Source: Erythrobacter sp. AP23 (GTDB lineage: Bacteria > Pseudomonadota > Alphaproteobacteria > Sphingomonadales > Sphingomonadaceae). Taken from it: DNA of 64,000 nucleotides. Positions 1 through 64,000 of this stretch are shown here, in pieces; the first letter of the stretch is position 1, and every line of letters starts with the position of its first letter. Made by a program: the position numbers and the translations under genes. A model generated the notes under the pieces. The model did not search any database and was not told where the DNA came from. It saw only the letters and a program-made list of their open reading frames with translations. The DNA lies in NCBI RefSeq assembly GCF_001542855.1, contig NZ_LNBY01000020.1:62001-126000 (forward strand), written 5' to 3'.

Positions 1-721
1 CGCGTTCCTTCGCACCCGTTTCATCGACCATCAGCAATGACGCGACATACAGTTCGCTCGCCATTTCAGGCGAAGTGGCCTCACGCGCAATAGCCTGAAT
101 ATCAAGCGTCGCTCGCAGTTCGTCGAAGATGAACGCCTTGTCCTCGGCATCGAGATCGAGCGTGTCGACCGCCTGATTAAGGCGTTCCCGCTCGGCGTCG
201 TCCACGTGCCCGTCGGCCTTGGCTGCCGCGATCATCGCCGTGAGTATGGCTCGGGACTGCGCCTGTTTTCCCTCGTCGCTTGCAGCGAGAAAGGCGCTTC
301 CTTCCGGGGCTGCGAAACTATCGGGACCGGACAACAAGGCTGTCGCGGCCACGGTGCCGCCGGAGGAAGACATCTGCTGGTGTTGCTGATAGGCGCGCCA
401 AGCCAATCCGGCTACAAGCCCCAGCCCACCCATCTTGGCGGCCGATTTCATCATTTTCTTAGGCTTCTTGCCGCCTTTCAGCAGCACGCCGAGGATGCCG
501 CCGGCGACGGCGGCCTTACCGACACCGCCGGTCAAAAGGCTGCCAAGAGGGGACGTCGGCGATGACGCAGTGGAAGCGTTTCCGCCCAGCAAACGCTCCA
601 ACCCGCCGGGACCGAGTTGCTGCTGCAGCATGAGCATCAGATCGTTTTCACGCCCCCTTTCCGGCGCTGCGAGCGCAGAGTTCCCTCCTAGAAACTGACT
701 TAGCAATTTAGTCGCGCTCAT
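1..721 (-). CDS. DUF533 (YebE/TerB-like) inner-membrane protein, 3' end cut by window edge
   Basis: The reading frame opens at an ATG (719-721, minus strand) with a GGAG ribosome site about nine bases upstream and runs off the window start without a stop, so the C-terminus is missing. The visible 240 residues show a hydrophilic start (MSATKLLSQFLGG), a Gly-rich hydrophobic stretch (about 65-110, LLTGGVGKAAVAGGILGVLL then GGLGLVAGLAWRAYQQ), and an acidic helical C-terminal region with AAKADGHVDDAERERL. This is the arrangement of DUF533 proteins such as E. coli YebE, whose C-terminal part is related to the TerB tellurite-resistance fold and binds metal through acidic residues. The family is thought to act at the inner membrane in stress responses, but the biochemical role is not known. 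It reads like an ordinary chromosomal gene. Confidence 0.8.
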   Translation of the reverse strand, partial: MSATKLLSQFLGGNSALAAPERGRENDLMLMLQQQLGPGGLERLLGGNASTASSPTSPLGSLLTGGVGKAAVAGGILGVLLKGGKKPKKMMKSAAKMGGLGLVAGLAWRAYQQHQQMSSSGGTVAATALLSGPDSFAAPEGSAFLAASDEGKQAQSRAILTAMIAAAKADGHVDDAERERLNQAVDTLDLDAEDKAFIFDELRATLDIQAIAREATSPEMASELYVASLLMVDETGAKER

Positions 722-816
722 CGTCAAAAACTCCATTCAGGTGTTGGTTCGAAGAATGTCTTCGCAGCCGGACATGTTTCTCAAAGTCGGCAGAATTTTG
801 TTTGTTCTATCCTGCT

Positions 817-1473
817 CTAGAAGCTGTACTCGACGCCGATAATCGGGGCGTGACCGACGGTATCCGGTCGGCCATCTTCGAAGTCTTGATCTCGCAAATA
901 GGCGGCGCTGAGCGACAGCCTCTCGTTCAACTCGTAGCTCAGCCCGATCTGCGTGCGCATCCCGGTCAAACCATCATCGCCGCCGACATTGTTACTGCGC
1001 AGTGTCACAAAAAGCTCCGCGTCAGCATCGAACGTCCAACGTTCTGCTTCGTCAAGCGGAATGGCGACGCCCACTCTCGGGCGGACGCGCAGACCCATCC
1101 GGTCCGCGTCGTCTACGAAACGCTGCTCGAGGCGCAGACGTGTGCGCAATATCCCATGACGCGTGGACATCTGCTGTATCAGCCGGGTCTCGTTCGCACC
1201 GCCATCGTTGATACGGCGTTCGAAAGCACCAGCGATTGTTACCGTGTCGTTCAGCTGCTGATTGAGCCAAAGTCGCGCGAAATAGGTATCTTCCCGGCCA
1301 TTACCGCCGTCGCGGAAGCGCTGCGCGGTCTCGATCTCCATTCCCGTATCCTCGTCGAGATCGAAACTGATCGACGGATTTACCCAAAGCTCGAAATCGT
1401 CGTCTGTTGCTTGCGCTGCTGCGGGAAAGCACAGCGCGACTATGGCTAAGAAGCTCGTGGATATTCTGTGCAT
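817..1473 (-). CDS. DUF2490 outer-membrane beta-barrel protein
   Basis: About 218 residues from the chosen ATG (MHRISTSFLAIVALCFPAAAQA), which gives a clean signal peptide. A longer start 13 codons upstream exists but puts charged residues before the signal. After the signal come amphipathic beta strands ending in the aromatic terminus GVEYSF, the C-terminal Phe signature recognised by the BAM machinery. FELWVNPSISFDLDEDTGMEIE and the alternating strand pattern with R-rich turns (FERRINDGG, RLEQRFVDDA) match DUF2490, a family of small outer-membrane porin-like proteins of unknown substrate common in sphingomonads. It lies downstream of the OmpW gene on the same strand, separated by a stem-loop. 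Confidence 0.75.
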   Translation of the reverse strand: MHRISTSFLAIVALCFPAAAQATDDDFELWVNPSISFDLDEDTGMEIETAQRFRDGGNGREDTYFARLWLNQQLNDTVTIAGAFERRINDGGANETRLIQQMSTRHGILRTRLRLEQRFVDDADRMGLRVRPRVGVAIPLDEAERWTFDADAELFVTLRSNNVGGDDGLTGMRTQIGLSYELNERLSLSAAYLRDQDFEDGRPDTVGHAPIIGVEYSF

Positions 1474-1515
1474 GGGAAGTCTCGCCGGTTTTCTTGGTTT
1501 TAAGATGCGCATAAT

Positions 1516-1546
1516 CCAGGAGCGCGCCTAATAAGCTCGCTCCTGG
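1516..1546 (-). terminator. Stem-loop between ompW-like and DUF2490 genes
   Basis: CCAGGAGCG at 1516-1524 pairs perfectly with CGCTCCTGG at 1538-1546, a 9-bp GC-rich stem with a 13-base loop. It sits 11 bases past the stop of the OmpW-like gene. No run of T follows on the minus strand, so it may be a weak terminator or an mRNA-stabilising hairpin rather than a classic intrinsic terminator. Confidence 0.5.
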
Positions 1547-1557
1547 ACCACTGCTGT

Positions 1558-2247
1558 TCAGAAGCGATAGGACAGGCCGGCGCTCACGACCCAAGGATCG
1601 AGATCGTGCTCTGTCTGCAATGCGACCGTATCGCCTGCGTTGAATGTTGCGGTCGTTCCGATGAAGTAGCGCTTCGCATCGAGCGAGAGGCCCAGACCGC
1701 GATCGTTCAACGCCACATCGACACCAGCTTGCAAGGCAAACCCAAGTTCGTCGGACAAGTCGACATTGGTTGCACCCAGCGTAGCGGCATCTGCCCCGAC
1801 ATCTTCGCCGAAGATAAAGAAGTAGGCCGGTCCTGCACCGAGATACGGTTTGATGCTGTCGCTGAGATCGAAATGATACTTAGCAAGTATCGTGGCCGGC
1901 AAAATGATCGCATCGTCTACCAACTCGGCTCCAGCCACAGCACCCGTGCCGTTCACGTCATGCGGGGTGACGCAACAAATCGTCTCGATCGAAAAATTGT
2001 TGGTCAAGAAATACTCGACCGCAACCGTTGGAACGACCGAATCCGACGCCTCGGTCTGAGAACCGGCGGGAAGTCCGATCTCATCAATCGTCACCTCGGT
2101 GATCTCTCCGTCGGGCAAAACTCCGGTTACGAAGCCTTTGACCTGAATTGAGCCAGCCCGATCATCTTGCGCTGCTGCTGGTGCCGGAAGTGCTATGCCG
2201 AAGAGCGCGATTGCGCCGGCGATCTTTAATTTATCCTGAAATCTCAT
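1558..2247 (-). CDS. OmpW family outer-membrane protein
   Basis: About 229 residues from MRFQDKLKIAGAIALFGIALP, chosen because it begins directly with a signal peptide ending in PAPAAAQ; the longer frame adds 15 residues with no signal character. The body shows the OmpW pattern: PTVAVEYFLTNNFSIE, then ATILAKYHFDLSDSIKPYLG, then ELGFALQAGVDVALNDRGLGLSLDAKRYFIG, ending in GLSYRF with the C-terminal Phe. OmpW proteins are eight-stranded barrels that form a hydrophobic channel for small apolar molecules. The leader upstream (2282-2328) contains two mutually exclusive hairpins that could affect its expression. Confidence 0.85.
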   Translation of the reverse strand: MRFQDKLKIAGAIALFGIALPAPAAAQDDRAGSIQVKGFVTGVLPDGEITEVTIDEIGLPAGSQTEASDSVVPTVAVEYFLTNNFSIETICCVTPHDVNGTGAVAGAELVDDAIILPATILAKYHFDLSDSIKPYLGAGPAYFFIFGEDVGADAATLGATNVDLSDELGFALQAGVDVALNDRGLGLSLDAKRYFIGTTATFNAGDTVALQTEHDLDPWVVSAGLSYRF

Positions 2248-2281
2248 TGTACCGAACCTTGTGAATTTATCGGATGGATGT

Positions 2282-2328
2282 GGTCCGGCCAATTCCGGAC
2301 CCGCAGACAGGGGAGGTAAGCGGGTCCG
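2282..2328 (-). promoter_or_regulatory. Two mutually exclusive stem-loops upstream of the OmpW-like gene
   Basis: GGTCCGG (2282-2288) pairs with CCGGACC (2295-2301). CGGACCCGC (2296-2304) pairs with GCGGGTCCG (2320-2328). The two stems share bases 2296-2301 and cannot form together. On the minus-strand transcript the 9-bp stem forms first and the 7-bp stem second. The block lies after the stop of the NTF2-like gene and before the OmpW start. It could be a terminator for the first gene or an attenuator for the second; there is no T run to decide. Confidence 0.4.
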
Positions 2329-2348
2329 AACAAGGCCTGGACGCTTAG

Positions 2349-2960
2349 TTAGCTGGCGTAAGGCAGCGACGAGTGGTGAAGCACGATGCGCAGCGCGCCG
2401 TCGGGGCCGCGGACGTAGCCCCAGGTCTTGTCGACCGTGGTGCGGTTGCCGTCAGCATCGATCACCGTCACATGGCCCATCGATGTGGCGGAGTTGCCCT
2501 TGATGAGGATGCCGGCGTTGTCGATCTCGAAGCTGCGCCAGCCCTTGAGCGCGAAACCTCCGTCCTGCGCGAAGTCAGCGTCACCGCCGACGAAGTACGA
2601 AAGCGCACCATCGCGGGTCGTGCGGAAGGTTTGTTCGCCATTCGCCAAGGTTGGCTTAAACAGCACCGGGCCCATGTTGTAGCCATAAGCACTGTCGATG
2701 ATTTCACCCGCGAGCTTTTTGGCAGCTGCGTGGCCGTTGGTGTCGTACTCGGTCGCGATTGCGACAAGAGCATTACCCCAAGCCACCTGTGCTGCCTCAA
2801 CTTCGGCAGCGGTGATCGGAGAATAAGTCGGTGCAACCATTGCGCTGGATGCGGCCTTGGCATTGTAATCCGCAGCCGACGCCGGTGCGATGAAGAGGCC
2901 GAGACCCGCAGCGGGAATGGCGGTAGCGGCGATGAGAGCCTTGAAGTTGATCTTTTTCAT
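2349..2960 (-). CDS. Secreted NTF2/SnoaL-like protein of unknown function
   Basis: 203 residues starting MKKINFKALIAATAIPAAGLG, a typical Sec signal ending near PASAAD. The mature part begins ITAAEVEAAQVAWGNALVAIATEY and ends LRIVLHHSSLPY, the helix-then-sheet plan of small NTF2-like (SnoaL/CaMKII-association type) proteins. VTVIDADGNRTTVDKTWGYVR forms the paired strands and HHSSLPY is the conserved end seen in this subfamily. Some database entries carry a phosphoribosyl-AMP cyclohydrolase name for such proteins, but nothing here resembles HisI. Substrate and role are unknown; a periplasmic location is inferred from the signal. It precedes the OmpW-like gene on the same strand. Confidence 0.65.
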   Translation of the reverse strand: MKKINFKALIAATAIPAAGLGLFIAPASAADYNAKAASSAMVAPTYSPITAAEVEAAQVAWGNALVAIATEYDTNGHAAAKKLAGEIIDSAYGYNMGPVLFKPTLANGEQTFRTTRDGALSYFVGGDADFAQDGGFALKGWRSFEIDNAGILIKGNSATSMGHVTVIDADGNRTTVDKTWGYVRGPDGALRIVLHHSSLPYAS

Positions 2961-3067
2961 TTCAGTTCACCTATGTGTTTGCGGCGGAAGGGTTCACGCC
3001 AAGTTGTCTGAGACAGCCGTGTTGCTATCGAAAGTTGAAATAGGGGAGCTGGAATTCGCGCAAATCT

Positions 3068-3106
3068 GCCGAGTGGCTAGCTGCTCGGCGTAGGCCGAAT
3101 GGCCTA
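3068..3106 (+). promoter_or_regulatory. Two small inverted repeats ahead of the two-component operon
   Basis: GCCGAG (3068-3073) faces CTCGGC (3084-3089), and TAGGCC (3091-3096) faces GGCCTA (3101-3106) across a four-base loop. Both lie about 35-70 bases before the kinase start at 3140. They may be operator halves for the operon's own LuxR-type regulator or leader hairpins; the sequence alone does not decide. Confidence 0.25.
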
Positions 3107-3139
3107 TGTGTTTTCGACAGAATCCTTTAGATCAGCGGT

Positions 3140-4255
3140 ATGCATAGCAGCATGCCCCCAACTCCGCCGAGGCTGGAAACGATCGCAGAATTGCGCGAAC
3201 TTTATCGTGCGGCTGAGGCGCGCGCTGCGCGAATGCGGCTATTGTCGGATGTTGGCAAACGCTTGTCCGAGGCTACACAGGATACAATCGGCGAAATTCT
3301 CGAACAGTGCGCAGAACGTTTGGCATTCTTCGTTGGCTCTCGGTCAGCCATCGTGACCTTAGGTGCGCAAGGCGATGGTATCCCCATTTGCGCGCCAGGG
3401 GTGGAGGGCCCCGTGGGCAGAATTACGGTCGAGGGTCTCGCTAGCGAGACGGACATTCCCGACGAAGAGGATCGGGAGACACTCCGCATTTATCTGGAAT
3501 GGATGGGTGCCACGATCGACCGCGCCAATCGTGAAACAGAGCGGGGTCGCCTCCTCGATGCCCTCCGGGATCGAGAAAAGCGCTTAGAAGACATCGTGGG
3601 ACGCATCTTTACCGCTCAGGAAGATGAGCGACGCCGCGTCTCTCAGGAATTGCATGACGGTGTCGCTCAAACGGCCACTGCTTTGGCACGAATGATCGAG
3701 GGCCCGGGCGGGGCCGATTCTCCGGACATGCCAGCTGCCGAGCGCAAACGGCTGGCGGAGATCGCGCGTGAACTCGTCACCGAATTACGAGGAGTAATTA
3801 GCGGTTTGCGTCCCACCTTGCTCGACGATCTCGGAGTTGAGGCTGCGATTGGATCGCTGGCTCAGGGGCTTGAAAAGGACGGTTTCACTGTCAGTTTCGA
3901 CAGTTCGTGCGTAGATGCGCACATGGAGCCCAATGTCGAGAACGCCTTGTTTCGCGTAGCCCAGGAAGCAATTTCCAACATTCGCAAGCATTGTGGCGGA
4001 CCATGCAGCGTTTTCATTGATCTCAGACTTGACGGGGCAAACGCTGATAATGGGATGAAGCGATTTCTCAGAATTCGAGACACCGGTGTCGGGCTTGTGA
4101 ATCCGGTCTTGTCCGGTGAAGATAGCGGCAATCATATCGGCATCGACGTGATGAAGGAGCGGATGACCGCCATCGGAGGTCGGCTCGACTGGTCTTCCGG
4201 TCCCAAGGGCGGCGTTACCGTGACCGCTTTCGTTCCGGAGGGCGTTTCAGTTTGA
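3140..4255 (+). CDS. NarX-type sensor histidine kinase (HisKA_3)
   Basis: 371 residues with no membrane segment, so probably a soluble sensor. Residues about 15-135 look like a degenerate GAF-type input region, and a coiled linker runs 135-160. The dimerisation/phosphoacceptor helix carries ERRRVSQELHDGVAQ with the phospho-accepting His at 172, the pattern of the HisKA_3 (NarX/DegS) class. A P-rich turn (ISGLRPTLLDDLGVEAAI) follows, then the ATPase with N box FRVAQEAISNIRKH (about 271-284) and G box IRDTGVGL (312-319). It heads an overlapping operon and its stop overlaps the TTG start of the response regulator, so the two are almost certainly a cognate pair. A second ATG at codon 5 is an alternative start. 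The signal is unknown. Confidence 0.85.
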   Translation: MHSSMPPTPPRLETIAELRELYRAAEARAARMRLLSDVGKRLSEATQDTIGEILEQCAERLAFFVGSRSAIVTLGAQGDGIPICAPGVEGPVGRITVEGLASETDIPDEEDRETLRIYLEWMGATIDRANRETERGRLLDALRDREKRLEDIVGRIFTAQEDERRRVSQELHDGVAQTATALARMIEGPGGADSPDMPAAERKRLAEIARELVTELRGVISGLRPTLLDDLGVEAAIGSLAQGLEKDGFTVSFDSSCVDAHMEPNVENALFRVAQEAISNIRKHCGGPCSVFIDLRLDGANADNGMKRFLRIRDTGVGLVNPVLSGEDSGNHIGIDVMKERMTAIGGRLDWSSGPKGGVTVTAFVPEGVSV

Positions 4256-4899
4256 ATCCGACGCGTATCCTGATCGTTGATGACCATCAATTGGCACGGG
4301 AAGGCCTGAAGGCTGTCCTAGATGGAAAAGATATCCAAATAGTCGCCTTGGCCGCCACTGGCGAAGACGCGGTCGAACTTGCCAATCGACACAGGCCTGA
4401 TCTGGTTCTCATGGACATCCGCCTTGGTGACGGGATCGACGGGCTGGAAGCAACGCGACAAATCGTATCGATGGATATCGGGGTAAAGGTTTTGATGCTG
4501 ACGCTCCACGACATGCCGTCTTATGTCCGGGAGGCTCTTGATGCAGGCGCGTCGGGGTTCGTTTTGAAGGATGCCGCGATCGACGCCCTGCGCGCGGCCA
4601 TCGGCCAAGTGTTGGCGGGACAATCGGCTATCCCGCTGGACCTCGTCAACGCGGCGATGCGAGCAGCTCCTTTGCGCGGCGGCAAGGTCGATATAACGGG
4701 ATTACTGACTGCGCGCGAACGCGATGTGGTGGGACTGGTCGCGAATGGATTGACCAATAAGGAGATCGCACGTCAGCTCCAGATCAGCCCTGCAACGGTC
4801 AAGGTGCACGTCGAACGGATTATCAGCAAGTTGGGGGTCAGCGATCGGACTCAAGCGGCGGTATTGGTTACCCAGATCGGGCAACACGGCTCTACATGA
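4252..4899 (+). CDS. NarL/FixJ family response regulator
   Basis: 215 residues. The only plausible start is TTG at 4252, inside the kinase stop (TTGA overlap), which implies translational coupling. The receiver domain has the acidic pair DD at 10-11, phospho-acceptor Asp55 in LVLMDIRLGDG, and the Thr/Lys switch positions (LMLTLHD, FVLKDA). The C-terminal LuxR-type HTH spans about 150-210 (LTARERDVVGLVANGLTNKE then SPATVKVHVERIISKLGV). It would be phosphorylated by the HisKA_3 kinase encoded just upstream and bind DNA. The following kinase starts inside its stop codon (ATGA). Confidence 0.9.
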   Translation: MNPTRILIVDDHQLAREGLKAVLDGKDIQIVALAATGEDAVELANRHRPDLVLMDIRLGDGIDGLEATRQIVSMDIGVKVLMLTLHDMPSYVREALDAGASGFVLKDAAIDALRAAIGQVLAGQSAIPLDLVNAAMRAAPLRGGKVDITGLLTARERDVVGLVANGLTNKEIARQLQISPATVKVHVERIISKLGVSDRTQAAVLVTQIGQHGST

Positions 4900-6869
4900 G
4901 ACACGCAAACCGCACGAAACGGTCGGCTGGGCGCATCTGGGCAAATCGCCCCCTTGCCTACAAGGGTGTGCTCTTGGTCGGGATTCCGCTGGCTGTCCTG
5001 TTCGGAGCACTCGGATCGCTCTATCTTGCCAGCAGCGCCGAAGCCCGGGCAGAAGACGATGTCCGCCGAGCTTTCGAGATCCAGCGTGACACCTATCAAG
5101 TACACGCGCTTCTATCCGAAGCGGCAGCCGCGGTGAGGAGCTATGTCCTCACACGTGATCGAAGCTTGCTCGCGCCATATGACAAGGCGCGGCAGGAACT
5201 GCCGCCGATAATGGAAAGTCTTGATCAGGCCATCGAGGACGCGGGTGTTCGCTCCGAGTTTGAAGCCCTGTCGGCGCTGGTAGAAGATAAATCTGCCTCC
5301 CAGGCGCGTCTTGTTGGGCTGGCTACCGCCAATCAGCCGGGACCGGAAGGCGCTTTGATTCGCGCCGAACTCGCTGCCAGCAGCGCAGTGCTCGACGAGC
5401 TTGGCGACCGCGTGGACTCGATGCAGCGAGCCGAGGCGGAACTGCTCGAAAGGCGCCGTGCAACAGTCGACAACGTGAGGGAGCGCTACTTTGCCCTCAC
5501 CGCCATCAGCGCGCTTTTCGGATTGCTCGGTAGCCTCGCGGCAGTTTATCTTTTCTCGACCGGTATCGTGCGGCGAGTGCGTATCTTGGAGAACAATGCA
5601 GGGCTGCTTGCACGAGGGGAGCGCCTCTTGGAACTTCCGGAAGAAGCAGACGAAATAGGCCGCTTGGGGGAGAAACTTGCCCGCGCCAGCGATCTCCTGC
5701 GCGCGCGTGAAAAAGACCTAAGCGAGAGCGAGGAGCGTTTCCGCCTCGTTATAGACAGGGTCCGCGATTACGGAATCTTTGCACTCGAACCTGACGGCAC
5801 TGTCGCGACTTGGAACCTTGGCGCGGAACGCATCAAGGGCTGGCGCGCGGAAGAGATTCTCGGTCGGCATTTCAGCACTTTCTACCCACAGGAGACCCGT
5901 GATCGATTACCGGCTATCATGCTTCAGAAGGCGCGCAAGGAGGGTGCAGCGGAGGATGAGGGTTGGCGCATGCGCAAGGATGGATCGCGCTTTTGGGCAA
6001 ATGTCGTCATAACCGCCTTGCGCGATGCGGATGGCACCTTGCGAGGCTTCGCGAAAGTCACGCGCGATATGTCAGAGCGGCGCCGTACCGAAGAAGCCTT
6101 GCTGGCCGCGCGCGAAGAGGCGATTGCAGCGGATCAGGCGAAGACCGCCTTTCTGTCTCGCACCAGCCATGAATTGCGCACCCCGATGAATGCCATACTA
6201 GGCTTCGGGCAATTGTTGGAAATGGAGGAAGACAGCTTCGCCGACCATCATCGATCGGCAGTCCAGCAAATCATGAAAGCTGGAAGGCATCTTCTGTCGG
6301 TCATCAACGACTTGCTCGACATTTCAAGCATCGAGGCTGGCGCCGAGGACCTTCAGCTTGAGCCGGTCAATCTTAACGATCTGCTTCGCGAAGCGCATTC
6401 GATGGGGGCCCCACTAGTAAGGGCCGCAGATCTCCAATTCCAGATCGAGGCGGCCGACAACCGAATCGAGATGATGGTAGACAAGCGTCGAACGCTACAA
6501 GTCTGTCTGAATCTCATTGCCAATGCAGCGAAATACAATCTTAACGGTGAATTCGTTCGCTTGTCTGGCCGGATGGACAAAGACCTTGTGCGGATCGAGA
6601 TAGCAGACGACGGTCCGGGCATCGCAACGAAGGATATCCCGCGATTGTTTACCGCTTTCGACCGCCTCGGGCAGAACGAGCGATCGACTGTAGAAGGAAC
6701 CGGGCTTGGGCTGGCGCTCTCCAAGAGCCTTGTCGGATCGATGGGAGGCACGATTGGCTACGATAGGGAGAGGTTTGGATCGATATTCTGGTTTGCCCTT
6801 CCTGCGATGGGAAATGCCCAAGAAGCGAGCGAGTCACATGACAAAGGCACATTGACCGAAGATGACTAA
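4896..6869 (+). CDS. Membrane sensor histidine kinase, CHASE3-HAMP-PAS-HisKA-HATPase
   Basis: 657 residues. Membrane segment 1 is at about 24-46 and segment 2 at 199-222, flanking a helical CHASE3-like periplasmic region (about 50-195, with ALLSEAAAAVRSYVLTRDRS). A HAMP linker (220-272) leads to a PAS domain (about 280-390; DRVRDYGIFALEPDGTV, GWRAEEILGRHF). HisKA has AFLSRTSHELRTPMN with the phospho-His at 425. The ATPase has N box NLIANAAKYN, DDGPGIA and GTGLGLALSKSLV. It is coupled by ATGA overlap to the upstream regulator and its last codons overlap the next receiver gene. The PAS could bind heme or flavin, but no diagnostic Cys for LOV photochemistry is visible. Confidence 0.9.
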   Translation: MRHANRTKRSAGRIWANRPLAYKGVLLVGIPLAVLFGALGSLYLASSAEARAEDDVRRAFEIQRDTYQVHALLSEAAAAVRSYVLTRDRSLLAPYDKARQELPPIMESLDQAIEDAGVRSEFEALSALVEDKSASQARLVGLATANQPGPEGALIRAELAASSAVLDELGDRVDSMQRAEAELLERRRATVDNVRERYFALTAISALFGLLGSLAAVYLFSTGIVRRVRILENNAGLLARGERLLELPEEADEIGRLGEKLARASDLLRAREKDLSESEERFRLVIDRVRDYGIFALEPDGTVATWNLGAERIKGWRAEEILGRHFSTFYPQETRDRLPAIMLQKARKEGAAEDEGWRMRKDGSRFWANVVITALRDADGTLRGFAKVTRDMSERRRTEEALLAAREEAIAADQAKTAFLSRTSHELRTPMNAILGFGQLLEMEEDSFADHHRSAVQQIMKAGRHLLSVINDLLDISSIEAGAEDLQLEPVNLNDLLREAHSMGAPLVRAADLQFQIEAADNRIEMMVDKRRTLQVCLNLIANAAKYNLNGEFVRLSGRMDKDLVRIEIADDGPGIATKDIPRLFTAFDRLGQNERSTVEGTGLGLALSKSLVGSMGGTIGYDRERFGSIFWFALPAMGNAQEASESHDKGTLTEDD

Positions 6870-7302
6870 CAAACTCGTTCAGCCCAAAGATATCCTGTCC
6901 CGTCGCATCCTCGTGGTGGACGATGAGGACGCCAACGTCTTGCTCTTGCGCAGCCTGCTCGAGCGCGAAGGGTACGCCGACACCCATTGCCTGACTGATC
7001 CCACGCAGGCGTTGAAGGCTTACATCGATCTGGAACCGGATCTGGTTCTGCTCGATCTGATGATGCCCGCGATTGACGGTTTCCAATTGCTCGAAGCGTT
7101 CGCACGCCATGATACGCCCGAAGAGTTCCGCCCGGTGCTGGTGCTGACGGCCGACTCCACATTGCAGGCCCGCCGCCGCGCTTTATCGCTCGGGGCCAAG
7201 GACTTCGTGTCGAAACCTTTCGACGTCATCGAGGTGGCCCTGCGCATTGGCAATTTGCTCGAGACCCGCATCCTTTACGAACGTCTACGGCACGGCTCGT
7301 GA
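6862..7302 (+). CDS. Single-domain response regulator (receiver only)
   Basis: 146 residues, a single CheY-like receiver with RRILVVDDEDAN (DD at 20-21), phospho-acceptor Asp65 in LVLLDLMMPAIDG, Thr in VLVLTADS and the conserved Lys in DFVSKPFD. There is no output domain, only a short C-terminal tail, so it may act in a phosphorelay or by protein contact. It overlaps the end of the CHASE3 kinase gene by eight bases and its stop overlaps the GTG start of the MscS-like gene. Confidence 0.88.
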   Translation: MTNKLVQPKDILSRRILVVDDEDANVLLLRSLLEREGYADTHCLTDPTQALKAYIDLEPDLVLLDLMMPAIDGFQLLEAFARHDTPEEFRPVLVLTADSTLQARRRALSLGAKDFVSKPFDVIEVALRIGNLLETRILYERLRHGS

Positions 7303-8093
7303 GCTTGCTGAGAGGATCGGACGTGCAGGACATACTCTACAAGCTGTCTTCGGATACAGTGGCATCGATCGCGTTGGTCCTGAGCCTTGTTCTGATGCAG
7401 CTCTTGATAGCACGGGCTTTTAGGCAGCGCGAAACCATGCCCGACCAAGTCAGAAGGCGATGGGTGTCAAGTTCGCGGAACGCGCTGATCCTGATTGGCC
7501 TGGTGGGCCTTATCATGATTTGGGCCCCGCAGTTGCGCACCTTTGCTCTGTCTCTGACGGCTGTGGCAGTGGCTTTGGTGATCGCCACCAAAGAGATTCT
7601 TCTGTGTCTTTCGGGTTCGATGCTGCGCGCGTTTACGCGGGCCTATGTTGTTGGCGACATCGTTGAAATTGGTACTTTCAGGGGAGAGGTTCTCGATTAC
7701 GACTTGTTGGTGACACGCCTGCGCGAATTTGAAAACCCCGAGGGCTCTATGATATTCTCAGGGGCGGAAGTGAACCTGCCTCACAGCATGCTGTTCACCT
7801 CGCCAGTCCGTGTGCTGCCCGCACGCGAAAACAGACCAGTCCATAGAATAGAAATGATTTTCGAAGCGCACACCAATGTCTATTCGCGGAGGGAGGAAAT
7901 CGAAAGGGTGATCAAGGGATCGATCGAGACACTGCCGGACGCCGCGCTTGTCTCGGTGCTTTTCGCGACGACCGACATCGGCAAGCAGCGGATAGTTGCC
8001 GAAATTTCGGCAAGAACCGATGACCTCAGCATCGCTGAGAACGCGGTGATCTGCAGCGTCGGCAACCTGGTCCACGAGATGCGCACCAATTAG
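7299..8093 (+). CDS. Small MscS-family mechanosensitive channel-like protein
   Basis: 264 residues, starting at GTG within the preceding stop (GTGA). Three hydrophobic segments occur at about 18-38, 62-82 and 85-110; the last, Ala/Gly-rich and running into KEILLCLSG, corresponds to the pore helix TM3 of MscS. The beta domain (about 118-165) has VVGDIVEIGTFRGEVLDYDLLVTRLREFENPEGS, the characteristic MscS_beta pattern with a hydrophilic loop, and is followed by an alpha/beta C-terminal region. E. coli MscS is 286 residues, so the length is normal for a minimal member. Its place in a two-component operon suggests the signal system adjusts envelope tension or osmotic responses, which is inference. 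Confidence 0.8.
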   Translation: MSLLRGSDVQDILYKLSSDTVASIALVLSLVLMQLLIARAFRQRETMPDQVRRRWVSSSRNALILIGLVGLIMIWAPQLRTFALSLTAVAVALVIATKEILLCLSGSMLRAFTRAYVVGDIVEIGTFRGEVLDYDLLVTRLREFENPEGSMIFSGAEVNLPHSMLFTSPVRVLPARENRPVHRIEMIFEAHTNVYSRREEIERVIKGSIETLPDAALVSVLFATTDIGKQRIVAEISARTDDLSIAENAVICSVGNLVHEMRTN

Positions 8094-8970
8094 CGAAGCG
8101 CTCGAGTCGTCAAAAATAACTTCGGCGAAAGGCGCAGTGGAATAGCTGCGAACATATTCTTCCGCTAGCTGCAGACCACGGTCTGGTGGCTTCTGGGGTT
8201 GCCTCCTGAACTGGCGAATTGCGACGTAGGACGCAATGCGGTCATTCCGAACGAACAACTGACGCCCTCCCCCTGCCTCTGCACGCTTGCTGGTGTCCGA
8301 ATGCCACATAGGACTCGAAGACAGACAGAAAAACCGAGACCTTTACGGACTAGGTCGCCTTATTAATCTTTCATAAACCGTTGCGAAAGCCAGAAAAACT
8401 CGCCCTTTGGCTGAGCGCGCAGTTGGGAGTATCACCCCATTTCACCGACGCCGAGAATACCCCTACCGAAACCCCAAAAAGCCTCGGCTTCAGGCGAACA
8501 CAAGAGGACGCATACGTTTCCAAGCGGATTGGCGTGGTAGCACATGGGCTATTGAAATCGGTGAGTTGATCCAAAAAATGCGGACGCATGCGAACTCAAG
8601 CGATCCTATGCGGACGCTGATTCCTGGTAGCGGAGGAGGGACATATAACGAACATTTAACAATAAGAATGCCCTCTAAAAATCGGAACCCGGCGGTCAGA
8701 ATACCCCCACCTACCGAGGTGTCCGCCAACTCGTTGCAATGGTGCGATTGACCGAGCGGGCCCGTATTGAGCGGCTAATTCGTCGCACTCTGAATGGCAG
8801 AAGCTGGGCCGTTTGCTGAAGGTCCGGTCTTGGCTGAGCTACAGCAGAAAGCCGACGTTGGGTTTTCAACTCCGTCTAATGCCTGATCGTATGCCCGAGC
8901 GTCGAAATTCCGCTCTGGGCGAAGGTACACGTTGGCGGTGAAAGTGCTGATCGCGATCGGATCAGTTCGC
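8094..8970 (+). other. Intergenic stretch of about 880 bases, no supported gene
   Basis: Lies between the MscS-like gene and the end of ietS, close to where the conjugative element may begin. No frame has both a ribosome site and family-like sequence. A direct repeat ATGCGGACGC occurs at 8578-8587 and 8609-8618, and short frames (for example ATG at 8744, reading MVRLTERARIERLIRR) look like decayed gene ends. No integrase, tRNA or clear att repeat was seen. Confidence 0.4.
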
Positions 8971-11466
8971 TCAGCCGGTTTCGACCTCGACAATTGTCGG
9001 GATCGTGGCCGCGATCGGTGTGTACAGATCAACCTCCGTCTCGGGCGTCTCAATGCTAACAACGAGCGCATAGCGCGCCTTCGCGTTGAAACGGCCCAAT
9101 CCGACCCGCTCGCGCCACCATCCCGTGATGGGTTTCACGTAAAGGAGATTACGCGCGGCGAGCTCGACCGCGGCCCCCTCCCAGATATCGACATGCAGAG
9201 AGCCGGCCGAGATCGAGCGCGGTCCGAACAGCCATCCCGCATCAGGATCGCTCGCGGCGGCCGCGCCTTCTGCCGCCATCTCGGCGTTGTTGCGCTTATG
9301 AAAATTGGCGGCGCTCTCGCGGCTACGCTTGAGATCGAAGCGAAGGCCAAAAGACTGGTAGCGCGCCGGATCGATCGCGCTTGCAAAGCTTGGATTGGGC
9401 TCGACGAAATAGGAGAGCGTCACTTTGAGCCGCACTCTCGTATTGTCGAGCGCTTCCAGCACGTTGCGCGGCCAGGGCAGCGGATAAACATGCGCTTCGT
9501 TGAAGCGAACCGAACCATCCTTGCGAAAGGGTTGAATGGTGTTTTGCGCGACGAGTGCGAGATCGTCTTGGGCTGAAGCGGTCGCCCGGCCCAGATCTGG
9601 TACCCCGTAGCCGAACCGCCGCAAACAATCCGAGCGTTCGCTTTTGCCAGCGCAATTCTCGATGGCTGCTAGCATGGGCGGTGTCCATCGGGCGCTGTGC
9701 ACCATGAGCGCCCGCAGCGTTTCAGGCCAATAGTGCGGGAAAGCGGCGGCGAGTTCTGCCGCCATGCGCGCGCCTTGCGCGGTTGCAGCGCTCGTCGCCC
9801 AAAACGGCGTCAGCGGGTCGGCATCGACGTTCCTCGAAGTCGTCAGGAGCGACAGCGAATCGAGCCCTGCGACCGCCTCTTCGCCAGAGGGACTGAGCGC
9901 GCGGTTGCCCGCTTCAAAAACAAGCTCGGGTTTGAAAGGTGATTTCGCACTATCCCAGAGATACGAGGTCCGGCTGTAGGGGCTGGGCTCACCGACATCG
10001 ACCGCCGGCGACCAATCCTCGTACCCCGCATCCGCAATCGCGGTCTTTTGCGTGAAGCCGCCTATCGAAAGCGCGTTCCAGGCCTGGGCGGGGTCCTGTG
10101 CCGGGAAGGCGTCGACATCTGCGATCTCGGCCGCCACCGCGTTATCGGGCACGTTACCCGCAGCAAGGAACACAAGCCGCTTCGGCGCCTCGGTCTCCTC
10201 ATCGCTGTGCTCGGCTCCAGCGGCAGACTGGTCGATGGCTGCACTCCATGCGCTCGCCTCAGCGCCCGAACGAAGAGTGTTGGTCACCGCCATGCAGAAG
10301 ATCCGGTCTCGCTCCGGGTTCTGCACTTCAGCAAGCGCGATCGCCGAATGGGTGATCGGCCCATAGGCGTGCGGATCGTTGGCGGGAAAGCCGGTCGGAG
10401 GCAGGATTTTGACGGATTCGAGCCGGTGGGCAAGCGTCGGCTGAGACTGGTCGGCAAGCGGTGCGACGAGATCTCCGTGCAGGCTGAGGCCTGCCATCCC
10501 CGTCCCATGCCCTGGGCCGGTTTCGTGATCATCGCCGCCCCAGGCCGGATTGACCGCAAGCGTGTCTTCTTCGGAGAGCGCCGGTTCGATCAAGGGGTGC
10601 GCACGGTTGACGCCGGTGTCGAGCAAGCACACCGCCGGGGCCTCGGCTCCGGGCCAGGTGATGCGTGCCGCGAGATCCTCAATCAGCGCGGGAATCTCGT
10701 CTCGCAGATTCTGCGTGAACACCGCTGGATTATCGCTTGCACGGCGCAATTCGGCGATCCCGCCGCTCGCGAAGAGAAGGAGTTCAACCGCGCTGACCCG
10801 CCCGAAAACCGGAACCACGACCGTCTCGGGAAAGCGCAGCCAAGTATCCGCTTCGCCGACCTGCATGCCAAGCGTGCCGGCTGCCTCAACCACACGTTCG
10901 ACGGCGTCGGCGAAACACCATGCTCCCCACCAGATGCTCGCTTGCGGGTCGGTCGGGAGCGCGTCTTGATCGTCGCGCCAGAAGGTTCTGAGCCGCGCCT
11001 CGCGGAAATGTTCGATCGGTTCGACGCGACTGGCTTTGGGCGGGGTGCCGCGGGTCGATGTTATCTCGCCTTGGCGATAATCTTCGAGGACCGCTTCGAT
11101 CTTGTCGCGCGCGTCCTCCGGGACGAACAAAGCCAGCGAGCGCGCGCCATTCTCGAGGATCTTTTCGGCGCTCTGTTTTGTTCCTTCGGTCTTGCGCTCG
11201 ACCATGATCGCGCCACTGCCGGGGGCCAGCTCGACTTCGAGAAAGACCCCGCCAGCAGGCTCGAGGCCCTCGATCTCGGCGATCGGCGCGGCTTGTTCGG
11301 CGTCGGCGCGCGCGAACGCCTCGTGCAGCTCGGTGGCGAGCCGCTGCCCGTGATCGGCGCGGATGCGCTGGACCGCGGTGCCCCTCGCATTGGATGAAGG
11401 GGACTTATATTCGCCGCGCGCGACAAGCGCGGAGATATCGAGATGGGGCTTGTCGTAGTCGCTCAC
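8971..11466 (-). CDS. ietS: IetS-like subtilisin (S8) protease
   Basis: 831 residues with no signal peptide, so cytoplasmic. The S8 catalytic triad is recognisable: Asp283 in CLLDTGVNRAHP, His320 in GPGHGTGMAGLSLHG and Ser559 in FWATSAATAQGARMAAEL, with the oxyanion Asn438 in FLAAGN. A 270-residue N-terminal region of unknown fold precedes the protease and a beta-rich C-terminal region follows. Immediately upstream (three bases) is an AAA ATPase gene. This pair is the architecture of IetA/IetS, first described on Agrobacterium Ti plasmids as genes affecting plasmid incompatibility and later found to protect against phage. The ATPase presumably controls or feeds the protease. Family assignment rests on gene pairing plus motifs. 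Confidence 0.82.
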   Translation of the reverse strand: MSDYDKPHLDISALVARGEYKSPSSNARGTAVQRIRADHGQRLATELHEAFARADAEQAAPIAEIEGLEPAGGVFLEVELAPGSGAIMVERKTEGTKQSAEKILENGARSLALFVPEDARDKIEAVLEDYRQGEITSTRGTPPKASRVEPIEHFREARLRTFWRDDQDALPTDPQASIWWGAWCFADAVERVVEAAGTLGMQVGEADTWLRFPETVVVPVFGRVSAVELLLFASGGIAELRRASDNPAVFTQNLRDEIPALIEDLAARITWPGAEAPAVCLLDTGVNRAHPLIEPALSEEDTLAVNPAWGGDDHETGPGHGTGMAGLSLHGDLVAPLADQSQPTLAHRLESVKILPPTGFPANDPHAYGPITHSAIALAEVQNPERDRIFCMAVTNTLRSGAEASAWSAAIDQSAAGAEHSDEETEAPKRLVFLAAGNVPDNAVAAEIADVDAFPAQDPAQAWNALSIGGFTQKTAIADAGYEDWSPAVDVGEPSPYSRTSYLWDSAKSPFKPELVFEAGNRALSPSGEEAVAGLDSLSLLTTSRNVDADPLTPFWATSAATAQGARMAAELAAAFPHYWPETLRALMVHSARWTPPMLAAIENCAGKSERSDCLRRFGYGVPDLGRATASAQDDLALVAQNTIQPFRKDGSVRFNEAHVYPLPWPRNVLEALDNTRVRLKVTLSYFVEPNPSFASAIDPARYQSFGLRFDLKRSRESAANFHKRNNAEMAAEGAAAASDPDAGWLFGPRSISAGSLHVDIWEGAAVELAARNLLYVKPITGWWRERVGLGRFNAKARYALVVSIETPETEVDLYTPIAATIPTIVEVETG

Positions 11467-11469
11467 GTG

Positions 11470-12465
11470 TTACGGTTGGACTGAAAACACCGTGCGCATC
11501 GCCTGACGTTCAGCGAGCTTGTCCGTCAGCTGCTTGGTCGAGATCGCCTTGCGCTGCGCGAGGATGGCGTTCTTGACCGCTTCGTTCGCGGCGCGCGCGA
11601 TTTCGGCCTGGCTCAGCCCGCTGGCCGCCTCCTCGACATTGCCCCAGTCGATCCGCGGATATTTCATTCCGCGCAGGTTTGCCTTGATAACCGCGCGAAC
11701 CTGCTCTGCGCTCGGCAGGGCGAATTCGAGCACCTCGTCGAAACGCCTGAGGAGCGCGCGGTCAAGAAGTTCGGGATGGTTGGTGGCTGCGACGATCGGG
11801 CTGTCGGTCGCGCTTTCCTCCTCCATGAATTGGAGGAAGCTATTGAGAACACGACGCATCTCGGCAACGTCATTCGACGCGCTGCGCCGCCCTCCGACCG
11901 CGTCGAACTCGTCGAACAGATAGACCGCGCGCCGCCGCAAAGTTTCATCAAAGACGAGCCTGAGCTTGGCGGCGGTCTCGCCCATATAGCGGGTAATCAG
12001 CGTGTCGAGACGGATCACGAACAGGGGCAGCCTTAATTCGCCGGCTACCGCTTCGGCGGTCATGGTCTTGCCCGACCCGGGAGGGCCTACGAACAACAGT
12101 CGATGGCTGGGCACCTTCCCGTGTTCGCGCAGCCACTCACGCTTGCGCTGCTGGAGCAGGACATTTTTGAGTCGCTGCTCTATCGCCTTCGGCAGAACGA
12201 CATCGGACAGGCGAATGCGCGCCTCGCGCAGGTCAAGCAGGCCTTCAAGATCCCCCTTGGGCCGCGAAAAGGCGATAGGGATGCTCGGCCGAACGCCGCG
12301 GCCTTCGCGTGCGGCATCGACGGCGGCGCGAATCTCGTTGGCCGCCTCGCGTCGACCGCGCCGTGCTTCGGCAGCCGCCACCTGCAGCGCGATCGAGAGG
12401 AACTGCTCCTCGTCGCCCTCTGCCTGACTGCGCAACATTGCAGCGATCTGTTTCGCGTTAGACAC
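11470..12465 (-). CDS. ietA: IetA-like AAA ATPase paired with the subtilisin protease
   Basis: 331 residues. A helical N-terminal region (1-90, rich in Ala/Arg) leads into a classical AAA core: Walker A GPPGSGKT (127-134), Walker B VYLFDEFDAV (181-190), a sensor-1-like ATNHPELLDRALLRRFDE with the Arg finger region, and the small C-terminal helical lid (AEIARAANEAVKNAILAQRK). It lies first in a two-gene operon with the S8 protease. In the IetAS defence/incompatibility system both genes are required. Possible substrates of the ATPase are unknown. The start ATG at 12463-12465 is the only good one; the region upstream is a non-coding stretch with gene remnants. Confidence 0.85.
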   Translation of the reverse strand: MSNAKQIAAMLRSQAEGDEEQFLSIALQVAAAEARRGRREAANEIRAAVDAAREGRGVRPSIPIAFSRPKGDLEGLLDLREARIRLSDVVLPKAIEQRLKNVLLQQRKREWLREHGKVPSHRLLFVGPPGSGKTMTAEAVAGELRLPLFVIRLDTLITRYMGETAAKLRLVFDETLRRRAVYLFDEFDAVGGRRSASNDVAEMRRVLNSFLQFMEEESATDSPIVAATNHPELLDRALLRRFDEVLEFALPSAEQVRAVIKANLRGMKYPRIDWGNVEEAASGLSQAEIARAANEAVKNAILAQRKAISTKQLTDKLAERQAMRTVFSVQP

Positions 12466-12643
12466 GGATACTCTTCACTTTCCGCCCGATTACTCCCGTA
12501 AAATGAAAGTAGCTGCAAGAGAAGCCCTTGTCATCGGTCTTGCGATATTTACGAACATTCTGTGGATCTCATATTCGCGTTGACATCCCGCTTTCAAGAG
12601 GAGGGGGGAAGCGAGACTGCCGGCATGTCGCTTGGCATTGACC

Positions 12644-12727
12644 TCAGCGCGCCGCCTGCCGCAATTCGTAGAAAGGCCCGATATTGCCGTCCTTCCAGGC
12701 TAAGATCGCCGGGTATAACGTCCGCTT
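12644..12727 (-). pseudogene. C-terminal remnant of a plasmid-type conserved protein
   Basis: On the minus strand the frame between two stops encodes only KRTLYPAILAWKDGNIGPF and then YELRQAAR before TGA at 12644-12646. AWKDGNIGPFYELRQAA is a motif I associate with small proteins encoded on sphingomonad plasmids. There is no start codon and an in-frame TGA lies immediately upstream, so this is probably the end of a gene destroyed by mutation. Identity of the parent gene is uncertain. Confidence 0.35.
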
Positions 12728-12796
12728 TCAGGACTTAAGGAACTGGACGCGTACGTCTTGGATTAGGGCGCAAAGTCGACGCTAGCCGAGGCAGAA

Positions 12797-12952
12797 TTGG
12801 ACCGGGGCAAGCGCTTTGCACTGTGGTCGTTCCTGCACATGTTCGGGTCCGCCCCCGATCTCGATGTGGCGTTCGAGAACGAGGAAGACCGGGAGGCAGC
12901 CCGCAACCTCATGGATCTCCTGGTGGCATCGGAGGGCGATGAGGCAAGCTGA
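12797..12952 (+). CDS. Possible 51-residue orphan ORF or gene remnant
   Basis: A TTG-started frame gives a plausible acidic helical peptide beginning LDRGKRFALWSFLHMFGSAP and ending LLVASEGDEAS. The base composition at third positions is coding-like (mostly G/C). There is no convincing ribosome site and the frame is blocked by TAG at 12764, so it may be the surviving 3' part of a longer gene. No function can be given. Confidence 0.35.
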   Translation: MDRGKRFALWSFLHMFGSAPDLDVAFENEEDREAARNLMDLLVASEGDEAS

Positions 12953-13220
12953 TTGCAGCAGGGTCTTGGCACCTTTAGGCCCGCACCCGATACCCATCCG
13001 GCTTTCTTCGCGAACAGTCCTGAACCAGGTCAGCTGAGGACAGCAACCCGTTCCTTTCCGGCCGTGTGGTCGCGCTTCGCGCGCCTGCCCGCACCACCCG
13101 TCATGAACAGGTTTCCCTTGGAGCTTCGCTCCTGCGGTGCAGTCCTCCCATGCCCTGCTTCTTTGGCAAGTTCGCAAGCCGGAGATGGTCTCCGGTTTGA
13201 GGAACCGAAGGAATTACACC

Positions 13221-13619
13221 ATGACCAATATCGCAATCCTCACCGGACGCATCGCCCGCGATCCGGAAACCCGCGAGACCAAGGGCGGCACCAATGTCAC
13301 CGGGATCACCGTCGTCACCGATCGTCCCGCACGCGACAAGGACGGCAAGACCTACAAGGACGAGAACGGCTACACCGCCAAGGAAAGCGAGTTCCACCGT
13401 GTGACCTGCTTCAACGGCCTCGCCAAGACCGTCGGTCAGTACTGCTCCAAGGGTCAGCTGGTATCGGTCCAGGGCCGCATCCACTACACCCAGTGGGAGG
13501 ACAAGGACGGGGTCACCCGCTACGGCACCGAGATCCTCGCTGATAAGGTCGACTTCCTCTCCCGCGGTAGTGGTACGAGCGACGACAACGACAACACCGA
13601 TGCTCCCGAAATCGACTGA
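13221..13619 (+). CDS. ssb: Single-stranded DNA-binding protein
   Basis: 132 residues starting MTNIAILTGRIARDPETRET, the standard beginning of bacterial SSB. A longer in-frame start exists, but AAGGA nine bases before this ATG and the family N-terminus favour 13221. The OB fold covers about 1-112 (GITVVTDR, FHRVTCFNGLAKTVGQY, GQLVSVQGRIHYTQWEDKDG, YGTEILADKVDFL), followed by a short acidic tail ending APEID. The tail is shorter than in chromosomal SSB and lacks the final proline-phenylalanine tip that recruits partner proteins. Plasmid and ICE SSBs coat the transferred strand in the recipient. A strong hairpin terminator follows. It lies upstream of the traD/traI module. Confidence 0.92.
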   Translation: MTNIAILTGRIARDPETRETKGGTNVTGITVVTDRPARDKDGKTYKDENGYTAKESEFHRVTCFNGLAKTVGQYCSKGQLVSVQGRIHYTQWEDKDGVTRYGTEILADKVDFLSRGSGTSDDNDNTDAPEID

Positions 13620-13645
13620 CATCCAACATCATCGATCCCGCTCAG

Positions 13646-13676
13646 AGGGGCGCTGTCCGGACCGGACAGCGCCCCT
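13646..13676 (+). terminator. Perfect hairpin terminator of ssb
   Basis: AGGGGCGCTGTCCGG at 13646-13660 is the exact inverse of CCGGACAGCGCCCCT at 13662-13676 with one base between, forming a very stable stem starting 26 bases after the ssb stop. AATTGTGTTGT follows rather than an uninterrupted T run. Clearly a transcription stop signal or mRNA end. Confidence 0.8.
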
Positions 13677-13928
13677 AATTGTGTTGTCTATACTCTCTGG
13701 TGGGGAGGGGGTCTAGCTCACGGTTGTCCCATTCTGATGGCCGTGCAACCGGCGCATCAAGGACGGCAGGGACCCACCATTTTGCCTCCCCTTCGCTTCA
13801 CTACGGTCCGACAAAATCGTTACCCCTACCGCCGCTTCGCGGTCGCCCATACGGGCGATCCCTGACCCGCCGGCCGCACGCCCATCCGTCCTGCTCCTTC
13901 CGTCATCGGCAGACATCAGGAGGATACA

Positions 13929-14150
13929 ATGAATTGAATTGCTCAGCACAATTCAAACTCGGAACGCTACTTTGCCGCGCTGGCTGTGGCGGAGCGCCGC
14001 GCGCTACACAGCTTCTTCGATCAGCACATCGTCGAGGACAGACGCCTTGGATATTTTGCCCTGGACGAGGGTGACTACAGCGCACTTCCGGCGCACCTTG
14101 CGGTGCGCGTAGTGCATACAGTGCATGGGGCAATGTCAGACGAGTTTTGA
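13929..14150 (+). pseudogene. Small gene with a stop at codon 3 (SD-ATG-AAT-TGA)
   Basis: A textbook AGGAGG at 13918-13923 is followed five bases later by ATG (13929) AAT TGA. The same frame then stays open for 70 codons to TGA at 14148-14150 and encodes a protein-like sequence: ERYFAALAVAERRALHSFF, then DQHIVEDRRLGYFALDEGDY, then PAHLAVRVVHTVHGAMSDEF. Codon use is coding-like and an intrinsic terminator follows ten bases later. So the body is or was a real gene. Either codon 3 is a nonsense mutation, or translation begins at a rare codon such as ATT at 13938, or the TGA is read through. No family recognised. Confidence 0.5.
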
Positions 14151-14160
14151 CCGCACAAAC

Positions 14161-14195
14161 AGGGCAGGGACTGGGAACGGTTCCTGCCCTTTTTT
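14161..14195 (+). terminator. Intrinsic terminator
   Basis: AGGGCAGG at 14161-14168 pairs with CCTGCCCT at 14183-14190, followed by five T (14191-14195). It ends the small gene stopping at 14150. Confidence 0.8.
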
Positions 14196-14866
14196 CATGT
14201 TCGCGGTGGTAAGCGGTCGACCTCCTGCTCAGCGAACGGGCTGGCCCTCGCTCGTCTATTGGTCGGGTGAGTCTGGGCAGTTGTTCCATCCAGAAAGGCG
14301 GCGCGAGCCTGTGCACATCAATTCGACTGTCAAGCATGTCGATAGCCTCTTTCTGGCACATGCGAACAGTGGTCGAAAGCCGATATTCGGCAAGCGGCGC
14401 GAACAAATATGCCTCATGAAAAACGTCCCCGTAGCTGGCCATTTGTTACCAAACTAAGGCCAGTTGGTAGCCCAGAGCTGTTTGCGCCTAAAGTCTCGCT
14501 CTGGCCCGAAAAGCCCACCTGCTCCCGCTCCAAGAATAAGGCAGAGAATTCAGCGCATTGAACGATTGCTCCAAGTTACCGGAAACGCCCGCTCACATTG
14601 GAACTTGACAGCACACCGTACGCAGCGGGTGCTGCAAGGGAAGGCGCTGAATTGCCTCGCGAATTCACGGCAATTCGCTTGTGGCATCTTCTGTGCCGGA
14701 TGCGGTCCAGTTGTTTGCCCGTCCGTGCCGAGTCGGTACAGATCCATCTAGCCTGCTGAAAAGCTATGCGAATTTTCCGTTTTCCTACACCCCCGGCGGC
14801 GGCCTAGAGTGGCACTTGCCTTTCGAAGGGTGAGCCAGGTTCTTTGAACACGAGGAACTTGGAAAA
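14196..14866 (+). other. Gene-free stretch upstream of the relaxosome genes
   Basis: About 670 bases between the terminator at 14195 and the small gene at 14867. The open frames here have no ribosome site and no protein-like sequence. The middle contains two inverted repeats (see candidate oriT). The last 100 bases presumably hold the promoter of the traD-traI operon. Confidence 0.45.
14609..14676 (+). other. Candidate origin of transfer (oriT) region
   Basis: Two inverted repeats lie close together about 190-260 bases before the first gene of the traD-traI transcription unit: CAGCAC (14609-14614) with GTGCTG (14629-14634), and GAATTGCC (14649-14656) with GGCAATTC (14669-14676). The placement beside a small DNA-binding-like gene and a MobF relaxase operon is where F-like elements keep oriT. 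No nic consensus could be recognised, so this is inference from position and symmetry. Confidence 0.3.
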
Positions 14867-15196
14867 ATGCAAAGACACCACCGGTTCGTGACCTATGTCA
14901 CGCCCCTGATCGCCGAATGGATCAGGAAACAATCCGACGAGCGCAGGGTCAGCGCGAGCATCGTCATTGGCGACTGCATCTTCGATGCGTGGCACCGCGC
15001 GACCGAAGCCGATCTGAGGACCCCGGCGACCGATCCGGTGCGCCAGAATATCTTCATTACGGTCGCGCTCGATGCGCTGCTCACGCACCATTCCGATCCG
15101 TCTCTGCGCGAGAAGACGGTCGCTGCCTACCAGCGCAGGTTGGAGCGTCTCGGGATCGTTGCACCCCGTCCGCAGGGGGGCGACGATGAAGCATAA
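14867..15196 (+). CDS. Small conserved protein ahead of traD, possible relaxosome accessory factor
   Basis: 109 residues, basic N-terminus MQRHHRFVTYVTPLIAEWIR, then SDERRVSASIVIGDCIFDAW, which resembles a ribbon-helix-helix arrangement (a strand followed by two helices), and a helical C-terminus. Its stop overlaps the traD start by 11 bases, so it is translated with the coupling protein. In F-like plasmids the gene in this position encodes TraM or TraY, small proteins that bind oriT and contact TraD. No direct sequence match to either is visible, so the role is inferred from position, size and charge. Confidence 0.6.
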   Translation: MQRHHRFVTYVTPLIAEWIRKQSDERRVSASIVIGDCIFDAWHRATEADLRTPATDPVRQNIFITVALDALLTHHSDPSLREKTVAAYQRRLERLGIVAPRPQGGDDEA

Positions 15197-17525
15197 TCTC
15201 GTCAACTTCACCCGTGGAAGCCAGCTCCTCGGCCACTTCGGTTTCATGTTCGCGGCTGGTCTCAAGGGGCCGCTTATCGTCACAATTCTGGTCGCCATCG
15301 GCCTCCTCTACTGGGAAGTGAGCGGCGCGCTCGACGACCACCAGGTCTACCTCCTGTGGATGCATGTCTATGCGTCGGCCTATGGCTTCATGGAGTTCGA
15401 TCCTGACAAGCTCGTGAACCTCAAGCTGGCCGATGGCAGCATGGTCGCTTTTCCGATTTCGGTGGTCACGGACTATCCGCCAATGCGCGAGGCAGTTGCG
15501 CTTTTCCGGTCGACAGCTGTCGGCGCGCTCTGGCTTGCCGCACTCATCCTTGCCCCCCTCTTCCTGCTCTTCTGGTGGGTCGCCGAGCGCTTCGGTGAGC
15601 ACTCGAAACAGAAGAAGCACGTGCGCGGCGCAGAGCTTGCAACCCTCCCCGAACTGAAGCGCGAGATCGATCGTCACAACTGCGCTGCCCGTTCGCGCGA
15701 ATATGGCGAAACCATGGGCTGGAAATGGCGGCTTGCCGGGTCCACCTACCTTCGCGGTGCAGGCTTCTATGCTCCCGCGCATCTTGCCCGGGTGAGCTGG
15801 CCGTGGCGGCTCGAACAGAGCCATGCGATGCTGGTCGGCACGACCGGTACGGGAAAGACTGTGGTGCTCACCGAGCTGGCAAGCGAGATCCGGCAGCGGG
15901 GCGAGCGCGCGGTCATCTTCGACCTCACCGGGGCCTTCATCGAGACCTTTTACGAGCCCGAACGCGACATCATCCTGAACCCGCTCGACGCGCGTTGTCC
16001 GGCCTGGAGCGTGTTCAACGACTGCACAACCCGCGTAGAATTCCATGCGGCTGCGGAGTCCTTGGTTCCTCATGACGGTGGCGGCGCCGAACAGTTCTGG
16101 GTGCTCGCCGCGCGCACCCTGTTCGTCGAGACCTGCCTCAAGCTCGCCGAGGCGGGACGGGGGACCAATGCCGCGCTCGCGCACGAATTGATGAATGCCG
16201 ATCTCTCCGACCTTCACCAGCTTCTCGAAGACACGATGGCGGGACCGATCAGCACGCCGAGCGCGGCGCGCATGGCGGAGTCGGTCCGCGCAGTGTTCAA
16301 CGTCAACGCGAAGGCATTGCAGATGTTGCCCGAAGATGGCACTCCGTTCTCGGTCCGCGAATGGGTCAACGGGGCAGGCAAACCGGGCTCGATCCTGTTC
16401 CTCTCGGCGCGCTACATCGACATGAGCGTGCTCTCGCAGTTGCTCACCCTGTGGCTCGACACCTCGATCAACACGCTGATGGCGGGCGAGCGTTCGCGCG
16501 ACCTCAGGCTGTGGTTTCTGATCGACGAGCTGGGTGCGCTGCATCGCCTGCCTTCGCTTGAAAAGGGCCTCCAGACCGCGCGCAATTTCGGGGGCGCGAT
16601 CGTCACCGGCATCCATGCCTTTGCCAAGCTCAAGGACGTCTACGGCGAGAACATGGCGATGACGCTGTCCTCGCTTGCCCGCACCAAGCTGATCCTCGGC
16701 ACCGCCGACCGCGAGACCGCCACCTGGTGTTCCGATGTCATCGGTCACCGCGAGGTTCGCGAGATGGAGGAAGGCTACAGCTACGGCTACAACAACGCCC
16801 GCGACGCGGTCAGCCTGACGCCGCGGCGGCAGGTGGTCCCGCTGCTGCTCCCGGACGAGCTGATGAGGCTCAAGAACCTTCACGGGTTCATCAAGTTTCC
16901 GGAAGGATTTCCCGCAGCGCCAGTCGCCCTCCGCCCGCGCAATTGGCCCCGGGTAGCGGAAGGATTTATCGCCCGGGAGATCCCCAATACGACCAAGAAG
17001 GCGGCGTCCGCAGGCGGCGAAGCGGGAAACGGTTCAGAGCCGACCGGAGCTTCGGAAACGAGCGACAATGACGGTGATCCGCGCCGGATGAAGGACAAAA
17101 ACGATCCCTCCGCTCGCCCTGCAAAGAGGCCCCGCAAGGACCAGCACAAGGAACGTGGCCGGGTTCGCCAGTCCACAAAGACCGAGCAGGCACGGCCGGA
17201 ACGAACTAAGGCGCGTAACCCTCGCGATCGAGGACAAAGGAGCGCGCTTCCTGCCCAACCTCGGCCAGCGCAGTCCGAGCTTCCCTTGTCCGGCAAGGCC
17301 GAAGAGGATCGTGACAAGGAGCAGGAGACTGCACAGTCGCGGCGGTCCGACGTTCCCGATCCTGCGGCCCAACAGCGAGCACAGGACGCTCGCGGCAAGG
17401 CCGACCAGAAGATGCAGGAAGAGCAGCAGAAATCGCTCCTGGGCGGCGCTGCGAAGCAGGGAAGGGGCGCCGACGACGGCCATGACCACGACCACGATCT
17501 GGGAGACTACGATCCCGATATTTGA
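15186..17525 (+). CDS. traD: TraD-type type IV coupling protein
   Basis: 779 residues from ATG 15186, chosen because it gives two N-terminal membrane segments (about 26-45 and 107-132) at the usual place and overlaps the preceding stop; the frame is open 38 codons further upstream. The motor domain has Walker A GTTGTGKT (218-225) and Walker B LRLWFLIDELGAL, with TraD/VirD4 landmarks LEKGLQTARNFGGAIVTGIH and SLARTKLILGTADRETATWC. The last 190 residues are low-complexity and highly charged (Arg/Lys/Glu/Gln), ending in an acidic HDHDHDLGDYDPDI-like tail, probably the contact with the relaxosome. It pumps the relaxase-bound strand into the T4SS. It heads traI, 47 bases downstream. Confidence 0.92.
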   Translation: MKHNLVNFTRGSQLLGHFGFMFAAGLKGPLIVTILVAIGLLYWEVSGALDDHQVYLLWMHVYASAYGFMEFDPDKLVNLKLADGSMVAFPISVVTDYPPMREAVALFRSTAVGALWLAALILAPLFLLFWWVAERFGEHSKQKKHVRGAELATLPELKREIDRHNCAARSREYGETMGWKWRLAGSTYLRGAGFYAPAHLARVSWPWRLEQSHAMLVGTTGTGKTVVLTELASEIRQRGERAVIFDLTGAFIETFYEPERDIILNPLDARCPAWSVFNDCTTRVEFHAAAESLVPHDGGGAEQFWVLAARTLFVETCLKLAEAGRGTNAALAHELMNADLSDLHQLLEDTMAGPISTPSAARMAESVRAVFNVNAKALQMLPEDGTPFSVREWVNGAGKPGSILFLSARYIDMSVLSQLLTLWLDTSINTLMAGERSRDLRLWFLIDELGALHRLPSLEKGLQTARNFGGAIVTGIHAFAKLKDVYGENMAMTLSSLARTKLILGTADRETATWCSDVIGHREVREMEEGYSYGYNNARDAVSLTPRRQVVPLLLPDELMRLKNLHGFIKFPEGFPAAPVALRPRNWPRVAEGFIAREIPNTTKKAASAGGEAGNGSEPTGASETSDNDGDPRRMKDKNDPSARPAKRPRKDQHKERGRVRQSTKTEQARPERTKARNPRDRGQRSALPAQPRPAQSELPLSGKAEEDRDKEQETAQSRRSDVPDPAAQQRAQDARGKADQKMQEEQQKSLLGGAAKQGRGADDGHDHDHDLGDYDPDI

Positions 17526-17572
17526 AGAGGAATAGGGGAGGGACGAGGGCTCGCGAAAGGTAATTCCGCCCC

Positions 17573-20485
17573 ATGCTTTCCGTCGCCAATGTCCGCTCGC
17601 CTTCGGCGGCGGCAAGCTACTTTGCCTCGGACAATTACTACGCCAGCGCCGATGCCGATCGTTCGGGTCAATGGATCGGTGACGGCGCGAAACGCCTCGG
17701 TCTAGAGGGGAAGGTCGAGGCCAGGGCGTTCGACGCGCTGCTGCGCGGCGAGCTGCCCGACGGGAGCAGCGTCGGCAATCCCGGCCAGGCACACCGGCCT
17801 GGGACCGATCTCACCTTTTCGGTCCCCAAGAGCTGGTCGCTGTTGGCACTCGTCGGGAAGGACGAACGGATTATTGCCGCCTACCGCGAAGCTGTCGTCG
17901 AGGCGTTGCACTGGGCCGAAAAGAACGCGGCAGAAACCCGGGTCGTCGAGAAGGGCATGGTGGTGACGCAGGCGACCGGCAATCTCGCCATCGGCCTGTT
18001 CCAGCACGACACCAACCGCAATCAGGAACCCAACCTTCACTTCCACGCGGTCATCGCCAACGTCACGCAAGGCAAGGACGGCAAGTGGCGAACGCTCAAG
18101 AACGATCGGCTCTGGCAGCTCAATACCACGCTCAATTCGATAGCGATGGCGCGCTTTCGGGTCGCAGTCGAGAAGCTCGGTTACGAGCCGGGTCCGGTAC
18201 TGAAGCACGGTAATTTCGAGGCGCGCGGGATATCGCGCGAGCAGGTCATGGCGTTCTCGACCCGCCGCAAGGAAGTGCTCGAGGCGCGGCGCGGTCCGGG
18301 TCTCGACGCCGGCCGCATCGCCGCGCTCGACACCCGCGCAAGCAAGGAAGGGATTGAAGACCGAGCGACCCTGAGTAAGCAATGGAGCGAGGCTGCGCAA
18401 TCGATCGGGCTCGACTTGAAGCCGCTGGTCGATCGCGCGCGGACCAAGGCGCTTGGGCAGGGCATGGAAGCCACGCGGATCGGTTCGCTGGTCGAGCGCG
18501 GGCGGGCGTGGCTCAGCCGCTTTGCCGCGCATGTCAGGGGCGATCCCGCCGATCCCCTGGTGCCGCCATCGGTGCTGAAGCAGGACCGTCAGACCATCGC
18601 CGCAGCGCAGGCTGTCGCCTCGGCGGTGCGCCATCTCTCGCAGCGCGAAGCGGCGTTCGAACGGACAGCGCTCTACAAGGCCGCGCTCGATTTCGGGCTG
18701 CCGACTACGATTGCCGATGTCGAGAAGCGGACACGGGCTTTGGTGCGTTCAGGTGACCTGATTGCGGGCAAGGGCGAGCACAAGGGCTGGCTTGCATCGC
18801 GCGATGCGGTCGTGACCGAACAACGGATCCTTTCCGAAGTTGCTGCCGGGAAGGGCGACAGCTCGCCTGCGATCACCCCCCAGAAAGCTGCCGCATCTGT
18901 CCAGGCGGCTGCGCTCACGGGGCAGGGGTTCCGGCTCAACGAGGGGCAATTGGCGGCGGCGCGCTTGATCCTCATATCGAAGGATCGCACGATCGCGGTC
19001 CAGGGCATCGCGGGGACCGGCAAGAGCAGCGTGTTGAAGCCCGTCGCCGAGGTACTGCGCGATGAAGGGCACCCGGTCATCGGGCTCGCGATCCAGAATA
19101 CCCTCGTCCAGATGCTCGAACGCGACACCGGGATCGGCTCGCAGACGCTGGCACGCTTTCTTGGTGGCTGGAACAAGCTGCTCGACGATCCGGGCAACGT
19201 CGCATTGCGCGCAGAAGCGCAGGCGAGCCTCAAGGATCATGTACTGGTGTTAGACGAAGCATCGATGGTCTCGAACGAAGACAAGGAGAAGCTCGTTCGC
19301 CTCGCCAATCTCGCAGGCGTTCATCGACTAGTCCTTATTGGAGACCGTAAACAGCTGGGTGCGGTCGACGCGGGCAAGCCGTTCGCGCTGCTTCAGCGGG
19401 CAGGGATTGCGCGGGCAGAGATGGCTACGAACCTGCGCGCCCGAGACCCGGTCGTGCGCGAAGCGCAGGCGGCGGCGCAGGCAGGCGACGTGCGCAAGGC
19501 ACTTCGCCATCTGAAGTCGCACACCGTCGAGGCCAGGGGCGATGGCGCGCAGGTCGCCGCTGAAACCTGGCTCGCGCTCGACAAGGAAACCCGCGCGCGG
19601 ACTTCAATCTACGCTTCGGGACGCGCAATTCGTTCAGCGGTCAACGCGGCGGTCCAGCAAGGCCTTCTCGCCAGTCGCGAGATCGGTCCTGCCAAGATGA
19701 AGCTGGAGGTCCTCGACCGCGTGAACACCACCCGGGAAGAACTTCGCCATCTCCCGGCCTATCGGGCGGGACGCGTGCTGGAGGTCTCCAGGAAGCAGCA
19801 GGCGCTGGGCCTTTTCGTTGGCGAGTACCGTGTCATTGGGCAGGACCGGAAAGGGAAGCTGGTCGAGGTAGAAGACAAGCGTGGCAAGCGATTCCGGTTC
19901 GATCCGGCACGGATCAGGGCAGGGAAGGGTGACGACAATCTCACCCTGCTCGAGCCGCGCAAGCTCGAAATCCACGAAGGCGACCGGATCCGCTGGACGC
20001 GAAACGATCACCGACGGGGTCTGTTCAATGCCGACCAGGCGAGGGTTGTCGAAATTGCGAACGGCAAGGTCACCTTCGAGACATCCAAGGGTGACCTGGT
20101 CGAGCTCAAGAAGGACGACCCGATGCTCAAGCGGATCGACCTCGCCTATGCACTCAACGTCCACATGGCGCAGGGCCTGACATCGGATCGCGGTATCGCG
20201 GTGATGGACAGCCGCGAGCGCAACCTGTCGAACCAGAAGACCTTCCTGGTGACGGTTACGAGGTTGCGCGATCACCTGACGCTGGTGGTCGACAGTGCGG
20301 ACAAGCTCGGAGCGGCCGTTGCCAGAAACAAAGGCGAGAAGGCATCGGCCATCGAGGTCACGGGAAGCGTGAAGCCTACTGCCACGAAAGATAGCGGAGT
20401 CGATCAGCCGAAATCGGTGGAGGCTAACAAGGCCGAGAAAGAGCTGACCCGGAGCAAGAGCAAGACGCTGGATTTCGGGATATGA
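17573..20485 (+). CDS. traI: TraI, MobF-family relaxase-helicase
   Basis: 970 residues. The N-terminal TrwC relaxase (about 1-290) opens MLSVANVRSPSAAASYFAS with catalytic Tyr candidates in DNYYASADAD, and has the metal-binding His cluster in NLHFHAVIAN (about residue 152). The C-terminal SF1 helicase has Walker A GIAGTGKSS (about 479), Walker B VLDEASMV (about 557), GDRKQLGAVDAG and the final motif VHMAQGLTSDRGIAV. It nicks oriT, stays bound to the 5' end and unwinds the strand. It is shorter than F TraI (1756 residues) because one helicase-like region and the C-terminal domain are missing, the usual size for this clade. It ends 21 bases from the convergent nuclease-helicase gene. Confidence 0.93.
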   Translation: MLSVANVRSPSAAASYFASDNYYASADADRSGQWIGDGAKRLGLEGKVEARAFDALLRGELPDGSSVGNPGQAHRPGTDLTFSVPKSWSLLALVGKDERIIAAYREAVVEALHWAEKNAAETRVVEKGMVVTQATGNLAIGLFQHDTNRNQEPNLHFHAVIANVTQGKDGKWRTLKNDRLWQLNTTLNSIAMARFRVAVEKLGYEPGPVLKHGNFEARGISREQVMAFSTRRKEVLEARRGPGLDAGRIAALDTRASKEGIEDRATLSKQWSEAAQSIGLDLKPLVDRARTKALGQGMEATRIGSLVERGRAWLSRFAAHVRGDPADPLVPPSVLKQDRQTIAAAQAVASAVRHLSQREAAFERTALYKAALDFGLPTTIADVEKRTRALVRSGDLIAGKGEHKGWLASRDAVVTEQRILSEVAAGKGDSSPAITPQKAAASVQAAALTGQGFRLNEGQLAAARLILISKDRTIAVQGIAGTGKSSVLKPVAEVLRDEGHPVIGLAIQNTLVQMLERDTGIGSQTLARFLGGWNKLLDDPGNVALRAEAQASLKDHVLVLDEASMVSNEDKEKLVRLANLAGVHRLVLIGDRKQLGAVDAGKPFALLQRAGIARAEMATNLRARDPVVREAQAAAQAGDVRKALRHLKSHTVEARGDGAQVAAETWLALDKETRARTSIYASGRAIRSAVNAAVQQGLLASREIGPAKMKLEVLDRVNTTREELRHLPAYRAGRVLEVSRKQQALGLFVGEYRVIGQDRKGKLVEVEDKRGKRFRFDPARIRAGKGDDNLTLLEPRKLEIHEGDRIRWTRNDHRRGLFNADQARVVEIANGKVTFETSKGDLVELKKDDPMLKRIDLAYALNVHMAQGLTSDRGIAVMDSRERNLSNQKTFLVTVTRLRDHLTLVVDSADKLGAAVARNKGEKASAIEVTGSVKPTATKDSGVDQPKSVEANKAEKELTRSKSKTLDFGI

Positions 20486-20506
20486 GTTTCAGCCGGTTCA
20501 GCGAAT

Positions 20507-23500
20507 TCAAGGTTTATCGGCAAACTCACGATATCGGCAGAACGCATTTGCAAGTTGCATTTGTCTCGGCGTGCGGCACTCGGCTTCGAAGACTTGCGGA
20601 GAGCCAACCAGGATCGTCACGCATTTTGCGCGGGATGTCGCAACGTTGAGGCGATTGAGACTGTAAAGAAACTCAATGCCTCTCGGAGCGTCCGCATGCG
20701 AAGAGCTGGCGAGCGAGTAGATCGAAATCGGCGCTTCCTGCCCCTGAAACTTGTCGACGGTTCCGACACGTGCTTGCGGCAAGCGCTGCTGAATTTCGAA
20801 GACCTGGGCATTGTACGGCGCGATGATCAGAATGTCATCGCGTCCGACGGGATGCTCTTCCCCATTCCGGTCAACCCAGGTCGCTCCTTGCTGGAGGATG
20901 TCGTCTACCAAGGCTGCGATAACATCGGCTTCCTCGGGAGAGCAGTTCTGATTGCCTTTGTGTTCGACGGGCAAGAAGCGTAGCCCCGTGCCCCCAGCGA
21001 TGCCGTTGGCATTGACGCGTTGCCCAGCCGTCTCCTCCTTCGAATCAAGCTTGCCCTCATAGAAGAGTTCTGAGGTGAATCCGGAGATATCGGGATGCAG
21101 TCGCCAGGTAACGTCGAGGAACAGTCCTTCGTCAGTTGCTATCGTCTGTTTCCCCGACAAGAGATGGTCCAGACCCGAACATCCAGTGCCGTCCGGATGG
21201 CTTCCCTGCATTGGTTGGTCGAGCTGCTGAGGATCACCAAGCAAGACCAGCGTTTTGGCTGCCTGCGAGACCGCGAGCACATTTGCGAGGGACATCTGCG
21301 CAGCCTCATCGACGAAAAGAACGTCAAGACATTCAAACGCGTCTTCGGTCGACCACAGCCACGCTGTTCCGCCCGCAACCTGGCAATCGCCATACAAAGC
21401 GGAGAACACCTCACCGTTACTCTTTTTGGCAAAGCGAAGGCGGTCGGTGGCCTCTTCCTTTGAACCCCCTTTCGGCTTTTGAATGCACACAAGCGGCGTG
21501 GAGGTTTCCTCAGCAACCTCAATAACCTTGTCGAGAAGGTTGCGGATCACATCGTGGCCATTGGCCACGATCCCTACCTTTTTGCCTTGCTTCACCAGCT
21601 CGCAGATCATGTGCCCGCCAGTATGCGTCTTGCCAGTTCCGGGTGGTCCTTGGATCGGCAACACGCCTGACGCAACTAGCGGTGCAATCCGCACGCCGGC
21701 GGCCAGCGGCGTTTCGCCGTCCATCCTGATGGGCGCATCGCCTCCGGCTTGCGGGGCCACGCGCATGAGCATGTCTCGGGCAGGCCGGTAGGCATCGCCG
21801 TCGAACATGCCATGCTCGCATACATAGCGTGCCAGTCGAATAAGCGATTCCTGCATGGGCTTCGATGAAACATGCTCGTGGACGAAGATTGCTTCGGGAT
21901 GCTCGCTCGCCATGGCGGAGGTCTTCTTGATGTCGACAGTCCGGAGGCTGCGGGAAATGTCCTCGACAGAACCGACCGATTGGCCGCCCTGGACCTTAAT
22001 TCCCTTGCCCGGGCGAATGTCGGCTTCCTGAGCTGGAAAGCTGTAGCGGTCGATCGGACATTTTGCCGTTCCACCCACCGTCTCGATGTACTGCAGACCC
22101 GAGAGGCCCGCGCGCTCATCCAGCAGATCTTCTGCAGAAAGGTCGCACAGGCGGAAGTATTCCCACCAGCCTGCCTTCTCCTCGCGGCGATGCCATTCGA
22201 GCAGGTTCGCCAACAGCCAACGACCATGCTCCTCGGCCGACTGATCGGCCGGATCAACCTGCACTCCATCAGTAAGTTGCTCGATCAACGGCGTGATCAG
22301 CTCGAGCCATTCGGAGAGGTTTTCGCTTGGTGCGCCATCGGCGATCTCGGGACGTGCAATGTCGGCTCCCTGTTCGACCAATTTCTGCCGCTGCACTTCC
22401 AGCCAATCGCGCAAGTATCGCGTCGCAACGCAGTCATCGCGGTTGTAAGCTTCGACGGTCGCGCGATCCTCGGCCTCGATCCCTGCGGGATCGTTCGCTT
22501 CGAGGCACAGCTGAAGCCGCGTCAGAGCCTGGTTCGCGTCGGGCAGTTTGGCATCGCGTTCATAGCCGAAGAGAGGCTCGAGCTTTTTTATCGAATAGCT
22601 TTCGACGCCAGCGCGAATTGCGTGCCGCACGACGCTGAGAAGGTCGACCAGAACCTTGCCGCGCAACAGCCGATCGAGTTTATCCTCGCGGGTGGCATAG
22701 CGGCCCATGAGGCGCTTGAGCGCTCCCGGCTCGTATCCCCCGTAGTGATAGACATGCAGATTGGGATAAGTTTCCAGCCGCGCGATAACGAAATCGATGA
22801 AGGTTTCGAATGCTGCCTTTTCTGCCTCGCGATCGAGCGCCCAGAGCCCCTGATAGCGCTTCTCACCGCCGTCGATGTAATGAAAGCCATGGAGGTATTC
22901 GAGACCGTGCTCTCCAACAAAGGGATCACCCTCGAAATCGAGGAAGATATCTCCTTCATCGGGCTCGGGCAGGCAAGCCAAGCCAAATCCGGGGGCTGGT
23001 GCAAGGCGCTCGAATTTCAGTTCTCCTGCAAGACGGCTTTCCAGCTGAACGCGGGCCTGCTCGCGAACGCGCGTCAAGCTTTCGAGCGAGCCGCGTTCTG
23101 GCTTCCAGGACAAAGGCATGGCGAGTTCGGCAAGCTGCGCACCCGTGGTGACCCCGTGCTCCTTGAGTTCGGCGATCTGAAGGCTCGAGATCCCTGCCAC
23201 AAGACAAAGATGGTCATCGTCGCGCCGTTGCTTGTCGCAGCGGGTGCTCCACACGCAGATATCGCAATGCGCGGCCGGTTCCGGATATGACTCCTTCGGA
23301 TCCCCGCAAGCGAAATTGGCCGCCATTCCTCCCTTTACCTGGCGGTAGTATGCCCCGAAATCGGAGACGCGATAGCGCTCGGGCACAAAATTGGTCCAGG
23401 GCGGAACGACGTGCGCAAACTCCGGCATACGGCCCTGAACCTCGCCGATAAGCTCGGAATAGAGGCAAAGCTGGAGAACCGTCCCGCCTTTGGTTTCGCG

Positions 23501-23911
23501 GGCCAGCTTGGTGTCGACAGCTTCATAGGACCAACCGCCGAGATCGCTCGGCGTATCGACCTTCCGGAGGATGTCAGCGCGACCGACCCATGCGCCCGAA
23601 CGCAGAGCGCCCTGCACGATGACGTCAACGCCTGCGCGCATGGCCTTGTGCGTCGCCGCAACAGCTTCATCCTTAATCTCAACACCGTCGATACGCACGA
23701 CGTGCAGCCCGAGGGAGGCCAAGTGCTCGACATAGTCCTGCTCATGTTTAGCCCCGCGTTCCCACAGAGCTTCGAGCAGAGGATCGTAGTATTTGGGTTT
23801 CGCCAGCTCACCCTTGGCAACGGCGTGTTCAAGACCAATCAGGTGCCGACAATTGAGGTAGCCGACCAAATCGGTTGCGCTGAAGCGAAGCTGATTTCCG
23901 ACGACTTTCAA
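20507..23911 (-). CDS. RecB-like nuclease / RNase H-like / SF1 helicase fusion, fourth gene of the Shango-like operon
   Basis: I place the start at TTG 23911, overlapping the stop of the upstream helicase gene (TTGA) with GGAGA seven bases before it; an upstream GTG at 23953 would intrude 46 bases into that gene. About 1134 residues. The N-terminus (LRFSATDLVGYLNCRHLIGL) with CDICVWSTRC supplies four Cys of a predicted Fe-S cluster typical of TM0106-type RecB-like nucleases. A second part has IFLDFEGDPFVGEHG and EAYNRDDCVATRYLRDWL, the YprB-like RNase H fold. The C-terminal third is a DNA2/NAM7 helicase: GPPGTGKT (about 755), CLDVLFVDEAAQMSLAN, LGDPQQLDQP, VGTVDKFQGQEAPI. Predicted to degrade and unwind DNA with the operon's other motor proteins. 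Confidence 0.85.
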   Translation of the reverse strand: MKVVGNQLRFSATDLVGYLNCRHLIGLEHAVAKGELAKPKYYDPLLEALWERGAKHEQDYVEHLASLGLHVVRIDGVEIKDEAVAATHKAMRAGVDVIVQGALRSGAWVGRADILRKVDTPSDLGGWSYEAVDTKLARETKGGTVLQLCLYSELIGEVQGRMPEFAHVVPPWTNFVPERYRVSDFGAYYRQVKGGMAANFACGDPKESYPEPAAHCDICVWSTRCDKQRRDDDHLCLVAGISSLQIAELKEHGVTTGAQLAELAMPLSWKPERGSLESLTRVREQARVQLESRLAGELKFERLAPAPGFGLACLPEPDEGDIFLDFEGDPFVGEHGLEYLHGFHYIDGGEKRYQGLWALDREAEKAAFETFIDFVIARLETYPNLHVYHYGGYEPGALKRLMGRYATREDKLDRLLRGKVLVDLLSVVRHAIRAGVESYSIKKLEPLFGYERDAKLPDANQALTRLQLCLEANDPAGIEAEDRATVEAYNRDDCVATRYLRDWLEVQRQKLVEQGADIARPEIADGAPSENLSEWLELITPLIEQLTDGVQVDPADQSAEEHGRWLLANLLEWHRREEKAGWWEYFRLCDLSAEDLLDERAGLSGLQYIETVGGTAKCPIDRYSFPAQEADIRPGKGIKVQGGQSVGSVEDISRSLRTVDIKKTSAMASEHPEAIFVHEHVSSKPMQESLIRLARYVCEHGMFDGDAYRPARDMLMRVAPQAGGDAPIRMDGETPLAAGVRIAPLVASGVLPIQGPPGTGKTHTGGHMICELVKQGKKVGIVANGHDVIRNLLDKVIEVAEETSTPLVCIQKPKGGSKEEATDRLRFAKKSNGEVFSALYGDCQVAGGTAWLWSTEDAFECLDVLFVDEAAQMSLANVLAVSQAAKTLVLLGDPQQLDQPMQGSHPDGTGCSGLDHLLSGKQTIATDEGLFLDVTWRLHPDISGFTSELFYEGKLDSKEETAGQRVNANGIAGGTGLRFLPVEHKGNQNCSPEEADVIAALVDDILQQGATWVDRNGEEHPVGRDDILIIAPYNAQVFEIQQRLPQARVGTVDKFQGQEAPISIYSLASSSHADAPRGIEFLYSLNRLNVATSRAKCVTILVGSPQVFEAECRTPRQMQLANAFCRYREFADKP

Positions 23912-26085
23912 GACTGATCTCCAAGAATTGACGCTGCCAAATTCGATAGACACCCGGCATCAAGCCTTGAGGAAAGGGCATCGCGTCGAAGTAAGTCTTC
24001 AGTCAGGTGGGGATGGAACTTCTCGAACAACAGGTTCGGTGAATGAGCAAATAGGTCCACCTCTTTGCCATCTGCCAGAGCTGAAAGTGCGTCGATCAAC
24101 TCCGGACTTTCGTCCTTCCCAAACACTTCCAGAAACCCGTCGTGTGTCTGCACGGTGAAGCCGTTGGCGCGAAGGGCGAGTGCCAAGGTCGTTGTCCGAA
24201 CGGAACCTGTTTTGGTCGCTATGACAGCAGCGTTGTCGCTGAGCTGCGCAATCCTTCCGGGGACAAATTGCAGTTCGGTGTAATTGCTGCGTGCCTCGTC
24301 GAGTAGCTCCAGCGCAGTCGCATCAAGATAGATCGAGCGCTTTTGGCCTTCTAGAACATCGAACATTCGCTCGATCACCCGGTCATGGATGTTACCAGGG
24401 TCGCCCCCAAAGATGGGCGGCACTCCCGCTTTCGCCGGTGCAACCAGGATGACACGATCCCGGTCGAGAACTTCCTGCACCAGCCAGCGCCTGCCCGAAA
24501 AAATGAGAAGCATTCCGGGCGCAATCATGTTGTCGATGGGGAGCGTTCCAAGCTCCTTACCGCCGGAAATCAGCCGGTATTCCTCGGGTGTCTGAAATAC
24601 TGCGTAGAAGCTATAGTGCTCGACCAGCTTCTCGCCATTGGCACCGAGCAACAGAAGGCCATCGCTGGCTTGCTCAATGAGCGCGACCTCCGGTTGCCCG
24701 AGTGCTCGCAAAACATCCAGGAACAGCTGGGTATCGACCTGACGGAATGGTCCGATCTGGCAGAGAATCCCGTAGAGTTGCTGCGCACGTATTCCGCCTC
24801 GCTCGGCGATCACTGAGAGGATTTGGTGAACGAGGGTCGAAAGGTGAAGGGCCTCGCGTTGCGGCGGTTCGCACCAGCCTTCCAAAAGCAATTCGATCAT
24901 CGCTATGGCCCGCACCATCCCAAGGCGAAGTCGGTCCGAGAAATTGCTCGTCGGCGTAAGCTTCGCCTCGACTGCGTATTGTCGAAGGATGGCTGGCTTG
25001 CCCGGTCGCCGCCCTGATCGGCCAAGCCTTTGCCTGAGCGATGCGACGCTGAACGGTGCGCCAATCTGGCCGACACAGGTCACATCGCCAATATCGATTC
25101 CCAGTTCCAGCGTGGAAGTGCAGATGGCAGTTGTCGGCGCAGTACCATCTTTCAGGCGACGTTCGACGAAGTCTCGATGCTCGCGCGATAGGCTGGCGTG
25201 GTGAGGGTAAAATTCCTGCGGCAGGTATTCCTTTTCGCAAAGTGCGCGCAACCGATCTGAGTAGATTTCAACGGCCTGACGCGCACCGCCAAAGACAAGA
25301 TTGTCGCTGCCTCTCAGATGTTCGAATAGGTGCTGCGAAATGGCATCCGTCGCTGAAGGGCTTTCATCGTCCTTGTCGCCAGCAACGTAGCCACGGAGCT
25401 GAAGCTGCAATTCGGCTGATCCGCCCTCGGCAATGACCTGTTCGACTTCATCAGGGCTGTCAGGACGAAGATAAGCCTTCGCCAGCTCCATATCTCCGAG
25501 TGTGGCCGACAAACCGACCCGGCGAATAGGTCTCTTTAGAGCAATTTCGAGGCGCGTGAGAAGCGAACGCATCTGGATGCCGCGCTCACTGTCGAGGACC
25601 GAATGCAATTCATCGAGAATGACTGCGCGCGTTGCGCCAAACAGCTTCGGAATCTCCAATCCGCGTCGAATGAATAGCGCTTCAAGGGATTCCGGGGTAA
25701 TTAGCAGCACGCCCCTCGGTCGCTTGGTAGCCTTAGCCTTCACCGATGACGAAACGTCGCCATGCCACGGCGTGATAGGCAAATCTGTATCGCGACAAAT
25801 GTCTTCAAGTCGGCGCGCCTGATCGGTGATGAGCGCCTTCAGCGGCGCGACATACAGAACATCAAATCCGGAGTCCTCACTGGGTTTATCGAGCACTTGG
25901 GACAGTAGCGAGAGAAACGCGGCTTCAGTCTTGCCTCCGGCGGTGCTGGCAGCGACAATCAGGTCATGATTGCCGTCCATTAGCACGTGCGTTGCGCGCG
26001 CCTGAATATCGCGCAATTCCTTCCAGCCTTGCTGACGTATCCATTTCTGGATTGGTCGAGCCAGCTTGTCGAATGCCGTGCTCAC
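23908..26085 (-). CDS. sngC: Lhr-like DEAD/DEAH helicase, SngC-like (Shango)
   Basis: 725 residues. SF2 motifs in order: I in VAASTAGGKTEA (about 45-56), Ia YVAPLKALITDQ, Ib LLITPESLEAL, II VILDELHSV (a DELH box), III GLSATLGD, IV TSTLELGIDIGDVTCVG, VI RQRLGRSGRRPG. The C-terminal region resembles Lhr-type winged-helix extensions. Lhr-like helicases also serve BREX type 2 (BrxHI), but the neighbours (TerB protein and a DUF2791 ATPase) match the three-gene Shango anti-phage system, in which the helicase is the last gene. Start ATG at 26083-26085 overlaps the stop of the ATPase gene (ATGA), and its own stop overlaps the start of the nuclease-helicase gene, so all are coupled. Confidence 0.85.
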   Translation of the reverse strand: MSTAFDKLARPIQKWIRQQGWKELRDIQARATHVLMDGNHDLIVAASTAGGKTEAAFLSLLSQVLDKPSEDSGFDVLYVAPLKALITDQARRLEDICRDTDLPITPWHGDVSSSVKAKATKRPRGVLLITPESLEALFIRRGLEIPKLFGATRAVILDELHSVLDSERGIQMRSLLTRLEIALKRPIRRVGLSATLGDMELAKAYLRPDSPDEVEQVIAEGGSAELQLQLRGYVAGDKDDESPSATDAISQHLFEHLRGSDNLVFGGARQAVEIYSDRLRALCEKEYLPQEFYPHHASLSREHRDFVERRLKDGTAPTTAICTSTLELGIDIGDVTCVGQIGAPFSVASLRQRLGRSGRRPGKPAILRQYAVEAKLTPTSNFSDRLRLGMVRAIAMIELLLEGWCEPPQREALHLSTLVHQILSVIAERGGIRAQQLYGILCQIGPFRQVDTQLFLDVLRALGQPEVALIEQASDGLLLLGANGEKLVEHYSFYAVFQTPEEYRLISGGKELGTLPIDNMIAPGMLLIFSGRRWLVQEVLDRDRVILVAPAKAGVPPIFGGDPGNIHDRVIERMFDVLEGQKRSIYLDATALELLDEARSNYTELQFVPGRIAQLSDNAAVIATKTGSVRTTTLALALRANGFTVQTHDGFLEVFGKDESPELIDALSALADGKEVDLFAHSPNLLFEKFHPHLTEDLLRRDALSSRLDAGCLSNLAASILGDQS

Positions 26086-27386
26086 AGTCGGAAGCTGGCT
26101 AGCTCGTCGCTCTCGGGAACAGCGCCAACGCTCTCATCCACGTCGCTCATGTCGTCACCAGAATCCTCTGCCACGTCGAGTTCTTCGATGAGGTCCGACC
26201 ATTCAACGCCGGGGTTTTGTTCGAGCACGGCCAGAAGATTCACGAAAGCTGTGACCGTGTTGCGGGGGGTTCTGAAATAAGCTTCCCCGATCCTGTCCGA
26301 GCAGTGTGCCATGAACGCTTCCAAGGCGTTGTCTGGCAGGATTGTTTCATCGCCCTGCATGACGGCGCGAATGTTGGCTAGGAGCACGAACAGGTCTTCA
26401 GGTGTAAGGCTAGCTAGTCGAATGACCGGCCCGGAGAGATCGACCAGTCCGTCACGCGCAAAGGTGTTCTCTGCGAGGCGAGACTGGAGGGCGTCATAGC
26501 TGTAGAGGCCGCGCCGCGTATTCATGAGGAATTCCGGCGTTCCTCCCATGAGGAACCCAAGGTTCTCCGCGCTTCCTTGCAGAACGTCGTTCAGGATGCG
26601 CAGGATTTGCTCATAGTTGGCATTGCGGGCCTGCGATGAAGTCAGCTTGTAAAGGTTGACCATCTCGTCAAGGCCAACGAGCAGGCCCTTGTAGCCCGCT
26701 TCACAAACAAATGCCGACATCAGTTTGAGGTGATCGTAGACGCTGGCGTCATTGACGATTGTGCGAACACCCAGAGCCTTGCGAGCATCGGTCTTCGTAG
26801 CAAATTCGCCGCGCAGCCATCGGATCGCTGCCGATTTGAGCTCTTCATCGCCGGTTTCATGTCCCTCCCAATACCGGCGGATCACCTGCGCGAAGTCGAA
26901 GCCTCCTGTCAGCTCCTCGAAATGGGCAAGGCGCTGGCGAATGATGTCATCTGTCGATTGTTCTTGCGCCTCGGCATCGTGCTGGGCCTGGCTGACAAAG
27001 CGTTCGACAACATTCGACAATGCACCACCATCTGGCTTGGTCCGGGTGGCAAGATTTCGCGCCATCTCCGCGTAGAGGCCCCGTGCTTGCCCGCCGGTCG
27101 CGTGGATGCGTCGATCCGGGGCAAGGTCGGCAAACATGACGACCAGTCCCTTTTCGAGCGCCACAAGCCGGATCAGGTTCATGAAAAAGGTCTTGCCGGA
27201 GCCATACTCGCCGATGATGAAACGAATGGCTGAACCGCCATCGGCGATCCGGTCCATGTCCTTCACGAGTTCCTCGATCTCACGTGCTCGTCCAACCTGG
27301 ATGTGCCGAAGCCCCAACTTGGGAACAACACCGGCGCGTAGCGCCTGAACGATGGCGTCGCGCTCGCGCGGCTTCAGTCTCGACAT
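26082..27386 (-). CDS. sngB: DUF2791 (BrxD-type) ATPase, SngB-like (Shango)
   Basis: 434 residues. The N-terminus carries RHIQVGRAREIEELVKDMDR followed by Walker A GEYGSGKTFF and a probable Walker B in YKGLLVGLDEMVNL. This is the DUF2791 / BREX-system P-loop ATP-binding family (BrxD). Further marks are GGFDFAQVIRRYWEGH and SLTPEDLFVLLANIRAVMQG. The last 50 residues are acidic and low-complexity. In Shango the corresponding ATPase lies between the TerB protein and the helicase, exactly as here. It starts three bases after the sngA stop and overlaps the helicase start by four bases. It probably acts as a motor partner of the helicase. Confidence 0.85.
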   Translation of the reverse strand: MSRLKPRERDAIVQALRAGVVPKLGLRHIQVGRAREIEELVKDMDRIADGGSAIRFIIGEYGSGKTFFMNLIRLVALEKGLVVMFADLAPDRRIHATGGQARGLYAEMARNLATRTKPDGGALSNVVERFVSQAQHDAEAQEQSTDDIIRQRLAHFEELTGGFDFAQVIRRYWEGHETGDEELKSAAIRWLRGEFATKTDARKALGVRTIVNDASVYDHLKLMSAFVCEAGYKGLLVGLDEMVNLYKLTSSQARNANYEQILRILNDVLQGSAENLGFLMGGTPEFLMNTRRGLYSYDALQSRLAENTFARDGLVDLSGPVIRLASLTPEDLFVLLANIRAVMQGDETILPDNALEAFMAHCSDRIGEAYFRTPRNTVTAFVNLLAVLEQNPGVEWSDLIEELDVAEDSGDDMSDVDESVGAVPESDELASFRL

Positions 27387-27389
27387 GAA

Positions 27390-29918
27390 TTAATCCCCCT
27401 TCGCCATCTCGGCCCTCAACGTATCGGCTATGTCCGGCGATACGTCATATCCGTCATATTCATCGAGCAAGGCCTCATCGAACTTCTCGAAAGCCCATTC
27501 GTTTACTACCTCAAGCGCGCCAGACGGCATGAGGCCTTGCTTGCCGACGATCTCGTTAAACTCTTCGTCGGTCCAGTGTTCGCGCTGGATTATCTGCTCC
27601 ACAAGCAACGCGTGCTTAGGGTCGAGGCCAGCCATTGATGATGGAAGAGCATGTGCTGCGGTGACCTCGTCGCTCACGTCTTCGTCGGTCGAAAAAATCT
27701 CGCCCAGTACGCTTGAAACGCGCCTGGTGTCATTTCGAATAGCGGCAATACGCGCTGCATCGAGCGAAGCGGCTTTGGCTTTCGGCTCGTCCGGTATTTG
27801 TTCGCCTGGTGCTTCCGCTTCAGCGGCTTTGACGCGAACCGGGCCGTCTGGCACGTCGCCAGCATGGAGGTCGGCGTAAACGAGGCCAGCATCGATCCCC
27901 AGAGCCTTGTAGATCTTCTCGATGCAAGCCACTTCTTCGGACTGAATCACGCTGTCAGCGTGGGCTATCGCGACAACTGCCGCGCGCAGGGCCAGATGAT
28001 GCTCAGCGTCCGCATCTTTCAGCTTGCTGCGCAGCCATGACATGTCTGGCGGAATATCGAGATACCATTCGAGGTTGGCGTGGAGACGCTTTCTTTCAAG
28101 CTCGGTCAGGCCGCTAACAGCGTCGATCTTTTCACGGAGTGCTCTGCGTTCGGCTTCCACAATTTTGCTGTCGGCATGTGCGACGAAGGTCGCCAGCGCT
28201 AGTTCAAACAATTCGGTTCGATAGGCCGGGGAGACGTCTTCAAGCTGTTCGACCGGCTCGCCGAGTTCGAAGATCACAACGGGTTCGTCGATCTTCGGTC
28301 CGCGCAGCGAGAATCTTGGGTCTGGAGCCATACCGAACCCGATACGGGCGAGTGCATCCGCTGCGCCAGTCAGGTTCCGCTTGCCGAGCTTCTTCGGCGT
28401 TTCTCCTTCCAGGCGCGAGATCACATCAAGTGCTGGGACCAGCCCGCCCGTCGCTACTTGCTCGCGCGCCCAATCCTTGAGTTCTTCCAACTCGTCCGAC
28501 GGGAACAGACGCCACAGCTCAGCAGGTAGGAGCGCCTGTGCTTCAATGCTCCCGCGGCCATCTGGATTTCGTCCAAGATACCGGCTGAACTTATCGAGTT
28601 CATCCATCGCCTCATCTGCGATTTTTTGTGCTGTCTGTACCGGCGACCGCAAATCAGTAACGTCGGGAATCGTCACATCTCCGCCATCTCCTGCCGTGAG
28701 ATTGACCGAGCAATTGAACTCGCTGGATGCAGCACGATAGTCAATTTTCAGAAGCTTGCGAGGCGTTCGAACTTTCAAGCCATCAGGATAAAGCGCGTCG
28801 AACTTCAATTTGAAAAGTGCCTTGAATTCGTTGCCGCAACGCTCGGCTGGAGTGCGAAGGCGTCGCTCTGGGTGGCAATGCAGCCAGAGATGCAGCCATT
28901 CGGCATCAAAGGCTTTGCCTTCGGCTATCATGCCGCCGAGCGCGAACTTCAGCGAAAATGGCAAATCCCAGCTACGGTTCTCAAGGATCGTCTGCTTAAG
29001 TGTCGCATCATCCAAGGAGATGCCGCCCATCGCCATGATACGCGCGATGTCGAGAAACTCACCGAGATACCTTTGGGCGGAGTAATTGTGGGCGAAAAGA
29101 GCCTTCAGACGTTCCACCTCTGCAACGATTTCCTGCTTCTCATCGTCGGGTGGTTGGTCGATCAGAAACCTGCGCTCCAGACCATAGAAGAACAGGAACA
29201 TGTAGCCTGGGTTGATCGTCCCATCTTGGCGGCCACCAGCCAGCCAGTCGAGATAGGTGGCCCTGCACACGGCAGGAATGCTCGAGTACCCCGGCCAATA
29301 TGGCATGTTATCGCCAATCTTGTCAGACCCGGACCGCGCGACGGATAACGATGGGTCGATGTAGGCCCGACAGCTCTCGCCATAGTAAGATGAGCCAATA
29401 CGTGGTGGTTTGCCGACGTAGACCATCCCATCGATCGTGCGATCTGCAATGGTGACGGATTGCCCTTTGCGCACCCAACCTTGCGACCTTGGCAGTGGCT
29501 TTTCCTTCGGCTTTTTTGACTGCGAATGCTGATTTAGAAATTGGTTCGACTGGCTTTGCCGCGCCAGTTTTTCAGCTGCTCTTCGTTCCGCCGCTGCTTC
29601 AAGTTCGGCTCTCGCTTGCTGCCCAGCCCGGATAAGCTCGGCATTGTTCTGCCTTGGCTGGTATGCTCCGAGTTGGCTCAGTTGTTCGTCTTCTCTCCCC
29701 AGCGGGACAGGGCTATTTGCGAGTATCTCTCGCTCTGAGATTTTGGTTGCGCGACGCTTTTCGTACCACCAGATGAAAGCAATCGGCGCGAGGAGTGCGA
29801 ACAATGCTTCAAGCGCATCGGGTAGACTGTCCAATGCAATTGCCGCGATTATTACGCAAACAAAGAAAGAGACGACGTAAAGCCCGATAATGCGGATGAT
29901 TTTCCAGACAATCGACAT
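27390..29918 (-). CDS. sngA: TerB_N-TerB-TerB_C protein with two membrane segments, SngA-like (Shango)
   Basis: 842 residues. Two hydrophobic helices at about 5-28 and 30-52 (IIRIIGLYVVSFFVCVIIAA, then a second ending FIWWYEKRR) anchor the N-terminus. A Gln/Ala/Arg-rich linker leads to a TerB_N domain (about 150-380; RTIDGMVYVGKPPRIG, INPGYMFLFFYGLERRFL). A TerB domain follows (about 570-690; ELALATFVAHADSKIVEAER and VAIAHADSVIQSEEVACIEK, each with the acidic metal-binding pattern), and then a TerB_C-like end with REHWTDEEFNEIVGKQGLMP. Shango SngA is a TerB-domain protein; the domain may sense envelope or metal signals at phage entry. It is first in the four-gene operon. Confidence 0.82.
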   Translation of the reverse strand: MSIVWKIIRIIGLYVVSFFVCVIIAAIALDSLPDALEALFALLAPIAFIWWYEKRRATKISEREILANSPVPLGREDEQLSQLGAYQPRQNNAELIRAGQQARAELEAAAERRAAEKLARQSQSNQFLNQHSQSKKPKEKPLPRSQGWVRKGQSVTIADRTIDGMVYVGKPPRIGSSYYGESCRAYIDPSLSVARSGSDKIGDNMPYWPGYSSIPAVCRATYLDWLAGGRQDGTINPGYMFLFFYGLERRFLIDQPPDDEKQEIVAEVERLKALFAHNYSAQRYLGEFLDIARIMAMGGISLDDATLKQTILENRSWDLPFSLKFALGGMIAEGKAFDAEWLHLWLHCHPERRLRTPAERCGNEFKALFKLKFDALYPDGLKVRTPRKLLKIDYRAASSEFNCSVNLTAGDGGDVTIPDVTDLRSPVQTAQKIADEAMDELDKFSRYLGRNPDGRGSIEAQALLPAELWRLFPSDELEELKDWAREQVATGGLVPALDVISRLEGETPKKLGKRNLTGAADALARIGFGMAPDPRFSLRGPKIDEPVVIFELGEPVEQLEDVSPAYRTELFELALATFVAHADSKIVEAERRALREKIDAVSGLTELERKRLHANLEWYLDIPPDMSWLRSKLKDADAEHHLALRAAVVAIAHADSVIQSEEVACIEKIYKALGIDAGLVYADLHAGDVPDGPVRVKAAEAEAPGEQIPDEPKAKAASLDAARIAAIRNDTRRVSSVLGEIFSTDEDVSDEVTAAHALPSSMAGLDPKHALLVEQIIQREHWTDEEFNEIVGKQGLMPSGALEVVNEWAFEKFDEALLDEYDGYDVSPDIADTLRAEMAKGD

Positions 29919-30024
29919 CCTTACTGCCTGCCATTTTGCGGATGAGAGGTCACGCTGATTTTCTGTTCGCAGAGCTACTCCTGACCACGCACGTTCGTAT
30001 CACCCGCAATGACATCTCGTTGTG

Positions 30025-30567
30025 TCACCTCTTCGTGCGCGCCAAACGGAAGAGTTCCGCCTGTGCGAGCGCATCGTTGAGCGGATCGTGATCGCCTTCC
30101 AGGGCTGCACCCAACTGCTTGCGCATTTTGCTTGAGCGCGTCGCCTCCCAGCTCGTTCCGGCAGATCCCATGTAGTAGGCCTTGATGTCGAGAGCGGTGA
30201 AGCCGAACGGATTTCGGCGAAGAAAACGGTGAAAATAGTAGTTCACGAAGGACCAGTCGAAGGGCGCGTTGAAACCGACAAATATGGGGGTGCCAGTCTC
30301 TCCGGCCATCTGGCCAACCCAGATCTCGAAGCGCTCCATAGCTTGGACGGGTTCGAGCCCGGTGTGTTGCAGGATCTCGAGCGACAAGCCACTGACCTCA
30401 AGCGCCTTGGGATCGGCCCGATCTGTGATCGGCTTCAGTAGGCATTCGAAATGCTGATCGGGTCTATCGACGGCGCATGCACCAATCGACAGTAGACTGA
30501 ATTCACCGGGGATCGGCCCCGATGTCTCAACATCGACCGAGATGAATATCTCCTCGGACGCAATCAT
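30025..30567 (-). CDS. DnaQ-like 3'-5' exonuclease in the CBASS operon
   Basis: 180 residues, an isolated DEDDh exonuclease domain: motif Exo I FISVDVETSGPIPG (Asp12, Glu14), Exo II FVGFNAPFDWSFVNYYF, and Exo III GDHDPLNDALAQAELF with the His and last Asp. ATG overlaps the stop of the upstream gene (TGATG), so it is the final gene of the CBASS operon. A predicted 3'-5' exonuclease (Cap18) is known as an accessory CBASS protein, and this gene fits that description, though I cannot test orthology. It could trim nucleic acid ligands or remove signalling products. Confidence 0.8.
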   Translation of the reverse strand: MIASEEIFISVDVETSGPIPGEFSLLSIGACAVDRPDQHFECLLKPITDRADPKALEVSGLSLEILQHTGLEPVQAMERFEIWVGQMAGETGTPIFVGFNAPFDWSFVNYYFHRFLRRNPFGFTALDIKAYYMGSAGTSWEATRSSKMRKQLGAALEGDHDPLNDALAQAELFRLARTKR

Positions 30568-31730
30568 CAGATCAAAGGCTCTGGGGAAACCAGGGGCGGA
30601 CGATTACGAATCGCCTGCCAGTGGGTTCGAAATGCATCCCGACGCTCCTTCAGCGATAAACTGTCATCCCAAAGTAGGCCGGAAAAGGTCGTGATGTCGA
30701 AAGGCAAGTCCGTGCCAGCACGCCCCATTACCATCGTCGGTAGCGCGCGCCCGAAAGCATAGCCGAGTTCAAGAAAGCAATTGGGGCGCCCGCCGGTGAT
30801 GTCGGCCAGTACCACTCTGCTACGATGAAGCTTTTCGAAAATCTCCTGGTCGACGCGAGAATAGTCGAAGGCCTGTTCGCCATCGATCACGACAAGACGA
30901 TAGCCCAATTCGCCCTCAATGATTGGGCGAACGACGGTCTCAAAATGGTCTTCGACCGGGCGATAGTCCGGGTGCTTGTCATTGAGTAGCCGGACAGCGA
31001 AGGCCCGTGGCGGATCCAATGCTTCGAGCAGATCGATAAGCTGATTAACTCGCTCGTCGACTTTCTGCCGTGCCGGAAAGCGGATGCGATTAAGCCAGGC
31101 ATGCGAATTTTGGTCGTCATTTGTGCGGAACAGACGTTCTGCTTGAGCGGGCTGCAGCCCGAACCGATAGAGCTGGCGGGCCCCTTCATAGTCTGCGGTG
31201 AGAGGAAGATCGAGCGGTATCACTGGCTTGCCCACAGCATGATAGAGATTGGCGAGATAGAGCACTCCCTCACCGCCGCCGAGCGTGATCAAGATATCGC
31301 CTGATCGCGCCTGGATTTCCATCCGCTTGCTGTTCATGTTCCATTGCGCGGCGTTTTCGATCTCGACCAGCGGGCTATCGCGCAACCGATCCCACAGCTC
31401 GGCCTGATCCTCGGGGATCTGGTCCTCGGTCTTGTAGTGCTGGACCGCGATCGCGAGCGGGCCGGGAATGTCGGCTGGGCGCTGATCGAGATTGGCATGA
31501 AGCGTTTGCCAGACAAGCCAATCGAAACAGACGGGCATGCTGTCTGCTTCGCGGCGCTTGTCGACGTCAATGGGAATGACAAAGTTGGCGCCGCGCTTGA
31601 TCAACGTCTTGACAAGATCTTCGACCAGCTGCCGTGCGGTTTCGACATCGGTCTTGGCCGCAATCTCCGGATCGGCGCTGATGCTTCCGGCAATGTGAAT
31701 GCGTCGTCCGGCGAGCGGCAAGCGGGGCAT
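30567..31730 (-). CDS. SLOG plus TIR-like domain protein, probable CBASS effector
   Basis: 387 residues from MPRLPLAGRRIHIAGSIS, chosen because this ATG overlaps the stop of the TRIP13 gene (TGATG); the frame is open 46 codons further but antisense-like there. The N-terminal 180 residues are SLOG-like: a first strand with IHIAGSISAD, RGANFVIPID, then RSGDILITLGGGEGVLYLA with the Gly-rich nucleotide-binding loop. The C-terminal 140 residues (VRPIIEGELGYRLVVIDGE, LHRSRVVLADITGGRPNCF, then LELGYAFG with Glu321) resemble TIR and nucleoside deoxyribosyltransferase folds, where the Glu attacks the glycosidic bond of NAD or a nucleotide. I infer the SLOG part senses the cyclic nucleotide and the TIR-like part is the toxic output. 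Confidence 0.7.
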   Translation of the reverse strand: MPRLPLAGRRIHIAGSISADPEIAAKTDVETARQLVEDLVKTLIKRGANFVIPIDVDKRREADSMPVCFDWLVWQTLHANLDQRPADIPGPLAIAVQHYKTEDQIPEDQAELWDRLRDSPLVEIENAAQWNMNSKRMEIQARSGDILITLGGGEGVLYLANLYHAVGKPVIPLDLPLTADYEGARQLYRFGLQPAQAERLFRTNDDQNSHAWLNRIRFPARQKVDERVNQLIDLLEALDPPRAFAVRLLNDKHPDYRPVEDHFETVVRPIIEGELGYRLVVIDGEQAFDYSRVDQEIFEKLHRSRVVLADITGGRPNCFLELGYAFGRALPTMVMGRAGTDLPFDITTFSGLLWDDSLSLKERRDAFRTHWQAIRNRPPLVSPEPLI

Positions 31731-32626
31731 CAGCGATCCTCCATGATCGGTGAGGCCTTCAGGCTGTGCGCTGCCTCGATCAGGTGATGGAATTTTAGCG
31801 CCTGCGCCGGAAAGGCCATGGACAAGGCGCGGGGATAGAGGCGGGTGCGAATGTCCGAATAGGTCCATGTGGGGTTATCATTCTGCTCGCCCGTCACCTC
31901 AACAAGTGCCTCTAGCTGCTTTGCGTCGAGGTCGAGCGCGCCGAGGTCCATTTCGAACAGCGCCTTGCGTTGCTCTGCGTCCGGTCGGCGAAATTCCTCT
32001 ATAATCGCTGCGCGGCGCTGCAGGGCGGGGTCGAGGACCGAGAGGCGGTTGGTGCAGAGGAAGATCACAACACGGCCGCCATAGTCGCGCAGACGATCAA
32101 CGCCTTGTATGAGCGTATTAACTGCCACCTTGTCTTCATGGTGGCTGTGCTCCTGGGCGCGGGAGGCACCAAGACTGTCGCCCTCGTCGATGATCAGAAT
32201 GGCGCGGCGATGCTTGCCGGCCGATTGAGCGACCTTGTGGAAGGCATCGGCCAAGAGCGTGCCCATTTCACCGACGAGGCCGCCACCACGAACGCGGTTG
32301 CTGAGCTTGAAGAGGATCGAATCCTCGCTGCGGGACTCGGCAACAAGGCGATTGGCGATACATTCAGCCATAGCGGTCTTCCCGGTGCCGATATCGCCAT
32401 GGAATATCACAAGCGGATATTGTTCGGCGACAAGCTCGGCCACGGCAAGCTTGCCTTTGTGATGCTTCTTGTTCCACGCCTGAAGTTCGCCGCTGTTGAG
32501 CAACAGGCGCAGCTGGTCATGAATTTTATCGAAGCGGGGCTTGAAGCCCAGCAGGGTCTTCTCCCGCGCGAACAGCAGTTCGTCGGGGAGCGCCGTCTCA
32601 TTCTCGAAGGGACTTGGTTCGCTCAT
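31730..32626 (-). CDS. cap6: TRIP13/Pch2-like AAA ATPase of type III CBASS (Cap6)
   Basis: 298 residues with Walker A GDIGTGKT (77-84), Walker B AILIIDEGDSLG (DE at about 147-148), sensor region VVIFLCTNRLSVLDPALQRR with the Arg finger and a short helical lid. In type III CBASS the TRIP13-like remodeller (Cap6) unfolds the HORMA protein to switch off the CD-NTase when no infection is sensed. Here it directly follows the HORMA gene with a four-base overlap, and its stop overlaps the start of the SLOG/TIR-like gene. Confidence 0.85.
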   Translation of the reverse strand: MSEPSPFENETALPDELLFAREKTLLGFKPRFDKIHDQLRLLLNSGELQAWNKKHHKGKLAVAELVAEQYPLVIFHGDIGTGKTAMAECIANRLVAESRSEDSILFKLSNRVRGGGLVGEMGTLLADAFHKVAQSAGKHRRAILIIDEGDSLGASRAQEHSHHEDKVAVNTLIQGVDRLRDYGGRVVIFLCTNRLSVLDPALQRRAAIIEEFRRPDAEQRKALFEMDLGALDLDAKQLEALVEVTGEQNDNPTWTYSDIRTRLYPRALSMAFPAQALKFHHLIEAAHSLKASPIMEDR

Positions 32627-33117
32627 GCTGCCCAGTCCTTGCGCTGTACGCCATAGCTGTTGCTGGCATAGTCGCGCCCACCCTTGTTGGTCAGCATCCA
32701 GTGGCTGGTATCGTCTGTCGACTTAACCCAGTTGATGTCGAGCTTGGACTTCATTCTGGCGCGCGCTGCGTCGTCGTAGTCACTCGTATAGGAGAGGATG
32801 ATGCGAAGGTAGGAATTGGCGATACGGGGCCACAAAACCCCGCCGGGGCGGCTCGACGTCCAGCTTGAAGCGTCAGTATTGACCTCGAAGCGCGTGGCGC
32901 AGATTTCGGTGTCGCCGGTGAAGAGGGTGACATCGACGGATTTGAGATAGCCTTCCTTGGCGAGCAGCTCGATGTCGTGCGCATATTGGCGCGCCTTTTC
33001 GGGGGTCCATGCGCCCGTACTATCACCGATCATCATCAGGTCGGCGCGCACTCGGGTGACGACCTTCTCGATATCGGCCGTGGTGTAAGTGCTGGTCCTG
33101 GTTGCGGTCAGGCTCAT
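32623..33117 (-). CDS. cap7: HORMA-domain protein of type III CBASS (Cap7)
   Basis: 164 residues beginning MSLTATRTSTYTTADIEKVV, which matches the N-terminus typical of bacterial HORMA family 1 proteins. The alpha/beta core follows (RQYAHDIELLAKEGYLKSVD, VTLFTGDTEICATRFEVN) and the C-terminal segment YASNSYGVQRKDWAA has the size and place of the mobile safety-belt and closure region. HORMA proteins bind a peptide signal, change shape and then activate the CD-NTase. Gene order CD-NTase, HORMA, TRIP13 is diagnostic of type III CBASS. Only one HORMA gene is present, as in CdnC-type systems. Confidence 0.8.
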   Translation of the reverse strand: MSLTATRTSTYTTADIEKVVTRVRADLMMIGDSTGAWTPEKARQYAHDIELLAKEGYLKSVDVTLFTGDTEICATRFEVNTDASSWTSSRPGGVLWPRIANSYLRIILSYTSDYDDAARARMKSKLDINWVKSTDDTSHWMLTNKGGRDYASNSYGVQRKDWAA

Positions 33118-33120
33118 GGC

Positions 33121-34065
33121 TTAGTCCTCCGTCTTGAAGCGCGGGCCGAAAATCTCTTTCCAGACCTCATTGTCGTTTTCCGCCGAGGCGAAGCTGGCAG
33201 TCTCCCAAGCCTCGTTCGCCGCCGCGACGATGTCGCGCCGTTCCTGCTCGGACAGGCGGCTGGCTACATTGTTCTGACTGGACACCGGATCAAGGATCAC
33301 CACCGGGTCGTTGAACTCGCCGAGCGGGAGGGTGTTTTCAGGAAAACTGATCTCGTCCAGGAGACCCGACTGGGCGACGTAGAGCAGGAAATTGCGGAAG
33401 CGCTGGTCGATGCTGCCGCCAGTGCCCTGCTTATCGAGCACATGGGCCATGATCAGTTCGATGGTAAAGGATTTGAGCTTGGTGATGCCGTGGTGGTTGC
33501 GCCATTTCTTGGCCATGCGCACGAGCGTGCGAAAGTCGCCGTCCGCATCCTTGCGGTCACGCACGAACTTGATCTGGCCAGGTGCGCAGGTCTCGACCGG
33601 ATCGCCGGTTTGAAGGTCGAATTGCGAGCCATAGCCGGGCCGTTCAGGATCTTCGATTACCGGCACGATGTCAACGCTGAGGCCGGTGCCAGCGAAAGTG
33701 ACGGTTGCTGCCTTGCGCTGGATTTCAAAGTCTTCAACCGACTTTGTCGGATATTGCTTGATCAGCAGTTCGTAGATCGTGTCGTTGAGGCTTTGCAGGG
33801 TTTCCTGGTCCGCATTCTTGTCGGCGATATACACCACGACATCCACATCAACCGGGTCGACCGAAGTCTTGCGCAGGATGGTGTATTTGGCGAAGGAACC
33901 GGCCTTGACGACCTTGGTGATCTTTACCTCGGTCCGGTTGCGCAGCGACTTGCACAATTCCGTGACCAGGCGGTCGACCTGCTCGTGATATTCCTTGCGT
34001 TTGTCCGCCGGCAGGCGAAGCACATTGTTGTCGTAATAGCGTAGCGCGGTATTGCTCAATGCCAT
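33121..34065 (-). CDS. CD-NTase cyclic oligonucleotide synthase of CBASS
   Basis: 314 residues from MALSNTALRYYDNNVLRLP; the frame is open 46 codons further upstream but that part is not family-like and crosses the promoter region. The nucleotidyltransferase signature is clear: KAGSFAKYTILRK (Gly56-Ser57) followed by VDPVDVDVVVYI with metal-binding Asp73 and Asp75, and a third Asp132 in LSVDIVPVIEDP. FVRDRKDADGDFRTLVRMAK and HHGITKLKSFTIELIMAH are typical of the OAS-like clades C and D. It would make a cyclic di- or trinucleotide on phage infection when bound by the activated HORMA protein. It is first in the five-gene operon and divergent from the XRE-ImmA gene. Confidence 0.88.
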   Translation of the reverse strand: MALSNTALRYYDNNVLRLPADKRKEYHEQVDRLVTELCKSLRNRTEVKITKVVKAGSFAKYTILRKTSVDPVDVDVVVYIADKNADQETLQSLNDTIYELLIKQYPTKSVEDFEIQRKAATVTFAGTGLSVDIVPVIEDPERPGYGSQFDLQTGDPVETCAPGQIKFVRDRKDADGDFRTLVRMAKKWRNHHGITKLKSFTIELIMAHVLDKQGTGGSIDQRFRNFLLYVAQSGLLDEISFPENTLPLGEFNDPVVILDPVSSQNNVASRLSEQERRDIVAAANEAWETASFASAENDNEVWKEIFGPRFKTED

Positions 34066-34151
34066 CTTGGGCACTCCCTGAACATTCGCGCGCTGGCTCG
34101 CCGTTTGCGCCGGTATTGGGTCCCGGCCGCGGGGCGCTTCATCGCGCTTTG

Positions 34152-34261
34152 GTTTACAAACCCGATATCTTCGGATCTCGTAATCGCGCATGTAGGAAGG
34201 CATTAACCCGTTTCAAGGGGTTTTGGTTTACAAAAATATTTCTATATGGCAGTTTGTAAAC
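34152..34261. promoter_or_regulatory. Three GTTTACAAAC-type operator sites between CBASS and the XRE-ImmA gene
   Basis: Site 1 GTTTACAAAC at 34152-34161, flanked by G and C to give a GGTTT...AAACC palindrome. Site 2 GTTTACAAAA at 34226-34235. Site 3 GTTTGTAAAC at 34252-34261, the inverse of site 1, within the palindrome GCAGTTT-GT-AAACTGC (34249-34264). Site 3 ends 19 bases before the regulator ATG. Site 1 lies 87 bases upstream of the CD-NTase ATG. The pattern suggests the XRE protein represses itself and the CBASS operon. Confidence 0.6.
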
Positions 34262-34280
34262 TGCATCGCAGGAGGTCGAC

Positions 34281-35345
34281 ATGATAGGACGCAAGCTCAA
34301 GGTAGCGCGCTCGGCCGCCGGCCTGTCGCTGCGCGGGCTCGCCGAGGCGATTGAAGGCCGCGTATCCGCCCAGGCCATCGGGAAATATGAGCGAGATGAG
34401 GCTATGCCGGGTTCGGGTGTGCTGATTGCGCTTGCCGACGCATTGGGCGTGTCAGTCGACTATCTGCTGAGCGCGGAGGAACTCGAGCTCGAAGGGGTCG
34501 ACTTTCGCAAGAAGGCGATTGCTTCGGCGCGCGAGGAGGCCCAGCTCGAAGCGCGCACGATCCATATGCTGGAACGCTATCTGGCAGTCGAGGATATGCT
34601 CAACTTGCGCAGCGTGGATTGGGAACAGCCGCGCAGTGCGCCGCATCCGGTTGCAGATTTGCGGGATGCGGAAGACGCAGCGCGCTCGGTGCGCGAGGAC
34701 TGGGGACTGGGCAATGATCCCATTCCCAAGCTGTCGGAACTGCTGGAAGAGCGCGGGATAAAGGTGATGTCGCTCGATCTCGACGACATAGACGGGCTGG
34801 CCGCCAAGGTTCGACGCAAGGACCGGGCTGCCTCACGAGTGATCGTCATCAAAAAGAGTTCGTGGTCCGAGCGCAAGAGGTTCAATCTTGCACATGAACT
34901 TGGCCATATGGTTCTGGCGCCCGAAGGCGGGATCGACGAAGAAAAGGCAGCGCATCGCTTTGCCGGTGCCTTTCTGATGCCGGCCGATGTGCTGCGTTCA
35001 GAGGTCGGCGCTCATCGATCGTCAATCAGCATTGGTGAACTTGTTGCTCTCAAGGAACGATTTGGCGTGAGCATCCAGGCGCTGGCTTATCGCTGCAAGG
35101 ACTTGGGTATCTTGAGCCAGGCGTCGCTGGGAAAACTGTTCCGCATATTCGCCGAGCGTGGTTGGCGCTCGCCCCCTTATGAGGAGCCTGCGCGGATGGA
35201 ACCTGAAGAAGAGGAGCCTCGCCGGTTCGAACGGCTATGCTATAGAGCATTGGCAGAGCAAGTAATTGGTGAGGCTCGAGCAGCTGAACTGCTCGGTATA
35301 TCCGTGCGCGAGCTTGATGCGCGACTGGATCAGAATATGGTGTAG
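34281..35345 (+). CDS. XRE repressor fused to ImmA/IrrE metallopeptidase (CapH/CapP-like or antitoxin)
   Basis: 354 residues. The HTH (about 1-63) reads IGRKLKVARSAAGLSLRGLA then AIGKYERDE, a standard XRE fold. After a linker, the DUF955 zinc peptidase has NLAHELGHM (HExxH at His205, Glu206, His209) and EEKAAHRFAGAFLMP. In many CBASS operons a separate HTH repressor (CapH) is cut by a metallopeptidase (CapP) after DNA damage to induce the operon; here both are fused and the gene is divergent from the CBASS operon. A fused XRE-COG2856 protein followed by a PIN gene is also a recognised toxin-antitoxin arrangement. AGGAGG sits seven bases before the ATG. Confidence 0.85.
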   Translation: MIGRKLKVARSAAGLSLRGLAEAIEGRVSAQAIGKYERDEAMPGSGVLIALADALGVSVDYLLSAEELELEGVDFRKKAIASAREEAQLEARTIHMLERYLAVEDMLNLRSVDWEQPRSAPHPVADLRDAEDAARSVREDWGLGNDPIPKLSELLEERGIKVMSLDLDDIDGLAAKVRRKDRAASRVIVIKKSSWSERKRFNLAHELGHMVLAPEGGIDEEKAAHRFAGAFLMPADVLRSEVGAHRSSISIGELVALKERFGVSIQALAYRCKDLGILSQASLGKLFRIFAERGWRSPPYEEPARMEPEEEEPRRFERLCYRALAEQVIGEARAAELLGISVRELDARLDQNMV

Positions 35346-35348
35346 CTT

Positions 35349-35840
35349 TTGCCCGTCCTAGTTTCAGATACCTCAGTAATAATCGATCTGGAACGGGGCG
35401 GGTTTCTCGAAGACCTCTTCCGTCTGCCCTACGAATTTGCCGTGCCAGACCTGCTATTTCACGAGGAGTTGCAAGGTGAGCTCGGCGAACGGCTTGTAGC
35501 GCTCGGACTTGTTGTCGAGGAGCTCGATGCTGGGGAGCTCGCACGTGCAATCGTCGTGCGCCGCGAGCGCGCAGTTCTCTCAACGCCGGATACATTTGCC
35601 TTCGCAATTGCTGAGCAGCGGCACTGGACATTGCTGACCGGAGATGGAGCTCTGAGGCGCCTTGCGGTCGATAGCGGAATTGAAACGCATGGCGTGCTCT
35701 GGCTATGCGACCGCTTCGAGGAGCATGAAGTGCTTGGCAAAGCGCAGCTGAATGAGGGGCTGACCAGGCTCTCGACGCATCCGCGCTGCCGATTGCCGGC
35801 AGCCGAAGTACGTGTGCGTCTCAATCGCTACTCGATCTGA
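35349..35840 (+). CDS. PIN-domain ribonuclease-like protein, toxin candidate
   Basis: 163 residues from TTG 35349, three bases after the stop of the XRE-ImmA gene. The PIN start is VLVSDTSVIIDLERGGFLED, with the first catalytic Asp in SDTS, a Glu in LLFHEELQGEL, and LTPDTFAFAIA-like and WTLLTGDGALRRLA segments carrying the remaining acidic residues. PIN proteins are RNases and the commonest type II toxins. Tight coupling to an XRE-peptidase gene supports a toxin-antitoxin pair that may stabilise the element or form part of its defence. Confidence 0.75.
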   Translation: MPVLVSDTSVIIDLERGGFLEDLFRLPYEFAVPDLLFHEELQGELGERLVALGLVVEELDAGELARAIVVRRERAVLSTPDTFAFAIAEQRHWTLLTGDGALRRLAVDSGIETHGVLWLCDRFEEHEVLGKAQLNEGLTRLSTHPRCRLPAAEVRVRLNRYSI

Positions 35841-35997
35841 TGAAGCTGTCGTGACGCGCTAGAGCAGCCGGATGGCAATCGGTTTCGTTGCCATTGTCAG
35901 TTGCCCCTGAACTCATGACGATCCCGAACAGTGCAATCTGGCCAGCTCAACGACCGCTTTGTTTGCGGAAGTAGGCGAGCCACAAAATCGGCGAATG

Positions 35998-36603
35998 TTA
36001 GAGATGCCTTGCCCAGTGTTCCTCAGCGACAATCGAAATGGGGATGCCGGCGCGCCGCATCTCGGTAGCTTTGAGAATCTTGTTGCCAAATGAAGAATGC
36101 TTCCACGACTCAGTGGCGTAGGAGCCGATCACCAGATAGTTGGTCGCCTTCGTAAGGCTACCTCCACTGCCGCCTCTCGATTATACCGCTTCTTCACAAT
36201 GCTTCCGCTGTCCGAAACTGAAGGTGCCAGTGAAACAAAAAGTTTTTCCATCAAAAATGATCGGCGGCGCTGGCTGACAGAGCGGGAGCGACGTCGATTT
36301 GGCCGCTTCGCCCAAAGTGGCATCGCCTGCAGTGAATGCACTCAGCGCAGCGAACAGATCATCGCATTCCTCTAAATCGGCAACACCGTCCGCTAAAATG
36401 GTGCCGACCCGATTATAGAGCGTTGCAATTAGTGGCTGCTGGCTGACCGAAAGATTTGTCACCAACCATTTTTCGAGAAACTCGACCTCAGCATGGTTTA
36501 TCGAACCGTCCGCAATGAGGCCTCGGGCCAGGCCGATCAGCTCGTCGACCTGCCGAGATTGCAATCTATCGGCGTTCAAGCGATTCAGTGTTTGTTCGTC
36601 CAT
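35998..36603 (-). pseudogene. BRCT-domain protein interrupted by an in-frame TAA
   Basis: The frame starts at MDEQTLNRLNADRLQSRQVD and runs into the first half of a BRCT domain (PPIIFDGKTFCFTGTFSFGQ then RKHCEEAV), then meets TAA at 36181-36183. Without any frame change the same frame continues SRGGSGGSLTKATNYLVIGS, then YATESWKHSSFGNKILKATE and EHWARHL to TAA at 35998-36000, which is exactly the second half of the BRCT domain. So the gene is broken by one nonsense codon or the stop is suppressed. Intact homologues are short BRCT proteins related to the NAD-dependent DNA ligase C-terminus, found on mobile elements, probably acting in DNA repair. Confidence 0.75.
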
Positions 36604-36832
36604 CAAGTGCCTCCGCATTCGATATCACGTAAATCGTGCTCGCGTCGTACTTCCAGGCATCAAGCCACTGTAACACAAACGTATAGTCGAAGGGAGGTCT
36701 GAAAGCCATGTAATCCCATGAACAAACGTCCCCCAACAGAAGCCGCAAATCATGGAACCAATGACTGCTATGTCGGCGGCAACGTATGTTCGCAGCGGCT
36801 CTAACTAGCGTCAGCTTCTCCGGCTTCTGTCT
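36566..36832 (-). pseudogene. Possible remnant ORF overlapping the BRCT gene start
   Basis: A frame open from a stop at 36833 to TAG at 36566 encodes a protein-like stretch (RLLLGDVCSWDYMAFRPPFD, YTFVLQWLDAWKYDASTIYV) but has no ATG or GTG at a sensible place; TTG at 36748 is the only candidate. It overlaps the first codons of the BRCT gene. It may be the 3' part of a lost upstream partner. No function can be given. Confidence 0.22.
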
Positions 36833-36871
36833 TTAAACGCGGCCAGTCCATAACCGGCCCAACACCTGTTC

Positions 36872-37507
36872 CTACAGGGTCCGGCCAAACCAGATGACCC
36901 GACCGACAACGTGAACCTCTGCGCGGTCCATGTCATGCCATGTGGGGTAAGCCGGATTGTCGCTGGCAATAGTGATCTGCCGACCGCCTGGCTTTATGGC
37001 GATGCGCTTCACGACGAGGGTGTCGTCAGATCGAAGGACGTAGATCCCGTCGCGCAGCCGCGAGCCGTGATCTGACGAATCGACCAGCACCTCATCGCCA
37101 TCGCTCAGGGTAGGCTCCATAGAGTCCCCTTTGACCCCAACGATCGACAGGCTTGCGCTCTTGGCCGACGTCAGGTGTCGAAGCCATCGCTCGTCGAACC
37201 CAAACCGAGTATGTGCAGTCTCGCTGGCTGCAACTGCACCGAAACCGGCAGATGCTTCGACATCGAGGACGGGTATTTCGATCATGCCGTCGGTGACCGG
37301 ATTGGCGGGACCGCCGAGCACTTGCTCATCGACGCCGAAGAAACAGGCGAGCGTCTTTCGATCCTCGTCATCGAGCTTCCTCGGTGAACCGCGCTTGATG
37401 AACTGCTGCACATAGGCGGGGTTGCGGCCGAGCAGCCGCGATATCGACGCGTAGCCATATCCGCCCTTGAGGATCAGCCGGTCGAGCTCTTCCCTCACAT
37501 GTTCCAT
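36872..37507 (-). CDS. S24-type (CI/LexA-like) autocleavable repressor
   Basis: 211 residues. N-terminal helical DNA-binding region (GYASISRLLGRNPAYVQQFI, about 17-36) followed by the S24 peptidase: cleavage-site-like EASAGFG (Ala87-Gly88), catalytic Ser129 in VKGDSMEPTL and Lys167 in TLVVKRIAI, ending VVGRVIWFGRTL. Repressors of this type keep prophages and ICEs silent and self-cleave when RecA is activated by DNA damage. It sits between the defence block and the transfer operon, and its gene is divergent from a small HTH-like gene, the usual cI/cro layout. A TAGGAA-TT-TTCCTA palindrome lies in its promoter. Confidence 0.87.
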   Translation of the reverse strand: MEHVREELDRLILKGGYGYASISRLLGRNPAYVQQFIKRGSPRKLDDEDRKTLACFFGVDEQVLGGPANPVTDGMIEIPVLDVEASAGFGAVAASETAHTRFGFDERWLRHLTSAKSASLSIVGVKGDSMEPTLSDGDEVLVDSSDHGSRLRDGIYVLRSDDTLVVKRIAIKPGGRQITIASDNPAYPTWHDMDRAEVHVVGRVIWFGRTL

Positions 37508-37532
37508 TCGTCTGTCCTTCGAATCTTGAACG

Positions 37533-37546
37533 TAGGAATTTTCCTA
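37533..37546. promoter_or_regulatory. Palindromic operator in the S24 repressor promoter
   Basis: TAGGAA-TT-TTCCTA, 26 bases upstream of the repressor ATG and between the divergent genes. A further TCCTAC half site occurs at about 37561-37566. The extended half site GTAGGAA also appears near the tra operon promoter (see 56652-57009). Confidence 0.6.
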
Positions 37547-37617
37547 GACTCGCGGATGCGATCCTACTAAGAACATAACAAGAACACAAGGGATTTGCGA
37601 GTCGGAGCGAAAGGGAC

Positions 37618-37926
37618 ATGACCTTGCTGGAACGGATCGAAAAGCATCTGAAAGACCATCATATTTCGGCAACACGCTTCGGACGACGCGCAGTCGGCGA
37701 TCCGCGATTCGTGCTCGACCTCAGGATGGGACGCAGACCGCGCCGCAGAACCATCGAACGGCTCGAAGCCTACCTGACTTCAGTCGAGGCTACCGCTCCT
37801 GATCGCATCATGAGGAGTGGGATGTGCGCTCGCCAAGCCGCTCATAGCGTTGCGCAACGTCCTGCCAGAGTTTTGCCCCGTTCACCTCACCGGCCCGGGT
37901 CAGCTGATCGATCTTCGACGCAATGA
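37618..37926 (+). CDS. Small Cro-like DNA-binding protein candidate
   Basis: Up to 102 residues. The first 60 (MTLLERIEKHLKDHHISATR, FGRRAVGDPRFVLDLRMGRR, then PRRRTIERLEAYL) form a compact basic helical region that resembles small HTH proteins of sphingomonad elements. It is divergent from the S24 repressor across a shared operator, the position of a cro-type gene. The last 40 codons overlap the minus-strand DUF6961-like gene and have antisense character, so the functional protein may be only the N-terminal part. AAAGGG lies before the ATG. Confidence 0.6.
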   Translation: MTLLERIEKHLKDHHISATRFGRRAVGDPRFVLDLRMGRRPRRRTIERLEAYLTSVEATAPDRIMRSGMCARQAAHSVAQRPARVLPRSPHRPGSADRSSTQ

Positions 37927-38005
37927 ATTCATGCCCGGCATCGCCGTGGTGCTTCTCGACCCAAAGCGCCATGCCCCAAAGCTCCTGATCACGGGTGAGC
38001 GTCAA
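37808..38005 (-). CDS. DUF6961-like small protein
   Basis: 65 residues from TTG 38005, which overlaps the stop of the preceding small membrane-protein gene (TTGA). Sequence LTLTRDQELWGMALWVEKHH followed by GDAGHEFIASKIDQLTRAGE and WQDVAQRYERL matches the small DUF6961 family common in sphingomonads; function unknown. Reading further upstream in this frame gives only antisense of the nuclease gene, which supports the TTG start. Third in a translationally coupled trio with the secreted nuclease. Confidence 0.65.
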   Translation of the reverse strand: MTLTRDQELWGMALWVEKHHGDAGHEFIASKIDQLTRAGEVNGAKLWQDVAQRYERLGERTSHSS

Positions 38006-38133
38006 AAGAGCGATCCGATGCCGACAACAAGCATGAGAACGATCGGAATACCCAGCAGCCATGCTTCGAGCTTCAATTTCCATTCCCGCTCGTTGCCCGG
38101 CAAGAGATCGTCGCTGTCGGGCCAGTCGCGCAT
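38002..38133 (-). CDS. Small single-pass membrane protein (43 residues)
   Basis: ATG at 38131-38133 shares its A with the stop of the nuclease gene (TGATG). The protein starts MRDWPDSDDLLPGNEREWKL and ends with one hydrophobic helix (LLGIPIVLMLVVGIGSLF). An ATG three codons earlier is an alternative. It is too short for most gene finders, but it is tightly coupled on both sides, to the thermonuclease upstream and to the DUF6961-like gene downstream. No function known. Confidence 0.6.
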   Translation of the reverse strand: MRDWPDSDDLLPGNEREWKLKLEAWLLGIPIVLMLVVGIGSLF

Positions 38134-38657
38134 CAGCACCATGGCTCCCTGCGCCCGGACCAGGTTCGCGCAAGGCCTTCTGCAACCAGTTGGTCGCCAA
38201 TCGAGCGTCCATTGCGCTGAAGGACCCGCAACTTGCGACCGTATTGGTCTTCGTCCCTGCTGCCAATCGTCACCGCATCGAACTCGCCCTGGTTGAGCAG
38301 GACAACCAGCCGGTCGCGGGCCTTGATGCCGAGGTCGTACTCGTAGTCGCACTTGGGCTGCGAGATTTCCGGTGTGTCGATATCCGCGATCCTGATCTTC
38401 ACGCCTTCGAGCCAGATGGTATCGCCATCGACAACGCAAGTCCGTCTGACCATGCCGCACACCGCAAAGCTGTGCGTGGTTCGCGCTTCGGCGCTCGCCG
38501 AACCAAATGGCCAATAGATACCGACCAGACCTCCAAGAATGCCGACGAGCAGACCTCCAGCTACAAGAAGAGTGAGGCTTCTTCTTCTGGCTCTCTTGCC
38601 CGGGTCACCTCCGGTCCGGAATTCGAGGACATTATCGCGGGGTGGTCTTTTGGTCAT
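38133..38657 (-). CDS. Membrane-anchored thermonuclease (SNase-like)
   Basis: 174 residues from MTKRPPRDNVLEF, picked because the 13 residues upstream lack family character. A membrane segment (about 27-50, LTLLVAGGLLVGILGGLVGI) exports the domain. The SNase fold is complete: VVDGDTIWLEG, IRIADIDTPEISQP (the Arg, Asp and Glu of the active site) and DQYGRKLRVL with the second catalytic Arg, then GDQLVAEGLARTW. Such small secreted nucleases occur on conjugative plasmids of alphaproteobacteria (ParB-type nucleases of RP4 are related). It may process incoming or extracellular DNA. It is first of three overlapping genes. Confidence 0.85.
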   Translation of the reverse strand: MTKRPPRDNVLEFRTGGDPGKRARRRSLTLLVAGGLLVGILGGLVGIYWPFGSASAEARTTHSFAVCGMVRRTCVVDGDTIWLEGVKIRIADIDTPEISQPKCDYEYDLGIKARDRLVVLLNQGEFDAVTIGSRDEDQYGRKLRVLQRNGRSIGDQLVAEGLARTWSGRREPWC

Positions 38658-38794
38658 TCCACCTTCTTTCATTTCCTGTCCTCCGCGCCAAGACACCGTG
38701 CTCGCTTTCCCGATGATTTTCAGCTATTTTCTCGGCAACGCGAGGGGCGGCCCAGAGGGGAGGGTGCATGTTTGCTCCCGAAGGAGAATGAGCG

Positions 38795-39004
38795 ATGAGC
38801 GATCCAGACAACACTCCCGCCGGCGGCAAGCAGGATTGGGAAGGCTTTCGCGAAGTCGACCGGGCAATCGCCGAGAACCGCCTTACTTCCTACACTTGGA
38901 AAAAGACTTGGGCAGACCCATGGGGCAAGCTTGGATTGATCCTGTTCGGCATCCTGTTCTTCGCCTTTGTGATCTACGTGGTCATCTACGACGGATTGAT
39001 CTGA
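38795..39004 (+). CDS. Small single-pass membrane protein next to traG
   Basis: 69 residues with AAGGAG about nine bases before the ATG. A soluble N-terminus (MSDPDNTPAGGKQDWEGFRE) and one C-terminal membrane helix (KLGLILFGILFFAFVIYVVI). It converges on traG with one base between the stops. F plasmid keeps its entry-exclusion gene traS beside traG; this protein could play such a role, but no sequence similarity supports it. Confidence 0.65.
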   Translation: MSDPDNTPAGGKQDWEGFREVDRAIAENRLTSYTWKKTWADPWGKLGLILFGILFFAFVIYVVIYDGLI

Positions 39005-39005
39005 G

Positions 39006-41708
39006 CTACCATTCCTTCACGTCATCGGCCGCTTCGGCCGAGGCTCCCTTGGCATCGCGGGTCTTGCCGTCGAGGTATCCTTTCACGGTATCGATCCGCC
39101 TTTCCCCTTGTTGCTGGACCCGATCGACATCGAGGGCGATGTCCTCGCGATCGCTTGAAGGATCGCCAAGGCTTCCTGGTACCCCGCCAAGCCGTACTGA
39201 TCCCCGAACACCGTCGGCGCTGCTCACCGGGGGTCGAGCGACGGGCGCAAAGGGCGGCAGAATCAGGTCGTCCGCGATATCGGCATTGAGCCGGTCCGCG
39301 TAGCTTTCGACGAACCGCGCCTGCAGCTGCTGGCCTCGCGCACTCATCTGGAAGTCGATGTCGTCGAAGCGCACTGGCCCATAATAGTCCCGATTGGCGT
39401 CGATCTCGGCCATGCCCCATTCGCGATAGGCCTGGCTGAGGTTGAGCGTGCCTGCGGCATTGGCGCTCTCGTACCAGCTTGCCTGGTTCTCGAGGCGGCT
39501 GGCGATTTCCTCGGCGCGGCGTGCTTCGCGGGTATAGCTCTGCGCTTCGGTGATGGACGTGGTGATGCCGGCCGAGCTGCTCGAAACCAGCGCTTCGGAA
39601 CTCGAGCTTGTCTCGCGCAGAAAACCCTCGCGCGTGCTTGACCAGCTGCGACTGTCCGAGATCTGGCGGAGCGCGCCCATTATGCGCGAGCGGTCCTCGG
39701 AGGCGATCCCGATATCGCTGTCAGTCCAGGTCTGGTTCCGACCACCCTTCAAACCAAGGGTGCCCTTGACCGAGTCTCGTTCTCCTTTGACCCCGAGACC
39801 TGCATCCCCGTTCAAGAACCACGAAACGGTGATGTCGTCGGCGGCACGGCGCGACAGCCCGAACTGCTGCTGCAGCGTCTTCGAGGCGTTGTCGACTTCG
39901 CTGAACGCGCTGCCGATGCTGTCGCTGGTCGAGGTGCCGCTGACACTCTCGTTCGAACGCGAACGCGTGTAGGCATCGCGCAGTTCGCTGAACCGGGTGA
40001 CCGCCGAGCTGGTCGATTGCTGGGCGAGGTTGGAGAAGGTCTCGCTCTGGCCGCGGCTCTGGCTCGCCATGCTCGCGAGCCTGCTCGAGAAGTCCTGGCC
40101 GAGCGTGGGCGTGAAGGGATAGCTCGAGGTCGGCACGGTCGCGAACTCGGCCTGCGGGAAGTACGTGGTCTGCGTGCCGTTGTCGGCAAAGCCGCGCGAT
40201 TGTGCTGCGCCATAGGCTATGTTTGGCGCAAGGCTCGCCTGTGCAAACTGGCGCGAGAACACATTCGAGTTCTCCAAACTGGTGTTGCCGAACGAGAGAT
40301 TGCCCGTGCTCGCCTCGCGCGCCGCTTCCTCGGCCGCGTTCTGGCTCGGATTAAGGTAGCTCGTGGCCTGGCCCGAGATCGCCATGGCTCCGCGAGCGAC
40401 CCCGCCTGCAAGGAAGGGGATCGAGGCGACAAGGTAGCCGGCAAGGATACCGATATCGTTGTTGACGTCGGTCATCCCTGAGAAGGTCGCAAGCGTGAGG
40501 CCGCTCGCACCGCCAGCTGCCGCAACATCACCAGCGCCTTTCAGCATCAGGATCATGTGGAGGATGACGAAGAGCGGCCCCCAGGCGGCGAGATAGAAGA
40601 ACCCCGTGACATAACCTCTTAGCGCGATCGGCCCGGTCCGCGGCATCATGAACAGCGGGAAGAGCACCGGGAAAAGGGCGTAGAAAACCACCGTCAGCAC
40701 GACGTTGAGGATCGGCACCCACTTCATCGCATTGTGCGCGATCGAGGAATAGGTTCGCTCGGTCTGGATATCGGCGCGGGTCTGCGCGAACACATCGACG
40801 CTAGAGGCGCCGCTCGCTCCGGCAAACCCGTGCATCGCCTGGTTCATCGCGTTGATGGTCAGCACCTGGCGAAAGATGCTGCTCGCGTCCTTCGAAACTC
40901 CGGTGAGATACTGGTAGGCTATGGGCAGGTCGGCGATGAGCTTGGCCTTGGCGAGCGCTTCGGTCTGCTTGGGATAGAGCTGGCGTCCGGCAACTAGCGT
41001 CATTGCGTCAATCATGCCCGCCCACTGGTTCGAAAGCGCGGTGTAGGCTTCGCGGCAGGTGACGATCGATGCCGTGACACTGTCATCGGCTTCACGGGTG
41101 AGGAACTTCTGCGCACGCGCCGCGCTCCCGGGCGCAATGGTCGCCCAGATGTCGTTGCTCTCGGACAATTCCTTCATCGAATAGCGACCGAGGAGCAGGT
41201 CGTAGAACACGCATTGCCGCACATGCTCGTCGAAATTGGCGGCAAACTCGGGATCGGCAATGCGCAAGGAGCGTGTCGCCTCGAGCAGCCGCGCGCCGTA
41301 GATCATGCCGTTCTTCGAATAGTTGAGATCGTCGGGAAGGCCGAAGACGGTCTCGGCCGATCGCGTCAGATAGTCGCCCGCCTGGCTGGTGAAGCTCGCC
41401 ATCAGTGCGAGCCCGAGCGGAACGTTCGCGACGGTCGCCGGAGCGAGGCTCGGATTGACGCGGTCGGTAATCTGCACGTCCATCCGCGGCACCATCAGGC
41501 ACATGTAGATGAGCGTCGCACCGAGGAACCAGTTGAGCCAGGCGCGCCAGTCCTGGTTGAACGCGACCACGATCACCGCGAGCGCGAACCCCATCACCAG
41601 CGCGACCTGGATCAGGCTCTTGTAGCCGCCCGCACCGGTCCATGCGGCAACGGCGTTGAGGACATTGACGATGTATTCGCCGCCGCCGGTGGTGAAGATT
41701 TCGACCAT
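39006..41708 (-). CDS. traG: TraG, F-type T4SS assembly and mating-pair stabilisation protein
   Basis: 900 residues. The N-terminal half is an integral membrane region (about 30-75, and several segments between 340 and 470: WVPILNVVLTVVFYALFPVL, YVTGFFYLAAWGPLFVILHM) typical of TraG_N. The C-terminal half is periplasmic, Ser/Gln/Ala-rich with long helical repeats (TSSAVTRFSELRDAYTRSRS, AFSEVDNASKTLQQQFGLSR). In F, TraG is needed for pilus assembly and mating-pair stabilisation, and contacts TraS in the recipient. Last gene of the leftward operon, nine bases after traH. Confidence 0.92.
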   Translation of the reverse strand: MVEIFTTGGGEYIVNVLNAVAAWTGAGGYKSLIQVALVMGFALAVIVVAFNQDWRAWLNWFLGATLIYMCLMVPRMDVQITDRVNPSLAPATVANVPLGLALMASFTSQAGDYLTRSAETVFGLPDDLNYSKNGMIYGARLLEATRSLRIADPEFAANFDEHVRQCVFYDLLLGRYSMKELSESNDIWATIAPGSAARAQKFLTREADDSVTASIVTCREAYTALSNQWAGMIDAMTLVAGRQLYPKQTEALAKAKLIADLPIAYQYLTGVSKDASSIFRQVLTINAMNQAMHGFAGASGASSVDVFAQTRADIQTERTYSSIAHNAMKWVPILNVVLTVVFYALFPVLFPLFMMPRTGPIALRGYVTGFFYLAAWGPLFVILHMILMLKGAGDVAAAGGASGLTLATFSGMTDVNNDIGILAGYLVASIPFLAGGVARGAMAISGQATSYLNPSQNAAEEAAREASTGNLSFGNTSLENSNVFSRQFAQASLAPNIAYGAAQSRGFADNGTQTTYFPQAEFATVPTSSYPFTPTLGQDFSSRLASMASQSRGQSETFSNLAQQSTSSAVTRFSELRDAYTRSRSNESVSGTSTSDSIGSAFSEVDNASKTLQQQFGLSRRAADDITVSWFLNGDAGLGVKGERDSVKGTLGLKGGRNQTWTDSDIGIASEDRSRIMGALRQISDSRSWSSTREGFLRETSSSSEALVSSSSAGITTSITEAQSYTREARRAEEIASRLENQASWYESANAAGTLNLSQAYREWGMAEIDANRDYYGPVRFDDIDFQMSARGQQLQARFVESYADRLNADIADDLILPPFAPVARPPVSSADGVRGSVRLGGVPGSLGDPSSDREDIALDVDRVQQQGERRIDTVKGYLDGKTRDAKGASAEAADDVKEW

Positions 41709-41717
41709 GTGCGCGCC

Positions 41718-43154
41718 TCAGGGGACGATCGAGCGCGACTGGAGCCCGCGCGACCAGTCGAGCGCGGCGGACATAGAAGGGGACATCGAGGCGGCGAGCG
41801 CGTTCTCGATCATCGCGGTCTTCTCTATGATCTGCATGATCGCCGAGACCTTGGCCTGCCCGGTGGCCTGCCGCTGGACAAGACCGGAGCGCACCTCGGC
41901 GACCTGGCCGCGCCAGATCGCAAGCTTGGCTTCATCGGCGGCGATGAAACTTGCCATCGATCGCCCCGCTTCCGAGACGATCCGGTCGAGGATGGCATAG
42001 AGAAAGTCGATGCTGGCGATCTCAGCGAGCGTGTCACGGTCGTCGGTCGGCATGCCGCGCCCATAGGCGGCCTGGACGGTGAGGATCTTGTACAAGGGGA
42101 CCGAGGCGACCTGGAGCAGCTCCTTCTCGGCATTGCCGATTGCGGTGTCGGTGCGGATCGCGTCGACCATGTTGCCAATGAGGAGCGCGACGCGCGGGCG
42201 GATCGCCTTGGCGTTGGAAAGGCTCATCTGCTCGAAGGTGGGATTGAGGCAGAGATCGGTCTCGTCGCAGCGAAACACGCGCACCGTCTGGCCCTGCGTC
42301 CCGTCGAGCAGCGCGCTCACCAGCGTCGAGGACGCATCGCCTGCGAAAGGCACGAACTTGCCTGCTTCATCGTCCTTGGGCGGCACGTAGATCACCGTGC
42401 CGATCAGCGTCATGGCGTATTCGGCAAGCTCGCGGTCGAAGGTCCCGCCGGGTTTGAAGAAGGCGCTCTTCTTGAGAACGTGCCAGGTGTAGTTGCGCGC
42501 CACGCCCGGATTGATGTCGGCGTAATCGGCCCCGGCGCCTCCGTTGGTCGAGGCGCGCTGCCCGCGCGTGCCGCAGCCGTGCTTCGCGGCGGCATAGTCG
42601 GTGAAGATGCCTTCCGAGTTGCCGATCGCTTCGCAGATCGCCTTGTCCGCGAGATCGCCCTTGGGCCACAGGCCCCCGACCAGTCCCTGCGCCATCTCGC
42701 AGGAGTTGATCGAGAGATTGTTCATGAGTTGAGCCTTCTGCGAAAACTCCTGCATGATCTTGTTGCACTCGGGGCAGACGGTATCGATCGCTAGGCTGAA
42801 GGCGAACCCGACGGCGTTGTTGGCGACTGCCTTGAGGAGCGCGACCATCTCGCTTGCGTTGATGAAGGAAAAGGACCCGGCGAAGATGTCGATCCCGCCG
42901 CAGCCAGCGCGGGCCCGCGGCAGCTGGAGATTAGCCACGTTGGTGGTCTTCTGCGGGAAGCGCGTCCAGACATTGCCGAGGCTGTAATACCCCGCCGACT
43001 GGCCCTCGAAGGCGGTCGGGCCTGTTACGTTCGCCGCCGCGCCCATGTCGTCCATGAAGCGGTCCATGCTGTCGCCGACATTGGCAGCAACCGGTGACGC
43101 GACCATGCTGGCTGCGGCGAGCGTCAGCGCCGCATTGCGAATGCTAGTAATCAT
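41718..43154 (-). CDS. traH: TraH, pilus assembly protein
   Basis: 478 residues with a signal peptide (MITSIRNAALTLAAASMVAS). TraH marks include ARAGCGGIDIFAGSFSFINA, the ALLKAVANNAVGFAFSLAID stretch, the Cys pair in TVCPECNKIMQEF, and SCEMAQGLVGGLWPK. A helical C-terminus follows. It is periplasmic/outer-membrane associated and works with TraF, TraU, TraW and TrbC in pilus retraction and assembly. It overlaps the end of traF by 11 bases. Confidence 0.93.
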   Translation of the reverse strand: MITSIRNAALTLAAASMVASPVAANVGDSMDRFMDDMGAAANVTGPTAFEGQSAGYYSLGNVWTRFPQKTTNVANLQLPRARAGCGGIDIFAGSFSFINASEMVALLKAVANNAVGFAFSLAIDTVCPECNKIMQEFSQKAQLMNNLSINSCEMAQGLVGGLWPKGDLADKAICEAIGNSEGIFTDYAAAKHGCGTRGQRASTNGGAGADYADINPGVARNYTWHVLKKSAFFKPGGTFDRELAEYAMTLIGTVIYVPPKDDEAGKFVPFAGDASSTLVSALLDGTQGQTVRVFRCDETDLCLNPTFEQMSLSNAKAIRPRVALLIGNMVDAIRTDTAIGNAEKELLQVASVPLYKILTVQAAYGRGMPTDDRDTLAEIASIDFLYAILDRIVSEAGRSMASFIAADEAKLAIWRGQVAEVRSGLVQRQATGQAKVSAIMQIIEKTAMIENALAASMSPSMSAALDWSRGLQSRSIVP

Positions 43155-43956
43155 GTCCGGCTTCCTTCGAGGTGAGGAGGTAGATGCGGTCCTGGAGTTC
43201 GTCGGCCGAGAGTACGCCGTAACCGATCGGGATCGGGCGCTTGGTCACGCTGTCCCACAGCACCAGCGCCGGGGTGGCCTTGCCTTCAAGACCGAGCCTG
43301 GCGCGCTGATTGGTCTCGACCTTGTAGTCCGGGAAATGGCGCGAGGGTCCGCCGTCGGTCGAGATCGCGCGCACGGTGATGCGCCAGCGCTCGGCGACGC
43401 CCTTGACAATCGGGCTCATCACTTCGCAGGGTGCGCAGGTCGAGCTGTAGAAATAGAACAGGCCGTAGCGCTGCGACAGCCGTGCCATGACACTGTCGCG
43501 CTCGGCGCTGCGGGCATCCTGCCATTGCTTCTTGGCGAGCGCGCCGACAGGTCGCTCGAGCGTGTAGTCGAGTTCGGGGTCCTGCCAGATCGCGCGTTGC
43601 CAGACATCGGAGAAGAGCGAGGCCCGGTCGAGCTGCGCGCGCTGGAAGCGGATATAGGCCGCGACATTGGCTTCGGTGGGATAGAGAATCGCGCGCGCCT
43701 TCAATTCGCGCAGCTCGGAGGTGATCGCGTCGATTTCCTGAGTCGCCGCGACCGGCTCGATTTCAGGGGCTTGCGGTTCCTCCGCGGGCACAGGTTTGAC
43801 GCAGTAGAACCAGTAGCCGAGCCTGCGCTCTTCGCAGTAGAGTGCGTCGGCCGTGGTGGCCGATCGAGCTTCCTGTCGCTCTTGGGCCTGCGCCAAGGTT
43901 GTGGGGAGAGCGGCGAGTCCGAGCGCAAGCGCCGTGAGGTGGTAGAGATGGGTCAT
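43144..43956 (-). CDS. traF: TraF, thioredoxin-like conjugal assembly protein
   Basis: 270 residues, signal peptide MTHLYHLTALALGLAALPTT, then a conserved YCEERRLGYWFYC segment and a helical middle. The C-terminal thioredoxin fold has FYSSTCAPCEVMSPIV with an intact CAPC (Cys174, Cys177) and cis-Pro in GKATPALVLWD. F-plasmid TraF has lost its CXXC, so this copy probably keeps redox activity, useful for the Cys-rich TraN, TraU and TraH made by the same operon. Four-base overlap with traN. Confidence 0.92.
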   Translation of the reverse strand: MTHLYHLTALALGLAALPTTLAQAQERQEARSATTADALYCEERRLGYWFYCVKPVPAEEPQAPEIEPVAATQEIDAITSELRELKARAILYPTEANVAAYIRFQRAQLDRASLFSDVWQRAIWQDPELDYTLERPVGALAKKQWQDARSAERDSVMARLSQRYGLFYFYSSTCAPCEVMSPIVKGVAERWRITVRAISTDGGPSRHFPDYKVETNQRARLGLEGKATPALVLWDSVTKRPIPIGYGVLSADELQDRIYLLTSKEAGHDY

Positions 43957-53374: not shown

Positions 53375-54666
53375 TGGTCTGTGCTCCTGACATGGACGCC
53401 GTCGAGGAAGACGATCTCGACCGAAATGCCGGTCGGCATCTCGACGACGGGTTGGTACTGTTCTGCGCGTTCGATGAGATATTTGCTGACCGTGTCGGCG
53501 GCTTCGCCCGCGCCCTGGCCGAAGCCGCCCGCTAGGATGTCGGTCGGCGAAAGCGCCTCGCGCTTGCCGTCACTGCCGATCTGCCCGGCAAAGATACCGT
53601 TGGCGTTGGCCGAGAACCCGCGGCCGAAGCCGCCGACGATCCCGGCGAGCAGCGCCTGGCTGACGAGGCTGCCTTCACGGCTGACGACGCGGCCGCGCAC
53701 GCCCGACTTTCCGGCAAAGGCGATGAACCCCTTGACCTCGCTCACCGCGTAGCGCCCGCCGGGCTGCGCGCAGGTCATCCGCACCAGCTTGACATAGACC
53801 TTCTCGGCCGAGAGGTCGCCGCGTGCCGCGCCGTTGACGAGGCAGCCGGTGAGATCGGTCGTAAGCAGGCGATTGCCCTTCAGCACCGAGCGCGCGGGGC
53901 CGGTGATGCGCAGCACCACGGGCAGCGGATCGCTCTGGCTGGTAACCCCGGTCGAGGCATCGACCCCGACGATCACGGTTGCCGGCGCGTAGCTGTTGGG
54001 CGGCAGGTAGTCGCGGCTCGCCTCGAGCAGCAGCTGCGGCGCATTGGCGTCGACCTTCTTGCTTGCCGCGCCGGACTTTTCGCCGGTGAAGCTCAGCAGG
54101 CTCGCCTTTGGCTCGGCCATGGGGCCAGCGCTTGGATCGAGGGCGGCGGGTGCGGCGCCCGGTGCGCGGGGATCGAGCGGGGCGACCGGCGCGATCGGGG
54201 GATTGGCGCGCTGGGTCTCGAGTTCGGAGCGCAGCGCCGCGTTCTCGGCCGAGATCGCGTCGATCGCCGCCTGGCCGTCGCTCAGCATCCGCGCGTTCTC
54301 GCCGCGCAGCGTCTCGAGTTCCTGCTCGATCGAGGCCTTGGGGAGCTGGCTCGCCTGGAGGTCCTTGATCGCGCGGCCCTGCGCATCGAGCCGGTTGCCG
54401 TAGGTGGCGACGAACTCGCGCTGCGACAGGTTGCGGTTGACCAGCGCGCCGGTCTCGATCGTGGTCGAACCCGCGCCTTCTCCATCCTCCGCGTCGTCTC
54501 CGCCGAAGATGAACATCGAACCGGCAATGAGCGCGACGCCGCCGATGCCTGCGAGGAGCAGCTTCTGGCGCTGCGCGACGGTCTTGTTCAGGTCGCGTCG
54601 GGCTTCGGAGCGGCATTCGTCGCGCGGCTGCTCTGCGGCAGTAGTGCGGGTTTCGGTGTCGGCCAT
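53371..54666 (-). CDS. traB: TraB, T4SS core scaffold (VirB10-like)
   Basis: 431 residues. One inner-membrane helix (about 35-54, LLLAGIGGVALIAGSMFIF), then a coiled coil (about 85-150, KASIEQELETLRGENARMLS, SAENAALRSELETQR), a Pro/Ala-rich spacer that can cross the periplasm, and the VirB10-type beta-barrel C-terminus (NSYAPATVIVGVDASTGVTS, RVVSREGSLVSQALLAGIVG). It spans both membranes with TraK and TraV. Confidence 0.93.
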   Translation of the reverse strand: MADTETRTTAAEQPRDECRSEARRDLNKTVAQRQKLLLAGIGGVALIAGSMFIFGGDDAEDGEGAGSTTIETGALVNRNLSQREFVATYGNRLDAQGRAIKDLQASQLPKASIEQELETLRGENARMLSDGQAAIDAISAENAALRSELETQRANPPIAPVAPLDPRAPGAAPAALDPSAGPMAEPKASLLSFTGEKSGAASKKVDANAPQLLLEASRDYLPPNSYAPATVIVGVDASTGVTSQSDPLPVVLRITGPARSVLKGNRLLTTDLTGCLVNGAARGDLSAEKVYVKLVRMTCAQPGGRYAVSEVKGFIAFAGKSGVRGRVVSREGSLVSQALLAGIVGGFGRGFSANANGIFAGQIGSDGKREALSPTDILAGGFGQGAGEAADTVSKYLIERAEQYQPVVEMPTGISVEIVFLDGVHVRSTDQ

Positions 54667-55433
54667 TATTCGAGCCCTCCCTTGGCGAAGACGAGGAAGG
54701 CCTGGGTGGTCTCGCCGGGAGCGAGCGTGTCGCGGCCAAAGGCAAAGGCGAGCGCGCCTGCGAGCGCGCCTGCGGGCGCGTCGCGTTCATGGGAGAGGTC
54801 GATAGGTGCAGGGCCAAGATTGCGCAGCGTGAAGACTTGGCCGGTGAGCTCGGCGCCCTCGTATTCGGCGACCTGCTGGACCTCGAGGCTGTCGGTCCGG
54901 CGCGGACGCGAGAGCTCTGCGCGCGCCCGGAAACCGGGCAGCACCGCATCGCTTGCCATCGCCTCGATCAGGCGGATCGCAGCCTCGTCGCGGGTCGGGG
55001 CTTGGCCTTCCCATTCGGCGGCGTCGGGCCTCGCAAGCGCGGGGTTGGTAACAAAGAGCTGACTCGCTTCCTCGCCTTCGACCTTGCAGGCGAACTTGTA
55101 GACATGGCCCGCGCTGCTGGTGGCGAAGAAGCTGACCTTGGCGCTCGCATATTGCAGCGGCACCGAGACATAGATGTCGCCGCGGACCGGCTCGTGGGTC
55201 ACCTCGAAATCGTTGTAGGGATAGCCGCTCGCCATCTTGGAGACATTGGCGAAGCCGTCGTTGACGAGCGCGATGCGGGTCAGCGCGCCGCGTGCTAGCA
55301 CGCAGTCGATCGCTGCACCGTCGGCGGCCTCGACGAACTGGTCGGCATGCGCGGCAGTGGCAAAGGCGCAGCTTGCGGCGGCAAGCGCCACGGCGGCCAG
55401 CGCGGCAGGGAAGGGGCGGGCAAGGAGACTCAT
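54666..55433 (-). CDS. traK: TraK, secretin-like T4SS core protein
   Basis: 255 residues with signal MSLLARPFPAALAAVALAAA. The N-terminal domain has DGAAIDCVLARGALTRIALV and NDFEVTHEPVRGDIYVSVP, and the C-terminal half is beta-rich (EVQQVAEYEGAELTGQVFTL, APGETTQAFLVFAKGG), like VirB9/TraK. It sits in the outer-membrane ring with TraV and TraB. Its stop and the traB start touch. Confidence 0.9.
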   Translation of the reverse strand: MSLLARPFPAALAAVALAAASCAFATAAHADQFVEAADGAAIDCVLARGALTRIALVNDGFANVSKMASGYPYNDFEVTHEPVRGDIYVSVPLQYASAKVSFFATSSAGHVYKFACKVEGEEASQLFVTNPALARPDAAEWEGQAPTRDEAAIRLIEAMASDAVLPGFRARAELSRPRRTDSLEVQQVAEYEGAELTGQVFTLRNLGPAPIDLSHERDAPAGALAGALAFAFGRDTLAPGETTQAFLVFAKGGLE

Positions 55434-55999
55434 TGGTCTTCCTCCTCGTTCTCGTTGGGAAGCTGACGGAAGCCGGTAAGGCCGAGGCTGAGGCCGCGGC
55501 GGTTCCAGCTGAATTCGAAGCTGCGCTGCTGGCTCGCGATCACCTGCGCTCCGACGAAGGTCTTGAGCGTCCCGGTGACGATCGCGGTGAGCGCCTGTGG
55601 ATCGACCTCCATCCGCGAAATCACGAAGGCCTGGCTGATGTCCGAACCGCGTTGTTCGTCGACGATCTCGACGAGCTCGGCCTTAAGGCGTCCGTGAGCG
55701 GACGGATCGGCCACTTTGAGGACCTGCTCCATCCAGTAGTCGAGGCTTTCGGGCGCACGGTTGAGCAGCATCAGCGCTGTGTCGCGGGTGACGAGCTCGA
55801 GGTAGTGCGCATCGGTTGTGCCGCTGTTGAGTGCCACGCGCTCGCTAGTGACGGGGACGAGGATCACAGACTCTTCGCGCGTTGCCGCAGCGCCGACAGC
55901 GAGCAGGCTGGTAAGCCCAAGCACTGCCGCGAGCGCGGCGAAGCGGTTGCGCTGGCGCAAGTGCCGCTGCGCTTCCTCGTAGGCGAATTCGTGTCTCAT
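55430..55999 (-). CDS. traE: TraE, inner-membrane T4SS protein
   Basis: 189 residues from MRHEFAYEEAQRHLRQRNRF; the upstream extension of the frame is antisense to traL. One membrane helix (about 21-40) and a periplasmic VirB8-like domain: ILVPVTSERVALNSGTTDAH, ELVTRDTALMLLNRAPESLD, WMEQVLKVADPSAHGRLKAE. TraE links the core to the inner membrane. Four-base overlap with traK. Confidence 0.92.
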   Translation of the reverse strand: MRHEFAYEEAQRHLRQRNRFAALAAVLGLTSLLAVGAAATREESVILVPVTSERVALNSGTTDAHYLELVTRDTALMLLNRAPESLDYWMEQVLKVADPSAHGRLKAELVEIVDEQRGSDISQAFVISRMEVDPQALTAIVTGTLKTFVGAQVIASQQRSFEFSWNRRGLSLGLTGFRQLPNENEEEDQ

Positions 56000-56010
56000 G
56001 GGATCCTCCC

Positions 56011-56298
56011 TCAGCCTGCAAGCAGGCGGCAATGGGAGGGCGGCGTGGCTTTCAACCCGAGGAAACTCCCAGGCAGGTACCAGTACGCAGCATGCACCAG
56101 TTTCGACCCGGCACCTGAAGCTTTGGCCTTTCGAAGGGCGAACCAGGTGAGCCCGGACAGAGCTGTGCCGATGATGATGTGCTGTGCAAGGATGCCCCAG
56201 GCGAAGGGGATGAGAAGTCCCGCAAACTCGTCGATGGTCCAGAAGCCGATGAGCTCCGGATCGTCGAGCCGCCGTGGAACGAGGTATCTGTCGGCCAT
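56011..56298 (-). CDS. traL: TraL, pilus assembly membrane protein
   Basis: 95 residues: MADRYLVPRRLDDPELIGFW is the TraL signature, followed by two membrane segments (FAGLLIPFAWGILAQHIIIG and the next hydrophobic stretch) and AAYWYLPGSFLGLKATPPSH. It corresponds to VirB3. Located between traA and traE with short gaps. Confidence 0.92.
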   Translation of the reverse strand: MADRYLVPRRLDDPELIGFWTIDEFAGLLIPFAWGILAQHIIIGTALSGLTWFALRKAKASGAGSKLVHAAYWYLPGSFLGLKATPPSHCRLLAG

Positions 56299-56324
56299 GC
56301 CGCCCTCCCGTCGCTAGCCGCGGA

Positions 56325-56651
56325 TCAGATGACCGCGGTGACGACCGAGGTGACGATCGGCACGCCGGTGCCGACGCCGATCCCAACACCCACCGGGACC
56401 GCGACCTGCCCGAGGGCGAAGCGGCCCGAGGCAAGAGCGATAAGTCCGCCGGCAAGGCTGAGGACGGTGATTATCTTGCCGCCCGAGCCTTCGAGAAAAT
56501 CGGTGAACTTCTGCAGCGCCGGGTCGAAGGTCGTATCGGCACCGGCATAGGCGGCACCGGCGCAAGCCAGCGCGATCGCGGCAGGAAGAATATAGTCGCG
56601 GGCACGTATGCCTTTGGCGGGTCGGCGGGGAAGGACGAGTGTCTTGGTCAT
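56325..56651 (-). CDS. traA: TraA pilin
   Basis: 108 residues from MTKTLVLPRRPAKGIRARDY, chosen since the upstream extension is not pilin-like and GGAGTTCC lies before the ATG. Long basic leader, then AAIALACAGAAYA with a cleavage site after about residue 36, leaving a mature pilin of about 72 residues, near the 70 of F pilin. Two hydrophobic helices (KIITVLSLAGGLIALASGRF and VPVGVGIGVGTGVPIVTSVV) separated by a short charged turn. First gene of the transfer operon; no TraQ or TraX homologue is seen. Confidence 0.9.
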   Translation of the reverse strand: MTKTLVLPRRPAKGIRARDYILPAAIALACAGAAYAGADTTFDPALQKFTDFLEGSGGKIITVLSLAGGLIALASGRFALGQVAVPVGVGIGVGTGVPIVTSVVTAVI

Positions 56652-57009
56652 CGAGGAACTCCGTTTCGAACATTGGCAGCGATGTGTTCGCTGTATGTTC
56701 TTTCCTCGATTGGAAGGCAGGGTGTAGGAAAACGGAAACTGCCGTACGCACCGTTTCGTCCAAGAGAAATCGTCGGTTTTGGATGCTTTGACCGGGATTT
56801 GCGCGACCGGTGCAGGTTTTACGACCAAGATGACCGAATATTGCGCCACCCATACCTCATTCTGAGATCGAGAGACCGGAATCTGCGCGAATCACGTAGT
56901 GCGACGATGCTCCAATATCCTATTCGTTCCTTATATGTTCTTTTCGCTTTCCTACAGGTAGCTTGTCTCGGTAGTGCCCAGTCCTCGCGAGCCAACCAGG
57001 AGCTTTAGT
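56652..57009. promoter_or_regulatory. Divergent control region between traA and the HTH gene
   Basis: 358 bases without a gene. It contains a 10-base direct repeat TATGTTCTTT at 56694-56703 and 56934-56943, and a 9-base inverted pair TGTAGGAAA (56723-56731) and TTTCCTACA (56948-56956). The GTAGGAA/TTCCTAC half sites equal the arms of the S24 repressor operator at 37533-37546. The region must hold the promoters of the tra operon and of the gene at 57010. Confidence 0.5.
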
Positions 57010-57474
57010 ATGGCATGTAGAGAAGCCTTCGCGGAGCAAAAGGTGCGCCGCGATCTCGCCATTCTGTTGATGACCGCTGCTTCGGGAAGTGGCAGGACAC
57101 GGAAGGCAATTGCGCAGGATGCAAAAATTCACAGGGATGCACTACGCCGAATTCTCTCTGGAGAGCGGTCCGCCAGCCTGGCAGAAGCCTCGAGCATACT
57201 TGCGGCCTGCGACTTCGACCCGCAGCTGGTACTTGTCATTTTCATTCTCACTGATGCACAACAATCATTGGAGTGGGCCGAAACAAACATCGGTGCCTTT
57301 CTTGGTGAATTTCTAACTACACTTCCGGTCGCATTGGTCCGCGAGCTTGGGTCCGGATTACAGGAGGTACGGCCACGCTGGGCGAAAGGATCGGCGCACC
57401 GTGTGGCTCGATTATTGTCTGACAATATCAAGGACCTCGAACGGAAGGATCCTTTATACCTCGAAAGCGTGTAG
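57010..57474 (+). CDS. HTH regulator divergent from the tra operon
   Basis: 154 residues; AGGAG lies seven bases before this ATG, so the longer upstream start is rejected. An HTH occupies about 25-62 (GSGRTRKAIAQDAKIHRDAL, RRILSGERSASLAEASSILA), and the rest is helical with no recognised domain. Its place at the head of the transfer operon suggests a transcription regulator of transfer. Confidence 0.65.
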   Translation: MACREAFAEQKVRRDLAILLMTAASGSGRTRKAIAQDAKIHRDALRRILSGERSASLAEASSILAACDFDPQLVLVIFILTDAQQSLEWAETNIGAFLGEFLTTLPVALVRELGSGLQEVRPRWAKGSAHRVARLLSDNIKDLERKDPLYLESV

Positions 57475-57708
57475 CGACGCAGCCAGTCCAATGGTATAAT
57501 CCTGAAATCGAATACCGATTAAGGATCGATCTTGGTAGCAAGGCCTGCGCACGTAAACCGGGACCCCTAACAGGAATGATGCGTAGCTGTTTGGAGGACA
57601 GCGATTCATCGGTACAAACAGGCAAGCTGCCGATCTCTGTAAGAATTAACCGAATTTCTTTTCGCAGGTGGAGTATGGGCTTGAAACAAAGCTAATTGCT
57701 CTAGCAAG

Positions 57709-59478
57709 TCAGCATGGCCTGCCGCTTGTCAATGCATTTATCGATCCGACTATGGCGTGGCGGTCGATCCGAAAATGCCGGGCAAGATCACCGATACTGC
57801 CAGATTGGCCGAAACCCCCGACGCCGAGAGGGATAAGTCGGTGACCGGCCACTCCGCCAAGCCAGGACAACGTTGCCGGATGTCCGTCAAGCACCGTCAC
57901 CAACGTGCAATAGCTGGGGAGTGAGCTGATCAATTTCTCGATATGGGACCGTGCGGATGCATCGCCGCGCGCTCTTTCGCGCTGCGCCGCTGTCCAGCCG
58001 GCGTGGAGCCGATCGGCTGATGTGACCGCCAAGACTCCAATATCGCAACGGTACTCCCCTATAAGGCCAGCCGCGGCAATCGCTTCGTCAGCCACGGCGC
58101 CTTGATAGGCGATAACGATCGAGCAGTTGGGCCCCGGCGGTCGAAGCCAGTATGCTCCAGCGATCACGCCTTCGCGCAACGTAGCGCTAGTCTGCCGGTT
58201 GGGCTGCTCTAAAGGCTTGGTTGTGAGCCGCAGATACACGGCCCCTCCAGCCTCATCGCAAAGCAAGGTGCGTTCGTCTGGATCCGCCCGGCCCTCGCGC
58301 TGCATGTAGTCGAACGCCCATTCCATTATCAGCGCAAGCTCATCAGCAAAAGCCGGTTCGAAGCTCGACAAGCCGTTTTGCGCCATTCCGCTCAACGGTG
58401 TTCCGATCGATTGATGAGCACCTCCCTCGGGTGCCAGCGAGACACCTGATGGAGTGCCGACAATCAAGAAACGCGCGTCTTGGTAGCAAGCATAGTTAAG
58501 CGCATCGAGTCCGCGATGGACAAACGGATCATAAACCGTTCCAATCGGAATCAGGCGTTTGCCCCAAAGGCTGTGAGACAAGCCTGCCGCACCCAAGAGC
58601 AGAAAAAGATTCATTTCGGCGATGCCGAGCTCGAAATGCTGTCCCTCGGGCATGAAATTCCATTTGGCGGTTGAAGGTATCCTATGCTCGATGAACGCGT
58701 CGTCTTTGTTGTCGCGTGCGAAGAGATTTCGACGGTTCACAAAGGCACCCAGGCCTGTTGTACCCGTAACATCGGGCGACGTCGTGAGAATCCGCTTGGC
58801 GAATTCGCTGTCGCCTTTGGCCAACTCGTCGAGAATGTTGCCAAAAGCGGCCTGTGTCGAGATATTCCGACGCGGTCGGAATTGGATGGAAGGCACCGGC
58901 AGCTTTGGTGCAATGTGACGGCGAACTCCCTCCGAAAAAAACGGGACCCCGGCAAGAAATGCCTTTAAGGCCTCGACATTCTCGACCGCTGCAAATGGCT
59001 CCCACTCCTGGCCCCGGGGGACGCCCATGTCGGTTTGCCATTGCGCCATCTGTGACTTGGTCATCAAGCCGCCGTGATTATGCTCAAGATCGCTTTGCTT
59101 ACAGGCTGCGTTGACGATCAACATCAGCCGATCGCCCAGATTGGCAATCATCAGATCATCACGAATGCCGCCGCGCTCGTTCGTCAACACGCTGTAGCGT
59201 TGCCGACCCTGCTTCAAACCGAGAATGTCCGATGGGACAATTGTCTCCAGAGCGAGCGCGGCATCCGCGATTTTCCCCGAGTTCGGGGTCAGGTCGATCC
59301 GGCCCATATGCGAGACATCGAAGAGTCCGGCAGCCTTGCGCGTGTGGAGTGTCTCCTCGATCACCCCGGTGGCGTATTGCGATGGAAGGGAATATCCCGC
59401 GAATGGGACTAGCCGCCCCCCCGCTCTGACATGCAAATCGTAAAGCGGAGTCTTGAGAAGATCGGAAGCCTGGCTCAT
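57709..59478 (-). CDS. In-frame chimera: N-terminal GcvT fused to C-terminal part of a 2-oxoacid dehydrogenase E1
   Basis: 589 residues. Residues 1-132 are aminomethyltransferase: [69 protein letters not shown]. From about 133 the sequence switches to a pyruvate dehydrogenase/transketolase-type E1: [51 protein letters not shown] (with the cofactor-activating Glu), [20 protein letters not shown], and the transketolase C-terminal domain to 589. The folate-binding C-terminal part of GcvT and the thiamine-diphosphate-binding N-terminal domain of E1 are both missing. Probably a deletion joined two genes in frame near 59080. Start overlaps the glyA stop (ATGA). Confidence 0.8.
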
Positions 59479-60782
59479 TTATCAGTCTCCTGACCAAAGG
59501 CCATGTATGGCAACCCTTCTCCATAGACAGGAAATCTGGCCACGAGTTTTGCCACCTCCGCTCGCGCAGCCTGCTCGGCCGCCGAGTTGTCTTCAGGGTT
59601 TGCAGAGAGTCCCTCGATGACATCGGCAATCAGATTGCCCACGGTCTGGAACTCGCTCTCTCCAAACCCGCGAGAAGTGCCCGCCGGGGTGCCAAGCCTG
59701 ATGCCGCTGGTTTGCGCAGGAGGCAGAGGGTCAAATGGTATGCCGTTCTTGTTGCAGGTAAGTCGGGCTCGCTCGAGGCTAACCTCTGCTGCGCGGCCCG
59801 TGACACCTTGCGAACGCAGATCGACCAGCGCGATGTGATTGTCCGTGCCGCCCGTCACGATGTCGACGCCGCGACTTATCAATGTTTCGCAGAGGGCGCG
59901 GGCATTCCGAACGACCTGGTGGGAGTATTCCCGGAAATCTGGTTTGAGCGCCTCTCCGAATGCTACTGCTTTCGCGGCAATGACATGCATCAGCGGTCCG
60001 CCCTGCATGCCAGGAAATACAGCAGAGTTGAGCTTTTTCGCGAGAGCTTCATCGTTGGTGAGTATCAGGCCCCCCCGCGGACCTCGCAGGGTCTTGTGTG
60101 TTGTCGTGGTTACGATGTGCGCATGGGGGAACGGCGAAGGATGAGCCCCGCCTGCAACCAGACCGGCGATGTGAGCCATGTCTACCAGAAGTCGCGCTCC
60201 GACTTCATCCGCGATTTCCCGAAATCGCGCGAAATCGATCACCCGCGGAATGGCCGACCCGCCAGCGATAATGAGCGCAGGCTTGTGCTCGCGGGCAAGC
60301 GAAGCAACCTGATCGAAATCAACGGCGCAGTCTTCTTCCCGCACCCCATATTGTACCGCGTTAAACCATTTGCCGGACATAGTGGGGCGGGCACCGTGCG
60401 TCAGGTGCCCCCCGGCATCAAGGCTCATCCCCAATATGGTGTCTCCTGGCTTTAAAGTCGCAAGAAACACAGCGGCATTCGCCTGAGCCCCCGAGTGAGG
60501 CTGCACATTTGCAAAATCGCATCCGAACAGCTTCTTGGCGCGTTCGATTGCCTCGGCCTCGATGACGTCAGCATATTCGCACCCGCCATAATACCGTCGT
60601 CCGGGATAGCCTTCGGCGTATTTGTTCGTGAAAACCGATCCCTGCGCCTGAAGCACGGCAGGCGAAACTATGTTTTCGCTTGCGATCAATTCGATTTGTT
60701 CATTCTGACGACGGCATTCGTCGCGGAGAGCATCAGCTATTATTCTATCGTTATCGACGGTGCGCGTGAAGAAGTTGTTCAT
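59475..60782 (-). CDS. glyA: Serine hydroxymethyltransferase
   Basis: 435 residues. Clear SHMT sequence: [100 protein letters not shown], and the PLP-binding Lys in [15 protein letters not shown]. It interconverts serine and glycine using tetrahydrofolate. It lies under a glycine riboswitch and in front of the GcvT/E1 chimera, so it belongs to a glycine-responsive operon. Several residues differ from the usual sphingomonad housekeeping copy as I recall it, so this may be a second glyA. Confidence 0.95.
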
Positions 60783-61004
60783 GGCAAAGGCTCCTATCCC
60801 CGAGGATTAAATGGCGACCGCCGACAGATGCGCGAGGCGAACGCTTGACCTGCTGACTTTGTCGACACAGCGCGGAATCCGATGCTGGATGATTTGACGA
60901 ACCACATGCACAGGATTGGTCGCGCAGAGCAGCCACAGATTAGCGTGGAAGTTGACTGGCAAAGAATTGCACGACATTGGTAGCACCTTTCAGGCCTGCT
61001 CGTG

Positions 61005-61168
61005 GCCAAGATGCCCCTTCTGTCACTGTGCCTGAGATCGTTATCCCGTCGGCGGACGCATCAGCGTCACTCTCCAGAATGAAAACGCACCGCGGTCCTT
61101 TTGCCTGAGAGTTTCCGGGGCGGTTGCTCCTTCGGCGCCGACCTTCAGTCGAGCTCTCCCACGATGCA
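61005..61168 (-). ncRNA. Tandem glycine riboswitch upstream of glyA
   Basis: Read on the minus strand. Aptamer I (about 61165-61095) has GGGAGAG, GCGCCGAAGGAGCAA, then ACTCTCAGGCAAAAGGACCG. Aptamer II (about 61082-61010) has GGAGAG, the variable arm, ACGGGATAACGATCTCAGG and GACAGAAGGGG. These are the conserved core elements of the two glycine aptamers joined by a short linker. About 220 bases of leader follow before glyA and probably include the expression platform, though no clear terminator was found. Confidence 0.88.
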
Positions 61169-61301
61169 GCATTGTCTTTCGAGGGCAACTGTGTTGGCGT
61201 CAAACAAGAATTGTTCAATCGTCAAATTAGGCGTTTTGATATGTTAACTTCCTCTGAGAACGCGCTTCCTAAGCAGGTTGATAGTTGGAGATTTGGTGAA
61301 C

Positions 61302-62228
61302 TCAGCCCTCTGAACGGTGTCCATCTAATGAACCTGTTCTCGCAAATTCGCGTATTGTCGAACGAACCCACAGGTGGCGCGGCGAACTGTTGGTCCTTTC
61401 ATGCCACTCCATTCCGAATGACAGTTCGGGCAAAGCGAACGGCACTGGGCACCTCGCGAAATCATTCATCAAAGAATTTGCCAGCCGGGATGGAGCCGTC
61501 ACGATAAGGGGAGTACCCCTTATTACCTGAGGGACCTCCGACAGACTTGGAATGTCGATTGCGATGTCACGCCTGAAGCCGTTCACAGAAAGTGCGTTGT
61601 CCACAAAACTGGAATCGTCTCTCGAGAAGATCACACGTGCATGACGTGCATGGCGGTAGGTATCGACGGTCTCTGGCCGTTTCGCATGCTCCTCGTCAAA
61701 GAAGCAGAGGAAACGGTCTTCCAGTAGCACCTCGCTATGAATGTCGGGGTCGGTGTGCCCCAGTAGGGGGCCGCAAGCGATATCGAACATTCCGTCCCTT
61801 AGTCCTTGGCGATTATCATACTTCTCCCAGACAAGACCTACCTTCACCCGGGGAGCCTCGGTCAGCAACGCCTTGCACGCATTGATCAGGAAAAGATGCC
61901 TTTCGTAGTCCGTCGCGGCGATAACAAATTGATCTGTGAGCTCCTCGAGCATCAGCGGTTGTGGATTAACCATCCGTTCAATCTGGGTGAGGACGTTGCG
62001 AGCCTCGGCGACGAGACCTTCGGCTTCCGGGGTCGAAGCGATTTTCCGACCGCTGCGGACAAAGATGTTTGCTCCGAACAGCGTTTTCAAACGCGCGAGG
62101 CGGTGGCTTAGCGCGGATTGCGTGAGTCCCAACCGATCTGCAGCCAAGGACACGGACTGCTCCTCGTGGAGAATGACCAGCGTTTTCAGGAGCGCGGCGT
62201 CAACGGCTAAATGATCAATTTTACTCAT
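61302..62228 (-). CDS. LysR family transcriptional regulator
   Basis: 308 residues from MSKIDHLAVDAALLKTLVIL (an ATG three codons upstream is an alternative). The HTH reads EEQSVSLAADRLGLTQSALS then HRLARLKTLFGANIFVRSGR, the standard LysR N-terminus. The effector-binding region (about 95-295) is a LysR_substrate fold (DQFVIAATDYERHLFLINAC, GMFDIACGPLLGHTDPDIHS). It is divergent from a TonB-dependent receptor and upstream of the glycine operon, so it may control the receptor. Ligand unknown. Confidence 0.9.
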   Translation of the reverse strand: MSKIDHLAVDAALLKTLVILHEEQSVSLAADRLGLTQSALSHRLARLKTLFGANIFVRSGRKIASTPEAEGLVAEARNVLTQIERMVNPQPLMLEELTDQFVIAATDYERHLFLINACKALLTEAPRVKVGLVWEKYDNRQGLRDGMFDIACGPLLGHTDPDIHSEVLLEDRFLCFFDEEHAKRPETVDTYRHARHARVIFSRDDSSFVDNALSVNGFRRDIAIDIPSLSEVPQVIRGTPLIVTAPSRLANSLMNDFARCPVPFALPELSFGMEWHERTNSSPRHLWVRSTIREFARTGSLDGHRSEG

Positions 62229-62312
62229 GTAATCCATTCAAAATAAGAAATTGAACAGGGGCGCAAGCTTGATATCCATTTATCGATAATATTTGAGGGG
62301 AGGCAAGCTGCC
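62229..62312. promoter_or_regulatory. LysR/receptor divergent promoter region
   Basis: 84 bases between the two starts. A perfect 10-base palindrome TTATCGATAA lies at 62280-62289, a candidate LysR-type binding site. GAGGGGAGG at 62295-62303 is the receptor's ribosome site. Confidence 0.45.
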
Positions 62313-64000
62313 ATGACGAAATTTAATTTCTCCAGAAACCTGATCCGTTCCTCGACTGCGCTTTTCGCGATCGCAGCGGCGACCGCTGCGCATGCGCAGG
62401 TCGTAACAGGAGCGGACGAGGAGGAGGAACAGATCGTCGAGGAGGACAACACTATTGTTGTTACCGGCTCGCGCATCAGCCGCGGCGGGTTCGACACGCT
62501 GCAGCCGACAACCGTGGTGGGCAGCGATCTGATCGAGGCCCGCGATCAGGCAAGCATTGCCGACACGATCAACGAGCTTCCGTCCTTCGGCGTTCCCGGC
62601 AACTCACCCACGGGTGGCCAATCGGGCGTCGCTGTGGGACAAAACTTCCTCAACTTCTTCGGGCTTGGATCGCAGCGAACACTAACCCTTGTCGATGGCC
62701 GCCGGTTCCCTCCAGCCAACACGCCATCGGTGAATGGTCCGGCTGCGCCCGGCCTGCAGGTTGACCTCAACACGATTCCGACAGCGCTGATCGATCGCGT
62801 CGAGACAGTGGCTGTAGGGGGCGCTCCGATTTACGGATCGGACGCTATTGCCGGTACCGTCAACATCATTCTGAAGGATGACTTCGAGGGTTTCGAAGCC
62901 AATCTCCTGGCCGGCATCACCGAGCGCGGAGATGCGGCAAAGTATCGTGCGCAGGCGATCTACGGCTTCAATTTCAACGATGACCGGGGCAATATCGTGT
63001 TCAACGTCGAGTGGAACCGGCAGGAACCGCTCATCCAGCAAGACCGCGAAGAAACAGCGCGCCAATACACTTTCCAGGCGCCGGCAGATCCGAATTCGCC
63101 ATTTCTCAATGTAATCGTTCCGGATTCGCGCGTTGCTGTCAGCAATTTCAACGGCGTGCCGCTGGCTTTCCGCCAATTCAATATTTTTGGCGGCGGTATT
63201 CGCGATGCGCAGGGCAACCTCGTCCAGTTCTCATCCTCGGGCGACCTCGTAACTTTCGATCCGGGGACGCCGACCGGAAGCCCGGTGTTCTATTCGGGCG
63301 GCGATGGCATCAATCTGGCGGAAACCGCTTCGCTGCTGACCCAATCCGACCGTTACTATGGCAACATCTTTGCCAACTACGAGCTGACCGACAATATCAA
63401 CCTCTCTCTTCAGGGATGGTACGCACGCACCGAGGCAGTCGAAACCGTCAATCAGCCGATCTATCAAGGACAAGCCTTCACCACGCGTGGGCCAGGAGGC
63501 GATACCGATGCACGCTTCGTCACCGGTCCATTTGTGGTCCGTCTGGACAATGCGTTCCTGACAAATCAGGCGCGCGGCATCATCGCGGCCAATCTGGCTG
63601 GTCCAAATCTCGACATCGATCTCGACGGCACACCCGAAACCCTCGGTTTCTATGTCGACAAGGGCAATGTCGATCTGCTTGGCGGAAGCTCGTCGCAAGC
63701 AAAGCAGGATCTCTACCGCGCGAGCGCGGGGCTCGATGGCGATTTCGAAGTCGGTGGTGACAACTGGAACTGGGATATCTTTTACGGCTTTGGTCGTGTC
63801 GTAACCCAGTCGTCCAACCGCACGCTGCTGACCGATCGCCTCAATCAGGCCGTCGATGCGGTCGCAGGTCCGAATGGGACGGTCGTCTGCCGCGATCCCT
63901 CCAACGGCTGTGTGCCGCTTAACATCTTCACCAACAGTCCCGACCCTGCCGCGGTTGATTTCGTCGGAGTGGACACGACGACGCAGACCAAACTCACGCA
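62313..64000 (+). CDS. TonB-dependent receptor, 3' end cut by window edge
   Basis: 562 residues are visible before the window ends. Signal peptide MTKFNFSRNLIRSSTALFAI ending AAHAQ. An acidic stretch (DEEEEQIVEEDN) precedes the TonB-box-like IVVTGSRISRGGF. The plug follows (about 55-190; SIADTINELPSF, GLGSQRTLTLVDGRRFPP, LIDRVETVAVGGAPIYGSDA, IAGTVNIILKDDF), then beta-barrel strands (GFNFNDDRGNIVFNVEWNRQ, NIFANYELTDNINLSLQGWY). This is the RISRGGF/LVDGRR type of receptor abundant in sphingomonads. The transported nutrient is unknown; the neighbouring LysR gene and glycine operon do not settle it. Confidence 0.9.
   Translation, partial: MTKFNFSRNLIRSSTALFAIAAATAAHAQVVTGADEEEEQIVEEDNTIVVTGSRISRGGFDTLQPTTVVGSDLIEARDQASIADTINELPSFGVPGNSPTGGQSGVAVGQNFLNFFGLGSQRTLTLVDGRRFPPANTPSVNGPAAPGLQVDLNTIPTALIDRVETVAVGGAPIYGSDAIAGTVNIILKDDFEGFEANLLAGITERGDAAKYRAQAIYGFNFNDDRGNIVFNVEWNRQEPLIQQDREETARQYTFQAPADPNSPFLNVIVPDSRVAVSNFNGVPLAFRQFNIFGGGIRDAQGNLVQFSSSGDLVTFDPGTPTGSPVFYSGGDGINLAETASLLTQSDRYYGNIFANYELTDNINLSLQGWYARTEAVETVNQPIYQGQAFTTRGPGGDTDARFVTGPFVVRLDNAFLTNQARGIIAANLAGPNLDIDLDGTPETLGFYVDKGNVDLLGGSSSQAKQDLYRASAGLDGDFEVGGDNWNWDIFYGFGRVVTQSSNRTLLTDRLNQAVDAVAGPNGTVVCRDPSNGCVPLNIFTNSPDPAAVDFVGVDTTTQTKLT

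Follow-up and report, generated by a model that had tools for sequence, protein, structure and literature searches.

Shango (SngABC) is a defence system of three genes known from E. coli and Pseudomonas aeruginosa PA14. According to PMC10250203, the three-gene PA14 system restricts phages in strain PAO1, with a modest effect on plates and a strong one in liquid, and the main text of that paper contains no word starting with "nuclease". The helicase SngC groups with the BrxHI, DruE and DpdJ helicases (PMC12278908), and in BREX the BrxD protein has been proposed to load or activate BrxHI (PMC12839542). We describe here a Shango locus from Erythrobacter sp. AP23, contained in a 64,000-nucleotide stretch of contig NZ_LNBY01000020.1 (the window), which differs from the known system in having a fourth gene that encodes a nuclease-helicase and overlaps the SngC gene.

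The four genes are long minus-strand open reading frames in a single run from 29918 to 20507 (Table 1), and their coordinates are those given by an earlier reading of the window made from the letters alone (the sequence-only reading), which had also noted the 3 bp gap between SngA and SngB. That reading was correct in giving SngB and SngC a 4-nt overlap, but the overlap is GTGA rather than ATGA, the SngC start codon being GTG. The SngC and nuclease genes share a 4-nt TTGA overlap in which the TTG start of the nuclease gene at 23911 lies within the SngC stop codon; GGAG stands 7 nt upstream of this TTG, where the earlier reading had noted a good ribosome site, and the TTG start is supported. 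A longer open reading frame begins at GTG 23953, and this codon was rejected as the start because homologues align from about TTG 23911: BLAST alignments begin at residues 13-21 of the longer frame for 19 of 19 homologues, exactly at residue 15 (the TTG) for 12 of the 19, and no more than 6 residues away for the rest.

Table 1. Features of the four-gene locus and its surroundings (window coordinates; residues of the fourth protein numbered from the TTG start).
Feature	Coordinates	Strand	Remarks
TrwC-type relaxase	17573..20485	+	Pfam TrwC 6.9e-79; convergent with nuclease gene, 21 bp away
Fourth gene: TM0106-family RecB-like nuclease + RNase_H_2 + SF1 helicase	20507..23911	-	1134 aa from TTG
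SF1 (Upf1/Dna2-like) helicase motor	20597..21670	-	K761, D868-E869, R937, D1053, Q1056, R1094; AAA_11, AAA_12
RNase_H_2 / DEDD exonuclease region	22400..22948	-	D325, E327, D423, D493; Pfam 6e-21
RecB/PD-(D/E)XK nuclease region	23222..23911	-	C21, C216, C219, C225; D113, D133-T-K135, Q147, Y151
SngC: Lhr/BrxHI-like SF2 helicase	23908..26085	-	725 aa
SngB: BrxC/BrxD-type (DUF2791) ATPase	26082..27386	-	434 aa
SngA: TerB_N / TerB / TerB_C protein, hydrophobic N-terminus	27390..29918	-	842 aa
CBASS-like cluster: exonuclease effector, TIR effector, TRIP13, 164-aa gene, cyclase	30025..34203	-	upstream of SngA
TraG-like conjugation protein	39006..41708	-	Pfam TraG_N 1.5e-138; far end of cargo region

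The first three genes are Shango, as had been proposed from their content. They match the PADLOC Shango models (SngA 1.6e-98, SngB 2.3e-179, SngC 4.1e-270) and lie in the order A-B-C, closely spaced and on one strand. Pfam matches are TerB_N (7.3e-63), TerB_C (3.2e-24) and TerB (9.6e-08) in SngA, PF10923 (2.6e-156) in SngB, which alone in the genome matches that model at E <= 0.001, and DEAD (1.1e-27) and Helicase_C (1.7e-14) in SngC; the HMM matches of the four-gene block as a whole are far beyond chance. The N-terminus of SngA is strongly hydrophobic (best 19-residue Kyte-Doolittle mean 2.85, from residue 10), in keeping with the membrane anchor of the earlier description. Pfam found no nuclease domain in SngA, SngB or SngC, and SngA and SngB had no match among PDB sequences at E <= 0.01. 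The locus also resembles the BrxD-BrxHI dyad of BREX type 2, SngB matching BrxD at 3.6e-48 and SngC matching BrxHI at 1.7e-113, but SngA is present here. BREX type 2 has as further components PglW, PglX, PglY/BrxC and PglZ. The comparison with Shango, BREX and TM0106 profiles that the earlier reading had suggested gave strong matches to Shango and TIGR03491, whereas SngB scores 160 bits against the NCBIfam BrxD cut-off of 350, and identity with BREX type 2 was rejected.

The fourth protein has the domains that had been read from its sequence, a RecB-type nuclease, an RNase_H_2 domain and an SF1 helicase, with conserved cysteines. It matches TIGR03491, the TM0106 family of RecB-like nucleases, at 1.1e-72 (245.5 bits against a curated cut-off of 97.45), and no other gene in the genome matches that model at E <= 0.001; Pfam adds RNase_H_2 (6e-21) and AAA_12 (3.7e-27), and AAA_11 also matched. 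In an alignment of 20 members (this protein and 19 relatives of 34-96% identity) D113, D133, K135, Q147 and Y151 of the nuclease region are identical in 20 of 20, as are the four exonuclease-region and seven helicase-region residues of Table 1, and the four cysteines are kept in 19 of 20. We read these residues as those of nuclease, Fe-S and SF1 motifs, and take D325, E327, D423 and D493 to be the acids of a DEDD motif. The protein thus shares with the TM0106 family, which is a sequence class, both the motif and the Cys residues; a literature search for TM0106 returned matches concerned with corrosion only. An AlphaFold2 model (mean pLDDT 77, pTM 0.52) has as its best Foldseek match in the PDB eukaryotic Dna2 (5ean; E 6.6e-22 over 1,228 alignment columns), with a TM-score of 0.25, so that the model does not fix the arrangement of the domains. 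Dna2 likewise has its nuclease before its SF1 helicase; the fourth protein differs by the RNase_H_2 domain between the two. In outline the fourth protein resembles Dna2 plus one extra exonuclease domain, and its enzymatic activities are predicted from these motifs.

The Shango locus rides as cargo on a conjugative element, flanked by the relaxase and traG genes. The neighbouring CBASS-like cluster (PADLOC: Effector 8.5e-87 and 1.8e-202, TRIP13 3.2e-124, Cyclase 5.4e-123) is a system separate from Shango. Relatives of the window's TraG occur within about 6 kb in 6 of 8 other loci of the family (L112, L137, L138, L139, L157 and, weakly, L158), and a cargo slot on a conjugative element is thus the common context for this gene. 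The nuclease might serve the element itself, in repair or recombination of transferred DNA, and not defence. It adjoins the relaxase gene in the window and lies at most three genes from a TraG relative in L112, L138, L139, L157 and L158, and one relative on a rhizobial plasmid (L005) lies near error-prone polymerase genes. However, the same-strand genes that precede the nuclease are defence genes and not transfer genes, and the window's genome does not lack a general end-processing enzyme, since contig C1 carries an AddB; the accessory is therefore not filling a housekeeping gap. We consider a role in conjugation quite improbable.

How regularly does the nuclease accompany Shango? Loci were drawn from plasmids, genome contigs (the best 80 of 580 relatives, a sample consequently biased to close relatives), viral contigs (8) and further genomes, and genes in the fetched loci were greedy ORF calls made with no gene finder. 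Removal of duplicates, of loci without SngC and of loci without a called neighbouring SngB on the same strand left 107 loci, from source sets that overlap in part; they form 72 clusters at 90% SngC identity (the near-identical SngC genes of L045, L113 and L146 may be one or two lineages), and some end shortly after SngC. A TM0106 gene follows SngC in 2 of the 107, the window and L112, which is in G516, a genome of another genus in the same family; the fourth gene is thus ruled out as a constant component of Shango. The overlap with SngC that the earlier reading described does recur in a second genus, but its proposal that the nuclease is the regular output of a Shango variant is not supported by this count. 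Nor does the distribution of close copies support it. Among 397 genomes of the family the nuclease (E <= 1e-220) occurs in 9 and SngC (E <= 1e-140) in 11, and the two adjoin in 2; 7 of the 9 genomes carry their close copies without adjoining Shango genes, and a location mostly away from TerB, DUF2791 and Lhr genes is what the earlier reading had named as refuting its proposal.

SngC is present in 6 of 60 genomes of the window's genus and the nuclease was seen only at the window locus (one of the other loci, L149, ends about 0.7 kb past SngC); Shango loci of this genus with 94-96% identical SngC do not have it, nor does a second Shango copy in G516 (L111). On plasmids the nuclease was matched in 69 records, and 2 of the 60 listed are also among the 60 SngC records listed of 809, with the two genes about 15 kb and 250 kb apart. 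Beyond the window genome and L112, the only tabulated locus with both is L004, where the nuclease gene is on the strand opposite to SngC, some 15 kb away. The viral-contig scan gave 8 loci, 7 with recognisable SngC, and the nuclease gene was in none of the 7.

Elsewhere the nuclease gene has other partners. It follows PglX-PglZ-BrxL at a gap of about 100 nt in G433 (L138), McrB-like and McrC genes at 18 nt in G424 and G813 (L139, L157), and two BrxD-like ATPase genes and a BrxHI-like helicase gene at 215 nt in G793 (L158). In G555 (L137) its neighbours are HmaA and PLD genes, all on the strand opposite to it, and in G693 (L159) an incomplete copy lies beside the same PLD genes; in G168 (L179) a type I RM HsdR gene lies about 4 kb upstream of it, and in G468 the neighbours of a close copy, which is not beside Shango, include no recognised system. 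The Hma-linked (L137) and BREX-I-linked (L138) copies are 94-95% identical to the window gene in DNA (94.9% and 93.9%), and the similarity spans 23895 to 20532 and 20522, respectively, ending no more than about 15 nt from the start and 25 nt from the stop; the copies behind McrBC or the BrxD/BrxHI-like operon have 78% protein identity. Such near-identical copies behind other defence systems argue for a portable add-on and not a part of Shango. They recall the auxiliary nucleases recruited beside the BREX core, which PMC12839542 gives as HNH, HKD, PD-(D/E)XK, TOPRIM/OLD, HEPN, PIN and Schlafen; the terms RecB, AddB, UvrD, Shango, TerB and RNase H were not found in its main text.

These data also bear on a rival reading, in which the nuclease acts on its own in defence or against plasmids and sits next to Shango only by chance, at a cargo hotspot of conjugative elements, its overlap with SngC being packing with no functional coupling. 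In favour of this are the close copies that accompany four or more other kinds of system and share DNA similarity only over the gene, and the opposite orientation in L137; moreover, SngC is present in 2 of the 4 genomes (the window's own, G433, G516 and G555) with full-length copies of 92-100% identity, and in G693, whose incomplete copy is 95% identical, Shango is on a different contig. Defence islands place unrelated defence genes side by side, and the SngC/nuclease overlap may reflect compact packing only. On the other hand, the nuclease is the last same-strand gene after a multi-gene core in the window, L112, L138, L139, L157 and L158, with gaps from core to nuclease of -4 to about 215 nt, and the TTGA junction has been kept while the surrounding DNA diverged. 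We judge an autonomous nuclease somewhat unlikely, and consider it probable that a Shango cargo locus and a portable, single-gene, Dna2-like nuclease-helicase have been joined at the SngC stop codon.

L112 alone among the compared loci aligns with the window through the junction, in one stretch of 8,980 nt at 89.1% DNA identity that takes in SngA, SngB, SngC and the nuclease gene; both have the TTGA overlap, retained despite 11% divergence, with similar residues on either side. The window's Shango core is 90-95% DNA-identical overall to six loci with no nuclease directly behind SngC (L017, L018, L045, L111, L145 and L146; L018 stops at a contig edge), and this similarity ends at 23993-23971. 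Measured in 150-nt steps, identity is 85-100% in the core against these three-gene loci, 89-99% in the nuclease gene against L137 and L138, and 78-99% against L112. The window nuclease is thus closer to the BREX- and Hma-linked copies than to the L112 copy, so that its partnership with Shango is loose. The SngC tree has L112 splitting off first and the window next, ahead of the three-gene loci (0.997, 0.994), and in the nuclease tree the L112 copy splits off ahead of those of the window, G433, G555 and G693 (1.000). The simplest reading of these two trees and the junction is that the parts were joined once and later separated, but it is not secure: the SngB tree conflicts with the SngC tree in placing the window with L018 (0.974), within the three-gene set, so that an older four-gene state is uncertain and recombination within the core is possible. 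The same conflict would fit junctions that arose independently in the window and G516; this is less likely because the alignment crosses the junction and because the two have in common a SngC tail and initial nuclease residues that differ from those of unlinked loci.

If contig C1 of G516 closes on itself, the block there is inverted relative to the relaxase and TraG genes when compared with the window, which would speak for the joining of separate parts. Protein identities between the two are 97% for SngB, 93% for the nuclease, 92% for SngC and 81% for SngA within the block, and 82% for TraG, 91% for the TraG neighbour, 64% for the relaxase and 57% for w18 in the backbone. That SngA is no more alike than TraG, and that the TraG neighbour nearly equals the block, counts against the joined-cargo reading that we favour.

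Other end-processing genes occupy the place downstream of SngC in some Shango loci. An AddB-like PD-(D/E)XK protein and an AddA-like UvrD helicase abut SngC in L010, L033 and L048 (gap -4 to 2), and such a pair is near SngC in L095, L115, L170 and L041 (on the opposite strand in L041); the pairs were identified by Pfam in L010 and L095 and by phmmer or annotation in the others. SbcCD-like pairs lie downstream of SngC in L003 (opposite strand), L009, L015, L030 and L043, and HerA-like genes in L009 and, on the opposite strand, in L022-L024, L027 and L047. Among 60 AddB-bearing plasmid records, the coordinates put AddB beside SngC in at least 8, a lower bound because SngC coordinates came from 60 of 809 records. 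The AddA/AddB pair is itself portable; of six AddB loci that were opened one, picked as already known, has Shango, and the other five have BREX-1, multiubiquitin/ThiF, a methyltransferase-helicase pair, ThiF/JAB and no evident core. Searches for literature on AddAB with Shango and on Shango with a backup effector nuclease found no paper.

The extent of this association was measured with phmmer and 16 seed proteins in loci with at least 4 kb of flank. A nuclease-helicase-type gene lies within 4 kb in 20 of 84 downstream flanks and 3 of 71 upstream flanks, a downstream bias that is inflated by the origin of 15 of the 16 seeds in Shango downstream flanks; the other 64 downstream flanks had none of these gene types by this seed search. 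Among 57 loci with both flanks, 14 have such a gene downstream only and 2 upstream only (sign test, 0.004), and with 38 clusters at 90% SngC identity the numbers are 8 and 0 (sign test, 0.008). Within 6 kb, 24 of the 107 loci have one downstream and 5 upstream, the upstream examples being L028, L031, L163 and L077, with a weak one in L072. In the sole control system, HsdR, for which 27 of 46 listed matches were fetched and one dropped (gene not found), 1 of 26 loci has such a gene, a TM0106 gene (Fisher, 0.023 against 20 of 84). A seed-free Pfam scan of genes of at least 300 aa starting within 3 kb, in one locus per cluster (38 loci), found AAA_23 in 4 of 51 downstream genes and 2 genes each with UvrD and PDDEXK_1, whereas upstream none of the three occurred more than once in 55; it agrees in direction with the seeded search, and the effect is modest.

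We read the locus as a Shango core with an exchangeable nuclease-helicase accessory, whose function can be suggested from its sequence. SngA at the membrane would sense infection, and SngB, an ORC/Cdc6-like ATPase, would load or activate the SngC helicase on phage DNA; DNA opened or ended by SngC could then be unwound and degraded by the fourth protein, and by this proposal a helicase system without an evident nuclease would gain a DNA-destroying output. Destruction of phage DNA by the fourth protein is thus the role we envisage, and in some other loci AddA/AddB-like or SbcCD-like genes stand in its place downstream of SngC. The three-gene core is already known; for its combination with a TM0106-type nuclease, a search of the listed titles and the beginnings of abstracts in a mostly non-subscription literature found no description. 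Escape from phage inhibitors of RecBCD is one possible, and attractive, reason to carry such an accessory; according to PMC13192584, the synergy of Druantia III and Zorya II depends on RecBCD. A more general and rather doubtful extension is that the defence loci of alphaproteobacterial mobile elements (Shango, BREX, McrBC, RM-like and ubiquitin-like) might draw on a common pool of interchangeable end-processing nuclease-helicase cassettes (Dna2-like TM0106, AddA/AddB-like and SbcCD-like) joined at gene edges, each a private substitute for RecBCD/AddAB with which the defence core could still act when phage proteins such as Gam or Gp5.9 inhibit the host enzyme.

A nuclease-helicase overlapping SngC suggests that the Shango core makes or exposes DNA ends. 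Its presence, nearly unchanged, beside Shango, BREX and Hma, and as a more distant copy behind McrBC, suggests that these systems share interchangeable DNA-degrading parts, which are left out when annotation proceeds system by system.

The CBASS-like cluster that neighbours Shango in the window (see table) comprises a cyclase, a 164-aa gene, TRIP13, a TIR effector and an exonuclease effector, and in two of the loci fetched for comparison (L019 and L020) relatives of three of these genes lie at most 6 kb upstream of Shango. An AbiEii (and AbiEi) gene lies directly upstream of the TerB-protein gene, SngA, in the sphingomonad Shango loci L045, L111, L112, L113, L145, L146 and L161. The second four-gene locus, L112, is among those with AbiEii in this position, and AbiEi is found at its contig's opposite end (L155); in the window, SngA has neither AbiEii nor AbiEi as its immediate upstream neighbour. 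In L046, a gammaproteobacterial MAG contig, the Shango order is permuted (SngC first, then SngA and SngB), close to the contig edge.

Relatives resemble the window's SngA in its N-terminal region and its TerB part, but blastn did not align the intervening stretch to loci that are >90% identical elsewhere, L045 and L111 among them. These alignments point to a fast-changing linker.

Features with their coordinates
Feature	Locus	Position	Strand	Remark
CBASS-like cluster	window	30025-34203	(-)	directly upstream of Shango
SngA stretch	window	29749-29483	(-)	between N-terminal region and TerB part
Operon before nuclease gene	L158	4369-12312	(-)	PADLOC matches moderate to weak

A large DEAD/DEAH helicase family gene follows the AddB/AddA pair (PD-(D/E)XK protein and UvrD helicase) in L010 and L167, and this run occurs both behind Shango and beside BREX-1; the three genes perhaps form a cassette.

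Other operons precede the nuclease gene elsewhere. L139 and L157 have a 495-aa gene (Cas4-like in the L139 copy), then a McrB-like/McrC pair, then the nuclease gene. In L158 the operon ahead of the nuclease gene encodes a pair of BrxD-like ATPases, a helicase resembling BrxHI/SngC, and proteins of 293 and 763 aa; it is possibly an undescribed Shango/BREX relative.
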